Shown piece after piece: positions 1 to 64,000 of a DNA stretch of 64,000 nucleotides. The DNA is from Rufibacter roseolus (GTDB lineage: Bacteria; Bacteroidota; Bacteroidia; Cytophagales; Hymenobacteraceae), in assembly GCF_017916365.1 (NCBI RefSeq), contig NZ_JAFMSU010000002.1, forward strand, positions 1 to 64,000, written 5' to 3'. The notes beneath the pieces are model-generated. The model was not told the origin of the DNA and ran no database searches. It saw only the letters and a list, made by a program, of their open reading frames with translations. The translations under genes were made by a program, and so were the position numbers. How positions within the stretch are numbered: the first letter of the stretch is position 1; each line of letters begins with the position of its first letter.

Positions 1-88
<88 letters not shown>

Positions 89-96
89 CCTTTTTT

Positions 97-131
97 AGAA
101 CCCCGTTCTGCTACTGCAGGATGGGGCTTCT
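97..131 (+). terminator. hairpin after the 5S rRNA
   Basis: CCCCGTTCTG (101-110) pairs with CAGGATGGGG (117-126) over ten positions with two G.U pairs and a 6-base loop; outer AGAA and TTCT extend it past one bulged base. It lies 13 bp after the 5S gene and follows a T6 run, so it probably ends the rRNA transcript. There is no T-tract after the stem, which lowers confidence. Confidence 0.5.
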
Positions 132-350
132 GCGTTTACAGGAACCAAGGGGAGGAGGACTGGGATTCTATGCTAGCATAATCAGTTGCTTCTACCGCTC
201 ATGACAGTATTCTACTCTATAAGGTCGGGTTTCTTCTGTGTCTCTTTTTTGCCTTTTTTCTAGAGAACAGACCCCAAACGTAGAGCTTTATCCAAAAAGA
301 TTTACAAACTCAACTTCTAATTCCTGCAAATTATACCCACTACATATATT

Positions 351-396
351 ACTTAAAACAACAAAGGAGGCAATCACCTCCTTTGTTGTTTTAAGT
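351..396. terminator. perfect 20-bp inverted repeat, bidirectional terminator-like
   Basis: ACTTAAAACAACAAAGGAGG (351-370) and its exact reverse complement (377-396) are separated by CAATCA. The GGAGG/CCTCC core is next to A- and T-rich ends, so the RNA of either strand would form a stem ending in a U-rich tract. No gene ends within 250 bp, so it may be a second barrier to rRNA read-through. Confidence 0.6.
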
Positions 397-590
397 AAAT
401 TCCATCAAAATTCTCTTGGAATACTTTCCTAGGTCTTCCTGATAATCTCGTCTCATTCAAAAACAATCCTGCTTTCTTTTCACCCAAAACAATGCTCAAG
501 TGAACATATGAAAATATTTCTCTAAATTTTTATAATCGTAGGCAACGCTTCATCTGAAAAGACCGTGATGGGTACGCAAAATCGGAACCA

Positions 591-1157
591 GTGATTGATA
601 CTGATAGCAAAGTTGTAGAAGAGTTGCTCAAGGGTTGTTTGCAAAATAGCCGGGAAGCACAAAGAAAGCTGTATCAGCATTTCTATGGCTATGCTATGAG
701 CATATGTGTACGGTATTCCAAAGATGACGAAGAAGCGAAAGAAGTTCTGAACGATGGGTTCATGAAAGTATTTACCAAGTTAAAGCAGTACGATCAGAAA
801 AAGCCCTTCAAAGGATGGGTTCGTCGGATTATGATTAATACGGCCCTAGATAACTATCGGCACAACCTGAAGCATTACCATGGGGTTGATCTGGAGGATG
901 CTTCACCCGTGGCTGATGGAGCCGATATTGTGGGCAATCTGAACTACGAGTACCTGATTAGTTTGATCCAGCAGCTTTCTCCTGCCTATAAAGCTGTTTT
1001 CAACCTGTATGTGATAGATGGCTACAATCATGAGGAGATAGCGGAAATACTGGGAATCTCTTCCGGTACCTCTAAGTCTAACCTCTCTAAAGCCCGTGCT
1101 AACCTGAGGGAAATATTAAAAAAAAGCAGAGTAGATGAACTTGAACAATATGTCTGA
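591..1157 (+). CDS. ECF-type RNA polymerase sigma factor
   Basis: Extracytoplasmic-function sigma-70 factor of 188 aa, a normal length for the class. Region 2 lies at about residues 10-85, with the helix containing YAMSICVRYSKDDEEAKEVL and the promoter-melting part around GWVRRIMINTALDNYR. Region 4 lies at about 120-175, with the helix-turn-helix YNHEEIAEILGISSGTSKSNL that reads the -35 element. The start is GTG; no ATG exists in frame before the conserved region 2. The stop overlaps the next gene, whose product has a membrane anchor, so the pair looks like a sigma factor with its cognate anti-sigma factor. The regulon is unknown. Confidence 0.92.
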   Translation: MIDTDSKVVEELLKGCLQNSREAQRKLYQHFYGYAMSICVRYSKDDEEAKEVLNDGFMKVFTKLKQYDQKKPFKGWVRRIMINTALDNYRHNLKHYHGVDLEDASPVADGADIVGNLNYEYLISLIQQLSPAYKAVFNLYVIDGYNHEEIAEILGISSGTSKSNLSKARANLREILKKSRVDELEQYV

Positions 1158-2568
1158 CGAAGAGCTGGATCGCTTATTTAGGGCATCCGCGGAAAACTTC
1201 GATCCTCCTTTTGATCCGGAGGCCTGGGCGGCTATGGACCAGAAGTTGGAGCAGGTGCAGGTGCGCCACAGATGGTTCAGAAGATTTTACCCTTTTGTAA
1301 GTCTTGTATTATTTATCAGCTTAGTAACCATTTACCAGTTGGTAGATAAGTCGGAAATAGATTTTGAACCTACTTTTTCAAAAACACAGCAAAAACAAGA
1401 ATTAGCCGAAATCAAGAAAACAGAGGCCTTAGAAGCAAAATCCCAGAAAAAACAGGAACAGCAGGAAGCTGAAAGTATGCCCAGCTTAAAAATTACAGGA
1501 GCCACTGCAGCGGAATCAAACTCTCAAGTAGCAAGCGATCCAAAAACCACTGCCTCAACAGAGGTAATTGAAGAAGAGCCTATCAATAAAGTTATTGGAA
1601 AACACCAGGAAGAGAAAAGAAGAAAAGAAGGCAACTCAGGTTTGAAGGTTCCTGTGGCTATTGGTCTAGGACAAGACCATAAACAAAAAGAAAGTTGGAG
1701 GCCAAAGGAACCAAGGTCTACAAGAGAAAGCCAAATTTCTTCTGTTTCTGTGAGAAGGGAAAGTGACTTAGCCCTGGGTATAAGACGATCTACCATGACC
1801 ATTGCAGATGAAAATAGTCTGGACGAGGAAAAAGCAACCTTAGAATTACTCGAGCAGAGGACAATTTCATTGGTTTCTATGGTGAGGCCATTAGATCTTA
1901 CCCTTCAGTTGATTTCTTTAGACTCAGCCTCTTCTTCCCAGAATTCAGAAGTTTTAATAGAGGGGGCAGGGCAGCATGAGAGTACTTCCGCCTTTCTCAG
2001 CTATATCCAGGTAGCATTGGCCGTGGCTCCAGATGTCACTACGGTTAAGTTTAAGAACCCAGACGCAGTAAGTGCGAACGCGGGAATATTGTTGGGGGTG
2101 CCGCTGACCCATAAGTTAAGCTTGGTAAGTGGGGTGGTTTGGGCTAATAAGGTGTACAGCGCAAACGCAGATGATTATTATTTCTCTAACGGGTACACCT
2201 ATACTGAGCCAGTAGACGCAACTTGTAAAGTGATTGATATTCCCATAAACCTGCAGTACAGGTTATTCGGCAACGAGAAAAATACACTAGCAATTCAGGC
2301 CGGACTCTCTAGTTACCTCATGCTTAGTGAAAAATACACCTCGGGAGGGTATTATCCTTACCACAATGAAGTGAGCAACGAAAATCAGCACTGGTTTAAA
2401 GTGCAGAATGTTTCCCTGATGTATAGCCGCACAATATCACCGGTTTTTTCCTTCGGTGTGGAGCCGTTTGTGAAGATCCCTTACGGAGGGATAGGGGATG
2501 GTAAAGTGAAACTGACAAGTGCCGGAGTTTTCTTTTCGGCAGGATATAGGATCAAACTCAAACCATAG
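1150..2568 (+). CDS. probable anti-sigma factor with C-terminal beta-barrel-like domain
   Basis: A 472-aa protein from the ATG at 1150; an in-frame ATG at 1135 would add five residues. I prefer 1150 because ATGTCTGA gives a tight start/stop overlap with the sigma gene and MSDEELDRLF is the usual opening of this group. Residues 1-40 form a short acidic, aromatic cytoplasmic segment (FDPPFDPEAWAAMDQKL), followed by one transmembrane helix (about 43-65) and a long charged linker rich in K, E, Q and S. The C-terminal 190 residues alternate like an outer-membrane beta-barrel. By position and architecture it should hold the sigma factor at the inner membrane. The barrel-like C-terminus is unusual for an anti-sigma factor; it may be periplasmic or contact the outer membrane. 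Confidence 0.75.
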   Translation: MSDEELDRLFRASAENFDPPFDPEAWAAMDQKLEQVQVRHRWFRRFYPFVSLVLFISLVTIYQLVDKSEIDFEPTFSKTQQKQELAEIKKTEALEAKSQKKQEQQEAESMPSLKITGATAAESNSQVASDPKTTASTEVIEEEPINKVIGKHQEEKRRKEGNSGLKVPVAIGLGQDHKQKESWRPKEPRSTRESQISSVSVRRESDLALGIRRSTMTIADENSLDEEKATLELLEQRTISLVSMVRPLDLTLQLISLDSASSSQNSEVLIEGAGQHESTSAFLSYIQVALAVAPDVTTVKFKNPDAVSANAGILLGVPLTHKLSLVSGVVWANKVYSANADDYYFSNGYTYTEPVDATCKVIDIPINLQYRLFGNEKNTLAIQAGLSSYLMLSEKYTSGGYYPYHNEVSNENQHWFKVQNVSLMYSRTISPVFSFGVEPFVKIPYGGIGDGKVKLTSAGVFFSAGYRIKLKP

Positions 2569-2672
2569 AATAATCCAGAATGACCTTCTAGGCAGCACAG
2601 GCTAAAATGTGCTGGGTGGTACGCCTTTGCCCTTACTTTTCCAAACTAATGTTTTCCCTAACCATTAACCTT

Positions 2673-3137
2673 ATGAAAACCATGAACACCTTTTCAAAGC
2701 TGGCCTTTGGCCTCTTAGTGTCTCTGTCTTTTGCCTTGGGTAGCTGCAGCAGCGATGACGATGATGACCAGCCAAGCAACATTGTCCAGTTCGAGGATGC
2801 TGACCTCACCGGGGATGAAGAAACGCCTCCCAATAACTCTAGTGCCATGGGTACATTCTCCGGGTCCTATAACAGGAACACTAAAATCCTGACCTACACC
2901 ATTACGCATATGGGGATTACCCCAACCAATATGCACTTTCACAAAGGAGAGCCTGGGGTGCCCGGCGGAGTGGTCTTTCCTATTGGCTCCTCCCCTTGGA
3001 CCAGCCCTATCAACGACCAGACCCCAGCCTTGACCGCTGACCAGGAAGCCGATTTACTCGCCGGTAAATGGTACGTGAACATCCACAGCGCTGCTTACCC
3101 CGCCGGCGAGCTCAGGGGGCAGGTTGTCCAGGAGTAA
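2673..3137 (+). CDS. CHRD domain-containing lipoprotein
   Basis: Lipoprotein of 154 aa. The upstream in-frame ATG at 2607 is rejected because the ATG at 2673 gives a clean lipoprotein signal (positive N-terminus, hydrophobic core, lipobox ALGSC with Cys25), followed by a poly-Asp linker. The rest is a CHRD domain, named after chordin, of unknown biochemical role in bacteria. Its hallmarks are visible: LTGDEETPPNNSSAMGTFSGS, the MHFHKGEPGVPGGVVF segment and the ending YVNIHSAAYPAGELRGQV. It leads a four-gene cluster with a cytochrome c, YceI and a DUF5777 barrel (gaps of 69 and 14 bp and one overlap), so all may serve one envelope or redox process. Confidence 0.88.
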   Translation: MKTMNTFSKLAFGLLVSLSFALGSCSSDDDDDQPSNIVQFEDADLTGDEETPPNNSSAMGTFSGSYNRNTKILTYTITHMGITPTNMHFHKGEPGVPGGVVFPIGSSPWTSPINDQTPALTADQEADLLAGKWYVNIHSAAYPAGELRGQVVQE

Positions 3138-3206
3138 AGACATGCCCTTACGCCTTGAGATACTAACCCTTTTACTTTTTTCCCTCAACCCTAAGCTGTC
3201 CAGTAT

Positions 3207-3602
3207 ATGAAAAAGAATCTTCGCCTCAGTTTAATGGTCTTCACTTTGTCTGTGGCCCTGTTTGCGGCCTGTAAAGACGATAAAGAAGAAGAAATTACCC
3301 CCAATAACCCCAATAATCCGCAACCGCAGCAATGTGACACCAATAATGTCACTTATTCCTCTACGGTGTCTGGGATTATCAGTACCAACTGTCTTTCCTG
3401 CCATAGCGCTTCTCAGGCCGAAGGAGGAATGATTCTGGATACGTATGCGCGGGTGAAGGCCGTGGCCGACAATGGTAAGTTAATAGGGGTGATCACGCAC
3501 GCTAACGGGTTTCCGGCAATGCCTAAGAATGGCCCCAAACTCTCTGACTGCAACATTGCCAAAATCCAGAAGTGGGTAAGCGCTGGAGCGCCCAATAACT
3601 AG
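3207..3602 (+). CDS. small c-type cytochrome lipoprotein
   Basis: A 131-aa periplasm-facing lipoprotein (lipobox LFAAC, Cys22) with one c-type heme site, C62-L-S-C65-H66. Met105 in AMPKNG is a plausible distal ligand. Between them the sequence has the SCHSASQAEGGMILDTYARVK pattern of small cytochromes linked to the planctomycete-type cytochrome C family. The last helix IAKIQKWVSAGAPNN is also typical. It probably transfers electrons at the membrane surface. Second gene of the CHRD-cytochrome-YceI-DUF5777 cluster. The donor and acceptor are unknown. Confidence 0.87.
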   Translation: MKKNLRLSLMVFTLSVALFAACKDDKEEEITPNNPNNPQPQQCDTNNVTYSSTVSGIISTNCLSCHSASQAEGGMILDTYARVKAVADNGKLIGVITHANGFPAMPKNGPKLSDCNIAKIQKWVSAGAPNN

Positions 3603-3616
3603 TCATACCAATAGCC

Positions 3617-4186
3617 ATGTTAAAGTCCATACTTATACTGGGCATTGTGCTTTGGATAGGGCTGGTTCCGGTCTCCGGCCAATCAAAGTACTATACCCGC
3701 ACCGGCTTTATCTCTTTCTTCTCTAAAGCACCGCTGGAAGATATTGAGGCCAGCACCAAACAGGTGGTTTCTTTTCTGGAAGTGAAAACCGGGGAAATGG
3801 TGTTCTCCGTGCCCATGAAATCCTTCCAGTTCAGGAAATCGCTCATGCAGGAGCACTTCAATGAGAACTACGTGGAGTCAGACAAGTACCCTAAAGCCTC
3901 CTTCAAAGGAAAAGTGGTGAACATGCAGAGCGTGGACCTGGCGCACGATAACCTTTACAAGGTTTTGATTGAGGGAGTGCTAACTATCCACGGAGTGGAA
4001 AGGCCCGTGCGTACCGATGGCACTCTGGAGGTAAAAGGCCGGCAACTGGTGGGCAAGTCAACGTTCTCCGTCACCCCGCAGGAATTCAACATTGAGATCC
4101 CGTTTCTGGTGAGAGAGCATATCGCCAAGCGCATTGATATTACCGTGAATGTGGTTTATGTACCTTACGTGGAGAAGAGCCTATGA
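3617..4186 (+). CDS. YceI family periplasmic protein
   Basis: A 189-aa protein with an N-terminal signal peptide (cleavage near VSG-QS) and a YceI-like lipocalin-fold domain. Family features include TGFISFFSKAPLEDIEAS near the start, MKSFQFRKSLMQEHFNENY, then ESDKYPKASFKGKV and the IHGVERPVRTDGTLEV strand. YceI proteins bind long polyisoprenoid or amphipathic lipid ligands in the periplasm; the ligand here cannot be told from sequence. The stop overlaps the next start (ATGA at 4183-4186), so the two are translationally coupled. Confidence 0.9.
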   Translation: MLKSILILGIVLWIGLVPVSGQSKYYTRTGFISFFSKAPLEDIEASTKQVVSFLEVKTGEMVFSVPMKSFQFRKSLMQEHFNENYVESDKYPKASFKGKVVNMQSVDLAHDNLYKVLIEGVLTIHGVERPVRTDGTLEVKGRQLVGKSTFSVTPQEFNIEIPFLVREHIAKRIDITVNVVYVPYVEKSL

Positions 4187-5079
4187 AAGACATGAAGACA
4201 ACCTTTTTGGTGGCTTTTCTCTCCGTTTGGGTAAGTTCTGCGGCTTTCGCCCAGGATGATCTCCTTAAACTGGCCGAAGCATCTGACAGTGCCAAAAACG
4301 AGAAAGTCAGCGCCACCTTCAAAGCCACCCGGCTCATCAATGGGCACACCGTGGAAACCAACGGGGCGGGTACCTTGCTGTTCCTCATCTCGCATAGGTT
4401 TGGTACGCTCAACAGCGGCGCCTACAACTTCTGGGGTTTGGATCAGTCTACCATACGGCTGGCCCTGGAGTATGGCGTCACCAATAGGTTCACAATAGGG
4501 GTAGGAAGAAGCTCCCTGGAGAAAACCTTTGACGGATACCTAAAATACAAAGCCCTGCAACAGGCCGTGGGCGGTTCACCGGTAACCATCACTGCTTTTG
4601 CCAGCACTGCCTTAAAAACCATGGACTGGCCCGAAAATGAGGCGAACTATGAGTTTGCCCATCGGTTAACCTACAGTTACCAGCTACTAGTGGCCCGTAA
4701 GTTCACAGAAAGGCTTTCTCTGCAACTTGCCCCTACCATGGTGCACAGAAATCTGGTGGAAACCGGAGGCGGGGAAACCAACGTCTACGCCTTGGGCGCA
4801 GGCGGCAGGTTCAAATTGACCAAAAGGACCTCTTTCAATGCCGAGTACTTCTATCTATTGCCCGGCGACGTGGCTGATACCTACAAGAACAGTCTATCCA
4901 TGGGTTTTGACATTGAAACCGGAGGGCACGTCTTCCAGCTGATGTTCACCAACTCGCAGGGCATGATTGAGAAATTCTTCATCCCAAAAAACGTGGGGGG
5001 CTGGAACACCGGCGATATCTATTTCGGATTCAATATTTCCCGGGTATTCAACTTGGGAAAGGAAAAGCGTGAATGGTGA
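4183..5079 (+). CDS. DUF5777 family beta-barrel protein
   Basis: A 298-aa outer-membrane protein with a signal peptide ending at AAFAQ-DD. The remainder has repeating amphipathic strands, and the stretch GTLLFLISHRFG followed by DQSTIRLALEYGVTNRFTIGVGRS matches the DUF5777 family of Bacteroidetes beta-barrels. A second ATG at 4192 (MKTTFLV) is an equally good start. Last gene of the cluster: it begins within the yceI stop codon and is followed by a rho-independent terminator at 5104-5129. The function is unknown; the neighbours suggest a partner for a heme- or lipid-related envelope process. Confidence 0.85.
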   Translation: MKDMKTTFLVAFLSVWVSSAAFAQDDLLKLAEASDSAKNEKVSATFKATRLINGHTVETNGAGTLLFLISHRFGTLNSGAYNFWGLDQSTIRLALEYGVTNRFTIGVGRSSLEKTFDGYLKYKALQQAVGGSPVTITAFASTALKTMDWPENEANYEFAHRLTYSYQLLVARKFTERLSLQLAPTMVHRNLVETGGGETNVYALGAGGRFKLTKRTSFNAEYFYLLPGDVADTYKNSLSMGFDIETGGHVFQLMFTNSQGMIEKFFIPKNVGGWNTGDIYFGFNISRVFNLGKEKREW

Positions 5080-5103
5080 TGTAAAGGTTATTCACTGGAA
5101 AGG

Positions 5104-5129
5104 GCCTCCGATTTTCGGGGGCTTTTTTT
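5104..5129 (+). terminator. rho-independent terminator of the CHRD-DUF5777 operon
   Basis: GCCTCCGA (5104-5111), loop TTT, TCGGGGGC (5115-5122) with one G.U pair, followed by T7. Placed 25 bp after the stop of the DUF5777 gene. Confidence 0.85.
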
Positions 5130-5369
5130 CGCCTGTCAAATTCTGCTTCTATCTTCTGTTTCAAGGCCGATTTTATAAAAATTGAGGCAAAACAAGACAA
5201 CCTTAGGTAAGAACCTAATGCACATATTGGGGCATAAATTGTGTTTTTTATCCTGTTAGGTGCAGCCTTCATCTGGAATACTTAATGAAAGCTAGAGCTC
5301 AGCAAGTACCGCCAGAGTTTGTCCAACGGAAAGGCTGCAGTACCGTTAATTACTCTGGTATCTATTGTT

Positions 5370-6038
5370 ATGAAACCGGAGATGCGGATGAGAAATGGTG
5401 TGAGTCTTGCTTTGTCTCTGCTGTTTATGACGGGCAGTTTCCAAGCGTTGGCACAAGGGCTAAGCGCCGAGGTGTTCGCAGGGACTTCCTGGAGCCTGCC
5501 CACCAGGCTCACCATCAGGCAGCCCGATGAGCCAGACATCCGGTTCACCGCCCGTTACCACACCCGCCCCTGGACCGGTTCACCTTACTATGCCTACCGG
5601 GTGGGCTATAACAACTGGAGCGCCGAGTTGGTACACCATAAAGTTTACTTAGAAAACCCGCCCTCAGAGATTGAGCGTTTTGAGGTATCGCATGGGTATA
5701 ACCTGGCCATGGTGAGCCGGGTTATACCCTCCGTGGGGTCTGCTACCTTGTTCAGGGTTGGCTTAGGGCTGGTGATTGGTCACCCAGAGGGGCGCATCCG
5801 GGGCAAGGACATCAATCCGGTGAAAAGCTTGTTGGGCGGCGGGTACCATATCTCGGGGCTTTGTTTGCAGGCGGCGGTCGGTCCGAGGTTAGGGGTGGCC
5901 GAACACTGGTTTTTTCGGCCGGAGGCTAAACTTACCGCGGCCTGGGCCAGGATGCCACTGGCCGGCGGAGGGTCTGCCACGGTGCCCAACATTGCCCTGC
6001 ATACCCTGTTTGGGTTTGGCTACCGCCGCCAACGCTGA
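5370..6038 (+). CDS. uncharacterised outer-membrane beta-barrel protein
   Basis: The open frame begins at 5319, but the translation becomes a signal peptide only from the ATG cluster at 5370, 5382 and 5388 (MKPEMRMRNGVSLALS... ending QALAQ-G). I choose 5370, giving 222 aa. The mature part has alternating strands, few charged stretches and a C-terminal aromatic strand (LFGFGYRRQR), suggesting an 8- to 10-strand barrel. The block YRVGYNNWSAELVHHKVYL and SHGYNLAMVSR look like conserved signatures, and I recall relatives in Hymenobacteraceae, but no function is known to me. It stands alone between a terminator and the exporter gene. Confidence 0.65.
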   Translation: MKPEMRMRNGVSLALSLLFMTGSFQALAQGLSAEVFAGTSWSLPTRLTIRQPDEPDIRFTARYHTRPWTGSPYYAYRVGYNNWSAELVHHKVYLENPPSEIERFEVSHGYNLAMVSRVIPSVGSATLFRVGLGLVIGHPEGRIRGKDINPVKSLLGGGYHISGLCLQAAVGPRLGVAEHWFFRPEAKLTAAWARMPLAGGGSATVPNIALHTLFGFGYRRQR

Positions 6039-6128
6039 GGTAATTGCCTAAATAGGTTAGATTACAGGGCAAACACTTTACCTTAGGGGCGGCAGAGGCC
6101 CTAATCTATTTACCCATTAGCAGAACCC

Positions 6129-7232
6129 GTGAACAAAGTAGTGGACATATTGGAGAGGTTAGGCCTGACTTTACAGATAGCGAAGACAGCCTTTGCGGCG
6201 GCTTTGTCCTGGTTTGTGGCCTCCAGCCTGCTGCATTCCCCGTACCCGTATTTTGCCGCGGTAGCCGCTATCATCACCGTGCAGGTAACCGTAGCCGATT
6301 CCGTGGACAAGGCCACACAGCGCATCATCGGGATTATTGGCGGGGTGTTGGTAAGCATGCTGCTGGGGCATTGGTTTCAGATTGGGGCCATTTCTATCTT
6401 CTTTATCATTCTCATTGGCATGGCCATTGCCAAAGCCTTACGCATGAACCCGCAGATCATCTCGCAGGTGGCCATCAGTTCGCTTTTGGTGCTTGCCTTC
6501 GGGCAGATGCGGGAGGGCTACGCCGTGGAGCGGATCATTGAAACAATCCTGGGGTCCGTGATCGCGGTTCTGATCAACGCCCTCATTGTGCCTAGAAATG
6601 CCGTGCCTGAGGTAGAGCGCAGCATCCTTACCTACGGAAACCTTTCGGCGGTGACACTTACCAGTTTAGCGGCGTTGCTGGACAACATAGGCTCGGGCCG
6701 AAAGACCGGCCGTTCTGAGGTGGACGCCCTTATCAAGGAGGCCGAGGCATGTCGGAAGGCCCACGCGCTGGCCGAGCAAAGCCTCAAATACAACCCGCTC
6801 TTGACCCACAAACGAGAGCGGTTGAACCAACTCACTGAAAGCATCATCCAACTGGAAAGCATCACCATCCAGATCAGGGGCATCAGGAGAAGCCTCGCGG
6901 ACATTCAGTTAGACCAGCATTTAGCCCAGGAGCAGGTATACATTGACCAACTGAAACTGGCCATGGAAGCCACAGCTCAATGTATCTCGGCTTATGCCGC
7001 GGTAACCATCCATGCCTCAGACGAGAACATGCGCACGTTAGAAGATGCCATCAAAAAGGCCCAGGCCGAGCAAGCCCGTTGCCTGGACAGCCTCCACAGC
7101 ATCAGCTCACTGGCCACCCTGCGCGACATCGGTAGCATCCTCACGGATCTAGGCCGCATTGTTTCCGAGACCCAACCAAAACTCATCCTGGCTCCTAAAG
7201 CTGAACCAGCCCCAATCTCAGAAGCCCTCTGA
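6129..7232 (+). CDS. FUSC / aromatic acid exporter family membrane protein
   Basis: A 367-aa inner-membrane protein beginning at GTG 6129. The first 160 residues hold about six hydrophobic segments with the hallmark of ArAE-type transporters (SPYPYFAAVAAIITVQ, then KATQRIIGIIGGVLVSMLLG). The remainder is a soluble, helical cytoplasmic region. Family members (FUSC, PF06081-like) export aromatic acids or related amphipathic compounds; the substrate is not predictable. It is shorter than full-length AaeB/YccS proteins, as usual for the ArAE_1 branch. It lies 90 bp after the previous gene and may be monocistronic. Confidence 0.85.
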   Translation: MNKVVDILERLGLTLQIAKTAFAAALSWFVASSLLHSPYPYFAAVAAIITVQVTVADSVDKATQRIIGIIGGVLVSMLLGHWFQIGAISIFFIILIGMAIAKALRMNPQIISQVAISSLLVLAFGQMREGYAVERIIETILGSVIAVLINALIVPRNAVPEVERSILTYGNLSAVTLTSLAALLDNIGSGRKTGRSEVDALIKEAEACRKAHALAEQSLKYNPLLTHKRERLNQLTESIIQLESITIQIRGIRRSLADIQLDQHLAQEQVYIDQLKLAMEATAQCISAYAAVTIHASDENMRTLEDAIKKAQAEQARCLDSLHSISSLATLRDIGSILTDLGRIVSETQPKLILAPKAEPAPISEAL

Positions 7233-7258
7233 GGCAATAAGCCCTGGATCCATTTTTA

Positions 7259-7280
7259 GCCGGTTTTTTGCAAAACAGCT
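7259..7280. repeat. dispersed imperfect palindrome, copy near 7.3 kb
   Basis: GCCGGTTTTTTG-CAAAACAGC, one copy of the recurrent T-rich/A-rich palindrome in the intergenic spaces of this window. Function unknown. Confidence 0.45.
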
Positions 7281-7404
7281 TCAAAACTAGAAGACAAAGC
7301 AAAGGGCAACCACAAGGGATTGCCCCTACATTTCTGATGGGTTGGCCTTTCTGGAACTGCTCCCAAATTGGGGTGATTTGATCTGTACCGACATATCTAT
7401 TTTA

Positions 7405-7426
7405 GGCTTGGTTTCAGGAAAACAGG
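7405..7426. repeat. dispersed imperfect palindrome, copy near 7.4 kb
   Basis: GCTTGGTTTCAGGAAAACAG, matching the common core TTTC-nn-GAAAACAG. Second copy in the same spacer. Confidence 0.45.
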
Positions 7427-7472
7427 TAATAAACGGCTACTGCTTTTTCGTCTAAACCATTATGCCATAAAT

Positions 7473-7524
7473 AAGAACAGCGCCAGAAAAGAACCTAATG
7501 CGGTGCTTTTCTGGCGCCGTTCTT
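7473..7524. terminator. 19-bp bidirectional terminator hairpin
   Basis: Arms 7473-7491 (AAGAACAGCGCCAGAAAAG) and 7506-7524 are complementary at 18 of 19 positions with a 14-base loop. It separates the convergent exporter (+) and xylanase (-) genes. Confidence 0.75.
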
Positions 7525-7578
7525 ATAAAGCCTGTGAGAAATGATTTTCCCGTTGGCTTACTAAGCAGTAGTGCCGGT

Positions 7579-9162
7579 TTAGTTTTTTACGAGCCTGTAG
7601 GCTTTAACCGTATCACGCTGACTTACTCTCAGGATATACAGACCTTGTGGTAGATTTTCCCCAAGGGTAACTTTTTCTGTGGCGGTGCCGGAATCCAGCA
7701 AGGCGCCGGTGCTGCTGTAAATCTGGTAGCTGAACCGGCCGGCCATCTGGTACGTGAAGACCTTCCGGAATGGGTTAGGGTAAGGAGCCGATTGTAGGGT
7801 ATTTACCTCATCGTCAATACCGGTCACCAGCGGAGCCTGGGTGCAGAAAGGATAACCTACATCGGCGCGTCCGGCCATATACTGTCTTAGCCAGGTCATG
7901 GCCGGACGGTCCTGCCCTGAGCTGTTCAGCAGGTTGGTATCTGCTTTCCAGGTTTTCCCTGCCTCATAGCCCCACAAGGTGATGCCCCCTACCGCCGGGT
8001 GCTCCCAGTACACCGGGAACAGGGTTTGGTATCTTGTGCTCTGGGTATTGTCATTGCCCGAGATATCCAACTCAGTGACGTAAATGGGCACCCCGGCCCT
8101 GGCCATCAGGTCCAGAGAAGATTTCAGTTGCGCAGCCGAAAGGGTGTTGATGTTGAACTCGTGGGCCTGCGTCCCGAATCCGTCAATGAGGTTGCGGTCG
8201 CGCAGCAACTTGATAATCTGCAACTGCTCATTAATGGCCGGTTGGTCGTTTTCCAGACCGTAGTCGTTCAAAATGAGTTTGGCGTTGGGGAAGTACTGGC
8301 GCGCTTTGGTGAACATCCAGATAATCCAGTCATGGCCGGTGGCGCCTCCTCCGCCCAGGCCGGTTTTGAACGCCTGGGTAGCGGGAGCATGGGTTCTCAG
8401 ATTCTCATTGAGCACGTCTATCTGGTCAATTCCTTCGCCATAGCGGGCAGCCGCGGCGGCAATGTATTCCTCCATCTCTTCCTGGAACTCGGCGGGCGAA
8501 AGCAGGAGGTTGTTGCTGGAGTTGATGGCCCAAAGGGGGAACTGGCTACCCCAGGCAAACACATGGTAGCGGAACATCAGGTGGTTGTTTTTGGCCTGAT
8601 TGTACGCTATATCGGCGCCGTTCCAGTTCATGACATCACGGGTAGCTTCCACTGAGCCCCATTTGGTGTTGTTCTCAGCGGTGATGCCGTTCCAGAGTTG
8701 CTTGTAATTGGAGGGGATGTTCCCCGCAATGATGTTACCCAGGTATTTCCCTTTGCAGGCACTCAGGCCATAGCTTGGGGCGGCATCGGTCCCCACTGTT
8801 ACCTTTACCCCGGCTGAAGTACTCACCAGGTTCTGGTTATCGGTGGCTTTGGCGGTGAGGGTATAGGTGCCGGCCACCAAGGGGCTCCACACGAAGGTGA
8901 AGGTGTTGTTGGTGCCGGTGGTCGCCTCGCCCAGTTTGGTGCCACCGTTGAAGAACTCCACTTTGCTCACGGTACCGTTGGCAGCGGTTCCGCCAATGTC
9001 ACTCGCGTACACCAGAATGGTCATGGATTTCCCCTCCTGAAAGTAGGCATTGTTGTGGGGCGCGGTGATCACGCTGGAAGGAGGGGTGTTGGTCTGGCCC
9101 TGCGCCTGCAAAGACACCAGGGTGAGCACAAAAAGGAAAAGGGAGAGTAAAGGTTTTGTCAT
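7579..9162 (-). CDS. endo-1,4-beta-xylanase, GH10, with Ig-like and T9SS sorting domains
   Basis: Secreted xylanase of 527 aa from the ATG at 9162; an in-frame ATG at 9249 would put 29 odd residues before the signal peptide. Order: signal peptide (cleavage near LQAQG), Ig-like domain of the Big_7 type (about 28-123), GH10 barrel (about 138-430), and a type IX sorting domain opening at YPNPF (about 460-527). The catalytic acid/base is Glu253 (DVLNEN) and the nucleophile Glu364 (YVTELDIS). GH10 enzymes cut the beta-1,4-xylose backbone of xylan. The protein should pass the outer membrane by T9SS and be anchored or released at the cell surface. It shares the strand with an acetylesterase and a second GH10 gene. 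Confidence 0.93.
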   Translation of the reverse strand: MTKPLLSLFLFVLTLVSLQAQGQTNTPPSSVITAPHNNAYFQEGKSMTILVYASDIGGTAANGTVSKVEFFNGGTKLGEATTGTNNTFTFVWSPLVAGTYTLTAKATDNQNLVSTSAGVKVTVGTDAAPSYGLSACKGKYLGNIIAGNIPSNYKQLWNGITAENNTKWGSVEATRDVMNWNGADIAYNQAKNNHLMFRYHVFAWGSQFPLWAINSSNNLLLSPAEFQEEMEEYIAAAAARYGEGIDQIDVLNENLRTHAPATQAFKTGLGGGGATGHDWIIWMFTKARQYFPNAKLILNDYGLENDQPAINEQLQIIKLLRDRNLIDGFGTQAHEFNINTLSAAQLKSSLDLMARAGVPIYVTELDISGNDNTQSTRYQTLFPVYWEHPAVGGITLWGYEAGKTWKADTNLLNSSGQDRPAMTWLRQYMAGRADVGYPFCTQAPLVTGIDDEVNTLQSAPYPNPFRKVFTYQMAGRFSYQIYSSTGALLDSGTATEKVTLGENLPQGLYILRVSQRDTVKAYRLVKN

Positions 9163-9290
9163 GTGAAAAGGCTGGAGATTAAAAGCTAGTTTAGCCTGAA
9201 GATACGCAAAAGGAAGGTTCAATGGGTAGTATGATGCCAACGTTTGCATAAAAATATTTTCAGGAACTGGGCCTCTTTGTAGGTAAAGGA

Positions 9291-9335
9291 AAAAACCAGA
9301 AAGTTATGGGGTTAGCCAACAACTTTCTGGTTTTT
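9291..9335. terminator. perfect 15-bp hairpin with A/T tails
   Basis: AAAAACCAGAAAGTT (9291-9305) and its exact complement (9321-9335) with a 15-base loop. On the minus strand it follows the esterase stop by about 9 bp and ends in a T5 run, so it terminates that gene before the xylanase gene downstream. Confidence 0.82.
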
Positions 9336-9343
9336 GGTATGGC

Positions 9344-10972
9344 CTATTGGATCACGAGTTGTTTTTTAACCAGGACCTGCGAATTGTCTCTCACCTGCAG
9401 CAGGTAAGTTCCGGGTTTCAGGTTGCTGTTCACCTGCAGGGTTTCTCCGGCGGTCTCCATTTTTCTGTAGACCACGCGGCCCAGCAAATCACTGATCTGC
9501 ACCGACAGTTTGCTGTCTGTTTTATGGCCACCCAGACTGATGTTGAACTGACCTCTTGAGGATGGGTTAGGGTACACCGCTACGCCCGCGTTTCTCAACT
9601 CAGAGGCGGTTACTGCCGAGGTGGCGGTGGCTGCCAATTTAGGACCAACCGTAATCTGGAATTCAGACACTTTCAAACGGTCCACGGTAGAGGCGCCGCC
9701 TTCGGTTGGAATGCTCACCCGGCTGTACAGGTTACCTACGCTGCTGTAAGAGTACTGTACCCTGGTGGCGTTGGCCACGGGGCTGGTGATTTCAACGGTA
9801 TTGCCCACAATCACTGCAGTAGCGGTTTTAAACTGGCCCGTGGCCGTAGCTACCGAGAAGGTACCTGGCGCCGCGCCGTCGCTTGTGAACAGGCCGTTGC
9901 CCAGGTATTTCCAGTTCAGGATGATCTTGTTACCCGATACGTAAGAGTTGGGGATGTCACGCACGGGAGCAGAGAAAGGAATGTTGTCGCCGTACAGCAG
10001 GCCCCTGGCCCCGATGGCGGTACGGATGCCTACCGGTTTCTTCACCGGTGGGTGCAGGGAACCACCCGGAAGGTCTCTGATGGTTACCAGGAAGCAGCTT
10101 GGTTCAGTGTCTGCCACTTCTAATTGGGCATTGCGGGCCGTGTTCCAGCCAGAGCGGTAAGCCAGCTGGATAATCCCGAAGGGAAGGCTGGTTTGGCCCC
10201 AGTCTGCGCGCCACTCCCGCAGCATATTGGTCAGTTTGGTTTTGTAGTCGGTGTCGCCGCCGTTGCTTTCTCCCTGGTACCAGGCCACGCCTTTCACTGC
10301 GTAGGGTTGAATGGACTTCACCATGGCATCGTAGTCTACCCCGGTACCACCGCTGGTGTGTTGCCAGTTTTCAATGGCAGTTCCGTCGTGGGTGGCCTGA
10401 ATCAGCCCGATAGGCACGTTTTTCAGGAACAAGGACAATTCCAGACCCATCCAGTAGCCCACAGCCGAGAAGTTGCCCACGGTGCTGGAGTTGGATACTT
10501 TCCAGGTGGTAGTGGCAGGACCGCTCCCGGCAGTCATCCGGAACAGGCGGATGTTATGGTTTCCGGCACTGGCAATGGCAGGCGCGCTATCATCGGCGTT
10601 GCTCAACGGAAACCCCATGTTTGATTGGCCGCTGCACAACCAAACCTCACCTACCTGCACTCCGGTAAGGGTAACTCTCTCTGTGCCGGAGGTCACTACC
10701 ATGGAGCTGGGAGCGGTGCTGGCCGTCATGCTGGCCAGGTTCACGCGCCACTTGCCGCTGGCATCGGCCACGCCAGATACGTTCTGGGACTGGAACTGGA
10801 CCGTCACCGAAGCCCCAGGATTGGTCGTCCCGAAAACCGGTACCGAGGTGCCGCGTTGCAACACCATGTCAGACCCGAAGATGGGAGACAGCGCCAACGC
10901 CGCAAAGGCCGAGGGCGCGATCAAAATGGAGAGAATAAAAACTGATAAAAACTTTAATAGAATTCTATTCAT
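9344..10972 (-). CDS. SGNH sialate O-acetylesterase-like carbohydrate esterase, T9SS-sorted
   Basis: Secreted 542-aa esterase: signal peptide (ends AFA-AL), an N-terminal beta-sandwich (LSPIFGSDMVLQRG), the SGNH-hydrolase domain and a T9SS sorting domain starting at VYPNPSS (about 465-542). The nucleophile block CSGQSNM (Ser117) and the block WYQGESN (231-237) are those of the sialate O-acetylesterase/CE6 group. Between two xylanases it probably removes acetyl groups from xylan rather than from sialic acid (inference). The acid-base block reads GGSLHPP, where relatives usually have D-I-H-P: His307 is present but the Asp two residues before it is Ser305. This enzyme may work with a Ser-His dyad or a displaced acid. 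Confidence 0.85.
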   Translation of the reverse strand: MNRILLKFLSVFILSILIAPSAFAALALSPIFGSDMVLQRGTSVPVFGTTNPGASVTVQFQSQNVSGVADASGKWRVNLASMTASTAPSSMVVTSGTERVTLTGVQVGEVWLCSGQSNMGFPLSNADDSAPAIASAGNHNIRLFRMTAGSGPATTTWKVSNSSTVGNFSAVGYWMGLELSLFLKNVPIGLIQATHDGTAIENWQHTSGGTGVDYDAMVKSIQPYAVKGVAWYQGESNGGDTDYKTKLTNMLREWRADWGQTSLPFGIIQLAYRSGWNTARNAQLEVADTEPSCFLVTIRDLPGGSLHPPVKKPVGIRTAIGARGLLYGDNIPFSAPVRDIPNSYVSGNKIILNWKYLGNGLFTSDGAAPGTFSVATATGQFKTATAVIVGNTVEITSPVANATRVQYSYSSVGNLYSRVSIPTEGGASTVDRLKVSEFQITVGPKLAATATSAVTASELRNAGVAVYPNPSSRGQFNISLGGHKTDSKLSVQISDLLGRVVYRKMETAGETLQVNSNLKPGTYLLQVRDNSQVLVKKQLVIQ

Positions 10973-11212
10973 ATACTTTGTCTTTAAGGATGAATGATGG
11001 TTTGTTAGGAATTTCCGGAAGGAGCTTTCTGGTTAAGGCGGCTTGCTGGTAAACATGTGGGAAAAAGGTTTAAGAGTGAGTGATGTAATGGCGGTACTAG
11101 CAGCATAGAGACTTTAAAAAGCCTCCGTAAGTGTATCCAGCCTTTTGCCTTTTGGGCCTCTTTTGGGGAAAACAGGCCCAAAAGGCAAAAGGCGTGGCGC
11201 TAGTAATGGTGG
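10973..11212. other. spacer between esterase and second xylanase gene
   Basis: This spacer carries the esterase promoter (minus strand) and the terminator of the upstream xylanase gene. The only clear structure is the 19-bp hairpin at 11141-11192. Confidence 0.5.
11141..11192. terminator. perfect 19-bp hairpin downstream of second xylanase
   Basis: CCTTTTGCCTTTTGGGCCT (11141-11159) pairs exactly with 11174-11192, with a 14-base loop CTTTTGGGGAAAAC. The loop region has the TTTTGGGGAAAACAGG form of the dispersed palindrome, as if this element were built into a longer hairpin. It lies 21 bp after the xylanase stop on the minus strand. Confidence 0.75.
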
Positions 11213-13180
11213 TTAATTCCTGATGACGAGTTTCTGCTGGGATACTATTTTCTGGCCCTGGGTAAGCCGCACCAGGTAGAGGCCTGCCCGCAGATTCGTA
11301 TGTAGTTCAGCTTCCTCCTGCTGGTTTAGCCGCTGGTTGTACACCACTTGGCCCTGCACATTCACCACCTGCACGCTCAGGTTTTCCGTAGATGCGAGCG
11401 ATCTCAGGTCTACCTTGAAAGTACCGCCCTGGGCTGGGTTAGGATAAATGCCTAATCCTTTTGGTGACTGATTCTGAACTCCGGCTATCCTCAGGGTGCT
11501 GCCCGCTGGCTTGGCGCCGCTTACCTTCACGTAGTCAATGTCGCCGCCGCCGGTGGCGCCCCGCTCCACATAGATCCGGATGGTGTTTTTACCGGCCAGG
11601 AAACTGGTGTTGAATTGCACATTGGTGAAGGTGGCGGAAGCAGGGAAACTCAGGTTCTTCTTCACCACCGTACCGTTGACTTTGATGGACCGGGCTACGG
11701 AAACATCAGCCGCGTACCTGATCACCAGAGGGAAAGATCCGGCCGCGGCCAGGTTTACGTTCATCTCCACATAATCCCCGGAGGCGTCAAAACCGGTGAC
11801 ATACCCGGTGGCGCTGAAGCCTGTTCTGGTGCTGGCCACGTTGGTGCCGCCCAACAAGCCAGCTTCCGCCTCGGCGAGGACCTCTGACACAGTGCCATCG
11901 TTGGCATTAAAATAAGTATTTTTGAGCCAGGCCAGGGCAGCGCGCTCCGTCACGTCATCTATGGTGCGTACTTCCATGGTCTCAAAGCCGGTAGTGCCTC
12001 TGGCTCGCACAGTGATGGTGCCGGAACCAGCGGGGAACTCAATGTAGCCGTCGCAATGGAGCAGTTGGCTGTAAGAACCGCCGCATTTGCCGGTCCAAAC
12101 TCCGGTGTTCACCGCCATGTCCTCGGCCTGGTAAGTGACTCCGTTCACGATGATGTAGTCAATCTCCATGTCGCGGGCATTGTCCAGGTGGTCATTGGTG
12201 AGGTGTACCTGCAGCTTGCCCGAGCCGCTGAACGTGTAATCCTGGAAAGTAGTGGAAAGGGTAGCCGTGCCTATGGTGGAGGTCTTGCCTAACAGATAGG
12301 CATTAGGTTTCCAAATCTCCCCGGCCAGGTAGCCCCACAATGTGACCGCCGTTACGCCCGGATGCTCATACAGTAGCGGGAAAACGCGCTGGTACATGCC
12401 CAGCTGGGTCGCGTCATCGGCGTGCTCCAGGTCTAGTTCCGTCACGTAGATGGGCACGCCGGTCTGTTGCAGGCTGTTCAAACTGCTGGTGATTTTGGTG
12501 GACTGCGCATATTCCAACCCATGGCCCTGCACCCCGATACCGTCAATCAGGTTTCTTGCCTTGAGCAGGTTGATGATCTTGATGTAATTGGTGGTGTTGG
12601 TGGTGTTGCCCAGGATGCTGTAATCGTTGAGGATGAGCTTCGCATTGGGGAAGTACTGGCGCGCTTTCTGGAACGACCAAATGACCCAATCCCAGCCCGT
12701 GGCGCCAGTGCCACCGATGGCATTGATAAACGAAGGCGTCACGTGCAGCGGTTCGTTCACCACATCAATCATCTGGGTGTTAGGATAGCGCTGGCTAAAG
12801 AGTTGAAACCATTCCTCCAGTTCGGTCGCCTGCTCGGCGGGGGTAAGGGTGCTGACCCAGGCAGGTTCCTGCATGCCCCACACCAGGGTATGCGCTTTGA
12901 AAGGGATGTTCTTGGAGGCGGCGTAATTGTAGACCATGTCCAGATCGGCCCAGTTCATGACGTTTCTGGTGCCTTCCACCACCCCCCATTTACTGGCGTT
13001 GGCCGGGGTTACCTGGTTCCAGTATGAACTGAAGTTGCCGGGTACAAAACGGTCAATGACATTGCCCAGGAACTTGGGCTTTCCTTTGGCCAACTGGGCC
13101 CTGGAAAGCAGGGGAGTGCCTAAAATGAGAAGAAGAAGCAGCAGGGAACATGCCCTGCGAGGGGTAAAGATTTTCAGCAT
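11213..13180 (-). CDS. endo-1,4-beta-xylanase, GH10, with nested and C-terminal CBMs and T9SS sorting domain
   Basis: Secreted xylanase of 655 aa. Signal peptide 1-28; GH10 barrel from about 35, with acid/base Glu143 (DVVNEP) and nucleophile Glu248 (YVTELDLE). After the eighth strand (AVTLWGYLAG, about 285) a module of about 105 residues (300-405) interrupts the barrel. Its FSGSGKLQVHLTND, EIDYIIVNGVTYQAE and TITVRARGT segments look like a CBM60/CBM36-type xylan-binding domain. The last barrel helix then resumes (ERAALAWLKNTYF, 411-424). A CBM6/35-like jelly roll follows (about 434-553), then a T9SS sorting domain (IYPNPAQ, about 578-655). It has no Ig-like domain, unlike the GH10 neighbour. 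Substrate: xylan at the cell surface. Confidence 0.92.
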   Translation of the reverse strand: MLKIFTPRRACSLLLLLLILGTPLLSRAQLAKGKPKFLGNVIDRFVPGNFSSYWNQVTPANASKWGVVEGTRNVMNWADLDMVYNYAASKNIPFKAHTLVWGMQEPAWVSTLTPAEQATELEEWFQLFSQRYPNTQMIDVVNEPLHVTPSFINAIGGTGATGWDWVIWSFQKARQYFPNAKLILNDYSILGNTTNTTNYIKIINLLKARNLIDGIGVQGHGLEYAQSTKITSSLNSLQQTGVPIYVTELDLEHADDATQLGMYQRVFPLLYEHPGVTAVTLWGYLAGEIWKPNAYLLGKTSTIGTATLSTTFQDYTFSGSGKLQVHLTNDHLDNARDMEIDYIIVNGVTYQAEDMAVNTGVWTGKCGGSYSQLLHCDGYIEFPAGSGTITVRARGTTGFETMEVRTIDDVTERAALAWLKNTYFNANDGTVSEVLAEAEAGLLGGTNVASTRTGFSATGYVTGFDASGDYVEMNVNLAAAGSFPLVIRYAADVSVARSIKVNGTVVKKNLSFPASATFTNVQFNTSFLAGKNTIRIYVERGATGGGDIDYVKVSGAKPAGSTLRIAGVQNQSPKGLGIYPNPAQGGTFKVDLRSLASTENLSVQVVNVQGQVVYNQRLNQQEEAELHTNLRAGLYLVRLTQGQKIVSQQKLVIRN

Positions 13181-14137
13181 ACACTATTTTTTAGGGGTGA
13201 AAAAATATAGCAAACCTCCTGTCTCCAGGAGGGGAAATGAAAATCTAAAAGGGAAGCGAAGCATAATTTCCCAACCCAGAAAACTGCCTGAAGAACCTTT
13301 AAAATAGCGTTCTTAAAGAACAATCAGGTAAGAATTTCTATGTGAAAGGGTAAGCAATTGGGGTACTGTTGTATGCTGGAAATGCAAATCGGCTGCTTAA
13401 AGAAAAAGAGCAGAAGCACGAGCTGCAGAAGGTTGTTTTAGCTAAATCCCCGGAAGAGACTCAGCTAAGTATGTTACTAGAATGAATAATTCTGCCCATA
13501 TACGTAAGCTTTAAATAAATGGTAATAGACAATTCGATATTTTTAAAAATAAATATTTAAGTTATCCATTTTAAGTCTGTTTTTAACAAATGCGCATTTA
13601 AACACCAATATAAAGGTAAATTCTTAACTGTAGCAATGATTGGCTAAAGTTTTATTTTTCAGCATGTTCCAACTTAGGTGCCCTAATTAGAATCTTTATT
13701 GTTGTTAAATTGACATTTATTGTCTCTTATTTAAGAAGCCAATCTTATGAAATATGTGGAATGTAAATTAGAAGGTAGAATGATCTTTTTAGAGGTAGAA
13801 CCTTGTAAACCTTTCTCCAAAAAGAAAAACAGTTTTGCTTTACAGAATATCTTCTGGTATAGAAATCAGGTGGAATTATGAAGTAGATAATCTTCGGCTT
13901 GTTTGGGGCCCTTTTTAGTAAAAAGAGCTCAAAACAAGAAAGTGTCACATCTTGATAAAACCCTTCCTTAAATCTTTCCTAATCAGGCATATGAAGCGTT
14001 TTTCAGCTTTGTTTTTTTCCGGCCTGGCAAAACTTCATGGAAGGAATAGAAGTCCGTTGCGGTGACTTTTAGAGAAATAAGAGTAAGTTTAGCCGTGTAA
14101 ATCAGAATCTCGTTTCTTAAACAAGGCAAAAACAGAC
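13181..14137. other. 950-bp divergent intergenic region, xylanase to gnd
   Basis: No gene supported; the 67-codon minus-strand frame at 13745-13948 is A+T-driven and unlike any protein I know. The region is clearly more A+T-rich than the flanking genes, especially 13480-13960. It must hold the xylanase promoter (minus) and the gnd promoter (plus). The one structured element is CCTCCTG-tctc-CAGGAGG at 13215-13232, similar to the CCCCTCC/GGAGGGG hairpin at 18477-18492. Confidence 0.55.
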
Positions 14138-15556
14138 ATGACCAACATGGAATTTGACTTCGGAATGGTAGGCTTAGGTGTGATGGGCCGGAACTTACTT
14201 TTGAATATAGCAGACCATGGCTTCTCGGTAGTAGGGCTGGACCTGGACCCGGCCAAAGCATCGGCGCTGGAGAAAGAGGCCGAGGCCGGTAAAAACGTGA
14301 AAGGCACCACCTCCATTGAGGAGTTCGTGGGTTCTTTGCAGAAACCGCGGGCGGTGATGTTGCTGGTGCCCGCCGGTAAAGCGGTAGATGCGGCCATTGC
14401 CAGCCTGCTGCCCCACCTGGAGGAAGGCGACATTGTCATTGACGGCGGCAACTCCTATTTCCCCGATACCGACCGCCGCGTGGTGGAGCTGGAGAAGCAC
14501 AAGATCCATTTCTTCGGGATGGGTGTATCAGGTGGGGAGAAAGGCGCGCGTTTCGGCCCAAGCATGATGCCGGGCGGCGACCGCCAGGCCTATGAGCGGC
14601 TGCGGCCGGTGTTTGAGGCGATTGCGGCCAAAGTGGACGGCGAGCCTTGCGTGGCTTACCTGGGCAACGGCTCGGCGGGCAACTACGTGAAGATGGTGCA
14701 CAACGGCATTGAGTACGGCATTATGCAACTCATCGCCGAGACATACGATCTGCTCAAGCGCGGTCTGGGTAATTCTGACGAGGAAGCCCAGCGGATGTTT
14801 GAGGAGTGGAACGGCAGCGAGGTTCAGTCCTTCCTGGTGGAGATCACGGGCCAGATCCTGAAGAAAAAAGACGAGACCACCGGGCAACCTTTGGTGAACC
14901 TGATCTCTGACCGGGCCCGCCAGAAAGGAACCGGCAAGTGGACCTCCCAGAACGCCATGGACCTGCAGGTGCCGCTGCCTACCGTGGACATTGCCGTGAC
15001 CATGCGCGACATGTCGGCGTATAAAGACGAGCGGGTGCAGGCAGCCCAGACGCTGGACATTCCTTCCAAGCAGGGAAGCAACTCTGAGGATTGGTACGCG
15101 GTAGAGAACCGCCTTAGAAACGCCTTCTACTTTGCCATGCTGGTCACATATGCCCAAGGCCTGGTGCAGTTGCGCGTAGCCTCGGCCACCTACAACTATG
15201 AACTGGAACTGGAGGAAGTAGCCAAAATCTGGCGCGGGGGCTGTATCATCAGAGCCGCCTGCTTAGAGGATATCCGGAGGGCTTTTGCGACTAACCCTAA
15301 CTTACCTAACCTGCTCCTGGACCCTGCCATCGGGGGCGAGCTGCTCAAGCGCCACGAGGACATGCGCACCATCGTGAAAACCGCCATTGACAAAGGCATT
15401 CCGGTGCCCGGGTTCATGGCCTCCCTGTCTTATTTTGATGCCTACCGCAGCGCTACCTTGCCCACGAACCTGATTCAGGCGCAGCGCGATTATTTCGGGG
15501 CCCATACCTATGAGCGCATAGACCAGCCCGGCATTTTCCATACCCAGTGGGATTAA
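14138..15556 (+). CDS. gnd: 6-phosphogluconate dehydrogenase, decarboxylating
   Basis: A 472-aa cytosolic enzyme that oxidises 6-phosphogluconate to ribulose 5-phosphate and CO2 with NADP+. The N-terminal Rossmann motif GLGVMGRNL is at residues 12-20. The substrate region includes FFGMGVSGGEKGARFGPSMMPGG and the catalytic KMVHNGIEYG block; the C-terminal all-helical domain is complete. Full length for the dimeric family. A second ATG at 14147 (MEFDFG) is a possible start. It leads the gnd-zwf-pgl cluster, which together converts glucose 6-phosphate to pentose phosphate and makes NADPH. The gap to zwf is 100 bp. Confidence 0.97.
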   Translation: MTNMEFDFGMVGLGVMGRNLLLNIADHGFSVVGLDLDPAKASALEKEAEAGKNVKGTTSIEEFVGSLQKPRAVMLLVPAGKAVDAAIASLLPHLEEGDIVIDGGNSYFPDTDRRVVELEKHKIHFFGMGVSGGEKGARFGPSMMPGGDRQAYERLRPVFEAIAAKVDGEPCVAYLGNGSAGNYVKMVHNGIEYGIMQLIAETYDLLKRGLGNSDEEAQRMFEEWNGSEVQSFLVEITGQILKKKDETTGQPLVNLISDRARQKGTGKWTSQNAMDLQVPLPTVDIAVTMRDMSAYKDERVQAAQTLDIPSKQGSNSEDWYAVENRLRNAFYFAMLVTYAQGLVQLRVASATYNYELELEEVAKIWRGGCIIRAACLEDIRRAFATNPNLPNLLLDPAIGGELLKRHEDMRTIVKTAIDKGIPVPGFMASLSYFDAYRSATLPTNLIQAQRDYFGAHTYERIDQPGIFHTQWD

Positions 15557-15656
15557 GTTAAGCCTGCCCATTCGTTTACCACAGTTTTGAAGCAAATGCC
15601 CCGGAAACTTATGCCTCATGTAAGGGTTCGGGAGAAGTGAATAAAAGTAAACCATT

Positions 15657-17168
15657 ATGAAACAAGTTAATAAAGCAGTTCCTACCATTGTGGTCATTTT
15701 TGGCGGGACTGGCGATTTAACGAAGCGCAAACTGTTACCGGCCTTCTATAACCTATCCCTGGCTGGCTGGCTTCCAGACGAGTTTGCGATCATCGGGTTA
15801 GGGCGATCTGAGTTCAGCGATCCTGACTACCGCACCCATTTATACGAAGGCTTAACTGAATTCTCCCGTACCGGCCAACCAGAGAAGAAAAGCTGGGAAG
15901 CGTTCAACGGGAACATTTCATACCTGCGTTCCGATATCAACGACCCTGCGGCCTACAAGCGGCTAGCTGAGAAAATGGATGCGCTGGACCAGGCCTGGGG
16001 GCTGCGTGCCAACCGGTTGTTTTACCTATCGGTGGCGCCTCAGTTCATTGAAGCGGTGACGGTTAATCTGCACAATGCCCAGTTAGCCAGTGATGTGGAG
16101 AAGGACCATATTATCGTGGAGAAGCCCTTCGGGAAAGATCTGGAAACGGCCCGCAGCCTGAACAAACTGCTCACGCAGCACTTTCAGGAAAGCCAGATTT
16201 TCAGGATAGACCATTACCTGGGCAAGGAGACTGTGCAGAACATCCTGGCCTTTAGGTTTGCCAATGCCCTGTTTGAACCCCTCTGGAACCGGAACTATAT
16301 TGATTACGTGCAGATCAGCGTGGCCGAGGAAGTAGGCGTGGAAGACCGGGGCGGCTACTATGAGGGAGCCGGGGCCCTGCGCGACATGATCCAGAACCAC
16401 CTGCTGCAACTTCTGTGCATGGTGGCCATGGAGCCGCCGGTGTCTTTTGAGGCCGAGGAAATCAGGAATCGCAAGGCCGATGTGCTGCGGGCTATCCGGC
16501 CTTTGACCCATGAACAGGTGACCCGTTATGCGGTGCGGGGCCAGTACGGACCGGGGTGGCAGCAAGGCAAGAAAGTGCCCGGCTACCGCGAAGAAGAAGG
16601 CGTGAACCCTGGTTCCAATACCGAGACCTACGCAGCCGTAAAGTTCTACCTGGACAACTGGCGGTGGCAGGGCGTGCCGTTTTACCTGCGTACCGGTAAA
16701 AGGATGCAGGAAAAGACCTCTTCCATTACCGTGCAGTTCAGACCGGTGCCGCACTCCACTTTCTCCAGCACCATGGCCGAGAGCCTGCTGCCAAACCGCT
16801 TAATCATCAACATCCAGCCGCAGATGGACATCAGGTTGCGGTTTACGGCCAAACGCCCGGGTCTGGAAATGCAGCTTACCCCTGCTGAGATGGTGTTTGA
16901 CTACGACAATTGCTCTACCCAAACGCCTGAGGCCTACGAGACCCTGCTGCTTGATGCCTTGCAAGGAGACGCCACCCTGTTTATGCGCTCTGACCAGGTA
17001 GAGGCTGCCTGGGAGGTGGTAATGCCTATCCTGGAGACCTGGGAATCACGCCCGTCCTTGGAGTTTCCCAACTATCCGGCTGGCATGTGGGGCCCCGAAA
17101 ACGCCGAAGCCCTTATCGCTCGGGACGGCCATACCTGGACCGTAACCAATTACTACAACACCCAATAA
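15657..17168 (+). CDS. zwf: glucose-6-phosphate 1-dehydrogenase
   Basis: A 503-aa enzyme catalysing the first step of the oxidative pentose phosphate pathway, glucose 6-phosphate to 6-phosphogluconolactone with NADP+. Near the start is the nucleotide-binding [15 protein letters not shown] (residues 15-29). The active-site signature [13 protein letters not shown] is intact, and the C-terminal domain carries KRPGLEMQ and [10 protein letters not shown]. Length is normal. Ten base pairs separate it from pgl, indicating co-transcription. Confidence 0.97.
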
Positions 17169-17178
17169 TAGAGGTACC

Positions 17179-17901
17179 ATGATCAAGGTGTTTGAATCTA
17201 CCGCTCAACTAAGCAAAGAAGCGGTGGAGATTTTTGTGCAGAGTGCGCAGGAGGCTGTGCAGGAGCATGGGCGCTTCACGGTGGCCCTCACGGGCGGCTC
17301 CTCACCGGAGCAACTGTATAAATTGCTGGCCCAATCTCCTTACCGCGAGTTGGTACCCTGGGATAAAACCTACGTTTTCTGGGGCGATGAGCGCTGGGTG
17401 AACCTCACCGATGACCGCAGCAACGCCAGGATGGCCTTTGAAACGCTCTTGCACCACGTGCCCATTTCCAAGAGCCATATCTTTCCCATGTGGGGAGAGC
17501 AGTCCCCCGAGGATTTTGCCCTGATTTATGAAAAACGGCTCCTAAACCACTTCAATGGACAGGCACCAAGGTTTGACCTTATTCTGCTAGGTATGGGCGA
17601 CGATGGCCATACCGCCTCGCTGTTCCCGGGCACGCCCGTGCTTCGTGAGACGGAGCGGCTGGTAAAGGCCTATTACCTGGAGCCCCAATCCATGTACCGC
17701 ATCACCTTGACGGCGCCTTGTATCAACCAGGCCAAAAAGATCGTGTTCATGACCTTCGGGGAGAAGAAAGCCAAAGCCCTGCGTGAAGTCCTAGAAGGCG
17801 ACCGGAACCCGGAGCAGTACCCTTCCCAACTCATCCAGCCAGCCCAGGGAGAAACCCTCTGGCTCGTGGATAAAGCCGCCGCCAGCCTGCTGGCAAAGTG
17901 A
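17179..17901 (+). CDS. pgl: 6-phosphogluconolactonase
   Basis: A 240-aa enzyme of the DevB/NagB-like group that hydrolyses 6-phosphogluconolactone, linking zwf to gnd. Key blocks are ALTGGSSPEQLYKLLA, FWGDERWV and LILLGMGDDGHTASLFPG. The start ATG is 10 bp after the zwf stop. The stop TGA (17899-17901) lies inside the first unit of the AGTG repeat, so repeat-length changes cannot alter the protein as long as the first units remain. Confidence 0.96.
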   Translation: MIKVFESTAQLSKEAVEIFVQSAQEAVQEHGRFTVALTGGSSPEQLYKLLAQSPYRELVPWDKTYVFWGDERWVNLTDDRSNARMAFETLLHHVPISKSHIFPMWGEQSPEDFALIYEKRLLNHFNGQAPRFDLILLGMGDDGHTASLFPGTPVLRETERLVKAYYLEPQSMYRITLTAPCINQAKKIVFMTFGEKKAKALREVLEGDRNPEQYPSQLIQPAQGETLWLVDKAAASLLAK

Positions 17902-17968
17902 GTGAGTGAGTGAGTGAGTGAGTGAGTGAGTGAGTGAGTGAGTGAGTGAGTGAGTGAGTGAGTGAGTG
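17897..17968. repeat. (AGTG)18 tetranucleotide microsatellite
   Basis: Exactly 18 uninterrupted copies of AGTG (72 bp) starting at the last codon and stop of pgl and ending before GGCGGTTTTTTTG. No other microsatellite of this kind occurs in the window. Such tracts vary in length by slipped-strand pairing. Here the effect would be on the pgl mRNA 3' end, not on its reading frame. On the other strand it reads as an open Thr-His-Ser-Leu repeat, which I do not believe is expressed. Confidence 0.95.
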
Positions 17969-18093
17969 GCGGTTTTTTTGAGTCGATCTTCATGTGGGAA
18001 ATCGGACTTGAAACTGGATAAATCTCTACCAGGAACCATCCTGCGGAGGAAAACCTGAAGGGGAAAGCAGAATGCTTAACATTGAATAAAATC

Positions 18094-18125
18094 AAAGCCC
18101 TGGCGTATAGCTGGGGCTTTTCGTT
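18094..18125. terminator. probable terminator downstream of pgl
   Basis: AAAGCCCTGGC (18094-18104), loop GTATA, then GCTGGGGCTTT (18110-18120), paired except for one C.T-type mismatch region, then TCGTTTTG. It is about 190 bp after the pgl stop and would also work on the minus strand (AAAA/TTTT ends). Confidence 0.55.
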
Positions 18126-18127
18126 TT

Positions 18128-18150
18128 GCAGCTGTTTTCAGGAAAAGAGG
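18128..18150. repeat. dispersed imperfect palindrome, copy near 18.1 kb
   Basis: CAGCTGTTTTCAGGAAAAGA: the common CTGTTTTC-nn-GAAAA core, here with the right end degenerate. Confidence 0.45.
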
Positions 18151-18476
18151 GTAGAAACGAAGCATGGTATCAACACAACCTTTCATTGCCTGAAGCAGAA
18201 AACCCGTGGTTGTTGTACTTCCCTCCACAGAGTAGATTCGTTTCATCCTGTACTCTGGGTTTTCTCCCTGGCACAAACCTGGAAAGACTTAATCCTTAAA
18301 ACCCTTCTTGAGGCTGTCGCCCCACTGAAGTTGAAAACTTCAGCCCATGGTAGGTCCAAGTTGAAAATTTGAACCAGAGACTTCATAGACGAACTAAAGA
18401 CTTTATAGGTGAGCCAAGGGCTAGATTATAACTGGCGTATCTTAGACTGGAGCCTGTGAACCCAAAGCAGGAGATT

Positions 18477-18492
18477 CCCCTCCTGGGAGGGG
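18477..18492. repeat. G-rich hairpin CCCCTCC-TG-GGAGGGG
   Basis: Perfect 7-bp arms with a 2-base centre, continuing as TAGGGGTGGG. A related CCTCCTG/CAGGAGG hairpin occurs at 13215-13232. I recall similar CCCCTCC..GGAGGGGTAGGGGTGG elements as common intergenic repeats in Bacteroidetes genomes, but cannot verify this here. Confidence 0.45.
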
Positions 18493-18726
18493 TAGGGGTG
18501 GGTTTCCGCACCACGAGCATGCTCCATTAGGTGAATCTATCCAGTTAACCACTTTACAATGGCGGGGCATCTTTCCCTTCAGATATGGCCTATGACGGTT
18601 CAGCGCCCATTTCTGACACTTGGGTAAAACAAGGTTTTATGGTCCTTTTCTAACTCTTATTTTTAATTCAGTAGGAGGAAGAAATTTAGAATAATCTGAA
18701 CAAGAACCATTAAATCAGTTAGAGCC

Positions 18727-19254
18727 ATGTTAGAAACCCAGCTTATCGACAGCATTATACTAGTGGTGACGGTGTTTTTAAGCGCCGTTTTTACGTATGT
18801 CATCCACCGGAGCAAACCATTGAATAAGAAGGGGATGGTATTCACTTTTCTCCTGGTTTTTCTGGCCCAGTATACCTTGCTCAATATCTGCGCGCACCTC
18901 ATTGCCGTGATTGCCGTGGCGTTGATAAAGATGCGGGCCGGCACGTTTGTCTATGACATGCGTTTCTATACCCTTATTCAGTTTGGGGTTCTGCTGGCCA
19001 TTATCAATGGGTATCTGTTCAGGAGCGTAAAACAGATCTGCCTGGGGAGAGAGCAGCGCTTCCGGAATTTGGTGAAAGCATGCTGCCTGCAGATTTTGAT
19101 CAGCCTTCCCTTGTTCCCATTCAATCCGCTCAGCTTGCTGCCCGTGATAACCTCTGTGGCGATTATGCTGCTAGTGTATGTTGCCCTGCGGAAGGGAATT
19201 TTCACCCGGAAACAGACCTTGGTAGGGTTAGGGCAGGAAATGCAGCTGGCCTGA
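18727..19254 (+). CDS. hypothetical four-helix membrane protein
   Basis: A 175-aa protein with four hydrophobic segments at about residues 6-27, 36-65, 78-98 and 115-150, and short basic loops (VIHRSKPLNKK, KQICLGREQRFR). I do not recognise the family. It ends 91 bp before a LytS-type sensor kinase on the same strand, so it may be the first gene of that unit and a membrane partner of the kinase, but this is position-based only. The start is the ATG at 18727; no strong ribosome-binding site precedes it. Confidence 0.6.
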   Translation: MLETQLIDSIILVVTVFLSAVFTYVIHRSKPLNKKGMVFTFLLVFLAQYTLLNICAHLIAVIAVALIKMRAGTFVYDMRFYTLIQFGVLLAIINGYLFRSVKQICLGREQRFRNLVKACCLQILISLPLFPFNPLSLLPVITSVAIMLLVYVALRKGIFTRKQTLVGLGQEMQLA

Positions 19255-19345
19255 CCGTTCAGGAATGCCGCGGCGTATAGGGGCTGAATCTGGGAAACTT
19301 TGCTTAAATTAAGAGACGCGATTTTACTCCCGGAAGCAGCCCTAA

Positions 19346-20395
19346 ATGGAGAAACTACACGATACCAGGCTTAGGAAAGCAGGCATGCTCATCCAGAACC
19401 TCATTCTCTTTTTGTTCTTTTACCTGCAGCGGATCACGCAGGGGCAGGAGTCGGTGGCCAAGGTGCTGTTGTGGCAGTTGCTGTTTACGTTTGTGATGTG
19501 GGAGGGCACGCGCTTGGCCATCCGGGTTACCCGCTCCAGATTTAAAGGGTTGAAAGGACTTAAACCCCGGCTTTTGTGGTTAGCGGGTACTTTGGTGGTC
19601 CTCTCGGTGGTGGTGGGGAGCTGGCACGTCTGGATGGAGACCTTACTGGGCTTCTGGAACCCTGCGGACCTGAACCTCTATAGTTACCTGTACAGCATAG
19701 GCATGACCTTGTTCTTCTGCCAGCTGATTGCCATCGCCTACGAGTCTGCCTACTACCTGGACCAGTGGAAAGAATCGCTGAGGCTAACCGAGGAGTTGAA
19801 GAAAAGAAACCTGCAGAGCCAGCTTGAGTCCCTGAAGAACCAGGTGAGCCCGCACTTTCTGTTCAACAGCCTCAACTCCCTCTCAGGGCTCATAGAGGAA
19901 GACCCAAAACGGGCCCTCCGATTTGTGGACGAACTATCGCACATCTACCGGTACCTGCTGCAGAGCAACGAGAAGGAGCTTATTTTCCTGGAGCAGGAAC
20001 TGGCCTTTATTGAGGCCTACTTTTACCTGCTGCAAACCCGGTTTGAAAAGGGCGTGTCCCTGGAGATTGACTTGTCCCCTGACCTGAAAGCCTTTCTTTT
20101 ACCGCCGCTCACGCTGCAAATCCTGGTGGAGAATGCCGTGAAACATAATATCATTTCAGAGGCCTCGCCGCTCCGCATCAGCATTTACGCCGATGGGTCT
20201 GACCATCTGGTGGTGGAGAATAACCTGCAGAAGCGCAAAGCCACGGTGCCCTCCAACAAAATGGGTTTAGTGAACGTGGCGGCCAAGTACCATTTATTGA
20301 ACCAGTCTGAGATTTCCATCCAGGAGACCGATGCCGTTTTCAGAATCCAGATTCCATTGATAAGCCCCAGGCAGTATGCGTATTCTCATCGTTGA
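19346..20395 (+). CDS. LytS-type sensor histidine kinase
   Basis: A 349-aa membrane kinase of the His_kinase (PF06580) group. The N-terminal 135 residues contain about four transmembrane helices without an extracellular sensor loop of notable size. A short helix (LTEELKKRNLQSQLESLKNQ) leads to the phospho-acceptor box SPHFLFNSLNSL with His170. The N-box LVENAVKHNI and a G-rich GLVNVAAKY segment form the ATP-binding domain. It overlaps the LytTR regulator gene by 20 bp, so the two are a translationally coupled pair. The signal is unknown. Confidence 0.92.
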   Translation: MEKLHDTRLRKAGMLIQNLILFLFFYLQRITQGQESVAKVLLWQLLFTFVMWEGTRLAIRVTRSRFKGLKGLKPRLLWLAGTLVVLSVVVGSWHVWMETLLGFWNPADLNLYSYLYSIGMTLFFCQLIAIAYESAYYLDQWKESLRLTEELKKRNLQSQLESLKNQVSPHFLFNSLNSLSGLIEEDPKRALRFVDELSHIYRYLLQSNEKELIFLEQELAFIEAYFYLLQTRFEKGVSLEIDLSPDLKAFLLPPLTLQILVENAVKHNIISEASPLRISIYADGSDHLVVENNLQKRKATVPSNKMGLVNVAAKYHLLNQSEISIQETDAVFRIQIPLISPRQYAYSHR

Positions 20396-21158
20396 AGACG
20401 AGGCTATCGCGGCGCGACGGCTGCGCAAGATGGTGGAAGCCCTGGAGCCCCAAAGCCAGATAGAGGCCGTCCTAAACAGCGTGGCTTCCACCGTGCAATG
20501 GCTCCAAGCGAATCCCGCCCCGGATTTGTTGCTGCTGGATATTGAACTCAGTGATGGGCAAAGCTTTGAGATCTTCGCGCAGTTAGACGTTACCTGCCCC
20601 GTGATTTTCACCACCGCCTATGATGAGCATGCCATTAAAGCTTTCCGGCTTAACAGCGTGGATTACCTTTTAAAACCCATTCAGGAAAAAGAACTGCAAA
20701 GAAGCCTGCTCAAGCTCAGGAACATGAGAAAGGTGTTCACCGACAAGGCTCCGAACCAAGTGAACATAGAAGCCCTTTTGCAGGAAATAAACCAGCAGCG
20801 CCCCCTTTCGGCAGAACTCTATCGTGACCGTATTCTGGTCAGGCAAGGGCAGCGCATGTTCCCCGTCATCTGCCAGGAGGTAGCTTATTTCTTCACGAAA
20901 GAAAAGGTGAGTTTCCTCCGCACCAAAGATAGCCGGTGTTTTCAGGTGGATTTCACCCTGGAAGAGCTGGAGCGGTCGCTCAACCCCAAAGACTTTTTCC
21001 GAGCCAACAGGCAGTTCATCGTCAACTTCGCGGCGGTTACGAGAGTAAGCCAGGACCTGAACGCCAAACTGAAAATCGGCCTGACCCCAGATCCCGAGGA
21101 AGAGATCATGATCAGCCGCGAGAAGGCAATGGATTTCAGGGCCTGGTTAGGGGAGTAG
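20376..21158 (+). CDS. LytTR family response regulator
   Basis: A 260-aa regulator. The receiver domain (1-120) has the acidic pair ED at 7-8, phospho-acceptor Asp55 (LLLLDIELSDG) and the conserved Thr and Lys (FTTAYDEHA, DYLLKPI). The LytTR DNA-binding domain occupies about 150-260 (DRILVRQGQRMFPV through FFRANRQFIVNF). Partner of the kinase it overlaps. It is convergent with the LacI gene 22 bp away with no obvious terminator between them. The target genes are not evident; the PUL is one candidate. Confidence 0.93.
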   Translation: MRILIVEDEAIAARRLRKMVEALEPQSQIEAVLNSVASTVQWLQANPAPDLLLLDIELSDGQSFEIFAQLDVTCPVIFTTAYDEHAIKAFRLNSVDYLLKPIQEKELQRSLLKLRNMRKVFTDKAPNQVNIEALLQEINQQRPLSAELYRDRILVRQGQRMFPVICQEVAYFFTKEKVSFLRTKDSRCFQVDFTLEELERSLNPKDFFRANRQFIVNFAAVTRVSQDLNAKLKIGLTPDPEEEIMISREKAMDFRAWLGE

Positions 21159-21180
21159 CCCTCGTTTTAAGGCTAGCCAA

Positions 21181-22215
21181 TCAGGAGGATTTAGGCTGGC
21201 TCCGTGCAGAAGAACTTCTTACAATCAATGTGGTAGGCAATACTACCTCAGATCGGTTTTCCGGCTCAGGCAATCCTTCCAGCTTCTTCAGGATAATGTC
21301 TATGAGGTTTTTTGACATCTCTTCAATAGGCTGGGCAATGGCGGTGATGGAAGGCTGATAGATTCTGAAGAAGTCCAGATCATCAAAGGCAACTATGGCC
21401 ACATCTGCGGGAATCTGCAGGCCTAGTTTATTCAGCGCCTCAATGCCGGCGGTGGCCAGGTAGTTCGTGGCGAACAGCACACTGTCAATTTCCTGGTGTT
21501 TCTTCAAAAACGCCGCGAAAACGTCAAGGTGTTTTTCCGCGGATTCTTCATAGGCTACCATCTGGATATACGTTTCCAGGTGGTGTTCCTTGATGGCACT
21601 GATATAGCCGCCCAGACGGTCTTTCATCTGGGTCTGGTTAGAGTCAAGGGTAACGAAGGCAATATTCTTGTGGCCCTGTTCCACCAGATGGTTTACTGCG
21701 GTGTAGGTTGCGTTGAAATTGTCAATCATGACGTGGTTTGTCTGGAGGCCGGGGATAAGACGGTCAAACAACACTACCGGCAGGTTATCATCGAGTAAAG
21801 ACTGGATGTCCTCCTTTATACCCTCCGGGGGGGAGATGATGTAGCCATCAATATTCCGCTCCCTGAACATCTTGATCAGTTCGCGCGTTTTCTCGGGCTT
21901 GTTCTCTGTGCTGCAGTAAATGATCTTGTAGCCCTGTTCAAAGGCATTCTCTTCTATGTGCCGGGCCACGCTGGAAAAGAAATCGTTGGAGATGTTCTCC
22001 ACCATGAGGCAGATGATCTTTGATTTGCCGGTCCTCAGGCTTCGGGCAATCTGGTTGGGCTTGTAATCAAGTTCTTCCACCAACTTCAATACCCGCTCCG
22101 TCACGTGCTCACTTATCCGCTTTTCTTTGGCTTTCCCGTTCAGGATGAAAGAGACCGTAGTAATGGAGATATTCAGTTGTTGCGCGATGTCTCTTATGGA
22201 AAGCCGCTTTTTCAT
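21181..22215 (-). CDS. LacI family transcriptional regulator of the mannan PUL
   Basis: A 344-aa repressor/activator. The N-terminal helix-turn-helix (LSIRDIAQQLNISITTVSFILNG) is followed by the hinge helix YKPNQIARSLRT, whose Leu normally inserts at a central CpG of the operator. The periplasmic-binding-protein-like effector domain spans about 62-335 (DNFNATYTAVNHLVEQGH, FDDLDFFRIYQPSITAI). It is divergent from the SusC gene across 1.3 kb. Perfect palindromes TAAAACGTTTTA with central CpG precede both GH92 genes, and a one-mismatch copy lies 146 bp before susC, which makes this protein their likely reader. The effector is probably a mannose- or mannobiose-type sugar (inference). Confidence 0.92.
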   Translation of the reverse strand: MKKRLSIRDIAQQLNISITTVSFILNGKAKEKRISEHVTERVLKLVEELDYKPNQIARSLRTGKSKIICLMVENISNDFFSSVARHIEENAFEQGYKIIYCSTENKPEKTRELIKMFRERNIDGYIISPPEGIKEDIQSLLDDNLPVVLFDRLIPGLQTNHVMIDNFNATYTAVNHLVEQGHKNIAFVTLDSNQTQMKDRLGGYISAIKEHHLETYIQMVAYEESAEKHLDVFAAFLKKHQEIDSVLFATNYLATAGIEALNKLGLQIPADVAIVAFDDLDFFRIYQPSITAIAQPIEEMSKNLIDIILKKLEGLPEPENRSEVVLPTTLIVRSSSARSQPKSS

Positions 22216-22697
22216 CCTTCTTCAATATATAATAACAGGTTCGGTGCTTTTGCCTGTGCAGAGATCATCTCTCAATAGGAAAGCAGTACTTGGCTTGGGA
22301 CAGACCAAACGGAATGTTCCAGCCACCTTTTGATTCAAACAAGGCAGTAGGGGAGGTGCCAATTCTAATCTGTGGCCAGAAGTGAAACCATGTCTTCTTC
22401 TGCCGAGTGAAATTAAGCAAAAAAGGAAAGGATACTACCCGGCACAAGAACTGAAATGAATTCAAGGACATAACCTTTTCATAATAGGAGAGGCAAAGTC
22501 TGGTGTTTTGGGCTCGATTGAGAAAAATGAGCTTAAAATAGGCTACGTTAAAGAATGTACCTAAGCGCATTTGCCAATAAAACCAGTATGCTGGACTTTA
22601 TCGCTCCGGTAGTTTACTTGGCATAGACCTGTTTGAATTATATATCTATAGAATCTATATGGTCTTTGGAGGCTAAGAGTAGAAAAATGAACCGGTG

Positions 22698-22714
22698 GCA
22701 TAATGGCATTATGC
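22698..22714. promoter_or_regulatory. 17-bp odd palindrome, possible regulator site
   Basis: GCATAAT-GGC-ATTATGC has perfect 7-bp arms. It differs from the TAAAACG operators, so it would belong to another regulator, possibly a LytTR or XRE-type protein. Position only; unproven. Confidence 0.3.
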
Positions 22715-23114
22715 GGCAAATAACAAAGATGGGCGGAAATAGGAGCATGGTCGCCTTGCTATTCAATATTCAATGAGTTAAATATTTTTTTGTTCGTTTC
22801 TTGCTTTTTAAAAATAATGTTTGCTCTTTTATCATATTGTTAAAGAGAGAAGAGCAAAAGCCGTTTTAATTACGAAATTTTACAAGCCTTTCTTTTAACA
22901 TCTCACCTGAAGGATAAAAGGTATTCATCAACTTGGATGTTTTGCCTACTGTCTTAAGGTCAGAAAGAGGGAAGCCAAGTTTTTGGTGAGTCCCTCTCAG
23001 AGTTCCTTCTTACTTTCCTCGCAGATAATCTTCTGCGGTTTTCATATAGAGTACAGCTTTCAAGATTTTAGATTTTTCATAACCACGCCTGCTAAGGTTT
23101 TTTAACACTTAATT

Positions 23115-23130
23115 GCTAAAAGGTTTTAGC
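23115..23130. promoter_or_regulatory. operator-like palindrome GCTAAAA-GG-TTTTAGC
   Basis: Perfect 7-bp arms identical to the outer arms of the GCTAAAACGTTTTAGC-type sites, but the centre is GG rather than CG. A possible weak or auxiliary operator for the LacI protein 417 bp before susC. Confidence 0.45.
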
Positions 23131-23389
23131 ATAAGAATATTAAAGTCTAAAAGGGTAATGGCAGGGAATATAGAGCAGTATAAGCTTATAAACCAGCCAC
23201 AGGGTGCTTAGTTCTTTAATCAGAATAACTCTGAGTTTTCCATTGCCCTGGGGCTCCGGAGTGGTTGGCCGTGCTTTAACAGAAGGTGACTTTTAAGAAG
23301 TTGATGGATTTGCTATGCGGAACGAGCTATATAAACACATTTTACATCATGCAATGGATTGAGAGAGGAACCTTGTTTTAAGTACATGC

Positions 23390-23401
23390 TAAAACGATTT
23401 A
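23390..23401. promoter_or_regulatory. candidate LacI operator upstream of susC
   Basis: TAAAACGATTTA matches TAAAACGTTTTA at 11 of 12 positions, with the central CpG kept and a GC before it as in the site at 37159. It lies 146 bp before the susC start. Confidence 0.6.
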
Positions 23402-23546
23402 ACAATAAATAAAGTGAAAAGACGCTTTGCAATGTTGCGGGAATAGACAAAACAGGTTGCCCTATCTATATGATTTGCAAAACAGAAATAAACAGCCAGA
23501 TCACCTTAGATGAGAATTAAGCCATACTCAACATAAAAAGAACCAT

Positions 23547-26500
23547 ATGAAACGAGATTTACCCTTAAAATTCCTGCTCAGCAGTTACACCCAGAAAAAT
23601 CGGGGGCTATGGCTCAAGGTTGTTCTGGCAGGATTCTGCTTTGTGAGTAGTGCGGTACCCTCCCAGGCAATTGGAGAAAAGGCTTCTAAAAAGAATACCG
23701 GACTCGCCGTGAAATCCCGACAGCTGGCGAGAGCAGGGGCCAGGGTTGATTTTCAGGTAAAAGGCAAAGTGACCGATAAAACCGGATCTCCTTTGATTGG
23801 GGCCTCCGTGAGCGTGAAAGGCACCGCCATCGGCGCCACCACCGATGTCAACGGAAACTATTCCATCAACGCCCCCTCTGAAAGTGGTACCTTGGTAGTT
23901 TCTTATATCGGTTATCTGTCTAAAGAAATCGCCATTGGCGGGAAAGCATCCATTGACATAGTGTTGGATGAGGACCAGACCAAAGTGGATGAAGTGGTGG
24001 TGGTAGCTTACGGTACCCAGCGAAAAATCAGCAACGTGGGTGCCCAGTCTTCGGTATCGGTGAAAGAGTTAGACCAACCGGTTGCTAACATCAGTACCAT
24101 GCTGGCGGGCCGGGTGGCAGGGGTAACCGGCGTGCAGCGTTCCGGGCAGCCAGGCTATGACGGCGCCGATATCTGGATCAGGGGAATTGCCTCCTTAAGT
24201 GGCTCCAGCGCTCCGCTGGTGCTGGTAGATGGGGTAGAACGGTCCATGAACAACATTGACCCCCAGGATGTGGAGTCATTCACAATCCTAAAAGACGCCT
24301 CCGCCACGGCGGTATATGGGGTGAGAGGAGCGAACGGGGTAATCCTGATCATGACCAAAAGAGGCGAGGAAGGAAAGCCCAGAGTAACGTTTGACTATAA
24401 CCAGGGCATCACCCAATTCACCAAGGTTCCTAAACTCATAGGTGGCGTAGATTACATGAATCTCACCAATGAGGCAATTTACACCCGGCGGGAGCCCGGC
24501 GGAAGCATTCCTACCCCCAAGTACAGTCAGGAGTTCATTGATAAAACGGCCAGTGGCGAAGATCCTTTTGTTTACCCAGATGTCAACTGGTTAGATGAAG
24601 TGTTTGAGCGAAGCGGTAAAAACCGCAATGCTAACTTAAACGTGAGCGGGGGCTCTCCGCAGGCCAAGTACTATGTGTCTTTAGGGTATTATGATGAAAC
24701 TGGCCTGTTCAATACAGATGCCATTGCCCAATATAACGCCACAACCCGGTTCACCCGCTACAATGTCACCTCTAATGTGACGCTGGACCTTACCAAGACC
24801 ACCAAAGTTGACCTGGGCATCCAGGGCTACATCGCTACTGGTAATTATCCGGCAGAAAACGCCGCCACCATCTATAGTTCGGCACTGGAGATCAGCCCGG
24901 TAGAATACCCGGTAATGTACCCGGGAGGGTTTGTGCCCGGCAGAACCTCAAACGGAGGGTCCCGGAACCCTTACGCCGATGCGGCCCTGAGAGGATATCA
25001 GAACGAAAACAAAAACCAGCTTTTCTCCAACTTAAGACTAACGCAGAAGCTGGATCAGGTAACAGAAGGTTTATCAGCCACCGCTATGTTCTCTTTTGAT
25101 GCTTTCAACCAGCATTTCATCAGGAGAAGTAAGCGGGAAGACACCTGGATTGTAGATCCGGTAAACCCAAGAAATCCGGATGGAACCCTGAACCTTGGCA
25201 CAGCGCCAACCTTCTCAGGACAGAACTTTCTATCTTATGACCGGATGAACGGTGGTAACAGAAGATTCTACATGGAAGGCGCCCTGAACTATGACAGAGC
25301 CTTTGGCAAACACCGAATCAGTGGCTTGGTATTAGGCAACCGGTCAGACTACTCAGATGCTTTTGCGGGCAATTTCACAGAATCCATTCCTTTTAGAACA
25401 GAAGGTATAGCCTCCCGCGCGACCTATTCCTTTGATGACAGGTACTTTGCAGAGGTGAATATTGGATACAACGGATCAGAGAACTTTGACCCGGCAAACC
25501 GATACGGCTTCTTTCCCGCCTTTGGATTGGGCTGGGTAATCTCCAATGAGAAGTTCTTCGAACCATTGTCCAACACCATCAATTTCCTGAAACTTAGGTA
25601 CACCGATGGCAAAGTAGGCTCTGATTCCGGGGCAGGTAGATTTGCCTTCTTAGGAAATGTTACTGACAATAATGTCCGAGGATATACTTTTGGTAGAAAC
25701 AGAGCAGGGATTGGGGGTATTATTGAGCAAACCTATGGTGTGGCAGTTACCTGGGTAGAGGCCCGTAAGCAAGACATTGGTATTGAGATCAACGCCTTCA
25801 ACAGCAGCCTGGGCATCATCTTCGATGTGTTCAAAGACCGTAGAGAAGGTGCTTTTGTGGCCAGAGGAGACGTGCCTGCCTACGTGGGGCTTACCTCCAT
25901 CCCTTCCGGTAACCTGGGTATCGTGGAAAACAAAGGCTTTGATGGCTCTATCAACTACGACAAGAACATCGGGGATTTCTCCATGGGCTTTAGAGGCACC
26001 TTTTCTTACAACAGAAATAAAATCATTGAGAACGACCAGCCCGCCCAGCTTTATCCTTGGTTAGAAAGAAGAGGAGCGCCTTTATTGGCTAACTGGGGCT
26101 ACACCGCCCTGGGACTTTACAGCTTTGAAGACGATGTGAACAAAGATGGGTTCATCACCCCAGAAGACGGAGATCAGTATCCCGTTCAGTTTGGCAGAGT
26201 TCAGCCCGGCGACATCAGATATAAAGATTTGAACGGTGATGGCCGCATTGATGCCAATGACATTTCCAAAATAGGTCAGGGAGATGTGCCTGCGCTCACT
26301 TATGGTTTCGGGACAAGCTTAGGGTATAAAGGCTTGGATATCAGTTTGTTTTTCCAAGGTCAGGCCGAGGCTGATATTGTGCTGGAAGGACGCAGCATCA
26401 GAGCCTTCAGTGGCGACGGCGGCGGAGAAAACCTGTATGAAATTGCTTTAGACCGCTGGACCGAGGAAAACCCCAACCCTAATGCGTTTTACCCAAGATT

Positions 26501-26786
26501 GTCTTACGGATCAGGAGCGAACGGAAGCAACAACAACAACCAGTACAGCAGCTGGTGGTTGAAAGAAGTAGACTTTCTGCGGTTGAAAACGGCTGAGATT
26601 GGGTACACCATTCCCAGTGCCATCTCCGGGAAAATAGGGATAGGAAACGCCCGGGTGTATCTAAGAGGGGTGAACCTGTTGACCTTCAGTAATTTCAAAT
26701 TATGGGATCCTGAGTTGCTCACCAGAAACGGAGCAAGATACCCTAATATTTCAGTCTATTCTTTAGGCTTTAATCTCCAATTCTAA
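23547..26786 (+). CDS. SusC/RagA family TonB-linked outer-membrane transporter
   Basis: A 1079-aa TonB-dependent transporter. Order: a long signal peptide (to about VPSQA), a carboxypeptidase-D regulatory-like Ig fold (about 70-145, VKGKVTDKTGSPLIGASVSVKG), a TonB-box-like segment DEVVVVAYGTQ, a plug domain (LAGRVAGVTGVQRSGQPG through GVRGANGVILIMTKRG) and a 22-strand-type barrel to the C-terminal LGFNLQF. With the SusD protein 10 bp downstream it forms the lidded importer for oligosaccharides, here probably alpha-mannosides given the GH92, GH76 and GH125 genes that follow. An operator-like site lies upstream. Confidence 0.96.
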   Translation: MKRDLPLKFLLSSYTQKNRGLWLKVVLAGFCFVSSAVPSQAIGEKASKKNTGLAVKSRQLARAGARVDFQVKGKVTDKTGSPLIGASVSVKGTAIGATTDVNGNYSINAPSESGTLVVSYIGYLSKEIAIGGKASIDIVLDEDQTKVDEVVVVAYGTQRKISNVGAQSSVSVKELDQPVANISTMLAGRVAGVTGVQRSGQPGYDGADIWIRGIASLSGSSAPLVLVDGVERSMNNIDPQDVESFTILKDASATAVYGVRGANGVILIMTKRGEEGKPRVTFDYNQGITQFTKVPKLIGGVDYMNLTNEAIYTRREPGGSIPTPKYSQEFIDKTASGEDPFVYPDVNWLDEVFERSGKNRNANLNVSGGSPQAKYYVSLGYYDETGLFNTDAIAQYNATTRFTRYNVTSNVTLDLTKTTKVDLGIQGYIATGNYPAENAATIYSSALEISPVEYPVMYPGGFVPGRTSNGGSRNPYADAALRGYQNENKNQLFSNLRLTQKLDQVTEGLSATAMFSFDAFNQHFIRRSKREDTWIVDPVNPRNPDGTLNLGTAPTFSGQNFLSYDRMNGGNRRFYMEGALNYDRAFGKHRISGLVLGNRSDYSDAFAGNFTESIPFRTEGIASRATYSFDDRYFAEVNIGYNGSENFDPANRYGFFPAFGLGWVISNEKFFEPLSNTINFLKLRYTDGKVGSDSGAGRFAFLGNVTDNNVRGYTFGRNRAGIGGIIEQTYGVAVTWVEARKQDIGIEINAFNSSLGIIFDVFKDRREGAFVARGDVPAYVGLTSIPSGNLGIVENKGFDGSINYDKNIGDFSMGFRGTFSYNRNKIIENDQPAQLYPWLERRGAPLLANWGYTALGLYSFEDDVNKDGFITPEDGDQYPVQFGRVQPGDIRYKDLNGDGRIDANDISKIGQGDVPALTYGFGTSLGYKGLDISLFFQGQAEADIVLEGRSIRAFSGDGGGENLYEIALDRWTEENPNPNAFYPRLSYGSGANGSNNNNQYSSWWLKEVDFLRLKTAEIGYTIPSAISGKIGIGNARVYLRGVNLLTFSNFKLWDPELLTRNGARYPNISVYSLGFNLQF

Positions 26787-26796
26787 TTTTCTGAAA

Positions 26797-28620
26797 ATGA
26801 AAAAGATAAAATCGATCATACTTGTAGGCTTGCTTACAAGCCTGAACTTCTCCTGCAACGACGATTTCCTGGACCAGGTGCCCGACGACCGGTTGACGCT
26901 GGAATCTACTTTTAAGAATAGAAACACCGTAGAACAATACCTGGCGAATGTGTACTCCCAGATTCCGGATGATGTAAGCCAAAGAGGGTTAGGCGGGGAT
27001 GGAAACGTGGGGCCTTGGCTCGCGGCCTCTGACGAGGCAGAGTACGTTTGGGGCTTCGTGGGAAGTAACTCAGTGAACATTGGTGCCTGGGACCCTACCT
27101 CAGGATTTGTGAACTCCATTTGGTCAAACTTCTACCGGGGAATCAGAAGGGCTAACGTGTTCATTGAGAACGTGGACCAGTGTACTGACTGTGGCGCTGA
27201 TGGAGCGCTGGTGAAGCGCTACAAAGCGGAGGCCCGGGCTTTAAGAGGGTTGTACTACTACTATTTGATGCGCTTATATGGTCCGGTAGTTCTGGTGGGC
27301 AATGAGTCCATTCCGGTAGACGCTCCCGCTGACCAACTAAAGCTTCCAAGAAACACCTATGATGAATGCGTAGCCTATGTGCTTGCAGAACTCAACGCGG
27401 CTGCCGCTGATCTTCCGGCAGTAGCAACAGAACAGAACTACGGCCGCATGACCAGGTCATACGTGCAAGCCATCAAGGCGCAGGTGTTGTTACATGCAGC
27501 CAGCCCCTTGTTCAACGGAAATGCAGACTATGCTTCTCTGGTTGGCAAAGACGGAAAACAGCTCATCAACCAACAATATGACGTCAATAAGTGGAAATTA
27601 GCCGCTGATGCTGCCAAATCCTTTATTGATGAATTCGTGCCGGGCACTTTTGACTTGTACCGGAAGAACAATGCGCAAGGTCAGTTTGATCCTTATCTCT
27701 CCACCCGTGATGTTTTCCTGGATGAGTGGAACAAGGAAGTCATCTTCGCCAGGGTAGACGCGGGTATTAACCCCAGACAGTATGAAATGACTCCTTTCCA
27801 TGCCGGGGCGCAGGCAGAAGCAAAAGGGAGTGGCGGTCTAGGGGCCACCCAGCACATTGTGGATGCCTATTTCACGGCAAACGGAAGATCCATTAACGAT
27901 CCAAAGTCGGGGTATATGGCCACAGGGTTTACCAGCTTCAAGGCGCCCAATGACACAGAGGCCAGACAGGTTTTCAACCAATGGGTAAACAGAGAGCCCC
28001 GGTTCTATGTGGGCATCACCTATGACAACAGCTTGTGGCTGAATCAGAACACCGGCAACATTGTCACCAGAACCTGGTTCAACGGCAACTCCGGTAAAAA
28101 CTCAGGGGCCGGAAATGACTACACGCCCACTGGCTACATTGTGAGAAAGAACATGAGTCTTGGCGACTGGCGCAACGGTGGCAGATCCTATGTTATGATG
28201 CGGCTGGCCGAAATCTACCTGAACTATGCCGAGGCCCTGAATGAATACAGCCCAGGTCATCCGGACATTCTTACTTATGTCAATCTTATCAGAAATCGGG
28301 CAGGAATACCGGAATATGGTTCGGCAGAATTAGAGGCCCCAACTGGTCAGGCTGCGGTAAGAGAAGCCATCTGGAAAGAGCGTAGGGTGGAGCTTGCCTT
28401 TGAGAACGTGCGCTACTTTGACGCTAGGAGATGGAAAATTGCGGAGACAGCCTTCAATGGACCAACCTTCGCCCTGGATATCTCTGCCCCGGATATCAAC
28501 AACTTCTACAACAAGGTGCCTTTTGAGACCAGGGTGTTCACCAAGCGGCATTATCTGTGGCCAATTCCTCAAAATGAAATGAACATTAACCAGTTACTGG
28601 TGCAAAATACGGGTTGGTAA
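26797..28620 (+). CDS. SusD/RagB family glycan-binding outer-membrane lipoprotein
   Basis: A 607-aa lipoprotein (lipobox LNFSC, Cys20) that forms the binding lid of the SusC transporter. The N-terminus FLDQVPDDRLTLESTFKN is typical. The TPR-like helices include RALRGLYYYYLMRLYGPVVLV, and the C-terminal region has MRLAEIYLNYAEALNE, AIWKERRVELAFENVRYFDARRW and the ending YLWPIPQNEMNIN. Complete, ten bases after susC. The aromatic sugar-binding residues cannot be chosen without a structure. Confidence 0.96.
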   Translation: MKKIKSIILVGLLTSLNFSCNDDFLDQVPDDRLTLESTFKNRNTVEQYLANVYSQIPDDVSQRGLGGDGNVGPWLAASDEAEYVWGFVGSNSVNIGAWDPTSGFVNSIWSNFYRGIRRANVFIENVDQCTDCGADGALVKRYKAEARALRGLYYYYLMRLYGPVVLVGNESIPVDAPADQLKLPRNTYDECVAYVLAELNAAAADLPAVATEQNYGRMTRSYVQAIKAQVLLHAASPLFNGNADYASLVGKDGKQLINQQYDVNKWKLAADAAKSFIDEFVPGTFDLYRKNNAQGQFDPYLSTRDVFLDEWNKEVIFARVDAGINPRQYEMTPFHAGAQAEAKGSGGLGATQHIVDAYFTANGRSINDPKSGYMATGFTSFKAPNDTEARQVFNQWVNREPRFYVGITYDNSLWLNQNTGNIVTRTWFNGNSGKNSGAGNDYTPTGYIVRKNMSLGDWRNGGRSYVMMRLAEIYLNYAEALNEYSPGHPDILTYVNLIRNRAGIPEYGSAELEAPTGQAAVREAIWKERRVELAFENVRYFDARRWKIAETAFNGPTFALDISAPDINNFYNKVPFETRVFTKRHYLWPIPQNEMNINQLLVQNTGW

Positions 28621-28632
28621 GGGTTGGGCTAA

Positions 28633-28655
28633 GTTCAGGGAAAGACTTCCTGAAC
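28633..28655 (+). promoter_or_regulatory. hairpin between susD and the downstream surface-protein gene
   Basis: GTTCAGG (28633-28639), 9-base loop, CCTGAAC, with an outer GCTAAG/CTTAGC pair. No T-tract follows, so it may attenuate or stabilise mRNA ends rather than terminate, letting susCD be expressed above the genes that follow. Confidence 0.35.
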
Positions 28656-28732
28656 CTGGACTTAGCTCTCCATTGAACCACAGGGTTTTATAAGCATCTT
28701 CAGATTTTCCATATATCCTTAAAAAATCATAT

Positions 28733-31700
28733 ATGAAACAACTACTACAATTTGTGAGGGTGGTCTTTTGTGCGCTGATTTTCTTTAGCGTCATAAACGA
28801 AGCCGCCGCACAGGATGATCTTACGTCAAAAGGAGGGGTACTCACGGTATTCAAGGAGAATGACTCTGGGGCAAGTTCCCGGGAAGGTTCTCCCAAAGTG
28901 ATTGACAATAACCCCGACACCAAATTCCTGTCCCATTTTGAAAACATGCAATGGCTGAGGTTCGAGCTCACTGAGCCGGCGGTGGTGGGAACCTATACCC
29001 TTGTCTCGGCAGACGATGACCCCAACCGTGATCCCAAAGACTGGAAATTTGAAGGCTCCAACAATGGGACAACCTGGGTTGAACTTGACGCCCGTACCGG
29101 AGAAATGTTCCCTGAGCGGTTTCTCACCCAAACCTATTCTGTGAACAACTCTACGGCCTATAAGTACTACCGCCTGAATATATCCGCCATCAAGGCGAAC
29201 AACACCTTTCAGTTGGCAGAGTGGCGTCTGTTTGAAGCGGCTTCCACCCCTGATATCACCGAAAGAGGAGGCGTGTTGACGGTGTTCAAAGAAAACGATG
29301 GAGGCCAGAATGCGGGAGAAGGTTCGCCCAAAGTGATTGACAATGATCCTAACACCAAGTTTTTGTCAAATTTTCCGGGTTCTCAGTGGATCCAACTCCA
29401 ACTTACTGCTCCGGCCATTGCCGGCACCTACACGTTGGTATCGGCAAATGACGCGCCAGACCGTGACCCGAAGGACTGGAGAATAGAGGGATCAAACAAT
29501 GGAACCGACTGGACTGTGCTGGATACCCGTACCGGAGAGATGTTCTCTGAACGCTTCCAGACCAAGACGTACACCCTTACCAATTCCACCGCTTATACCT
29601 ACTACCGCTTCTTCATTAGTGCCCTCAAGAATGGTGGCACCTTCCAGTTGGCAGAATGGCGGCTCTTTGAAGGGGTTCCTCCTTTGGCTCCGTCTGCGTT
29701 AAGTGGCTTTTCTACGGCTGGTGACGAAGTGTATCTTACCTGGACAGACAATGCCGGCACCGAAACCAGCTTTGAACTGCAGCGGTCCACTGACGGAACT
29801 ACTTTTACCAAGGTGGCTGATTTAGCAGCCAACACCACCACTTACTATGACAAAGGCTTAAACCGGGCAACCCGTTATTTCTACCGGGTAAGAGCTGTAG
29901 GGGCTTACGGTCCTTCGGGGTTTTCCCCTGTGAAGAATATCACCACCTTGAACTACAGCGGTGCTTTGGTAGACATCACGGATAACGGCGGAACCCTTAC
30001 CGTTTCCAAGGATAATGACAATAACCCCAATGAGAACTCCCCTAAGCTGATTGACAACAACCTGGAGAGTAAATTCCTGGAAGCGCCCAACAGAACGTTG
30101 TGGGTGCAGTATGAGTCAACCTCCCCAACTGATATAGTGACCAAATACACCATTGTTTCGGCCAACGATGCCCCGGAGCGTGATCCCAAAGACTGGACCC
30201 TGCAAGGATCAAACAACGGAACCGACTGGACTATTCTGGATACCAGAAGAAACCAGCGCTTCACTTCCAGATTCCAGCACAGGGTTTTCTCTTTTGAGAA
30301 CAACACTGCCTTTAAATACTACAAGCTGGACATTACGGTGAACAACGGTTCCAGTGATGCCATCCAGATGACGGAGCTGATGATTTGGGGGATCCCCCAG
30401 AATGTACCGGCTGTGCCAGGCAACGTTCGATTGACCAACATCACCGAGAGTGCCATCACCATCAACTGGAATGATGTGGCGAACGAAAACGGGTACGAAG
30501 TGTGGCGTTCTACAGATGGAACTGCCTTCTCTAAGCTGAAAGAGGTAGAGGCCGGCGTCACCAATCATACAGATACCAATTTAGGGGTGCTTGCCACGTA
30601 CTATTACAAAGTGTTGGCAAAAGGAGCAACTTACGCTTCAATCTTTTCCCCGGTGGTGAGTGGGACCACCCTGTATGATGAAAGACTGCCTCTGCCGGCC
30701 CAAAACCTGGTGGCAACCACCTTGTCAGAAAATCAGGTGAAATTAGACTGGACAGATAGGGCAGAAAACGAAACCGGTTTCCAGATTGAGCGGTCTACAA
30801 ATGGTACCTCTTATACTTTGCTCCAAACGCTTGCCGCAAACGTAACCACTTTCACTGACGAAGGACTCAAGTTAGCCACCCGTTATTACTACAGAATCAG
30901 GCCTTTCAACGAGTACAGCCAGACCTCAGGAATTAGCGCGCCTTACTCTGCCGTGGCCCAAACCATTACCAACGGCTCTAACCAGGCGCCTTCTATGGCA
31001 GCCATCGCGGATCAAAAAAGCTGCAACGTGATAGACGCTTATACCATTCCTTTAGAGGGAATCACCGCAGGGCCTGAAGCTGGACAACAAGTCAACCTGT
31101 TGGTTTCCACCAACCGGAGCGCCCTCTTCAGCGATTTATCGGTGAGCACCGTGGAGAACGGCAAGGCTACCCTTACCTACAAACTGGTGGAAGGCCAGAC
31201 GGGCGATGCTACCGTGACTGTGACCGTGAAAGATGACGGGGGGACCTTGAACGATGGTACCGATACCTTCACCAGAACCTTCAAGATCACTTCCTATGAA
31301 CTGAACATGAGCGTGGCTGCTGACCGGAATGGGAAAGTACCCAGAGGGGAGACCATCCAGTTGACGGTGACCGGCGAAGAAGGCTACACCTATACCTGGG
31401 CCAACGGTCCGGGCATCATCAGTGGTCAGAACAGCAATAAGCTGTTAATCAAACCAACCCAAGGATATGTCTATAAAGTGACTGCCAGCACCGCCGAAGG
31501 CTGTACCAAAGAGGCTGAATTCACTGTGCAGGTTGAAGGGGGAGTTGGTTTGCAGGCCAATAACATCCTCACGCCAAATGGAGATGGTAAAAACGATGTC
31601 TGGGTGATCTGGAACATCAATACTTACCCAGGCAGCAAACTGAAGGTATTTGATACCGCCGGAAGGGTGGTGTACGAAAAAGAGAACTATGCCAATGACT

Positions 31701-31813
31701 GGAACGGAACATACCAGGGCTCACCGCTGGCACAAGGCGTGTATTACTATGTGATTGACTTAGGTTCCGGTATTTCTTCCGCCAAAGGAGCCCTCACCAT
31801 TATCCGTGATTAA
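28733..31813 (+). CDS. T9SS type-B surface protein with three discoidin-like repeats and FN3 domains
   Basis: Secreted protein of 1026 aa, probably the glycan-binding surface protein of the PUL. After the signal peptide (to AAAQ) come two adjacent discoidin (F5/8 C)-like repeats (about 30-170 and 174-315), an FN3 domain, a third discoidin-like repeat (about 410-555), two more FN3 domains, an Ig/cadherin-like part and a PKD-like part. The repeats share GVLTVFKEND, SPKVIDN, DPKDW and SNNGT. The last 90 residues, from NILTPNGDGKNDVW, are a gliding-motility-associated (CHU_C) type-B T9SS sorting domain. It stands where SusE/SusF proteins normally sit and is followed 15 bp later by a PorP/SprF gene, the usual partner for type-B substrates. 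No catalytic domain is visible. Confidence 0.88.
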   Translation: MKQLLQFVRVVFCALIFFSVINEAAAQDDLTSKGGVLTVFKENDSGASSREGSPKVIDNNPDTKFLSHFENMQWLRFELTEPAVVGTYTLVSADDDPNRDPKDWKFEGSNNGTTWVELDARTGEMFPERFLTQTYSVNNSTAYKYYRLNISAIKANNTFQLAEWRLFEAASTPDITERGGVLTVFKENDGGQNAGEGSPKVIDNDPNTKFLSNFPGSQWIQLQLTAPAIAGTYTLVSANDAPDRDPKDWRIEGSNNGTDWTVLDTRTGEMFSERFQTKTYTLTNSTAYTYYRFFISALKNGGTFQLAEWRLFEGVPPLAPSALSGFSTAGDEVYLTWTDNAGTETSFELQRSTDGTTFTKVADLAANTTTYYDKGLNRATRYFYRVRAVGAYGPSGFSPVKNITTLNYSGALVDITDNGGTLTVSKDNDNNPNENSPKLIDNNLESKFLEAPNRTLWVQYESTSPTDIVTKYTIVSANDAPERDPKDWTLQGSNNGTDWTILDTRRNQRFTSRFQHRVFSFENNTAFKYYKLDITVNNGSSDAIQMTELMIWGIPQNVPAVPGNVRLTNITESAITINWNDVANENGYEVWRSTDGTAFSKLKEVEAGVTNHTDTNLGVLATYYYKVLAKGATYASIFSPVVSGTTLYDERLPLPAQNLVATTLSENQVKLDWTDRAENETGFQIERSTNGTSYTLLQTLAANVTTFTDEGLKLATRYYYRIRPFNEYSQTSGISAPYSAVAQTITNGSNQAPSMAAIADQKSCNVIDAYTIPLEGITAGPEAGQQVNLLVSTNRSALFSDLSVSTVENGKATLTYKLVEGQTGDATVTVTVKDDGGTLNDGTDTFTRTFKITSYELNMSVAADRNGKVPRGETIQLTVTGEEGYTYTWANGPGIISGQNSNKLLIKPTQGYVYKVTASTAEGCTKEAEFTVQVEGGVGLQANNILTPNGDGKNDVWVIWNINTYPGSKLKVFDTAGRVVYEKENYANDWNGTYQGSPLAQGVYYYVIDLGSGISSAKGALTIIRD

Positions 31814-31828
31814 AAAACAGAAAGCCAT

Positions 31829-32749
31829 ATGAAAAAGCTATATAACCTAAAAAAGGGATTGCCTTTCTTTCTTCTTCTCTTCTGCTGCCTGGCGCTGGTA
31901 GAGGAAGGTGCGGCTCAGATCAACCCCTTGAGAGCGATTTACTTTCAGAATCAGTACTTGGCTAATCCGGCCATGGCTGGGGTAACCGGAGGGCTTAGGG
32001 TAAACCTCCATTACCGCAACCAGTGGGGGAGCATCTCAGATGCTCCCACCACGGAGGCCATCACCGCTGAGTACGGCCTTGGAAACAGAGTAGGCTTGGG
32101 GGTGAACCTGGGGCAGACCAGTGAAGGATTGATCAAAAGATCCAGGGCCATGGCAACGTATTCTTACCACCTGCCCCTGAACCAGGGCACCCGCCAATTG
32201 CATTTCGGGTTATCTGCGGGCGTGGTGAATGAGCAGCTTGACATGGACGAGATGGTAGGGGACGTGGATGACCAAACCGTGGCCCGGTTCAACGACCAGG
32301 GTCCCTATGTGGAGGGGGAAGTTGGGGTCGCCTACACCGATTCCAAACTCACGATTCAGGGCTCTTTTCCCAATATCAGGGCTTTTCTGGACAAGAGTCT
32401 CAATGAGAACAACACCGTGAACCGCTCTACCTACTTTGCCGCCGCCAGCTATAAAGTTACCCTTGGCTCAGGGGTTGGGGTAGAACCCAAAGTGGTGTAT
32501 CGGGGAGTGAAAGGATTTGATGACCTCCTGGATGCCGGTGCCAACCTGTCGTTCATGGACAACCAGTTCAATGTGTTTGGGATGTACCACAGCTCAAAGA
32601 ACGTGACCTTTGGCTTTGGGGCTGATGTGAAAAGAAGACTGGCCCTTACCGGAATGTACACCACCGGCTCATCGGCCTTGAACAGCCTTACCGGCATGAA
32701 AGGAAGCTTTGAACTTGGGCTCAGAGCCTCTCTCTGGAACGTGCAATAA
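31829..32749 (+). CDS. PorP/SprF family T9SS membrane protein
   Basis: A 306-aa outer-membrane barrel-type protein: signal peptide (to GAAQ) and the family opening INPLRAIYFQNQYLANPAMAGVTGGLRVNLHYRNQW, then alternating strands such as GVEPKVVYRG. PorP/SprF proteins are needed for secretion or surface attachment of specific type-B T9SS cargo, and genes for cargo and SprF are usually adjacent. Here the cargo is the discoidin/FN3 protein encoded just upstream. The rest of the T9SS machinery is not in this window. Confidence 0.93.
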   Translation: MKKLYNLKKGLPFFLLLFCCLALVEEGAAQINPLRAIYFQNQYLANPAMAGVTGGLRVNLHYRNQWGSISDAPTTEAITAEYGLGNRVGLGVNLGQTSEGLIKRSRAMATYSYHLPLNQGTRQLHFGLSAGVVNEQLDMDEMVGDVDDQTVARFNDQGPYVEGEVGVAYTDSKLTIQGSFPNIRAFLDKSLNENNTVNRSTYFAAASYKVTLGSGVGVEPKVVYRGVKGFDDLLDAGANLSFMDNQFNVFGMYHSSKNVTFGFGADVKRRLALTGMYTTGSSALNSLTGMKGSFELGLRASLWNVQ

Positions 32750-32768
32750 AATTGCTATATTGGGTTCT

Positions 32769-32780
32769 TAAAACGTTTTA
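32769..32780. promoter_or_regulatory. LacI-type operator upstream of first GH92 gene
   Basis: TAAAACGTTTTA, a perfect 12-bp palindrome with central CpG, followed by GC. It lies 133 bp before the GH92 start and is identical to the site at 37159-37170. Confidence 0.72.
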
Positions 32781-32786
32781 GCATTG

Positions 32787-32873
32787 ATTTGTAGAAAACC
32801 GCCTCAAAACGCCTGTCCGCCAGGGTTACTGGATGGATAGGATTTCTAACTTGCAGGTAGGTTTTCTACAAAT
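32787..32873. promoter_or_regulatory. 14-bp inverted repeat in the GH92 leader
   Basis: ATTTGTAGAAAACC (32787-32800) and its exact complement (32860-32873) enclose 59 bases. It starts six bases after the operator and ends 40 bp before the GH92 ATG. It could be a leader RNA structure, a terminator remnant of the sprF unit, or a protein site. No T-run follows. Confidence 0.4.
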
Positions 32874-32912
32874 TCTCAAATCGCCCTCTGGCACCATAAA
32901 AGCTTCTTATAA

Positions 32913-35225
32913 ATGAAAAAACTCTTCATTTGGATTCTGGCAAGCGTACCGTTCTTCTCTTCCGCTCAGGTCTCTAAAAAAACTGAAGTATCTCCTGTGG
33001 ATCTGGTGAACCCCCTGATGGGCACCGATTCCAAGCCTGAACTCTCCAACGGGAATACCTACCCGGCGGTGGCTGTGCCCTGGGGCATGAACCTATGGAC
33101 GCCCCAGACGGGTACCATGGGCAACGGTTGGGCCTACACCTACGCCGCCGACAAAATCCGGGGCTTCAAGCAGACGCACCAGCCGTCGCCCTGGATGAAT
33201 GACTACGGCCAGTTCGTGATCATGCCGGTGACCGGAAAGATGAAGTTCGATCAGGATGGGCGCGCCAGCTGGTACTCCCACAAGTCTGAGACGGCCAAGC
33301 CTTACTACTACGGCGTCTACCTGGCTGATCATGACGTGACCGCCGAACTCACCCCCACCGAGCGTGCCGCCCAGTTCCGCTTCACCTATCCCAAATCTGA
33401 CAGCTCTTTCATCGTGATAGATGCGCTGGACAAAGGCTCGTACGTGAAGGTGCTGCCCAAAGAGCGGAAGATTGTGGGGTACACCACCAAATACGCCCGC
33501 GGCCCGCTGAAGGAGTTCAAGAACCACTTCGTCATCTACGTTGACAAACCTATTATTCTGGCCCGTACTTTCCGCGGCAAGACGCTGACTGGCAGAGATT
33601 CCCTGGAACTGACCTCCAACCATTCGGGGGCGGTGATCGGGTTCAAGACGGCCAAAGGCGAAAAGGTGAACCTGAAAGTGGCTTCTTCTTTCATCAGCCA
33701 GGAGCAGGCCGAGCTGAACCTGAGCCGCGAGCTGGCGCAGGACAACTTCGATGCGACCATGGCCAAAGCCCGGGAGCGCTGGGAGAAGACCCTGGGCCGT
33801 ATCAAGGTGGAGGGTGGTACCGAGGAACAGCAACGCACCTTCTACTCCTGCTTGTATCGCACGCTGTTCTTCCCTCACAAGATGTATGAGCTGAACGCCG
33901 CGAACAAGGCAGTGCACTACAGCCCCTACACCGGCAAGGTGCACGACGGTTACCGCTTCGCCGGAACCGGTTTCTGGGACACGTTCCGGGCCTTGTATCC
34001 TTTCCTGAACCTCATGTACCCCGCCATCAACAAGGAGATGCAGGAGGGCCTGATCAACGACTACAAGGAGGGTGGCTGGCTGCCCGAGTGGTCCAGCCCG
34101 GGTTACTCAGACATCATGATCGGGAACAACTCGGCCTCGGTAGTGGCGGATGCTTACATGAAAGGTTTGCGTGGCTATGACATTGAGAAACTCTACGAGG
34201 CGCTGGTGCACGGGGCCAATAACGAAGGCCCAATTACCGCCATCGGCCGCAAGGGCGTGGAGTATTACAACAAGCTGGGTTACGTGCCCTACGATGTGAA
34301 CATCAACGAGAACGCCGCCCGCACCCTGGAGTATGCTTATGACGACTTTGCCATCTACCAACTGGCCAAAGCCCTGAAGAGACCAGAGGCCGAGATTGAC
34401 CTCTATGCCAAGCGCAGCCAGAACTACCGCAACCTCTATGACCCGGCTACTGGCCTGATGCGCGGCAAGAACAAGGACGGCAAGTTCCAGGCTCCGTTCA
34501 ACCCCTTCAAGTGGGGCGACGCCTTCACCGAGGGTAATAGCTGGCACTATTCCTGGAGCGTGTTCCATGACGTGCAGGGCCTCATTGACCTGATGGGAGG
34601 CAAGCAGAACTTTGTGAAGAAGCTGGACTCAGTGTTCACCCTACCGCCGGTGTTCGATGACTCCTACTACGGCGGCGTGATCCACGAGATCCGCGAGATG
34701 CAGATCGCTAACATGGGCCAGTACGCACACGGCAACCAGCCCATCCAGCACATGACCTACCTTTACAACTTCGCTGGGGAGCCCTGGAAAACCCAGTACT
34801 GGGCACGCGAGACCATGAACCGCATGTACAAGCCCACGCCAGACGGCTACTGCGGCGACGAAGACAACGGCCAGACCTCGGCCTGGTACGTGTTCTCAGC
34901 CATGGGCTTCTACCCGGTTTGTCCCGGCACCGACCAGTACGTGCTCGGCGCGCCGCTCTTCCCCAAGATGACCCTGGAGCTGGAGAACGGCAAGAAGGTG
35001 GAGATTGAGGCCCCGGCCAACTCTGCGCAGAATCTGTACGTGCAAGACCTGAAATTAAACGGCAAGAAGCACGAGAAAAACTGGGTGGGTCACTTCGAGT
35101 TGATGAAAGGCGCCAAACTGCTCTTCGACATGGCTGACAAACCCAACACCAAACGTGGAACCGAGGAAAGCGCCCTGCCTTTCTCATTCTCTAAACCACA
35201 GTACGTGACCCAGAACGGGGAATAG
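32913..35225 (+). CDS. GH92 family exo-alpha-mannosidase
   Basis: A 770-aa periplasmic or surface glycosidase with a signal peptide (to SSA-QV). The N-terminal beta-sandwich (VNPLMGTDSKPELSNGNTYPAV) is followed by a six-hairpin-toroid-like catalytic domain. Glu540 (FTEGNSW) fits the family's general acid. Asp649 and Asp651 (GDEDNGQ) fit the paired general-base aspartates, and the 109/111 spacing matches what I recall for the characterised enzyme BT3990. GH92 enzymes are calcium-dependent inverting alpha-mannosidases, mostly cutting alpha-1,2 or alpha-1,3 mannose from yeast mannan or N-glycans; linkage cannot be fixed here. An operator palindrome lies upstream. Confidence 0.95.
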   Translation: MKKLFIWILASVPFFSSAQVSKKTEVSPVDLVNPLMGTDSKPELSNGNTYPAVAVPWGMNLWTPQTGTMGNGWAYTYAADKIRGFKQTHQPSPWMNDYGQFVIMPVTGKMKFDQDGRASWYSHKSETAKPYYYGVYLADHDVTAELTPTERAAQFRFTYPKSDSSFIVIDALDKGSYVKVLPKERKIVGYTTKYARGPLKEFKNHFVIYVDKPIILARTFRGKTLTGRDSLELTSNHSGAVIGFKTAKGEKVNLKVASSFISQEQAELNLSRELAQDNFDATMAKARERWEKTLGRIKVEGGTEEQQRTFYSCLYRTLFFPHKMYELNAANKAVHYSPYTGKVHDGYRFAGTGFWDTFRALYPFLNLMYPAINKEMQEGLINDYKEGGWLPEWSSPGYSDIMIGNNSASVVADAYMKGLRGYDIEKLYEALVHGANNEGPITAIGRKGVEYYNKLGYVPYDVNINENAARTLEYAYDDFAIYQLAKALKRPEAEIDLYAKRSQNYRNLYDPATGLMRGKNKDGKFQAPFNPFKWGDAFTEGNSWHYSWSVFHDVQGLIDLMGGKQNFVKKLDSVFTLPPVFDDSYYGGVIHEIREMQIANMGQYAHGNQPIQHMTYLYNFAGEPWKTQYWARETMNRMYKPTPDGYCGDEDNGQTSAWYVFSAMGFYPVCPGTDQYVLGAPLFPKMTLELENGKKVEIEAPANSAQNLYVQDLKLNGKKHEKNWVGHFELMKGAKLLFDMADKPNTKRGTEESALPFSFSKPQYVTQNGE

Positions 35226-35408
35226 ACTGGAAGAGAAGCAACCCTAAGAAGTAAATCAATCCTCTGGTGAGCGGGGTTCAGTATCCCTGCTCATGAGAGG
35301 GTTGATCAGGAAGTCCAAAATTTAGCAGAAGGAAATAGTTTAAGTAAGGCAAAGCACAGGTCTTGGTTAACCTGCGCGGGGCTTTCACCAGGTTCAAAAT
35401 CATATTTT

Positions 35409-36317
35409 ATGAATCATACAACAGTAGTGGGAATTGATGTAGGAGGTTCGCATATCTCCGCAGCCCTTGTGGATATGGAAACGAGTGCCCTTGTTTCGGG
35501 AAGCTACGTGAGGAAGGAAATAAACACCCAGGGCTCGGTAAACGAGATCATAGACAACTGGTGTGAGGTCATACAGCAGGCCCAGAAGTTTGACGGCACT
35601 TTCTCCGGTAAAATAGGGATTGCCATGCCGGGTCCTTTTGATTACCCCAACGGCGTTTCCCTCATCAAAGACCAGAACAAATATGACATCCTCTACAAAC
35701 TCAATGTAAAGGAGTTGCTGGCCGAGAAGCTCCTGATGCAGGCTGATGACATCCGGTTTCTGAACGATGCCGAGTGCTTTCTGCTGGGCGAGGTGTTCTG
35801 CGGAGCAGCCCAAGGGGTGGAGCAGGTGCTGGGATTGACTTTAGGTACTGGCCTGGGCTCTGCCTGGTGCCACCACGGCAAAGTGGAAGACGCGGATCTC
35901 TGGAACTCGCCCTTCAAAGAAGGCATCGCTGAGGATTACCTGTCTACCCGCTGGTTCGTGAATCGGTTCTTTGAACTCACCGGTCAGAAAGTGACCGGAG
36001 TAAAAGAACTCGCTGACCTGGCGCCTCAAAACCAAACCGTGCAGACCGTTTTTGATGAGTTTGGACAGAATCTGGCCGATTTCATAAAAACAGCCGTGGA
36101 ACGCAATGACGCAGTAATGGTGGTGATCGGCGGGAACATCTCCAAAGCCTATCCTCTGTTCTCCGGGGAACTGGAGAAGCACCTGCAAGACGCGGCTTTG
36201 CACATTCCCATCCGGGTCGCCGAGTTGGGGGAGGAGTCGGCCTTGATTGGGGCGGCCAGTTCCTGGAAAGGCAGCTTCCTGGAGAAAGAGGAAGTTGCGA
36301 ATGCCATAAGAAAGTAA
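35409..36317 (+). CDS. ROK family protein, probable sugar kinase without the zinc motif
   Basis: A 302-aa cytosolic protein of the ROK/ASKHA fold. The phosphate-1 loop GIDVGGSHISAALVD (8-22), MPGPFDYPNG, FLNDAECFLLGEV and the adenosine-side LTLGTGLGSAW are present, and there is no N-terminal helix-turn-helix. It is thus a kinase-type rather than a repressor-type ROK protein. The cysteine-rich zinc site usual in ROK kinases (CxCGxxGC) is absent: after GLGSAW the sequence is CHHGKVEDADLWNSPF. In the mannan PUL it may phosphorylate mannose or a mannobiose product; that is inference. Confidence 0.85.
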   Translation: MNHTTVVGIDVGGSHISAALVDMETSALVSGSYVRKEINTQGSVNEIIDNWCEVIQQAQKFDGTFSGKIGIAMPGPFDYPNGVSLIKDQNKYDILYKLNVKELLAEKLLMQADDIRFLNDAECFLLGEVFCGAAQGVEQVLGLTLGTGLGSAWCHHGKVEDADLWNSPFKEGIAEDYLSTRWFVNRFFELTGQKVTGVKELADLAPQNQTVQTVFDEFGQNLADFIKTAVERNDAVMVVIGGNISKAYPLFSGELEKHLQDAALHIPIRVAELGEESALIGAASSWKGSFLEKEEVANAIRK

Positions 36318-36346
36318 ATCTGTTTTATCTCTATTTCTGAAGTATT

Positions 36347-37084
36347 ATGAAACGCTTACTCCTGGGTTCTTTATTTTTCGTGGGTTCGCTAACCGCGCGC
36401 GCGCAGGCTGGGCAACCGGGAAAGAACATTGCCCGCATAGATGACTGGACCTACATAGGGGCCTACATAAGCAAGGATTCTGTCACCAAAGGGCCTTACA
36501 CCCTTATTTTTTATAACCGGGACCTGGCTTTCGCGCAGCAGGGCGAACAGATCAAAAAACGGATGATGGATGCCTTCTTTAAAGTGTATCCTCAGGAAGC
36601 GGCCCGGTTCAACCCCAACACCACCAAAAAAGTCACCTTCATCATTGACCCGGCTTACCAGGGAGTGGCGGCGGCTAGTGATGGCATTATCCGGTATAAC
36701 CCGGGTTGGATGCTGCAGCACCCCGGCGACATTGATGTGGTTACCCATGAGGTGTTCCATTTGGTACAGGCCTATCCGCATGACGCGGGCCCGGGTTGGC
36801 TCACTGAGGGCATCACGGATTACGTGCGCTACAAATTCGGGGTAGACAATGCCGGCGGAGGCTGGTCTTTGACACCTTTCAAACCGGAGCACCACTACAC
36901 CAACAGCTACCGCATCACCGGCCGTTTCTTGGCGTGGCTGGAAAAGAACAAGAACCCCAAGATAGTAGACACCTTGGATGCCGCCCTACGGAAGAAAACT
37001 TATACGCCTGAGCTTTGGGTGAAACTGACCGGCAAAACCGTGGATGAATTGTGGCAGCAGTACGCCACGAATCCTGCTTTGTGA
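36347..37084 (+). CDS. basic secretory protein family metallopeptidase-like
   Basis: A 245-aa secreted protein: signal peptide (to ARAQ), then a basic-secretory-protein domain. The zinc-binding HEVFH motif (His134, Glu135, His138) is followed by LVQAYPHDAGPGWLTEGITDYVRYKFG, the family signature. Relatives are putative peptidases. It is 29 bp after the ROK gene and in the same direction. Its presence among alpha-mannan genes suggests action on mannoproteins or glycopeptides, but no activity is established. Confidence 0.87.
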   Translation: MKRLLLGSLFFVGSLTARAQAGQPGKNIARIDDWTYIGAYISKDSVTKGPYTLIFYNRDLAFAQQGEQIKKRMMDAFFKVYPQEAARFNPNTTKKVTFIIDPAYQGVAAASDGIIRYNPGWMLQHPGDIDVVTHEVFHLVQAYPHDAGPGWLTEGITDYVRYKFGVDNAGGGWSLTPFKPEHHYTNSYRITGRFLAWLEKNKNPKIVDTLDAALRKKTYTPELWVKLTGKTVDELWQQYATNPAL

Positions 37085-37158
37085 TCAAAGTGCAACTATT
37101 TTATGGGCATAGGGCAGCAGACAAATCTTACTTCTTGTCTGGATAAATGCACGTTTGC

Positions 37159-37170
37159 TAAAACGTTTTA
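37159..37170. promoter_or_regulatory. LacI-type operator upstream of second GH92 gene
   Basis: TAAAACGTTTTA preceded by GC, a perfect palindrome with central CpG, 126 bp before the GH92 ATG. It follows a small CAGACAA/TTGTCTG hairpin (37118-37141) that may end the ROK-peptidase transcript. Confidence 0.72.
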
Positions 37171-37210
37171 TGACCTTGCTCTAACCTTTTGATTAGCTTT
37201 TCTGATTTCA

Positions 37211-37231
37211 GCTTGTTTTCTGTAAAACAGC
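37211..37231. repeat. dispersed imperfect palindrome, copy in the GH92 leader
   Basis: CTTGTTTTCTGTAAAACAG, then AGAAAAC, giving two alternative overlapping hairpins (with GTTTTCTG/CAGAAAAC at 37215-37238). One of the clearest copies of the element. Confidence 0.5.
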
Positions 37232-37295
37232 AGAAAACCGGCATGGATCAGTTTTGATTACGCTTACGCTTTCAAATGTTTTACCCCAGACACAG

Positions 37296-39599
37296 ATGAA
37301 ACTAAGATCCCTCGTCCTTTCCTTTTTTTGCCTTTGGAGCGCCTTACTCTACGCCGGTACGCCCAACCTGGTGCAGTATGTGAACACCTTGCAGGGTACC
37401 AACTCGTCGTTTGACCTGACCCGCGGCAATACCTACCCAACTACCGCGCTGCCGTTTGCCATGCACACCTGGACCCCCCAAACCGGGCAGAACGGCGACG
37501 GCTGGAAATACCAATATTCCAAAAACACCATCAGAGGTTTTCAGCAGGCGCACCAGTGCAGTTCCTGGTCCAATGACTACGCGGTGTTCTCCCTGATGCC
37601 GGTGATCGGGAAACTGGAGGTACACGAGGACAAAAGGGCCACCAAGTTCAGCCACGCCAATGAGGTTGCCAAACCTCACTACTACAAGGTAAAGCTGGAC
37701 AACAACATCACCACCGAGATGTCGCCTACGGAGCGCGGAGTGCACGCCCGTTTCTCGTTTACTAAGACCGAGGGTTCCTACATCGTGCTGGATGGGTACA
37801 CCGGCGCCAGCATGGTGAAGATCATTCCCAAGGAGCGCAAGATCATCGGGTACGTGCACAACGGCCGAGGGCTGAAGGACAACTTCAAAAGCTATTTCGT
37901 GGTCGTTTTTGACAAACCTTTCATAAATCAGGGAACCTGGGAAAACAAAGGTGGCAAAATCTCCGCGGGCAATCTGTCCGGCGAAGGGCAGGGTATTGGC
38001 GCGTACGTGCAGTTCAAAGATGGTGAAAAAGTGCAGGCGAAAGTGGCCTCTTCGTACATCAGCCCGGAGCAGGCCGAACTCACTTTAAGCAGAGAATTGG
38101 GCAAGCACAAGAAACTGGAAGACACCAAAGCCGCCGCCGAAGCAGTCTGGAACAAGCACCTGAGCCGCGTGATGGTAGAGGGCGGTACTGAAGAAGAAAA
38201 GGCTACCTTTTATTCCTGCTTTTTCCGGGCAAGTTTGTTTTCGCGCCAATTTTTTGAATACGACAAAGACGGCAAGCCTTACTATTTCAGTCCGTATGAC
38301 GGCAAAGTGCACGAAGGTTACATGTACACCGATACTGGTTTCTGGGACACCTTCCGGGCGCAGTTTCCGCTGAACTCTATCCTGCACCCCACCATGCACG
38401 GCCGCTACATGGTGGCGCTGCTGGATGCCAAGGACCAGTGCGGTTGGTTGCCGTCCTGGTCGTTCCCCGGCGAGGCGGGCAGTATGATCGGAAACCACGC
38501 CATCTCGCTTCTCACCGATGCCTGGGTGAAAAACATCCGCACCTTTGATCCCAAGCGCGCCTTGGACGCCTATTACCACGAGGCCACGAACAAAGGCCCT
38601 TGGGGACCCGCCAACGGCCGCGAAGGTTGGAAAGACTACTACACGCTGGGCTACGTTTCCATGCCGCGGCACGGCGAAGCCACCGCGAAAACCCTGGAAT
38701 ACGCCTACGACGATTTCTGCGGCTACCAACTGGCCAAACTCACGGGCAACTCTTTTTATGAGCAGCTCTTCGCCCGGAATATGTACAACTACAAAAACGT
38801 GTATGACCCCAGCACCGGGTTCATGCGCGGCCGCAAAGAAAATGGTGAGTGGCTGCCCAATTTCGATCCGGTGGAGTGGGGCGGCCCTTTCACCGAGGGC
38901 AACGCCTGGCACTGGCAGTGGTCGGTGTTCCAGGATATCCAAGGGTTGATCAAACTGATGGGCGGCGAGAAGCGGTTCACGGCCAAGCTGGACTCGGTGT
39001 TCAGTGTGCCCAACACGGTGAAGGTGGGTTCCTACGGCCGCATGATCCACGAAATGACCGAGATGGTGATGGCCAACATGGGCCAGTACGCGCACGGCAA
39101 CCAGCCCATCCAGCACATGCCGTACCTCTACAACTACGGCGGTGAGCCCTGGAAATCGCAGGAGAAAGTGCGCATGGTGATGGACCGCCTGTACAACTCC
39201 ACCGAGAACGGTTACCCCGGCGACGAGGACCAGGGGCAGACGTCTTCCTGGTACGTGCTGAGCGCTATGGGCATCTACAGCGTGTGCCCCGGCACCGACC
39301 AGTATGTCATCGGGAGCCCGGTGTTCCAGAAAGCCACCGTCACGCTGGAGAACGGCAAGAAGTTTACCGTGGAAGCCAAAAACAACAGCAAGCAGAACGT
39401 GTACATCCAGTCGGCTACGCTCAACGGCAAACCCTATGACCACAACTATATCCGGCACGCCGACATCGTGGCGGGCGGAACACTGAGCTTCGTGATGGGC
39501 GACAAACCAGCCTTGAACCGGGGCATCAAAGCCGAAAACAAGCCTTTCTCGTTATCGGCTCCTGGCCAAGGACAGGAGATAGAATTAGGCAAGAAGTAG
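37296..39599 (+). CDS. GH92 family exo-alpha-mannosidase, second copy
   Basis: A 767-aa secreted glycosidase, started at the ATG at 37296 because the upstream TTG at 37254 would place 14 residues before the signal peptide (MKLRSLVLSFFCLWSALLYA). Glu534 (FTEGNAW) fits the general acid, and Asp643 and Asp645 (GDEDQGQ) the general bases, with the same 109/111 spacing as the first GH92 protein. It differs from the first copy in many positions (HMPYLYNYGG against HMTYLYNFAG, for example), so the two probably have different linkage specificities. It heads a run with the GH76, the 728-aa protein and the DUF4965 protein. Confidence 0.95.
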   Translation: MKLRSLVLSFFCLWSALLYAGTPNLVQYVNTLQGTNSSFDLTRGNTYPTTALPFAMHTWTPQTGQNGDGWKYQYSKNTIRGFQQAHQCSSWSNDYAVFSLMPVIGKLEVHEDKRATKFSHANEVAKPHYYKVKLDNNITTEMSPTERGVHARFSFTKTEGSYIVLDGYTGASMVKIIPKERKIIGYVHNGRGLKDNFKSYFVVVFDKPFINQGTWENKGGKISAGNLSGEGQGIGAYVQFKDGEKVQAKVASSYISPEQAELTLSRELGKHKKLEDTKAAAEAVWNKHLSRVMVEGGTEEEKATFYSCFFRASLFSRQFFEYDKDGKPYYFSPYDGKVHEGYMYTDTGFWDTFRAQFPLNSILHPTMHGRYMVALLDAKDQCGWLPSWSFPGEAGSMIGNHAISLLTDAWVKNIRTFDPKRALDAYYHEATNKGPWGPANGREGWKDYYTLGYVSMPRHGEATAKTLEYAYDDFCGYQLAKLTGNSFYEQLFARNMYNYKNVYDPSTGFMRGRKENGEWLPNFDPVEWGGPFTEGNAWHWQWSVFQDIQGLIKLMGGEKRFTAKLDSVFSVPNTVKVGSYGRMIHEMTEMVMANMGQYAHGNQPIQHMPYLYNYGGEPWKSQEKVRMVMDRLYNSTENGYPGDEDQGQTSSWYVLSAMGIYSVCPGTDQYVIGSPVFQKATVTLENGKKFTVEAKNNSKQNVYIQSATLNGKPYDHNYIRHADIVAGGTLSFVMGDKPALNRGIKAENKPFSLSAPGQGQEIELGKK

Positions 39600-39675
39600 A
39601 CCTTGTTTTCAACCCAGAATCAGGTGCGCTCAATTGCTTTGTCCAACGGGGCATTCATCACTCAAACGAAAGAAA

Positions 39676-40794
39676 ATGAATAAGTTCAAGTGTCTCTCTT
39701 TGTCAGCGTTGGTGTTGTTGCTGCTTGGTTGCGGCAGCGAGAAGGAAGAGGAGGAGGTAACCCCAACCAAACCCGTGGAAACGGCTTCCTTCACCGCCGC
39801 CGATGTGAACACCGCCTATACTGCGTTTAACACCCATTTTTACAATCCGGAGGCAAAACTGTATTACAGCACCTCGGCCAAGACTGGGTTGGGCGCCATC
39901 TGGACGCAGGCCATTTACTGGGACATCGCCATGGATGCCTATAACCGCACCAAAGACGCGAATCAGTTGAAACTGGTGAATGATATGTACCAGGGCGGAT
40001 TTCAGGAGTACGACGGCTATAACTGGAACAACACCCGCGAGTGGTTTATCTATGATGACATGATGTGGTGGATCATCTCGCTGGCTCGGGCGTACCAGAT
40101 CACCGGCAACCAGGTGTACCTGGACAAAGCCAAAGAAGGATTCCAGAACGTATGGGGTAGATCCTATGACCCCGTGAACGGCGGCATGTTCTGGAATTTT
40201 GCGAAAGACGGCAAGAACGCCTGCATCAATTACCCCACAGTTATCGCGGCCATGGAGCTGTACAAGATTACCAAAGACGAGCAGTACCTGGACAAAGCCA
40301 AGACCATTTACTCGTGGGCCAGAGCCAATCTGTTCAACAACGGCCGGGTGGCCGATAACATCCACGTGGTCCAGGGCAACGTGGGCTGGAGCGATTACAC
40401 CTACAACCAGGGAACCTGCATCGGGGCCGCGGTGATGCTGTACAAAGCCACCGGCACCGAGTCTTATCTGAATGACGCCAAACTGGCCGCCGATTACACG
40501 AAGCAGAAGATGAGCGACGCCAACGGCATTCTTCCCGCCGAGGGCGACTGGAACGAGCAAGGGGTCTTGAAAGCCATTTTCGGGCGCTACATCATGATGC
40601 TCATCAAAGACGCGAACCAGCCCCAGTACCTTCCCTGGATTCAGGACAACATCACCCTGGCCTGGAAAAACCGGGATAAAGCCCGTGATCTCACTTTCAG
40701 AGACTACCGGGTGGCTTGCCCCACCGGCACCATTCAGTCCTACGAGGCCAGCAGCGTGGTGGGCATGATGCAGGTGTGCCCTCCCAAGGAATAG
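39676..40794 (+). CDS. GH76 family endo-alpha-1,6-mannanase, lipoprotein
   Basis: A 372-aa lipoprotein (lipobox LLLGC, Cys19; start at ATG 39676, not 39634) followed by an acidic linker. The (alpha/alpha)6 domain bears the GH76 catalytic pair Asp127-Asp128 in WFIYDDMMWW, and helix repeats such as DANQLKLVNDMYQGG and DEQYLDKAKTIYSWA. GH76 enzymes cut the alpha-1,6-mannose backbone of yeast mannan once side chains are trimmed by GH92 enzymes. As a lipoprotein it should act at the cell surface or periplasmic face. Next gene 36 bp on. Confidence 0.94.
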   Translation: MNKFKCLSLSALVLLLLGCGSEKEEEEVTPTKPVETASFTAADVNTAYTAFNTHFYNPEAKLYYSTSAKTGLGAIWTQAIYWDIAMDAYNRTKDANQLKLVNDMYQGGFQEYDGYNWNNTREWFIYDDMMWWIISLARAYQITGNQVYLDKAKEGFQNVWGRSYDPVNGGMFWNFAKDGKNACINYPTVIAAMELYKITKDEQYLDKAKTIYSWARANLFNNGRVADNIHVVQGNVGWSDYTYNQGTCIGAAVMLYKATGTESYLNDAKLAADYTKQKMSDANGILPAEGDWNEQGVLKAIFGRYIMMLIKDANQPQYLPWIQDNITLAWKNRDKARDLTFRDYRVACPTGTIQSYEASSVVGMMQVCPPKE

Positions 40795-40830
40795 CTTTAG
40801 TTTATCCAAAGGCTTTCAACTGTAACCCCC

Positions 40831-43017
40831 ATGGTCCTGAAATCAAGAGTCGCTTTCTTTCTGAGTGGTGCCCTGCTGTTGGGGTTGAGAAGCCATGCCC
40901 AGCTGAAAGCCCCTAAACCCGATAGCGAGAAAACCGCCTTCCAGATTGCCGATGCCTGGGCGCCAGATTACGATGTGCGTTCCGATGTGGCCATTGTCTA
41001 CGGCATCCATGACGCGGGCGGCGACTTTGAAGGCCGCGTGAAAAGCTGGCGCGACAAAGGCTACAAAGTGCATTTCATGACGGGCATCGCCTGGGGCGAG
41101 TACCAGGATTTCTTCACTGGCAAATACGATGGCAAAACCCACTGGGAAGACGGTCAGGTCATGCAAAACGGCGAAACCATCTGGCACGGCAAAGACGTGC
41201 CCTACGTGGTTCCCTCGGCCACTTACCTCACCTACATGAAAGCCTTGGTGAAAAGAGCCATTGATGCCGGCGTGACCGCCGTGCACCTGGAGGAACCGGA
41301 GTTCTGGGCCCGGGCCGGTTATGGGCCTTCTTTTAAAAAAGAGTGGGAAAAACAGTACGGCTTCCCCTGGATGGCCCAGGACGAATCTCCCGAGGCTACC
41401 TACCTTTCCTCCAAACTAAAATACCAACTCTACTTCAACGCCCTGAAAGAGGTGTTTGCCTACGTGCGATCCTACAGTCAAAGCAAAGGCGTCACCGTCA
41501 AGTGTTACGTACCCACCCACTCGCTCATCAACTATTCTTCCTGGGCCATTGTGAGCCCCGAGGCCAGTCTGGCGAATCTGGAAGGAATGGACGGCTACAT
41601 CGCGCAGGTCTGGACCGGCACTTCGCGGGAGCCTATCCACTTCAACGGCGTGTTGAAAGAGCGCGTGTTTGAGAATGCTTTTCTGGAGTACGGTTCCATG
41701 GTGTCGATGACGGCACCCACCGGCCGCAAGATGTTCTTCCTCACCGATCCCATCGAGGACCGCCGCCAAACCTGGGACGACTACAAACGAAACTACGAGG
41801 CCACCTTTACCGCGCAACTGCTGTACCCCACGGTGGCTTCGTACGAGGTGATGCCCTGGCCCAAACGCATCTACCTGGGCAAGTTCAAGATGGAAAATAG
41901 CAATGAGACCCAGCCCATCCCCAGAACCTACGCCACCCAGATGCAGGTGATGGTGAACTCCCTCAACGACATGCCTCTGTCTTCGAACCAAGTAAACGGC
42001 ACCAAGGGCATTGACATTCTGCTGGGTAATTCCATGATGTTTCAGCGGTTTCCCACCCACAAAGGCTACGAAGATCCGCAGCTTTCCAACTTCTACGGCA
42101 TGGTGATGCCCTTCCTGAAACAGGGTATTCCGGTGGGAACGGTGCACATGGAGAACCTGGGCCTGGACCAAACCCTGAAGAACACCAAAGTGCTCATCAT
42201 GAGCTACGCCAACATGAAACCCATGTCGCCTGTTTCGCATGAGGTTTTGGCAAAATGGGTCAAAAACGGCGGCGTGTTGGTGTACGTGGGCCGCGACCAT
42301 GACCCTTTCCAAACGGTAAAAGAATGGTGGAACACGGGCGGAAAAACCTACAAAGCGCCTTCAGAGCACCTCTTGGAGCAACTGGGCATCACAGAGACCT
42401 CGGGGAAACAGAACTACTCCGTAGGCAAAGGCAAAGTGTACCTCCTGCGCCGCGATCCCAAAGAACTCGTGTTGCAATCCGGCGAGGATGCAGATTTCAT
42501 CTCTTTGGTGATAAACGCCTTTGAAACAGATGCCAAAGCGGGAAAGGTCATTACCAAGAATCATTTCCTGTTGCAACGGGGACCTTTTGACATCGCGGCG
42601 GTTCTGGACGAAAGCGTGGGCGATACTCCATTAACAATATCCGGTCCGGTAGTAGACTTGTTTGATCCTGAGTTGCCGGTGCTTCCAGAGAAAGTGGTGA
42701 AGCCGGGCCAGCAGGCCTACCTCTATAACCTCACCCGCCTGAAAAGCAAAAAAGAGCCATCGGTGCTGTGTGCCGCCTCACGGGTGTACGAGGAAAAGAA
42801 AGGGAAAACTTCTTATTCCTTCCTGACCAAAAGCCCTTCCAACACCAGAAACGCCATGCGCATGGTACTTCCCGCTGAACCCAAAACCATCACCCTAACC
42901 GATGCCGGTGGCCAGAAACTCGCAGACGTGAAAACCGCCTGGCACAAGGACACCAACACCTACCTGGTGCAGTTTGAGAATGACAGCCGCGGCATCAGGG
43001 TGCAGGTGAATTGGTGA
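40831..43017 (+). CDS. uncharacterised probable glycoside hydrolase, GH42/GH164-like architecture
   Basis: A 728-aa secreted protein (signal peptide to SHAQ) I cannot place in a named family. Residues about 45-355 look like a TIM barrel: DVAIVYGIHD, YKVHFMTGIAWGEYQDFF, VTAVHLEEPEFWARAGYG, VKCYVPTHS, MDGYIAQVW, FLTDPIEDRRQ and ASYEVMPWPKRIYL. Glu154, Glu155 or Glu157 at a strand-4-like position and Glu339 at a strand-7-like position would suit the acid/base and nucleophile of a clan GH-A retaining enzyme. Residues about 390-500 resemble the amidotransferase-like trimerisation domain of GH42 enzymes (QGIPVGTVHMENL, VLIMSYANMKPMS, GGVLVYVGRD), and a beta-rich tail follows. Set between GH76 and DUF4965 genes, it likely acts on a mannan or linked glycan. 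Confidence 0.7.
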   Translation: MVLKSRVAFFLSGALLLGLRSHAQLKAPKPDSEKTAFQIADAWAPDYDVRSDVAIVYGIHDAGGDFEGRVKSWRDKGYKVHFMTGIAWGEYQDFFTGKYDGKTHWEDGQVMQNGETIWHGKDVPYVVPSATYLTYMKALVKRAIDAGVTAVHLEEPEFWARAGYGPSFKKEWEKQYGFPWMAQDESPEATYLSSKLKYQLYFNALKEVFAYVRSYSQSKGVTVKCYVPTHSLINYSSWAIVSPEASLANLEGMDGYIAQVWTGTSREPIHFNGVLKERVFENAFLEYGSMVSMTAPTGRKMFFLTDPIEDRRQTWDDYKRNYEATFTAQLLYPTVASYEVMPWPKRIYLGKFKMENSNETQPIPRTYATQMQVMVNSLNDMPLSSNQVNGTKGIDILLGNSMMFQRFPTHKGYEDPQLSNFYGMVMPFLKQGIPVGTVHMENLGLDQTLKNTKVLIMSYANMKPMSPVSHEVLAKWVKNGGVLVYVGRDHDPFQTVKEWWNTGGKTYKAPSEHLLEQLGITETSGKQNYSVGKGKVYLLRRDPKELVLQSGEDADFISLVINAFETDAKAGKVITKNHFLLQRGPFDIAAVLDESVGDTPLTISGPVVDLFDPELPVLPEKVVKPGQQAYLYNLTRLKSKKEPSVLCAASRVYEEKKGKTSYSFLTKSPSNTRNAMRMVLPAEPKTITLTDAGGQKLADVKTAWHKDTNTYLVQFENDSRGIRVQVNW

Positions 43018-43135
43018 TCTCCAGCCCTGTGCTTCCCTTGGATAAAATGCAGAAAACCTTAACTTTAGCATAGCCTCTATTACCCCTGAAAAGTCCTTTT
43101 TATAATAAGCTAACAAACCTTTCTTCCACCTAAGT

Positions 43136-45628
43136 ATGAAAAGAATCAGTCTGTTTTTGTTTCTGGTATGGTTGCCCCAACTGGTGCTCACGGCACAGGA
43201 TCTCCGGGCGCCCGCTTACCCCTTGGTCACGCATAACCCTTATTTCAGTATCTGGTCTTTTGGCGATGATTTGTCAAAATCGGCCACAAAACACTGGACT
43301 GGCCAGGAGACGCCTCTGATTGGCATGGTGAAGGTAGATGGCGCAGTGTACCGGTTCCTGGGCCAGGAGGCCAAAGTGTACCAATCGGTGCTTCCGGCGG
43401 CCGACGAGAAAGCCTATTCTTTCACCTATACTGAAAACGAGCCCGGTGCTGGCTGGCAGTCAGCCCAGTTCAACGCGTCTGGCTGGAAAACCGGGGCAGC
43501 GCCTTTCGGGGATGACAAGACCCAGGCCAAAACACCCTGGGAGAGCAGCAATCTCTGGGTGAGAAGAACCTTCTCTTTTTCCGAGGCCGATGCCGGGAAA
43601 CTGTTCCTCAAACTGAACCATGACGACAACGTGGAAGTCTACCTTAACGGCGAGGAAATCTACCGCCACGTGGGGTGGGTGCATAAGTACGAGTACATTC
43701 CCATCAAGCCTGAGGTCGCCAAAAAGCTGAAGAAAGAAGGCAATGTGCTGGCCATCCACGTGGCTAATACCGCCGGCGGCCGCTGGCTGGATGCCGGTTT
43801 GGTGCGCGAGGAAACCACCAAGGAGTACGCCAAGGTGATTCCGGCCGTGCAGAAAAGCGTGCAACTGAACGCCACCCAAACCATCTACCAATTCACCTGC
43901 GGCAAAGTGGACGTGACCGCCACCTTCACTTCACCGCTGCTCATGAACAACCTGGATGTGCTGGCCCGGCCGGTGTCATACGTGTCCATGAAGGTGAAGT
44001 CAAATGACAAGGTGGCCCACAACGTGCAGCTGTACCTGGGGGCTTCCTCAGACATCGCGGTGAACACCCCAGACCAGGAAGTGACCACGCAGGAGTACAC
44101 CGCCGAGAAACTCTCTATCCTGAAAGCCGGTACCAAGGCCCAGCCCATGCTGCAGAAGAAAGGCGATGATGTGCGCATTGACTGGGGATACCTGTACGTG
44201 GCGGTGCCAGCTTCGGCGAAAGCCAACCAGTACGTGAGCTCAGTAGGAAAAGCGGTAGCGCCTTTTCTATCCGCCACAACCCCGGCGGTGCAGAACACGG
44301 AGCAGGGCAGAAGCCTGATGTTAAGCACCATCGTGCCGTTGGGCAAAGTAGGTCCTGAGGCCAAAGAGCAGGTTTTTCTTTTAGGATATGATGAGGTGTA
44401 CGCCGTCCAGTACTTCAAGCAGAACCTGCGCCCTTGGTGGAAAGAAAGTGAAGCCGCCACTATTGAAAAAGAAATGGCCCAGGCTTCCGCCGATTACGCC
44501 AAGACCATCAAGCAGTGCGAGGCTTTTGACAAGCAGCTGTACCAAGACGCCCAGAAATCCGGCGGAAAAGAGTACGCCGATCTTTGTGAGTTGGCTTACC
44601 GCCAAGCCATCGCGGCCCACATTCTGGTGAAAAGTCCGCAGGGCGAAATTCTGTTCCTGTCCAAGGAAAACTTCAGCAACGGCTCCATCAACACCGTGGA
44701 TGTGACCTATCCTTCGGCGCCGCTGTTTCTCGTTTATAACCCAGATTTATTAAAAGGCATGCTAAACGGCATCTTCTACTACAGCGAGAGCGGTCAGTGG
44801 AAAAAGCCTTTCCCGGCGCATGACCTGGGCACGTACCCCATTGCCAACGGCCAGACATACGGCGAGGACATGCCGGTGGAGGAAGCAGGTAACATGCTCA
44901 TCCTTACTGCGGCTATCGCGAAGGCGGAAGGTAACGCCGAGTACGCCCGCAAGCACTGGGAAACCCTCACCACCTGGGCCGAGTTTCTCAAGAAAAGCGG
45001 TTTTGATCCCGAGAACCAACTCTCCACCGATGACTTTGCCGGGCACCTGGCCCGCAACGCGAATTTGTCGGTGAAAGCGATTGAAGCCCTGGGGGCCTAC
45101 GGCATGTTGGCTCAAATGCTGGGCAAGGCCGAGGTGGCCAAGCAGTACACCAACGAACCCAAGGAGATGGCCCAGAAGTGGATGCAACTGGCCGGCGACG
45201 GCGACCACTTTACCCTTGCTTTCGAGAACAAGGGTACCTGGAGCCAGAAATACAACCTGGCCTGGGACGATATCCTGGATTTGAACATCTTCCCTAAAAC
45301 CGTGCGTGAAACGGAAGTGAAGTACTACCTCACCAAACAACAGCCTTTCGGGCTGCCGCTGGACAGCCGCAAGACCTACACCAAATCTGACTGGATCATC
45401 TGGACCGCCACCCTTTCAGATAACCCCAAAGACTTCAAAGCCATCATCACGCCCGTCTGGAAATACGCAAACGAAACCCCTTCCCGGGTGCCCATCAGTG
45501 ACTGGCACGAGACCGTCAACGGAAGAATGACCGGGTTCCAGGCCCGCTCTGTGGTAGGCGGGTATTTTATGAAAATGCTGGAGGATAAACTAAACAAACA
45601 GCCGCTGCAGAGCGCCAACACCAAATAA
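43136..45628 (+). CDS. glutaminase-A-like DUF4965/DUF5127 protein with inserted jelly-roll domain
   Basis: An 830-aa secreted protein (signal peptide to LTAQ). The start RAPAYPLVTHNPYFSIWSFGDDL is the DUF4964 opening of the glutaminase A family. Residues about 100-225 form an inserted GH2-type sugar-binding sandwich (WQSAQFNASGWKTG, LWVRRTF, LNHDDNVEVYLNGEE, GNVLAIHVAN). It is followed by DUF5127, DUF4965 (EILFLSKENFSNGSINTVD, FYYSESGQW) and DUF1793 ((alpha/alpha)6, WDDILDLNIFP). Despite the name, homologues are widespread in Bacteroidetes PULs and probably act on sugars. Last gene of its transcription unit; a hairpin terminator lies at 45701-45729. Confidence 0.87.
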   Translation: MKRISLFLFLVWLPQLVLTAQDLRAPAYPLVTHNPYFSIWSFGDDLSKSATKHWTGQETPLIGMVKVDGAVYRFLGQEAKVYQSVLPAADEKAYSFTYTENEPGAGWQSAQFNASGWKTGAAPFGDDKTQAKTPWESSNLWVRRTFSFSEADAGKLFLKLNHDDNVEVYLNGEEIYRHVGWVHKYEYIPIKPEVAKKLKKEGNVLAIHVANTAGGRWLDAGLVREETTKEYAKVIPAVQKSVQLNATQTIYQFTCGKVDVTATFTSPLLMNNLDVLARPVSYVSMKVKSNDKVAHNVQLYLGASSDIAVNTPDQEVTTQEYTAEKLSILKAGTKAQPMLQKKGDDVRIDWGYLYVAVPASAKANQYVSSVGKAVAPFLSATTPAVQNTEQGRSLMLSTIVPLGKVGPEAKEQVFLLGYDEVYAVQYFKQNLRPWWKESEAATIEKEMAQASADYAKTIKQCEAFDKQLYQDAQKSGGKEYADLCELAYRQAIAAHILVKSPQGEILFLSKENFSNGSINTVDVTYPSAPLFLVYNPDLLKGMLNGIFYYSESGQWKKPFPAHDLGTYPIANGQTYGEDMPVEEAGNMLILTAAIAKAEGNAEYARKHWETLTTWAEFLKKSGFDPENQLSTDDFAGHLARNANLSVKAIEALGAYGMLAQMLGKAEVAKQYTNEPKEMAQKWMQLAGDGDHFTLAFENKGTWSQKYNLAWDDILDLNIFPKTVRETEVKYYLTKQQPFGLPLDSRKTYTKSDWIIWTATLSDNPKDFKAIITPVWKYANETPSRVPISDWHETVNGRMTGFQARSVVGGYFMKMLEDKLNKQPLQSANTK

Positions 45629-45700
45629 AAATCAGCCAGGCCAACCAGCGAAACAGACGGATACTTTGTATATTTTGTGGCGCCTTTGATTCCTCATCCG

Positions 45701-45732
45701 GGCTGCCTTCAGGAAGACTGAAGGCAGCCTTT
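45701..45732 (+). terminator. rho-independent terminator after the DUF4965 gene
   Basis: GGCTGCCTTCA (45701-45711), loop GGAAGAC, TGAAGGCAGCC (45719-45729), perfect 11-bp stem, then TTT. It splits the PUL transcript between the DUF4965 and GH43 genes. Confidence 0.8.
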
Positions 45733-45752
45733 CTAAATTCATCCTTGAGTCT

Positions 45753-46787
45753 ATGCCTTTAAAAACAACCCTTAAAAAAGTCATTCTCGGTAGCTTGCTG
45801 TCTGGCGTAGTTTTGCCTGCTTTTTCCCAAAATGTGGCTAAAACGGTTCCTAATAAAACCGCTAAAACGGTTGAGAAAACCACCGCCGGCAACCCGGTTT
45901 TCCCCGGCTGGTACGCCGATCCGGAGGGTGCCATCTTCGGGAAGAAGTACTGGATCTATCCCACCTTCTCGGCAGTCTATGAAAAGCAGGTGTTCTTTGA
46001 TGCCTTCTCCTCGCCGGACCTGGTGAACTGGACCAAACACGCCCGCATCCTGGACACCACGGCGGTGAAATGGGCCAAGAAAGCCATCTGGGCCCCGGCT
46101 ATCGTGGAGAAAAAAGGCAAGTACTTTCTGTTCTTCGGGGCCAATGACATCCAGAGTGACAATGAAATAGGGGGTATCGGGGTGGCGGTGGCCAACAAAC
46201 CGGAAGGCCCTTTCAAAGATTACCTGGGGAAACCGCTGATAGACAAATTCCACAACGGCGCGCAGCCTATTGACCAGTTCGTGTTCAAAGACAAAGACGG
46301 CCAGTACTACATGATTTACGGTGGCTGGCGGCACTGCAACATCGCCAAACTGAAGGACGATTTCACCGGTTTCACAACTTTTGAGGATGGAACTACCTTC
46401 AAGGAAATCACCCCGGAAGGCTACGTTGAAGGCCCGTTCATGTTTGAGAAAGGTGGCAAGTATTACTTCATGTGGTCTGAGGGCGGCTGGGGCGGCCCCG
46501 ATTACCGGGTAGCCTACGCCATCGCTGATTCTCCCATGGGACCTTTTAAGCGCATCAGCACTATCCTGGCGCAGGACCCGCAGGTTGCCACCAGCGCCGG
46601 GCACCACTCCGTGATGCATGATCCCAAGTCAGATGACTGGTACATTGTCTACCACCGCAGACCCCTGGGCGATACAGGTAGGGACCACCGGGTGACCTGC
46701 ATTGACCGCATGACCTTTGACGAGAAAGGCTTTATTCAGCCGGTGAAAATCACCCAGGAAGGCGTAGCGAAGCAGAAAATCAAATAA
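45753..46787 (+). CDS. GH43 family glycoside hydrolase
   Basis: A 344-aa secreted five-blade beta-propeller enzyme; signal peptide ends near AFSQ. The three GH43 carboxylates are in place: general base Asp57 (GWYADPE), pKa-tuning Asp175 (IDQFVF) and general acid Glu227 (YVEGPFMF). GH43 enzymes usually act on arabinose, xylose or galactose residues. In a mannan locus it may remove a non-mannose decoration, but the substrate is open. Co-directional with GH125, 56 bp downstream. Confidence 0.88.
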   Translation: MPLKTTLKKVILGSLLSGVVLPAFSQNVAKTVPNKTAKTVEKTTAGNPVFPGWYADPEGAIFGKKYWIYPTFSAVYEKQVFFDAFSSPDLVNWTKHARILDTTAVKWAKKAIWAPAIVEKKGKYFLFFGANDIQSDNEIGGIGVAVANKPEGPFKDYLGKPLIDKFHNGAQPIDQFVFKDKDGQYYMIYGGWRHCNIAKLKDDFTGFTTFEDGTTFKEITPEGYVEGPFMFEKGGKYYFMWSEGGWGGPDYRVAYAIADSPMGPFKRISTILAQDPQVATSAGHHSVMHDPKSDDWYIVYHRRPLGDTGRDHRVTCIDRMTFDEKGFIQPVKITQEGVAKQKIK

Positions 46788-46843
46788 GCTAATCCTACTC
46801 AGGAGAAAGCTTTTCACCACGATATCAAAAAAGATCAACCTAC

Positions 46844-48262
46844 ATGAACAGGAGAACCTTTATTCAAAGCTCAGCCTTTTTAAGCGCCGGCGCTGTTATT
46901 GCCCCCATGTCTTTATTTGCCTCGCCGGCTGATTTTCCGGTGGTGCGGGTGCCGGCGGCCAAGCGTAATTTCCAGAGTAAATCGGTGGAGGCGGCTATCA
47001 AGGAGTTCCGGAAGAACGTGAAAGACAAAGAGCTGGGCTGGCTGTTTGAGAACTGTTTCCCCAGCACCCTGGATACCACCGTCACCCATAAAAACAACAA
47101 CGGAAAACCCGATACCTACGTCATCACTGGCGACATTGACGCCATGTGGATGCGCGACAGCTCGGCCCAGGTGTGGCCCTACCTCCAATTCCTGAAAAAA
47201 GACGAACCGCTTCGGCAGCTGGTGGCCGGGGTGATCAACCGGCAGACCACGTACATCCTCAAAGACCCTTATGCGAACGCGTTTTACGGTGACGAAAACA
47301 AAGTAGGGGAGTGGAAGACGGACCTGACCAACATGAAACCCGGCGTGCACGAGCGCAAGTGGGAGATCGATTCTTTGTGTTACCCCATCCGGCTGGCCTA
47401 CCATTACTGGAAAGAAACCGGCGACACCAAGCCCTTTGATGCGCAGTGGCAGCAGGCCATCCAAGCCATCTACAAAACCTTCCGGGAGCAGCAGCGCAAA
47501 GAAAACTTGGGCCCTTATAAATTCCAGCGAGTTACGCATGCCCCCACCGATACCCTGCCCATGGCCGGCTACGGTTTCCCGGTGAAACCCGTGGGACTCA
47601 TCTGCTCCGCATTTAGGCCCAGCGATGATGCCACCATTTACTCCTTTCTGGTGCCTTCCAACTTCTTCGCGGTGGTGAGCCTTAGACAGGCCGCCGAGAT
47701 GCTGAATGCCATCGCAAAAGACAAGAATACCGCAGATACTCTGTTGGCCTTGGCTTCTGAGGTGGAGAAAGCCTTGCAAACCCACGCAGTAATGGACCAT
47801 CCCCAGCACGGTAGAATCTACGCCTTTGAAGTGGACGGTTTCGGGAATTACTATTTCATGGACGATGCCAACGTGCCTAGCCTGCTGTCCTTGCCGTACC
47901 TGGGGGCAGTTTCCGTTTCTGACCCGGTTTACCAAAACACCCGCAAATACATCCTGTCTGAGAACAACCCGTTCTTCTTCAAAGGCACTGCCGCCGAAGG
48001 CATTGGTGGTCCGCACGTGGGGCAGGACATGATCTGGCCCATGGCCATCACCATGCGCGGCCTCACCTCCACCGATGCCCAGGAAGTGAAAACCTGTATT
48101 GAGATGCTGAAAGCCACCCACGCCGGAACCGGGTTCATGCACGAGAGTTTCCATAAGGATGACCCTAAAAAGTTCAGCCGCTCCTGGTTTGCCTGGGCCA
48201 ACACCCTCTTCGGGGAGTTCCTCTGGAAAACCTACCAGGAGAATCCTAAGCTGCTGGCGTAA
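46844..48262 (+). CDS. GH125 family exo-alpha-1,6-mannosidase
   Basis: A 472-aa enzyme of the metal-independent alpha-mannosidase family (formerly DUF1237). The N-terminus MNRRTFIQSSAFLSAGAVIA is a Tat-type signal, so it should be exported folded. Family blocks are GDIDAMWMRDSSAQVWPYL, KWEIDSLCYPIRLAYHYW, FRPSDDATIYSFLVPSN, MDDANVPSLLSLPYLG and HVGQDMIWPM. GH125 enzymes remove non-reducing alpha-1,6-mannose, completing the products of GH76. Last gene of the plus-strand PUL run; the 26-bp hairpin at 48300 follows. Confidence 0.95.
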   Translation: MNRRTFIQSSAFLSAGAVIAPMSLFASPADFPVVRVPAAKRNFQSKSVEAAIKEFRKNVKDKELGWLFENCFPSTLDTTVTHKNNNGKPDTYVITGDIDAMWMRDSSAQVWPYLQFLKKDEPLRQLVAGVINRQTTYILKDPYANAFYGDENKVGEWKTDLTNMKPGVHERKWEIDSLCYPIRLAYHYWKETGDTKPFDAQWQQAIQAIYKTFREQQRKENLGPYKFQRVTHAPTDTLPMAGYGFPVKPVGLICSAFRPSDDATIYSFLVPSNFFAVVSLRQAAEMLNAIAKDKNTADTLLALASEVEKALQTHAVMDHPQHGRIYAFEVDGFGNYYFMDDANVPSLLSLPYLGAVSVSDPVYQNTRKYILSENNPFFFKGTAAEGIGGPHVGQDMIWPMAITMRGLTSTDAQEVKTCIEMLKATHAGTGFMHESFHKDDPKKFSRSWFAWANTLFGEFLWKTYQENPKLLA

Positions 48263-48299
48263 TCTTCAAGGAAGAAACTAGCGGAAAGGCCTGCAATGA

Positions 48300-48357
48300 A
48301 AGCGCCCCTGGTTTCGGGCACGTTTTACTAGAAACGTGCCCGAAACCAGGGGCGCTT
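48300..48357. terminator. perfect 26-bp bidirectional hairpin
   Basis: The arms 48300-48325 and 48332-48357 are exact reverse complements over 26 bp with a 6-base loop TACTAG; the GC-rich core is GCGCCCCTGG/CCAGGGGCGC. It sits between the convergent GH125 and M20 genes and should stop transcription from both sides. Confidence 0.85.
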
Positions 48358-48409
48358 ACTCTTAAAAAGGAAAAGACAGGTTTAGCCTGTCGGCCTGAGA
48401 CTGCCCAGA

Positions 48410-50032
48410 TCAGGAGCCTTTCTTCTCCACCTGCGGATATTGGATGCCTAGCTGCTCCAGGTAAGTCTTATACTTCTTGGGGTTGTAGTAAAACTTCTTC
48501 AGCTGCGGCCGATAGGTTTCCTGGATGATTTTGTTCAGGTGAGTGGCTGGTACGGTATTAGCCTCCACAAAGGGCGTGTATTTCACCTCCTTGGTCTGGA
48601 CGTTGCGGTGATAGTCCCAGGCATCGGAGATGATCCTGGGGTTGGTGAGCATGTCCAGCAGGGTAGTGGCTACGACTTTGCTGCCGGCCACCACGCCCTT
48701 ATGCGCAATGGGGGTAGCCATGGCGATGGCATCGGCCCAATTGTGGCCCGGGGTGCCGGGGATGTTGGATGGGTAGCGCAGCACCACGGTGGGAACGTTC
48801 CAGGCAATATCAGCGATGTCATCGCTGCCGCCGCCCCAGGAGGTTTTATCCGGTCCGTACAGGGAATCAACTTTGGTGGCTAAGCCATCTATGGGTTGGC
48901 CGCGAAGGTTTGTTTTGGGGGCTTTCACAAGTTTCTGCACCGCCCGGGCCAGCTGTTGGTCGGCCGCATCCCAGGTGGGGAGCCCTATGGTTTGGATATT
49001 GGTGTAGACTGCCTCGGCAATGGGTTTGTTGAAATGGCCGGGCCAGGCGGTGCCCAGCAGCCGGTGAGTGACTTTAGTGCCGGTCATGGTGGCCACGGAG
49101 TTGGCGTACAGTAAGGCCTCGTCATACATGCCTTTGATGTCTTCGTAGGTTCTTTCCCGCAGGTAATACCAGACGCTGGCTTTGGAGGGTACCACGTTGG
49201 GTTGGTCGCCGCCATCGGTGATCACGTAGTGGGAGCGTTGGGTGGGTTTGAGGTGTTCCCGCTTGAAGTTCCAGGCAATGTCCATCAGTTCCACGGCATC
49301 CAGGGCGCTCTTGCCCCGCCAAGGTGACCCGGCCGCGTGTGCCGAGCTGCCCTCAAAGGTAAACTCCACCGATACTAATCCGTTGTTCCCCGCATCACCC
49401 CAGGAAACGCCTAGGTTGCTGCCCACGTGGGTGAAAATGCAGGCGTCTACGTTCTTGAAATAGCCGTCGCGGATATACCAGGCTTTGGAACCCACCAGCT
49501 CCTCGGCCACGCCCGGCCACAGCACCAGGGTACCGGCCATCTTCTCGCGCTCCATGATTTTTTTCACTTCTATGGCCGACAAAATCACCAGGGGCAAGCC
49601 CGAGTTATGGCCCTCGCCGTGGCCCGGCGCGCCTTCCACAATGGGTTCTTTGTAGGCCACCCCGGGTTTCTGCGAAGCTTTCGGGATACCGTCAATGTCA
49701 CTGCCCAGCGCGATCACGGGTTTGCCGTTACCCCAACGGGCCATCCAGGCGGTAGGGATTCCCCCAACGCCGTATTCAATGGTGAACCCGTTCTTTTTGA
49801 GGATGCCCGTTAGATAGGCTGAGGACTCTGTTTCCTGGTATCCCAGTTCCGAGAAGCTGAACACCATGTCCACCATTTCCTGGGCGTTTTTTGCTTTCTT
49901 GTCCAGGGCCTGGACTACTTCCTTTTTCCATTTCTCCACTTCTGGTGCAGAAGCTGCCGCATTCTGCTGCGCCTTTAGCTGAGAAGTGACAACCAAAAAA
50001 AATAAGAACAGGGTGGTTTTCAACTGGTGCAT
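48410..50032 (-). CDS. M20 family amidohydrolase (AbgB-like), secreted
   Basis: A 540-aa metallohydrolase with a signal peptide (to LKAQ). The N-terminal catalytic domain shows GSDIDGIPK, the dinuclear-metal motif APGHGEGHNSGLP and the AEE pair in GVAEELVGSKAW. The dimerisation lid begins at SSAHAAGSPWRGKSALDAVELMD. The sequence order matches the AbgB/peptidase M20D type that cleaves amide-linked aminobenzoyl-glutamate or N-acyl amino acids. It is not an obvious mannan enzyme; it may release amino acids or acyl groups from glycopeptides. A partial operator (AAAACGTTT, 50091-50099) lies 59 bp upstream of its start. Confidence 0.9.
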   Translation of the reverse strand: MHQLKTTLFLFFLVVTSQLKAQQNAAASAPEVEKWKKEVVQALDKKAKNAQEMVDMVFSFSELGYQETESSAYLTGILKKNGFTIEYGVGGIPTAWMARWGNGKPVIALGSDIDGIPKASQKPGVAYKEPIVEGAPGHGEGHNSGLPLVILSAIEVKKIMEREKMAGTLVLWPGVAEELVGSKAWYIRDGYFKNVDACIFTHVGSNLGVSWGDAGNNGLVSVEFTFEGSSAHAAGSPWRGKSALDAVELMDIAWNFKREHLKPTQRSHYVITDGGDQPNVVPSKASVWYYLRERTYEDIKGMYDEALLYANSVATMTGTKVTHRLLGTAWPGHFNKPIAEAVYTNIQTIGLPTWDAADQQLARAVQKLVKAPKTNLRGQPIDGLATKVDSLYGPDKTSWGGGSDDIADIAWNVPTVVLRYPSNIPGTPGHNWADAIAMATPIAHKGVVAGSKVVATTLLDMLTNPRIISDAWDYHRNVQTKEVKYTPFVEANTVPATHLNKIIQETYRPQLKKFYYNPKKYKTYLEQLGIQYPQVEKKGS

Positions 50033-50089
50033 AGGTCAGGTTTGGTTTCCTTAAATGTACTGAAATTAAGGAGTTGGGAGAAGCCTTGC

Positions 50090-50101
50090 CAAAACGTTTC
50101 T
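50090..50101. promoter_or_regulatory. partial LacI-type operator upstream of the M20 gene
   Basis: CAAAACGTTTCT keeps the AAAACGTTT core but differs from TAAAACGTTTTA at three of twelve positions. It may bind the same regulator weakly or be chance. Confidence 0.35.
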
Positions 50102-50398
50102 CACTCAGCGTTGATCTTGGAAAGCATTGGAGCTTTTGACTCATTTGATGGAAAGTGTTTGTACAAGAATGAGCCTTTGATAAAGAAGAATGCTGAGGAA
50201 CTGCATAGCCTTCCCAGTGTCTGAATACTCCAAAATCAAACTTGACCAAACCGTCTGAAATATTGGCATTACCTAGAACCAACTGATCACTTACAGGAAC
50301 TTCTTTCTGCCTGCTGGTGAAAACAAGCAAAAAGAAGTAAAAACAGTATGGCAGAAGATTGCGCAGTATTTCCAGTAATTAGTAGTTTCACGTTTACA

Positions 50399-50419
50399 GG
50401 CTGTTTTTCAGAAAAGAGG
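50399..50419. repeat. dispersed imperfect palindrome, copy near 50.4 kb
   Basis: GCTGTTTTTCAGAAAAGAGG, the common core with a degenerate right end. Confidence 0.42.
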
Positions 50420-50568
50420 GGAAAAACTGTCATCTTTAAGTAGTCCCGGGTGCTCGGGTATAAACCAAGTTTGCCACAGCAAAGAATACACGATAGGCAT
50501 CAGCCTATGGCTTAGGCCATGTTACACCTGATCAGTAGCTAAGACGAGGACCATTTAGCCCAAGTATC

Positions 50569-51150
50569 ATGCATAGCAACTACTTAGAAAGCGTAAGAAA
50601 GCAGTTTGAGTATTACAAAATGCTGGGTGACAAAACCTTTCCGCAGGTACCTGACGAGAAGCTGTTCTGGCAGTTCAATGAGGACAGTAACAGCATCGGC
50701 ACTATTGTCAAGCACCTTTGGGGAAACATGCTGTCCCGCTGGACCGATTTCCTGACCTCAGACGGAGAAAAGGAATGGCGCAACCGTGACGCTGAATTTG
50801 AGAATGACCTTCATACCAGGGCCGAAGTTTTAGCCAAATGGGAGGAAGGCTGGGCCTGCCTGTTCAACACGCTTAATTCTTTAACCGCCGATGACCTTGA
50901 CACCATCATCTACATCAGAAATCAGGGACATACGGTGATGGAGGCAATTAACCGGCAGCTCGCGCATTACCCGTACCATGTGGGGCAGATTGTGTTCCTG
51001 GGGAAAATGCTCTCTGAGAACGGCTGGGCTTCTTTGTCCATCCCTAAAGGAAATTCGCAGATGTATAACCAGGAAAAGTTTTCAAAGCCCAGGCAGAAAG
51101 AGCACTTCACAGACGAATTCTTAAAAGGCAGCCAAGAACAGGCCCGCTGA
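50569..51150 (+). CDS. DUF1572 / DinB superfamily protein
   Basis: A 193-aa soluble protein of the DinB-like four-helix-bundle superfamily, DUF1572 branch. Features are YLESVRKQFEYYKMLGDKTF, SIGTIVKHLWGNMLSRWTDFL, the pair EKEWRNRD and ALH-like AHYPYHVGQIVFLGKML. Metal-coordinating His residues lie in KHLW, AHYPYH and nearby. Relatives include thiol-dependent S-transferases, but the branch is uncharacterised. The gene is followed 104 bp later by an SRPBCC gene. Confidence 0.86.
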   Translation: MHSNYLESVRKQFEYYKMLGDKTFPQVPDEKLFWQFNEDSNSIGTIVKHLWGNMLSRWTDFLTSDGEKEWRNRDAEFENDLHTRAEVLAKWEEGWACLFNTLNSLTADDLDTIIYIRNQGHTVMEAINRQLAHYPYHVGQIVFLGKMLSENGWASLSIPKGNSQMYNQEKFSKPRQKEHFTDEFLKGSQEQAR

Positions 51151-51254
51151 ATGAATACAGGTTGTAAGGTGCTTTAGGGTTGAGGACTTTAGATAAGACA
51201 ACAACCCAAAGCTTTACCAACGATATTGAATTAGTTACAATACAAAATAGAACC

Positions 51255-51671
51255 ATGGAACAAACTAAGATCACGGTTGAAGCAACCGTTTTAGCAAGCA
51301 CAGACAAAGTTTGGGACTTCTATACCCAGCCTGAACACATCACCAACTGGAACTTCGCCAGCGATGACTGGCAATGCCCGGCCGCGGAAAACGATCTTCA
51401 GGTGGGCGGCAAGTACTTAGCCAGAATGGAGGCTAAAGATGGTAGCTTCGGGTTTGACTTTGAGGGCGTGTACGACGAAGTCATTCCCCAAAAACGACTT
51501 ACCTTCACCATGCCCAATGGTAGACAGTCTACGACTGAGTTCGAAGATCTGGGCGGGACCACCAAGGTAACCACCACCTTTGACGCCGAGGGCGAGCATG
51601 ATACAGAGATGCAAAGAGCCGGCTGGCAAGCCATCTTGAACAACTTCAAGAAGTATGTAGAGGCTAACTAA
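51255..51671 (+). CDS. SRPBCC / AHSA1-like domain protein
   Basis: A 138-aa single-domain protein. The ATG at 51255 is preferred to the upstream start at 51180, which adds 25 unrelated residues: the family begins at EQTKITVEATVLASTDKVWDFYTQPEHITNWNFAS. The hydrophobic cavity fold (START-like) is complete, with YLARMEAKDGSFGFDFEGVYDEV and the C-terminal helix MQRAGWQAILNNFKKYVE. Such proteins bind small hydrophobic ligands or act as Hsp90 co-chaperone-like factors. No specific role can be assigned. Confidence 0.87.
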   Translation: MEQTKITVEATVLASTDKVWDFYTQPEHITNWNFASDDWQCPAAENDLQVGGKYLARMEAKDGSFGFDFEGVYDEVIPQKRLTFTMPNGRQSTTEFEDLGGTTKVTTTFDAEGEHDTEMQRAGWQAILNNFKKYVEAN

Positions 51672-51740
51672 TTTACCGCATTAAAAAGTGAACCTGGGCT
51701 CTGCGACTTTGCCGATGAAGTAAATAGCACTTCTATCAAA

Positions 51741-51762
51741 GGCCGTTTTGCGGAAAACGGGC
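51741..51762. repeat. dispersed imperfect palindrome, copy near 51.7 kb
   Basis: GCCGTTTTGCGGAAAACGGG: perfect CCGTTTT-gcgg-AAAACGG arms; a well-formed copy of the element in which the CTG/CAG ends became CCG/CGG. Confidence 0.5.
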
Positions 51763-51781
51763 TCGAAACGGAATTTCTTTT

Positions 51782-51835
51782 CAAAAGCCAAACAGGCCCC
51801 AAAGCGTAAAACCTTCGGGGCCTGTTTGGCTTTTG
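51782..51835. terminator. 19-bp hairpin, terminator of the SRPBCC gene
   Basis: CAAAAGCCAAACAGGCCCC (51782-51800) is complemented exactly by 51817-51835, with a 16-base loop. The 5' A4 and 3' T4 sides suit termination on both strands. Confidence 0.78.
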
Positions 51836-52099
51836 GCATTATTTCTCTGGAGTTCCAAGCGCGGCGCAAGGCTGAAAAATTTGGGCAAAGGCCTGCATTT
51901 AACAGGTCAAGCACCAGAATCCCCGAAAACTAAAGGAACGGGCGAGATTGCTGGAGAGATGTGCTTCTGGTAAAACTCGATAAAGCAGAATAAGCCTTTC
52001 TTGAGTAAGAAGTGCTTTTATAGTTGAACGTTCTAATAGAAACAAAAGACTGGGATGACCTGGCCTTGTGTTTATTAGTTTAGGGTTTTTTTTGAAAAA

Positions 52100-52143
52100 C
52101 GCTTGTAAAATATGCCTTCCCAAGTAGGCATATTTTACAAGCG
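52100..52143. repeat. perfect 18-bp inverted repeat
   Basis: CGCTTGTAAAATATGCCT (52100-52117), loop TCCCAAGT, exact complement 52126-52143. It lies between two other hairpins and has no T-tract of its own. It could be a second terminator or a mobile palindromic element. Confidence 0.6.
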
Positions 52144-52152
52144 CATAAAATG

Positions 52153-52184
52153 AAAAAAGCTCTGGCGTATGCCAGAGCTTTTTT
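52153..52184. terminator. terminator of the GH16 gene, A6/T6 flanked
   Basis: AAAAAAGCTCTGGC (52153-52166), loop GTAT, exact complement 52171-52184 ending in T6. On the minus strand it begins 26 bp after the GH16 stop and ends in a T-run: a textbook intrinsic terminator that would also act on plus-strand transcripts. Confidence 0.88.
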
Positions 52185-52209
52185 CAAGTGTTTTGCTAAG
52201 GGCCTTTGC

Positions 52210-55200
52210 TTAATGGGTTACCATCAAACGTTGGGTTACTATCTCGTTTTCGGAAACCAGCCGGACCATATAGACACCATCGGCGAACGTAGTTGCGTCT
52301 ACCTCATAGGTGAAGTGCTGGCTTTGGGTGGCTTTTCCTCTGGCCACAACTTTTACCAAAGTACCTTTCAAGTCATAGACCGCTACCTCAAACCGGCCTG
52401 CTTTTACAGAGGTAAACTCAATAGTGGCATTGCCCTTGGCAGGGTTAGGATAAACTCGTAGGGCAACTGGTACCTCTTGTTGTAAGGAGGTGGTCTGGGT
52501 AGCAGCTACATTGGAAGTAGTACAGGCTCCTAATTTATCTCCATGACTTAAATGGATTTGTACTTCATCTAAGCCAACTACCGTGGCTGTGCCTTTGTGA
52601 CATACTACCACCTTGTCCTGCTTTTTACCACCGCGGGCGTCAATAACTTTGATAGTAACAGAGGCATTAGACGTACACGCATCGCTGTTGGATGATAGTA
52701 CGGTAAAGGTGTAGGTGCCCGCAGCCGTTGGGGTGAAAGTGGCACTGGCCGAGGTGGTATTGGTCAATCCGGGAGCGGCATTCCAGGCAAAGCTGACGGC
52801 CCCAGCGGCTTGCGCCGTCAAGGTCGCACTTTTTGCGCCATATCCTAAGTAAAGCGTGTTGGCAATGCCACCGGTGTACACGGTAGAGGAAGGAGTAACC
52901 GTGATGGTTGGCGCTTGCATGGGAGACCGTACCTTGCCATCGCAGTTGCGGTCAATGCCATCGCAAAGGTCTGTAGCGCCCGGGTTTATGGAAGCATCCT
53001 GATCATTGCAGTCTCCTGCTTTAGACACGTACCCGGCTGGAGCTTCACACGCCAGGGTTGTAACGGCTGCATCGCCAAAGCCATCTTTATCAGAATCAGC
53101 GTAGAAAATGGTTTTTACGCCTTCGTCTGTTTGGCCGTCGCAGTCATTGTCCAGCCCATCGCACACTTCAGTGGCTCCCGGGTAAACTGCGGCATTGTCG
53201 TCGTTGCAGTCTGTTTCAGAAGTAACGCCATCTCCGTCTGCATCAGGGTAGTTCACCTGAATGGTGATGGGGAGGGAAGTGGCAGAGAGGCCTCCGTTAT
53301 CTGTGGCCTTTGCAGTCAAGACGTACGTGCCTGGCATTACATCCGTCCAGTTGACAGTGTAAGGAGCAGAGTTCGCCTCACCTAGTTTGGTGGCACCGCT
53401 AAAATATTCCACCAATGCCACCGTGCCGTTTGCATCCGTAGCAGAAGCAGTTAAACTGATGCTGGCCGGTGCGGTAAAGGTGGTAGTAGAAGGAGAGGTG
53501 ATGGCTACCGTGGGCGGAGTATTTTCTGGAACTGAATTTTCCTCGCCGTATACCTCCAGTTCATAGATGGAATACCCGTAAGGTAACGCACGTTCCGTGC
53601 CATAGATCCGGATGTATTGGCCGGTTGCCACTAAACCAGTATGATCGTTTAACAGGGTTGAATTGCCTACCACCTCTTTGATGGTGTTCCAGGTAGTGCC
53701 ATCGTCTGAAACCTGTACCTGGTAGTTTTTAGCGTAAGCAGGTTCCCACGTAATTTTCACCTGATTTACTTTGTAGGATTTACCCAGGTTTACGGCAAGC
53801 CATTGCGGATCACTGAAGGCGCTGGACCAGCGGGTGGTCATGTTTCCATCCACGGCATTGCCACCGGCAGTTCCTGGGGCTTCAATGCTGGAAGTGATAA
53901 CCGGTTTATTCAGGGCCAGGTTTGTGCCGGTAGAAGAAGCTGAATTTACCACCACTTGGACAGCAGTAGAGCTTGTGCTTAGACCTGTGTTATCAATCGC
54001 TTTAACCGAGATGGAATACGTGCCTGCTGCCACGTTATTCCAGGTGAAAGAATAAGGTGCCGTGTTATCTGAGCCAAGCAAATCAGTTCCCTTGTAGAAT
54101 TCTACCTGGGCTATGGAGCCATCTGTATCAGCCGCATCGGCGTTGATGGAAATGGTAGCCGGAGCTGAGTAGGTAGCAGAGGAAGTTGGAGAAGTAATGC
54201 TAACGGTTGGGGCACTTGTGCCAGGAGCACTGCCACAGGTAGCACCTACGGTATAATTGTGAGGAGTAGCCGCGGAATTCCTTTCGGGACCGTTGGGGCC
54301 TACCTGGTAAGTAAAGTAAATGCTCAGGGGCGTTCCTGCCGCAATGGGTTTAGAGAAGGTGAAATCACCAGCAGAATTTTTGGCCATAGTATATCCTGGA
54401 TAGCCATTGGCTGCGCCTTCCTTGATATAGATGATGGCTAAGTTCCCGCCGGCGGTGGCACCGAGTGGATGGAAGGTGAAATTCACGTTTTCACCTGATG
54501 TAGTGACTTTGTAGCTGTAATCACCGTTGGCAGCCGTGCCGCAGTAAGCCTCAGGAGCGGCGCCATACACTTCTAGTTCGAAAATGGAATATCCGTAAGG
54601 CGTTGCCCGTTGGGTACCATAGATCCGGACGTATCTTCCGTTAGCGGTTAAACCAGTGTGATCGTTTACCAGTTCGGAGTTGCCCGTAACGGTTTTAACG
54701 TTAGTCCAGGTGGTACCATCCAATGAGGTCTGCACTTCATACGCTTTGGCATAGGCGGGCTCCCAGGTGATTTTCACTTCGTTGATGTTATAGGCAGCCC
54801 CTAAATCAACAGATAGCCATTGAGGGTCACTGAAAGCGCTGGCCCACCGGGTAGTGAGGCTTCCATCCACGGCATTGGTGCCCGGGGTGGAAGGGTTCTC
54901 AAGGGAAGAAACCGTGACCGGCTTATTCAGGGCAAGGTTAGGGCCACGGCTGGCAGCCTCTTGCACTGTCACCTTTACCTCAGCAGAAGTGGAAACCAAG
55001 CCCCCATTGTCGGTAGCCTTGGCAGAAAGGGTGTAGGCACCGGCAGCTACATTGTTCCAGGTGAAGGAGAAAGGAGCGGTAAGGTCTTCCCCAATTTTAG
55101 TGGTGCCGTTAAAGTATTCCACTTTGGAAATGCTGCCATCAGGATCAGAGGCATCAGAGGCGATGGTGATGGTGGCCGGTGCCGTAAATACCGCCGAGGC

Positions 55201-57702
55201 CGTTGGGGAGGTAATGTTGACCACCGGAGCGGTGTTGGCCGGGGCCTGGGTGCTGAAATATATATTGTCCAGGAAAAAATCAGCATTGGTGGCTGGGGCA
55301 TCACCCGCAAACACGAAGGCCTGGGTTAGATTGGTTAAATCTACGCTGGCGAAGTTCACCATTGGGATTACCACCTCATGCCATTCGCCATCGCGTACTA
55401 ACCCGAATTTCTGGACATTGGCAGGGAACTCAATCCAGCTTTCGCCACCGCTGGTGATGATGCCCAATTTGAACGCACCGGTAAAAGAAGTTCTGAAATG
55501 GAACCTCAAAGAACCAGCCTTAAAGTGGTTGATGTTTTTAACATCATTGGCAATGCCAAAGCCGAACCAGTTTCCTGGGGTGGCCCGCAACGCCAGTACA
55601 TCATTGCCTTCAAAAGGAGCCGCGCCGGAGATAGGGGTGAGGCCATTCCAGATATACAAGTTGGCGTCCTGGCCAAATACCAATTTCTGGGTAATAGAAG
55701 CCTTCTCAGAGTAAATGCCAAACTCATTGGCTACAACGGAATTGTCTTTCACCAGCACAGATACGGCTTCTGATGTGGTGGTTAACTTGCCGTTGTCTGT
55801 TGCTTTGGCGGTGATGCTGTAGGTTCCGGCAGCCACCCCTGACCAGGTATAGCTAAAAGGACTGGTGAAATCTGTACCCAGCAAGATAGTGCCGTTATAG
55901 AATTCCACTTTATAGACAGAACCATCATCAGTGGCATTAGCATTGATGGTTACCGTGGCTGGAGTGGTAAAACTGGAGCTGGCTATTGGGCTGGTAATGG
56001 AAACAGCCGGCGGCGTATGGTTGGGGGCGGTTACATACAGGGTGATGGGTTTAGACGTAGTCACGGTGCCTTCGTTATCACTGGCCTTGGCCGTAATGGT
56101 GTGCACCCCTGCCGGAGCATTATTCCAGGTGAAGCTATACGGACTGGTCTCATCTGTGCCCAACAAGACGTTGTTGCTGAAAAAATCTACCTTGGTGACA
56201 GTCCCGTTGGCATCGCTGGCGTTGGCACTTAACGTAATGGGTGAAGAGGTGAAAAATACGGTCTCGCTTGCCGGGGAGGTGAGGGATACCTCCGGGGCCG
56301 GATTGGCGGCAACCCCACCACTATAATGGATATTATCAATGTAAAAGTCAGTAGTGGCGCCAGGAGCATCGCCGGCAAACATAAAGGATTGAGTAATGGA
56401 CCCCAAATCAATATGCATGCCCATGTTAGGGTTGTTGAAAGCACTTAATGGGATACTTACTTCATGCCACTGGCCGTCTCGTACCAAACCATAGGGGGAA
56501 GCTCCGGGGGCAAAGTTTATCCAACTCTCCCCATGGCCGCTTTTGACGCCTACTTTGAATTGGCCATTGTAAGAGGTTTTCATGTTGAACTTCAGGAAAC
56601 CGTCGGCGAAATTGAGAAGGTTGATGGGTTTATTCTCTACCCCAAACCCGAACCAGTTATCAGCGGCGGCCCGCAAAGCCAATACCTCGTTGCCTTCAAA
56701 GGCAGCGGCTCCCGTAATGTTGGCCAGGTTGTTCCAGATATACAGGTTAGCATCCTGGCCGTAGGTAAGTTTATTGTTGATTTGGGGGTTTTCTGTATAG
56801 ATTCCGAAATTACCGGCAAAAGCATTGTCCTTGCCCAGGTATAGCTCATCACCCGCATTTTGGTACAGCTTTACATAGTCTACGTACATTTTACCCGGCA
56901 GCGGGGCGGTAACACCTTCTGGGGTAGGAATGCCGGTGTACAAGCCGCCAACTGCCAGGTTTAGGATAATGTACTGCGACTGATGGAATTCCTCCAAATC
57001 TGACCCGGCTGCTCCGGCTATGTTGATGTTGAAGAACTGTACCCCATCTATAAACACCTTAATGGCCTCCGCATCCCAAGTCATTTTATAGACGTGGTAA
57101 TCATCGGTTAAATCTGTGGGGCTGTTATAGTCCTGGTTGTAATCAGCTTGGTTATTGCCGCTTTCCCAGTGCACGGCGGCTCCAGCGCGTTTGTTGACGA
57201 CTCCATCCCGGATAGCACCAGCGGAACCCATTTCCATGATGTCTATCTCGCCGCTGGCAGGCCATACCCCCGCGGTACCCAACATCCAAAACGCCGGCCA
57301 TAACCCATTCTTAAGATCGGGTACTTTGATTCTGGCTTCTAGGGTGCCGTATTTGAAATGTACCCGCCCATAGGTTTTTAAACGGGCCGAGGTAAAAGGT
57401 TTGCCCTGGAAATTCTCCCGACGGGCCTCAATCAAAAGATTTCCGTTCTCCAACCTGGCATTTTCCGGCCGACTGGTATAATACTCCAGCTCCTGGTTTC
57501 CCCAACCACAAATTCCACGTTCACAGCCGTCGCCAAAATCAAAGGTCCAATTATCCGGGTTGATGTTGGTGCCATCAAAGTTCTCTTCCCAAACCAGGCT
57601 TTGGCCCCTTAAAAGGGAGGTAGTGCACAGAAGTAGTCCTAACAGGAGGATTGACTTACCTTGCTTAAACAGGGTAGTCCTTGCATAGTATAGAATCTTC
57701 AT
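52210..57702 (-). CDS. multimodular GH16 beta-glucanase, 1830 aa, T9SS-sorted
   Basis: A giant secreted endo-beta-1,3(4)-glucanase-type protein. Signal peptide to about 33; GH16 domain 36-281 with EIDIME (nucleophile Glu152, acid/base Glu157). Then carbohydrate-binding-like module A (296-462), Ig-like domains (468-558, 564-651), a second copy of module A (660-817), Ig-like (825-914), discoidin-like (920-1047) and a CBM56-like domain (1053-1156; HPLGATAGGN, GYPGYTM, FTYQVGPNG). Next come Ig-like (1164-1252), a second discoidin-like domain (1258-1386), Ig-like (1396-1483), MopE-like calcium-binding repeats (1486-1590; DADGDGVTSETDCNDDN), a PKD-like part and a T9SS sorting domain (1748-1830). 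It targets beta-1,3-glucan such as laminarin or fungal wall glucan, complementing the mannan PUL. Confidence 0.92.
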   Translation of the reverse strand: MKILYYARTTLFKQGKSILLLGLLLCTTSLLRGQSLVWEENFDGTNINPDNWTFDFGDGCERGICGWGNQELEYYTSRPENARLENGNLLIEARRENFQGKPFTSARLKTYGRVHFKYGTLEARIKVPDLKNGLWPAFWMLGTAGVWPASGEIDIMEMGSAGAIRDGVVNKRAGAAVHWESGNNQADYNQDYNSPTDLTDDYHVYKMTWDAEAIKVFIDGVQFFNINIAGAAGSDLEEFHQSQYIILNLAVGGLYTGIPTPEGVTAPLPGKMYVDYVKLYQNAGDELYLGKDNAFAGNFGIYTENPQINNKLTYGQDANLYIWNNLANITGAAAFEGNEVLALRAAADNWFGFGVENKPINLLNFADGFLKFNMKTSYNGQFKVGVKSGHGESWINFAPGASPYGLVRDGQWHEVSIPLSAFNNPNMGMHIDLGSITQSFMFAGDAPGATTDFYIDNIHYSGGVAANPAPEVSLTSPASETVFFTSSPITLSANASDANGTVTKVDFFSNNVLLGTDETSPYSFTWNNAPAGVHTITAKASDNEGTVTTSKPITLYVTAPNHTPPAVSITSPIASSSFTTPATVTINANATDDGSVYKVEFYNGTILLGTDFTSPFSYTWSGVAAGTYSITAKATDNGKLTTTSEAVSVLVKDNSVVANEFGIYSEKASITQKLVFGQDANLYIWNGLTPISGAAPFEGNDVLALRATPGNWFGFGIANDVKNINHFKAGSLRFHFRTSFTGAFKLGIITSGGESWIEFPANVQKFGLVRDGEWHEVVIPMVNFASVDLTNLTQAFVFAGDAPATNADFFLDNIYFSTQAPANTAPVVNITSPTASAVFTAPATITIASDASDPDGSISKVEYFNGTTKIGEDLTAPFSFTWNNVAAGAYTLSAKATDNGGLVSTSAEVKVTVQEAASRGPNLALNKPVTVSSLENPSTPGTNAVDGSLTTRWASAFSDPQWLSVDLGAAYNINEVKITWEPAYAKAYEVQTSLDGTTWTNVKTVTGNSELVNDHTGLTANGRYVRIYGTQRATPYGYSIFELEVYGAAPEAYCGTAANGDYSYKVTTSGENVNFTFHPLGATAGGNLAIIYIKEGAANGYPGYTMAKNSAGDFTFSKPIAAGTPLSIYFTYQVGPNGPERNSAATPHNYTVGATCGSAPGTSAPTVSITSPTSSATYSAPATISINADAADTDGSIAQVEFYKGTDLLGSDNTAPYSFTWNNVAAGTYSISVKAIDNTGLSTSSTAVQVVVNSASSTGTNLALNKPVITSSIEAPGTAGGNAVDGNMTTRWSSAFSDPQWLAVNLGKSYKVNQVKITWEPAYAKNYQVQVSDDGTTWNTIKEVVGNSTLLNDHTGLVATGQYIRIYGTERALPYGYSIYELEVYGEENSVPENTPPTVAITSPSTTTFTAPASISLTASATDANGTVALVEYFSGATKLGEANSAPYTVNWTDVMPGTYVLTAKATDNGGLSATSLPITIQVNYPDADGDGVTSETDCNDDNAAVYPGATEVCDGLDNDCDGQTDEGVKTIFYADSDKDGFGDAAVTTLACEAPAGYVSKAGDCNDQDASINPGATDLCDGIDRNCDGKVRSPMQAPTITVTPSSTVYTGGIANTLYLGYGAKSATLTAQAAGAVSFAWNAAPGLTNTTSASATFTPTAAGTYTFTVLSSNSDACTSNASVTIKVIDARGGKKQDKVVVCHKGTATVVGLDEVQIHLSHGDKLGACTTSNVAATQTTSLQQEVPVALRVYPNPAKGNATIEFTSVKAGRFEVAVYDLKGTLVKVVARGKATQSQHFTYEVDATTFADGVYMVRLVSENEIVTQRLMVTH

Positions 57703-58424
57703 AAGTGTTTATGGATTAAATGTTTAAAAAAATAGAAGTATAAAGCTTGCCTTAAGGCAGCCGATTTAGGTTTATCAGGATTTCACCTTTTGGTGGTGCA
57801 GGTACTACAGGTCTGCCTTGTCTTTATAATATGTTGGGCGGAAAATTCTTTGGATTGAATTAATTAATTGAGATATAGGTATTTGAGGAAATGTTACTTA
57901 AATGTAGGGGCAGAGGTGGGGTGCCTCCTAATAATCAACTACATCAATAATTCATCAATTGGTGGTTTTCGGGTACATCAGTACTACTACAAGAGTGGTA
58001 AAACCGCGTTATTAGTAGAAAATGAGGGATTTATTAATTGTTGATGGTCTTTAATATGTTTTTTATATAGAAAGGTCTTTCAGGATAGAAAGAAATGATG
58101 AATTCGTAAATCTAATCTGCCTAACTCGACTACATCATAGTGCATAAGCATCATCATCTTTAAGGCACATTCATTCACTGAATTTTTGGGATAAATAAGA
58201 AAGTCATGCAGAATTATGGGCCTGCATGGCTTTCTTATTAACAGCGCTTTATAGCTGGTAAAATAATATATGTACCCCTTCCTCTTGGTTTGCTGTAATT
58301 ATCCAAATCTCTATGGTAATAATAGTTTATGGGCTTGGTAGAAGTGTAGGCTGTTTTGTAGAGTGTTTTTGCAAAAGTAATTTTGGATAGAACAGAAGGA
58401 GGGAAGTGCTTTACAAAACTCCTC
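57703..58424. other. intergenic region between GH16 and LytTR genes
   Basis: No gene. A+T-rich and containing the GH16 promoter (minus strand), which I cannot place. G-rich 57906-57925 (GGGGCAGAGGTGGGGTGCC) vaguely recalls the element at 18477. The hairpin at 58194-58239 ends the sensor-regulator unit. Confidence 0.5.
58194..58239. terminator. 18-bp hairpin downstream of the second LytTR pair
   Basis: Arms 58194-58211 (AATAAGAAAGTCATGCAG) and 58222-58239 pair with one G.U, with a 10-base loop; the outer part is A+T-rich. It is about 185 bp after the response-regulator stop on the minus strand. Confidence 0.6.
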
Positions 58425-59150
58425 TTAAATCCCCTTCAGCATTTTATAAAAAGCATCGGCGTAGGTATCACTGATAGGAATTATTTGGTCTGAAATGCTG
58501 ATCCTGTTTTTCTCAATGTGGTCAATCTTGTCAATAGCTACCATAAAAGACCGGTGCACGCGGGCGAAATTCTGAGGAGGCAGCAGTTCCTCCAGTTTTG
58601 CAAAGCTGGTTAAGGTCATGATCTTTTCCTGAGCGGTATGCACCCGAAGGTAGTCCTTCATGCCTTCTATGAAGAGAATATCCTTCGTGGCAACTTTCTG
58701 GATGCGGTGGCCCACTTTCAGGAAAAGGTACTCCTGCTCGTTTTTAGGCTCGGCAGTTACTTCTTTCTTCGCAGGTACTTGATTGGCGCTATGTTCCTGG
58801 TACAGCCGCAGCACCCCTTTGTAGAAGCGTTCAAAAGAGAAAGGCTTCACCAGATAGTCCTTCACCTCCAACTCAAAAGCTTTGAGCGCATACTGGTCGT
58901 AGGCCGTGGTCAGGATGATCATAGGTTTGGGGTTCAGCAGGGGAATGAAACTGAGCCCGTCCAGGTCCGGCATGTTGATGTCCAGGAAGAGCAGGTCGGG
59001 TTTGTCTTTTTTCAGGTTTTCCGCCGCTTCTAAAGGACTCATGAACGTTCCTTTCAACTCCAGGAAAGGAACTTTGGCTACGTATTCCTCCAGAATCTCC
59101 TGAGCCAAAGGCTCGTCATCAATGATGTAGCAGCTGAGTTTCTCTTTCAT
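58425..59150 (-). CDS. LytTR family response regulator
   Basis: A 241-aa two-component regulator. The receiver domain (about 5-120) has the acid pair DD at 11-12, phospho-acceptor Asp57 (LLFLDINMPDLDG), Thr in ILTTAYDQYA and Lys in DYLVKPFSFERFY. The LytTR DNA-binding domain follows (about 140-241; LFLKVGHRIQKVATKDILFIEG, FARVHRSFMVAIDKID). Its start lies inside the kinase gene (32-bp overlap), so expression is coupled. Downstream of it is the GH16 gene in the same direction, but with a promoter-sized gap and a terminator between. Confidence 0.94.
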   Translation of the reverse strand: MKEKLSCYIIDDEPLAQEILEEYVAKVPFLELKGTFMSPLEAAENLKKDKPDLLFLDINMPDLDGLSFIPLLNPKPMIILTTAYDQYALKAFELEVKDYLVKPFSFERFYKGVLRLYQEHSANQVPAKKEVTAEPKNEQEYLFLKVGHRIQKVATKDILFIEGMKDYLRVHTAQEKIMTLTSFAKLEELLPPQNFARVHRSFMVAIDKIDHIEKNRISISDQIIPISDTYADAFYKMLKGI

Positions 59151-60162
59151 GGATGCGCGCGTGCGTACCGTTAATTTTCAGGTTTACCCCAAACGTTTCT
59201 CCGGTGTTTTGAATTTCCAGGAGGTGCTGATCCGGGTATTGTAATTGCAGTCTCTTCTGGACATTGGTCAATCCTATGCCACCGGGTTCCTCTACCTCTA
59301 TCTTTTTCCGGTTAGTACCAATTGGATTCTCAATCTGAAAGGTAATAGAATCGGCTTTTATATCCACCTTGACCTTTATGGCACCGGGCTCCAGCCGGGC
59401 GGGGCTGTGTTTGTACGCGTTTTCCAGGATGTGGATGAACAGCAGGGGAGCAATCTCACAGGTTTCCGGCAAGCCGTGTAGGGTCAGGTCTACCACCGGT
59501 GAGTTTTTGTACCGGAGCTGCTGCAATCCAATATAATCCTGCAGGTAGTTTATCTCCCGGGTAAGCGGTACCGTGGGCGCGTTGGATTCATAAATCATGT
59601 AACGCATCAGGGAGGCCAGGCGCAAAACGGCTTCAGGGGCAGTGGGGGCTTGTTTGTAGACCAGCGTGTGGATGTTGTTGAGGGTATTGAACAGAAAATG
59701 GGGGTTTATCTGCGATTTCAAATAGTGTAGTTCTGTCTCTGCCGCCTGTTTCTCCAGCTGCTCTTTTCTGATGGTATTCAGTACCAGCGTCTCGGTGACC
59801 CGGGCCAGCCAACCGAGAAAGAGAAAAATGGGAACCATGGTCAACAGTGTTACAGGGTAATATCCCAGGAACAGGTCCCATGTACCAGAAGTTTTAGGGT
59901 GTAAAATCACGAATGGGAAAGGGCCGGTGAAGAAAATTGCTGCCAGCTTTAAAAAATATTCCCTCTTCTTTTTCCGGCCTGAGTACTTGGTCAGGAGATA
60001 GAAATGGCTGTAAAAGACATACAAAGCCGTCAGCATAAACCCTGTTGTTAGGGGTAGCCAGAAAGATTGGTCATCCGTCCGCAATTGCAGGCCCACCAAC
60101 AAGGTGAACAGCGTCCAGACGAAGAGGTGAATCAGCCGGAAGATTTTTTTGACTCTCTGCAT
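59119..60162 (-). CDS. LytS-type sensor histidine kinase
   Basis: A 347-aa membrane kinase (start at ATG 60162; the frame is open to 60225, but MQRVKKIFRLIHLFVW gives the proper membrane N-terminus). Four hydrophobic segments occur in the first 120 residues. The linker QLEKQAAETELHYLKSQ precedes the phospho-acceptor box INPHFLFNTLNN with His155. The ATP site has the N-box IHILENAYKHS and the G-box GGIGLTNVQKRLQLQYP. It works with the overlapping LytTR protein; the signal is unknown. Confidence 0.92.
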   Translation of the reverse strand: MQRVKKIFRLIHLFVWTLFTLLVGLQLRTDDQSFWLPLTTGFMLTALYVFYSHFYLLTKYSGRKKKREYFLKLAAIFFTGPFPFVILHPKTSGTWDLFLGYYPVTLLTMVPIFLFLGWLARVTETLVLNTIRKEQLEKQAAETELHYLKSQINPHFLFNTLNNIHTLVYKQAPTAPEAVLRLASLMRYMIYESNAPTVPLTREINYLQDYIGLQQLRYKNSPVVDLTLHGLPETCEIAPLLFIHILENAYKHSPARLEPGAIKVKVDIKADSITFQIENPIGTNRKKIEVEEPGGIGLTNVQKRLQLQYPDQHLLEIQNTGETFGVNLKINGTHARIHERETQLLHH

Positions 60163-60655
60163 AGAACAAAGATACCTTTTCCCCGCCGCCCCTGCACCTC
60201 TACTCGACCAGGTCCTTTTCTCCATCTACGAAAGGCAAATCCCAACCTGCCAGTGTACTCACGGATGAAAAGCCGCCCTTCGTCGATTGCTTTGATGTGA
60301 TTGCATATCAGTTTTTGCTCTTTGTTAGGAAGAAAGTTCTTTTACCTAAGAGTAGAGCGGAAAAGAGAAAAGAGCTGGAAAGAAAAGCCATACTCTCTCT
60401 TTCCTCATTTTGATGGAAGGTAATACAAAGTACACCTCACCTTTTGTCATCCTGAAAGGATCTTGTGGGCGAACTACAATGACACCTAAGTAGCGCTACT
60501 ACCATCCGCAACCAAGATCCTTCCAAGATGGCATAGAAGGTGAAATTATCATGGCCGATTTTCTAAAATTAAGAGCATCTGTTTTAGGGCTGTTTTCTCA
60601 AAATCAAGTCTATAACGAAATAGACCCACTTCTGGAAATATTCAACTGCACAAGC
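60163..60655. other. intergenic region before the ABC transporter genes
   Basis: Promoters for the divergent kinase and ABC genes must lie here. A dispersed palindrome copy (GGGCTGTTTTCTCAAAATC, 60587-60605) falls inside what would be the upstream extension of the ABC gene, supporting a start at 60656. No gene. Confidence 0.55.
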
Positions 60656-61594
60656 ATGAAAAATATGGAAAACCACACCGAGAGCCTGCTGATAAGGAAC
60701 GTCTCTAAAACCTATGCCAACGGCGTTCAGGCATTGACGAACATTTCACTGACTATTCCGCCCGGCATGTACGGCTTGTTGGGACCCAATGGGGCGGGCA
60801 AATCTACGCTCATGCGCACCCTGGCTACGCTACAGGAGCCGGACCAGGGGCAGATTCACTTGGGAATTTTGGATGTGGTGAACCAGAAGGAGGAGGTACG
60901 CCAGAGCCTCGGCTATTTGCCCCAGGATTTCGGGGTGTATCCCAAAGCCACCGCCGAGGAACTGCTGGATTACTTTGCCGTGCTCAAAGGCTTCACCAAC
61001 CGGGCATCGCGCAAAGAGGTGACCGAAGGTCTGCTGAAACAAACCAACCTCTGGGACAAGCGCAAACAGAAACTAGGCGGTTACTCGGGCGGCATGCGGC
61101 AGCGTTTCGGGGTGGCAGTGGCGCTGCTGGGCAATCCCAAACTCTTGATTGTGGACGAACCCACGGCCGGACTTGACCCTGCCGAGCGCATCCGTTTTTT
61201 GAACCTGCTGAGTGAGTTGGGCGAGAACAGTGTGGTCATTCTCTCCACGCACATCGTGGAAGACGTGTCTGAACTGTGCACCAACCTGGCCATCTTAGAC
61301 AAAGGGAGAATTCTGCTGGAGGCGCAGACGCAGGAGGCAGTGGCTACCCTAAGAGGAAAGGTATGGCGCACGCTCATTGAGAAAAACAAGCTGTCGGCTG
61401 TAACGCAGGAGTACCAGGTCATTTCTGCCAAATCCTTGGCTGGGCGCACCCAGGTGCACGTGTATAGCCCGGTAGACCCCGGCACCGGTTTTGAACCCGT
61501 AGTGCCAGACCTGGAAGATGTGTACTTCAGCGCCATGACTGGGGTGCAGGGGCAACACGCAGCGCTGAAAGAATTGGAGGAGGTACAGCCATGA
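60656..61594 (+). CDS. ABC transporter ATP-binding protein
   Basis: A 313-aa ATPase from the ATG at 60656; the open frame to 60551 is non-coding in character. Walker A GPNGAGKS (43-50), Q-loop (YLPQDFGVYP), signature YSGGMRQRFGVA and Walker B LLIVDEPTAGLDP are intact, as is the H-loop STHIVED. The C-terminal 70 residues form a small beta-rich extension. Its stop overlaps the next gene's ATG (ATGA), pairing it with the permease/peptidase fusion. Substrate unknown. Confidence 0.95.
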   Translation: MKNMENHTESLLIRNVSKTYANGVQALTNISLTIPPGMYGLLGPNGAGKSTLMRTLATLQEPDQGQIHLGILDVVNQKEEVRQSLGYLPQDFGVYPKATAEELLDYFAVLKGFTNRASRKEVTEGLLKQTNLWDKRKQKLGGYSGGMRQRFGVAVALLGNPKLLIVDEPTAGLDPAERIRFLNLLSELGENSVVILSTHIVEDVSELCTNLAILDKGRILLEAQTQEAVATLRGKVWRTLIEKNKLSAVTQEYQVISAKSLAGRTQVHVYSPVDPGTGFEPVVPDLEDVYFSAMTGVQGQHAALKELEEVQP

Positions 61595-64000
61595 AGTTCC
61601 GGAAAATATTTCACTTGGAGTTTACGTACCAACTCAGGCAGGTGTCTATGTGGGGGTATTTTGCGGTCGTATTTGTGCTGGCTTACCTGTTCCTGACCGC
61701 CAACTACGCTTCTGATGCACGGGAAGGGTATGTGTTGCTGAATGCGCCCATTGTTATTGCGGCCGTCACCGTGTTATGCTGTGTTTTCTGGCTGTTGATG
61801 AGTGGGGCAGTAGCGGGCGATGCGGCGGCAAGGGATGTGCAGACGCGCATGTTCTCCCTCACCTACACCTCGCCCGCCAGCAAAAGAGACTACCTGGGCG
61901 GGCGGTTTTTGGCAGCCTTTCTGCTCAACGTGCTTGTCTTGCTGGGCATTCCGGCGGGTATCTTCCTGACCCTGTATTGCACGGGGATAGAGTCGGAGAT
62001 ACTAGGCCCGTTCCGGTTATCGGCTTACCTCAGTGCCTATTTCTTCTTGGTGTTGCCCAACGCGTTTATCGCCACGGCTATCCAGTTCTCTATGGCGGCC
62101 CTTACCCGCAAAGCCATGGCCAGCTACCTGGGTGGTGTTCTCCTTTTTGTGGCGGCCTACGGGGTGGGGCAGGGTTTGGGCGTGATAAAGGGACCCGTAG
62201 ATTGGGGAACGCTGGTGGACCCGATGGGATTTACGCCGGTGCTAAGCCATTTAAGTCTTGAATGGAGCCCTCTGGAGACCAATACGCGCCTTCTGAAACT
62301 GGAGGGGGCATTCCTGGCAAACCGTATCCTTTGGCTGGGCCTGGCGATGGGCATGCTGGCGCTCACCTATTTCCGTTTTCAGTTCATTTTACCAGAAGCA
62401 GGCCAGAAACGGAAGCAAAAACTTAACCCAACTATTACAGAAGCTGCCTTGTCGTGGCTGACCTGGGAAAGAGCCGAATCGTTGCCGCAGGGGCGGGGAA
62501 GCTTCGGTTTCAAAACCCACCTGCACCAGTTAAAGCTTCTCACTTCAAACTCCTTCTGGGCACTGGCAAAAGGCAAATCCGGACTGCTGTTGTTGGGGCT
62601 AATTGCGCTGGTGATAGGTCTGGCGATGCCCGGAAATCTAAAGAACAAGGGCGTTCCTATGCTGCCCAGAACCGACCAAGTGTTAACGATTCTGGCGGCC
62701 CCCATCACCGAGCCCGGAAAGTTTTGGATAGTCATTTTCCTGCTCATTATTTTCTACGCCGGCGAGCTGGTCTGGCGCGAACGGGAAAGCGGCCTTCACC
62801 AGCTTTCTAACGCGGCCCCGGTGCCCGAATGGGTGCTTTTTCTGAGCAAGTTTTTATCGCTGAGTTTCCTGCTGGTAGTCTGCCTCGTTTTTATGCTGTT
62901 TTCCGGAATTCTGGCTCAAATCGGCATCGGCGGAGCCGAGGTGGAGGTAGGCCTTTACCTGAAAGTTCTTTTCGGGTTTCAATTGGTAGAATGCCTGCTC
63001 TTTGCCCTGCTGGCGCTGGTGGTGCACGTGGTAGTCAACCAGAAGTACCTGGGGCATTTGGTGATGCTGCTTGTTTTTGGCATCCTGATGTATGCCCCGA
63101 GCCTAGGGCTGGAGCACAAGCTACTGGTATTCGGGTCTAGTCCTAAATGGTCATATACCAGCATGGGCGGATTTGGCCCGTCGGTGGCGCCGTGGCGTTG
63201 GTTTAAAGCCTATTGGATGGCGTGGGCGCTGCTGCTGGCGGTGGTGGCAAGGCTCCTTTGGGTCCGCGGTCAGGAACAAAGTGTGAAGGCGCGGTTGCAG
63301 TTGGCCCGTCGCCGCTTTACCCGCACTACGGCGTTAACCACAGCCGTAGCGGTGGGAGGGATTCTCCTGTTGGGAGGCTTTGTCTTCTATAACACTAACG
63401 TGCTGCATGACTACCTCAACTCCTCCACCTTAGCTGCGCAACGGGCGGCCTACGAGCATCGCTATAAACAATACCAGAACGTGCCCCAGCCTTTGCTTAC
63501 CGGCGTAAATCTGCAGGTAGAAATGTACCCTTCCCAGCGGATGGTGGAGATAGCGGGCACTTACCTTTTGGTGAATAAGAGCCAAGAGCCTATTGATTCG
63601 GTGCATCTGGCGCCCGGGGCGGGCGTGGAAACGACATCGGTTCACTTTGACCGGCCAGCCAGGGAGGTGCTCCTGGATGAAAAGCTTGGCTTCCGCATGT
63701 ACGCCCTGGCTAAGCCTCTTCGTCCTGGAGATTCGCTGCGCCTCCGCTTTCAGGTATCCTATATATCCCAAGGCTTTACCAACAACGGAGCCGATGCGCA
63801 GGTGCGGGAAAATGGCACCCACTTCCGGAATATGGAGTGGCTTCCGGTCATCGGGTACCAGCCCTACCGGGAGCTGGATGAGGCCGCTACCCGAAAAGCG
63901 CATGGCTTGGCACCTCGGCCCGCTACCGCCTCGCTCTACGATGTGGCTGCTCGTCGGTATGCCACGTTTCCTGAGCGCATCAGCTTTGAAGCCATTGTGG
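61591..64000 (+). CDS. ABC transporter permease / M1 family aminopeptidase fusion, partial
   Basis: The frame opens at 61591, overlapping the ATPase stop, and stays open for 803 codons to the window end with no stop. Residues 1-270 contain a first six-helix ABC-2-type permease half (MKFRKIFHLEFTYQLRQVSMWG, DVQTRMFSLTYTSPASKRDYLGGRF). After a cytoplasmic linker there is a second set of helices (about 325-615). From about 640 the sequence becomes soluble and beta-rich (NLQVEMYPSQRMVEIAGTYLLVNK, SLRLRFQVSYISQGFTNNGA), the N-terminal sandwich of an M1 aminopeptidase. The HExxH zinc site should lie beyond 64000. This fusion is known in Bacteroidetes, but its biological role is not known to me. Confidence 0.85.
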   Translation, partial: MKFRKIFHLEFTYQLRQVSMWGYFAVVFVLAYLFLTANYASDAREGYVLLNAPIVIAAVTVLCCVFWLLMSGAVAGDAAARDVQTRMFSLTYTSPASKRDYLGGRFLAAFLLNVLVLLGIPAGIFLTLYCTGIESEILGPFRLSAYLSAYFFLVLPNAFIATAIQFSMAALTRKAMASYLGGVLLFVAAYGVGQGLGVIKGPVDWGTLVDPMGFTPVLSHLSLEWSPLETNTRLLKLEGAFLANRILWLGLAMGMLALTYFRFQFILPEAGQKRKQKLNPTITEAALSWLTWERAESLPQGRGSFGFKTHLHQLKLLTSNSFWALAKGKSGLLLLGLIALVIGLAMPGNLKNKGVPMLPRTDQVLTILAAPITEPGKFWIVIFLLIIFYAGELVWRERESGLHQLSNAAPVPEWVLFLSKFLSLSFLLVVCLVFMLFSGILAQIGIGGAEVEVGLYLKVLFGFQLVECLLFALLALVVHVVVNQKYLGHLVMLLVFGILMYAPSLGLEHKLLVFGSSPKWSYTSMGGFGPSVAPWRWFKAYWMAWALLLAVVARLLWVRGQEQSVKARLQLARRRFTRTTALTTAVAVGGILLLGGFVFYNTNVLHDYLNSSTLAAQRAAYEHRYKQYQNVPQPLLTGVNLQVEMYPSQRMVEIAGTYLLVNKSQEPIDSVHLAPGAGVETTSVHFDRPAREVLLDEKLGFRMYALAKPLRPGDSLRLRFQVSYISQGFTNNGADAQVRENGTHFRNMEWLPVIGYQPYRELDEAATRKAHGLAPRPATASLYDVAARRYATFPERISFEAIV

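Follow-up and report, generated by a model that had tools for sequence, protein, structure and literature searches.

A putative glycosidase of GH42-like architecture with an atypical candidate catalytic pair in an alpha-mannan locus of Rufibacter roseolus

Introduction

The protein treated here is best compared with enzymes built around a (beta/alpha)8 barrel. GH42 beta-galactosidases (1kwg, 4ucf) share with its model the three domains, the order of the strands, a helical insert after strand 4 and a Glu at the end of that strand, but it has Glu-Glu for their Asn-Glu and an Asp at the place of their nucleophile, and identity in the Foldseek alignments is 10-11%. The insert after strand 4 is described for both GH42 and GH164 in the cited passages of PMC7105311, which also assign strand 4 to the acid/base and strand 7 to the nucleophile of GH164 and of clan GH-A. 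The GH164 beta-mannosidase Bs164 (6t75; Foldseek E 3.6e-11) likewise joins barrel, trimerisation domain and beta-sandwich, but in the same passages its residues are Asn159-Glu160 and Glu297, and its operons are interpreted as beta-mannan, not alpha-mannan, loci.

The GH35 beta-1,2-glucosyltransferase IaSGT (7vl3, 7vkx) resembles our protein in its barrel, Rossmann fold and Ig-like domain, but uses the pair Glu176/Glu343 (cited part of PMC8861115), where ours has Asp at strand 7. GH167 exo-carrageenases (9whd, and 6ptm, which is labelled GH42 but looks like BovGH167) are GH42-like in fold and distant from GH42 in sequence, as is our protein; they differ from it by a Glu/Glu pair, by their carrageenan loci and, in BovGH167, by an extra N-terminal helical domain. 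Being GH42-like at less than 20% identity to GH42, that group was given its own family, according to the same cited section (PMC6923384). The GxGYxYP family (BT2193) comprises, like ours, putative glycosidases from alpha-mannan-responsive loci, but the cited text of PMC4071793 gives it a seven-stranded barrel of another type and an N-terminal repeat domain, and its Pfam match is absent from our protein. As for loci, an alpha-mannan PUL of Salegentibacter is described in PMC9213526 as about 30 genes, including GH92, GH43, GH125, GH2 and GH76, and the cited portion of that account does not name a gene like ours. A beta-1,2-galactosidase (PMC11739564) and an alpha-agarase (PMC11311870) were considered and, as far as the cited portions describe them, offer no closer parallel. 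No published report of the family was found in the portions of the open-licence PMC literature covered, which is no proof of absence.

Results

The window, i.e., the whole stretch of 64,000 nucleotides of R. roseolus DNA that was analysed (from contig NZ_JAFMSU010000002.1), carries an uninterrupted frame of 728 codons from ATG to stop, whose product is here called P0001 (Table 1). An earlier note on this DNA, made from the letters only, had taken this frame for a gene encoding a secreted enzyme. The number of its homologues lies far beyond chance. In a scan of genome_contigs, the best 80 of 105 related stretches are 52-95% identical to P0001, blastp finds a matching ORF in each of these 80 loci, and 79 of them are labelled Bacteroidota and one Phycisphaerae; the closest of the 80 come from four Rufibacter (91-95% identity). 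The gene is nevertheless sporadic, being found in 4 of 395 genomes across the window's phylum, the window's own genome counted, and in 7 of 150 genomes of the window's family. Distant members were added from a Paenibacillus plasmid (41% identity) and from 17 loci in 15 genomes belonging to the class of G672, a genome itself sampled in the phylum to which the genome behind the Phycisphaerae record belongs; the home of these G672-class genomes would be Planctomycetota.

The copy in the Phycisphaerae-labelled record (L006) is 66% identical to the window's and groups within Bacteroidota on the tree, which may reflect gene transfer or mis-binning. Two neighbouring paralogues of G672 (L102 and L103; 1163 and 1146 aa) have about 400 or more additional N-terminal residues, with dockerin-like stretches by eye and no Pfam match at E 0.1. 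At another locus (L068), two family copies flank a SusC/SusD pair, one of them a fragment at the contig end. A viral origin was set aside: none of 17 IMG/VR pattern matches was confirmed, and phage records gave no match.

Table 1. Features of P0001 and of its locus, in window coordinates
Feature	Position	Strand	Basis
SusC-type TonB-dependent receptor	23547-26786	+	domain match
SusD-like	26797-28620	+	domain match
GH92	32913..35225	+	Pfam
ROK-family gene, probable sugar kinase	35409..36317	+	domain match
GH92	37254..39599	+	Pfam
GH76, endo-alpha-1,6-mannanase-type	39634..40794	+	Pfam E 7e-47; 36 bases upstream of P0001
GH42-like putative glycosidase gene, 728 aa (P0001)	40831..43017	+	open frame (ATG to stop) and homologues
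N-terminal hydrophobic segment, residues 1-24, probable signal peptide	40831..40902	+	hydropathy; model
Domain A, (beta/alpha)8 barrel, residues about 30-390	40918..42000	+	model m73c8e9a453d3 strand/helix order; Foldseek
Glu154-Glu155, strand 4 end; Glu155 proposed general acid(/base)	41290..41295	+	strand 150-154; 86/86 (Glu155), 85/86 (Glu154)
His230, directly after strand 5	41518..41520	+	86/86
Gln259 and Trp261, strand 6 end	41605..41613	+	87/87 each
D306-P-x-E-D310, strand 7 end; Asp306 proposed nucleophile/general base	41746..41760	+	strand 300-306; 87/87
Glu339-Arg346 (E-V-M-P-W-P-K-R), strand 8 and loop	41845..41868	+	strand 338-342; Trp343, Arg346 87/87
Domain B, Rossmann/GATase-like, trimerisation-type, residues about 391-600	42001..42630	+	model; GH42 domain B profile match; DUF4350/ThuA
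Domain C, beta-sandwich, residues about 601-728	42631..43014	+	model
GtaA_6_Hairpin/DUF5127/DUF4964	43136..45628	+	Pfam; 118 bases downstream of P0001
GH43	45753..46787	+	Pfam
GH125, exo-alpha-mannosidase-type	46844..48262	+	Pfam

Comparison of P0001 with Pfam leaves nothing above cut-off (the top score, 14.5 bits against 27.7 needed, belongs to an irrelevant domain, and IaSGT-type GH35 gives no match), and there are zero matches at E 1 both to NCBIfam and to PDB sequences. Two family profiles run against PDB sequences return chance-like matches only (best E 0.014), and neither they nor the single protein reveal there any sequence relation to Bs164, IaSGT or GH167. P0001 does not match GH42 itself (PF02449) at E 0.1, and at E 0.01 none of 62 members does. 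Scanned singly against Pfam, 5 of the 62 match DUF4350 and 1 matches ThuA, both of which we take to be amidotransferase-like. The impression that the protein belongs to no named GH family therefore holds for Pfam, NCBIfam and PDB sequences, and as judged by sequence against these three the family is likely to be new.

The fold was predicted with AlphaFold2 from an alignment of the window protein with 68 relatives (mean pLDDT 93.5, pTM 0.91); a single-sequence prediction was set aside (pLDDT 38.2). The model runs from a (beta/alpha)8 barrel through a Rossmann-like middle domain to a beta-sandwich. In model order the barrel strands are 35-39, 53-57, 79-85, 150-154, 224-229, 255-261, 300-306 and 338-342; strand 4 is followed by a helix at 166-176 and then by a long one at 187-218, and a helix at 365-380 leads to domain B (394 to about 600). 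Foldseek against the PDB gives 137 matches at E <= 0.001, the first 24 of which, at 9-12% identity, include IaSGT, GH42 beta-galactosidases (part of them presumably GH42, the remainder so labelled), GH164, GH167, 6ptm, alpha-agarase and a rhamnosidase. Ranks 1-18 are three-domain-type glycosidases with probability 1.00 and TM by query of 0.41-0.52, which at such identities indicates a shared architecture, not close kinship. Lower in the ranking, GH191, PelA, GH31 and GH66 match by the barrel only (E 5e-7 to 1e-5), and so the barrel alone is no proof of clan GH-A chemistry.

Profile comparisons with GH42, for which the GH42 profile consisted of 6 sequences only, add a weak alignment between the two middle domains (P 5e-4, probability 32%) and a weak match in the stretch of strands 3-4. 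For the barrel as a whole no sequence link with GH42 emerged: the global comparison has P 0.77, and the local one covers no more than 48 columns (P 0.0058, probability 6%). The TIM barrel with an amidotransferase-like trimerisation domain, laid out as in GH42 and GH164, which the earlier note had read from the letters, is thus borne out by model and Foldseek, and for the middle domain weakly by profile. Taken together, fold, conservation and context make it very probable that P0001 is a glycosidase.

The gene is part of a co-directional run with GH76, two GH92, GH43, GH125, ROK, SusC-type and SusD genes, and a BSP peptidase gene lies on the same strand. Both direct neighbours are confirmed by Pfam as the GH76 and DUF4965 genes previously proposed to enclose it in an alpha-mannan locus, DUF4965 being, we assume, the older name of GtaA_6_Hairpin. 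How general this setting is was judged from 88 neighbourhoods (the best 80 of 105 loci, the Paenibacillus locus, six stretches from five genomes and the window), with a simple ORF caller that misses some genes, and with Pfam labels checked on one representative per cluster of ORFs. Per 88, the counts are SusC type 46, SusD 43, GH92 38, GH76 27, GtaA-type 23, LacI-type regulators 23, ROK 18, GH125 16 and GH43 6. At least one of GH92, GH76 and GH125 occurs in 45 neighbourhoods and none in 43, and as 6 of the latter are contigs shorter than 12 kb, the comparison becomes 45 against 37 of 82 judged. On the tree this context is clustered, taking 12 changes against a mean of 27.2 after shuffling; starred branches force at least 11 of the 12. 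The neighbourhoods free of GH92, GH76 and GH125 comprise loci of Niabella (DUF2961 and L-fucose isomerase) and Ferruginibacter (GH106), L006 (GH28) and L049 (alpha-L-arabinofuranosidase), and a good number in which no clear glycan theme shows. With 37 of 82 lacking the three families and some of them holding GH106, DUF2961, GH28 or alpha-L-arabinofuranosidase genes, alpha-mannan would not be the family's only substrate.

Co-occurrence across genomes points in the direction of GH76, found in 23 of 150 genomes of the window's family: all 7 carriers of the gene have it, against 16 of 143 non-carriers (Fisher P 8e-7), and within the genus 5 of 5 carriers against 1 of 11 others (P 0.0014). GH125 occurs in 64 of the 150, all 7 carriers included (P 0.002). 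These P values are too small, because the genomes are related, and the two draws of 150 genomes (for the gene and for GH76) are taken as the same since, wherever they can be compared, the genome handles in the two lists are identical. Two of the 7 carriers (G401 and G528) have their GH76 elsewhere in the genome, not adjoining the gene. PhyH dioxygenase was considered as a constant partner and rejected, phmmer against the other called ORFs having found no further cases; a PhyH gene adjoins the family gene in two Ferruginibacter loci (L025, L029) and lies five genes upstream of it in Paenibacillus (L092).

Regarding export, the model has a helix at 2-22 with low confidence after it, and a hydropathy cut-off finds a signal-like hydrophobic N-terminus in 79 of 85 relatives of at least 690 aa. 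A lipobox-like pattern occurs in 8 of these 85. The N-terminus of the window protein, hydrophobic and free of that pattern, fits a signal peptide, in agreement with the proposed secretion. The Paenibacillus member fails the hydropathy cut-off, and its gene comes after a carbohydrate ABC transporter. Both the signal-like N-terminus and this transporter context would fit action on imported oligosaccharides, not on the polymer.

Discussion

The reading we lean towards, although by no great measure, is that P0001 acts as a glycosidase through Glu155 and Asp306 in alpha-mannan loci, on a bond that its neighbours do not serve. It would be a glycoside hydrolase that has a GH42-like architecture, is exported (probably to the periplasm) and partners GH76, GH92 and GH125 in the degradation of fungal-type alpha-mannan oligosaccharides. 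Glu155, where strand 4 ends, would give a proton to the leaving group, and Asp306, the last residue of strand 7, could act either as nucleophile (if the enzyme is retaining) or as activator of water (if inverting). The target would most likely be a sugar or linkage beyond the reach of GH76, GH92 and GH125, e.g., a beta-linked cap or branch.

That Glu155 and Asp306 form the working pair seems probable. Conservation was counted over 87 aligned rows, distant members included. The barrel has 25 strictly invariant positions; 16 of them sit at the C-terminal ends of strands, where 3.9 are expected (P 1e-8, a guide only, because invariant positions occur in runs), and none at N-terminal ends. The motifs VHLEEPEFW (151-159) and ASYEVMPWP (336-344), in which the earlier note had placed the acid/base (Glu154, Glu155 or Glu157) and the nucleophile (Glu339), are where it had quoted them. 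From the first, Glu155 stands as the candidate; Glu154 is replaced by Ala in one row, and Glu157 is ruled out as a catalytic residue, being Glu in 80 of 86 rows and Leu in 6. The proposal for Glu339 did not survive, as this residue lies on strand 8, whereas strand 7 ends with the invariant Asp306, in the sequence TDPIED that also contains Glu309 (86/87) and Asp310 (87/87). A weak profile alignment with GH42 (probability 54%) pairs Glu155 with the Glu in TDNE, a GH42 motif; the same alignment does not bring Asp306 onto the nucleophile, the GH42 segment IMEQQPG falling on residues 328-334, and barrel-only comparisons are not significant over their length, so that the strand-7 assignment is drawn from the strand order of the model and not from superposition.

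P0001 could alternatively be an inverting, or at least a non-GH-A, enzyme on the same scaffold, with Asp306, shorter than a Glu and helped by Asp310, Glu309 or His230, as the base for water, or with D306-x-x-E309 working in a GH99-like manner, and in that case alpha-mannosides could be cleaved. GH99 follows a 1,2-anhydro mechanism with two Glu that stand three residues apart beyond strand 7, an arrangement to which the pair in P0001 bears a resemblance only. We consider this possible but rather unlikely: Asp rather than Glu at strand 7, Glu rather than Asn before the acid, the near-complete conservation of all three strand-7 acids, and alpha-mannan-type neighbours in 45 of 88 cases speak for it, while the nearest folds with known chemistry are retaining enzymes acting on beta-glycosides, according to the cited passages of PMC7105311, PMC6923384 and PMC8861115.

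A conventional retaining enzyme of clan GH-A, in which Glu155 would be the acid/base and Glu339 the nucleophile, is improbable. In this clan the acid/base Glu is usually directly preceded by Asn. P0001 has the (beta/alpha)8 barrel with a Glu at the end of strand 4, and Glu339, conserved in 86 of 87 rows, lies at the barrel's C-terminal side. However, the residue before Glu155 is Glu154, strand 7 ends (by strand order in the model) in Asp306, which is outside the clan GH-A norm, and the one exception at position 339, the Gln of a G672 paralogue (L136, the L102 gene), retains both Glu155 and Asp306. With a Glu-Glu/Asp in place of the Asn-Glu/Glu signature, filing the family in clan GH-A, as previously suggested, is not justified.

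We give little credence to the enzyme being a phosphorylase or transglycosylase, like GH112 or IaSGT, rather than a hydrolase: IaSGT, a glucosyltransferase, tops the Foldseek ranking and GH112-type phosphorylases take ranks 25-27, but the TM by query of the phosphorylases is only 0.33-0.40, and phosphorolysis would be less useful outside the cytoplasm, for which 79 of 85 members appear to be destined. That P0001 is a catalytically dead, glycan-binding relative is highly improbable, for although the GxGYxYP proteins of mannan loci are reported to have shown no activity so far (a personal communication in the cited part of PMC4071793), the conserved acids, His, Gln and Trp cluster on the barrel's catalytic face even in very distant members.

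Those distant members also divide the family in the region after strand 4. Most rows read EEPEFW or EEPEYW, and six distant ones (L128-L131, L134 and L136) EEPLAH, EEPLGH or EEPLTF; in the six, Tyr57 is also replaced, by His in five and by Trp in one, and Trp88 by Ser. Glu155, His230, Gln259, Trp261 and Asp306 are retained in all of them. Binding subsites would be expected to differ between the two subgroups.

The gene is conserved, recurrent and unnamed in apparent fungal alpha-mannan loci, and thus points to a pathway step outside GH76, GH92, GH125 and GH43. If the reading of Asp306 is true, the GH42 scaffold tolerates change at the position of the clan-defining nucleophile, and the family would test how well fold-based clan assignment predicts chemistry. 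More boldly, and only tentatively, one may picture an unnumbered GH family of Bacteroidota, presumed Planctomycetota and Paenibacillus, in which a GH42 fold with a rewired centre, and with stereochemistry or bond specificity unlike that of clan GH-A, cuts a bond in fungal mannan on which the known mannan enzymes do not act.

The surroundings of the gene hold a few further observations. Between SusD and the first GH92 (28733-32749) the window encodes a 1026-aa protein with F5/8 type C and fn3 domains and a type B T9SS sorting domain, as well as a PorP/SprF-family protein. The GtaA_6_Hairpin/DUF5127/DUF4964 gene directly downstream of P0001 is matched by no NCBIfam model at E 1e-5, and may be a further enzyme of the mannan locus without family assignment. 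On the minus strand, at 52210-57702, lies the gene of an 1830-aa protein with GH16, bacterial Ig and F5/8 type C domains, MopE-type metal-binding motifs and a T9SS tail. A second GH76-GH125 pair occurs in the same genome (G000, contig C2, 99116-101555), about 51 kb downstream of the first.
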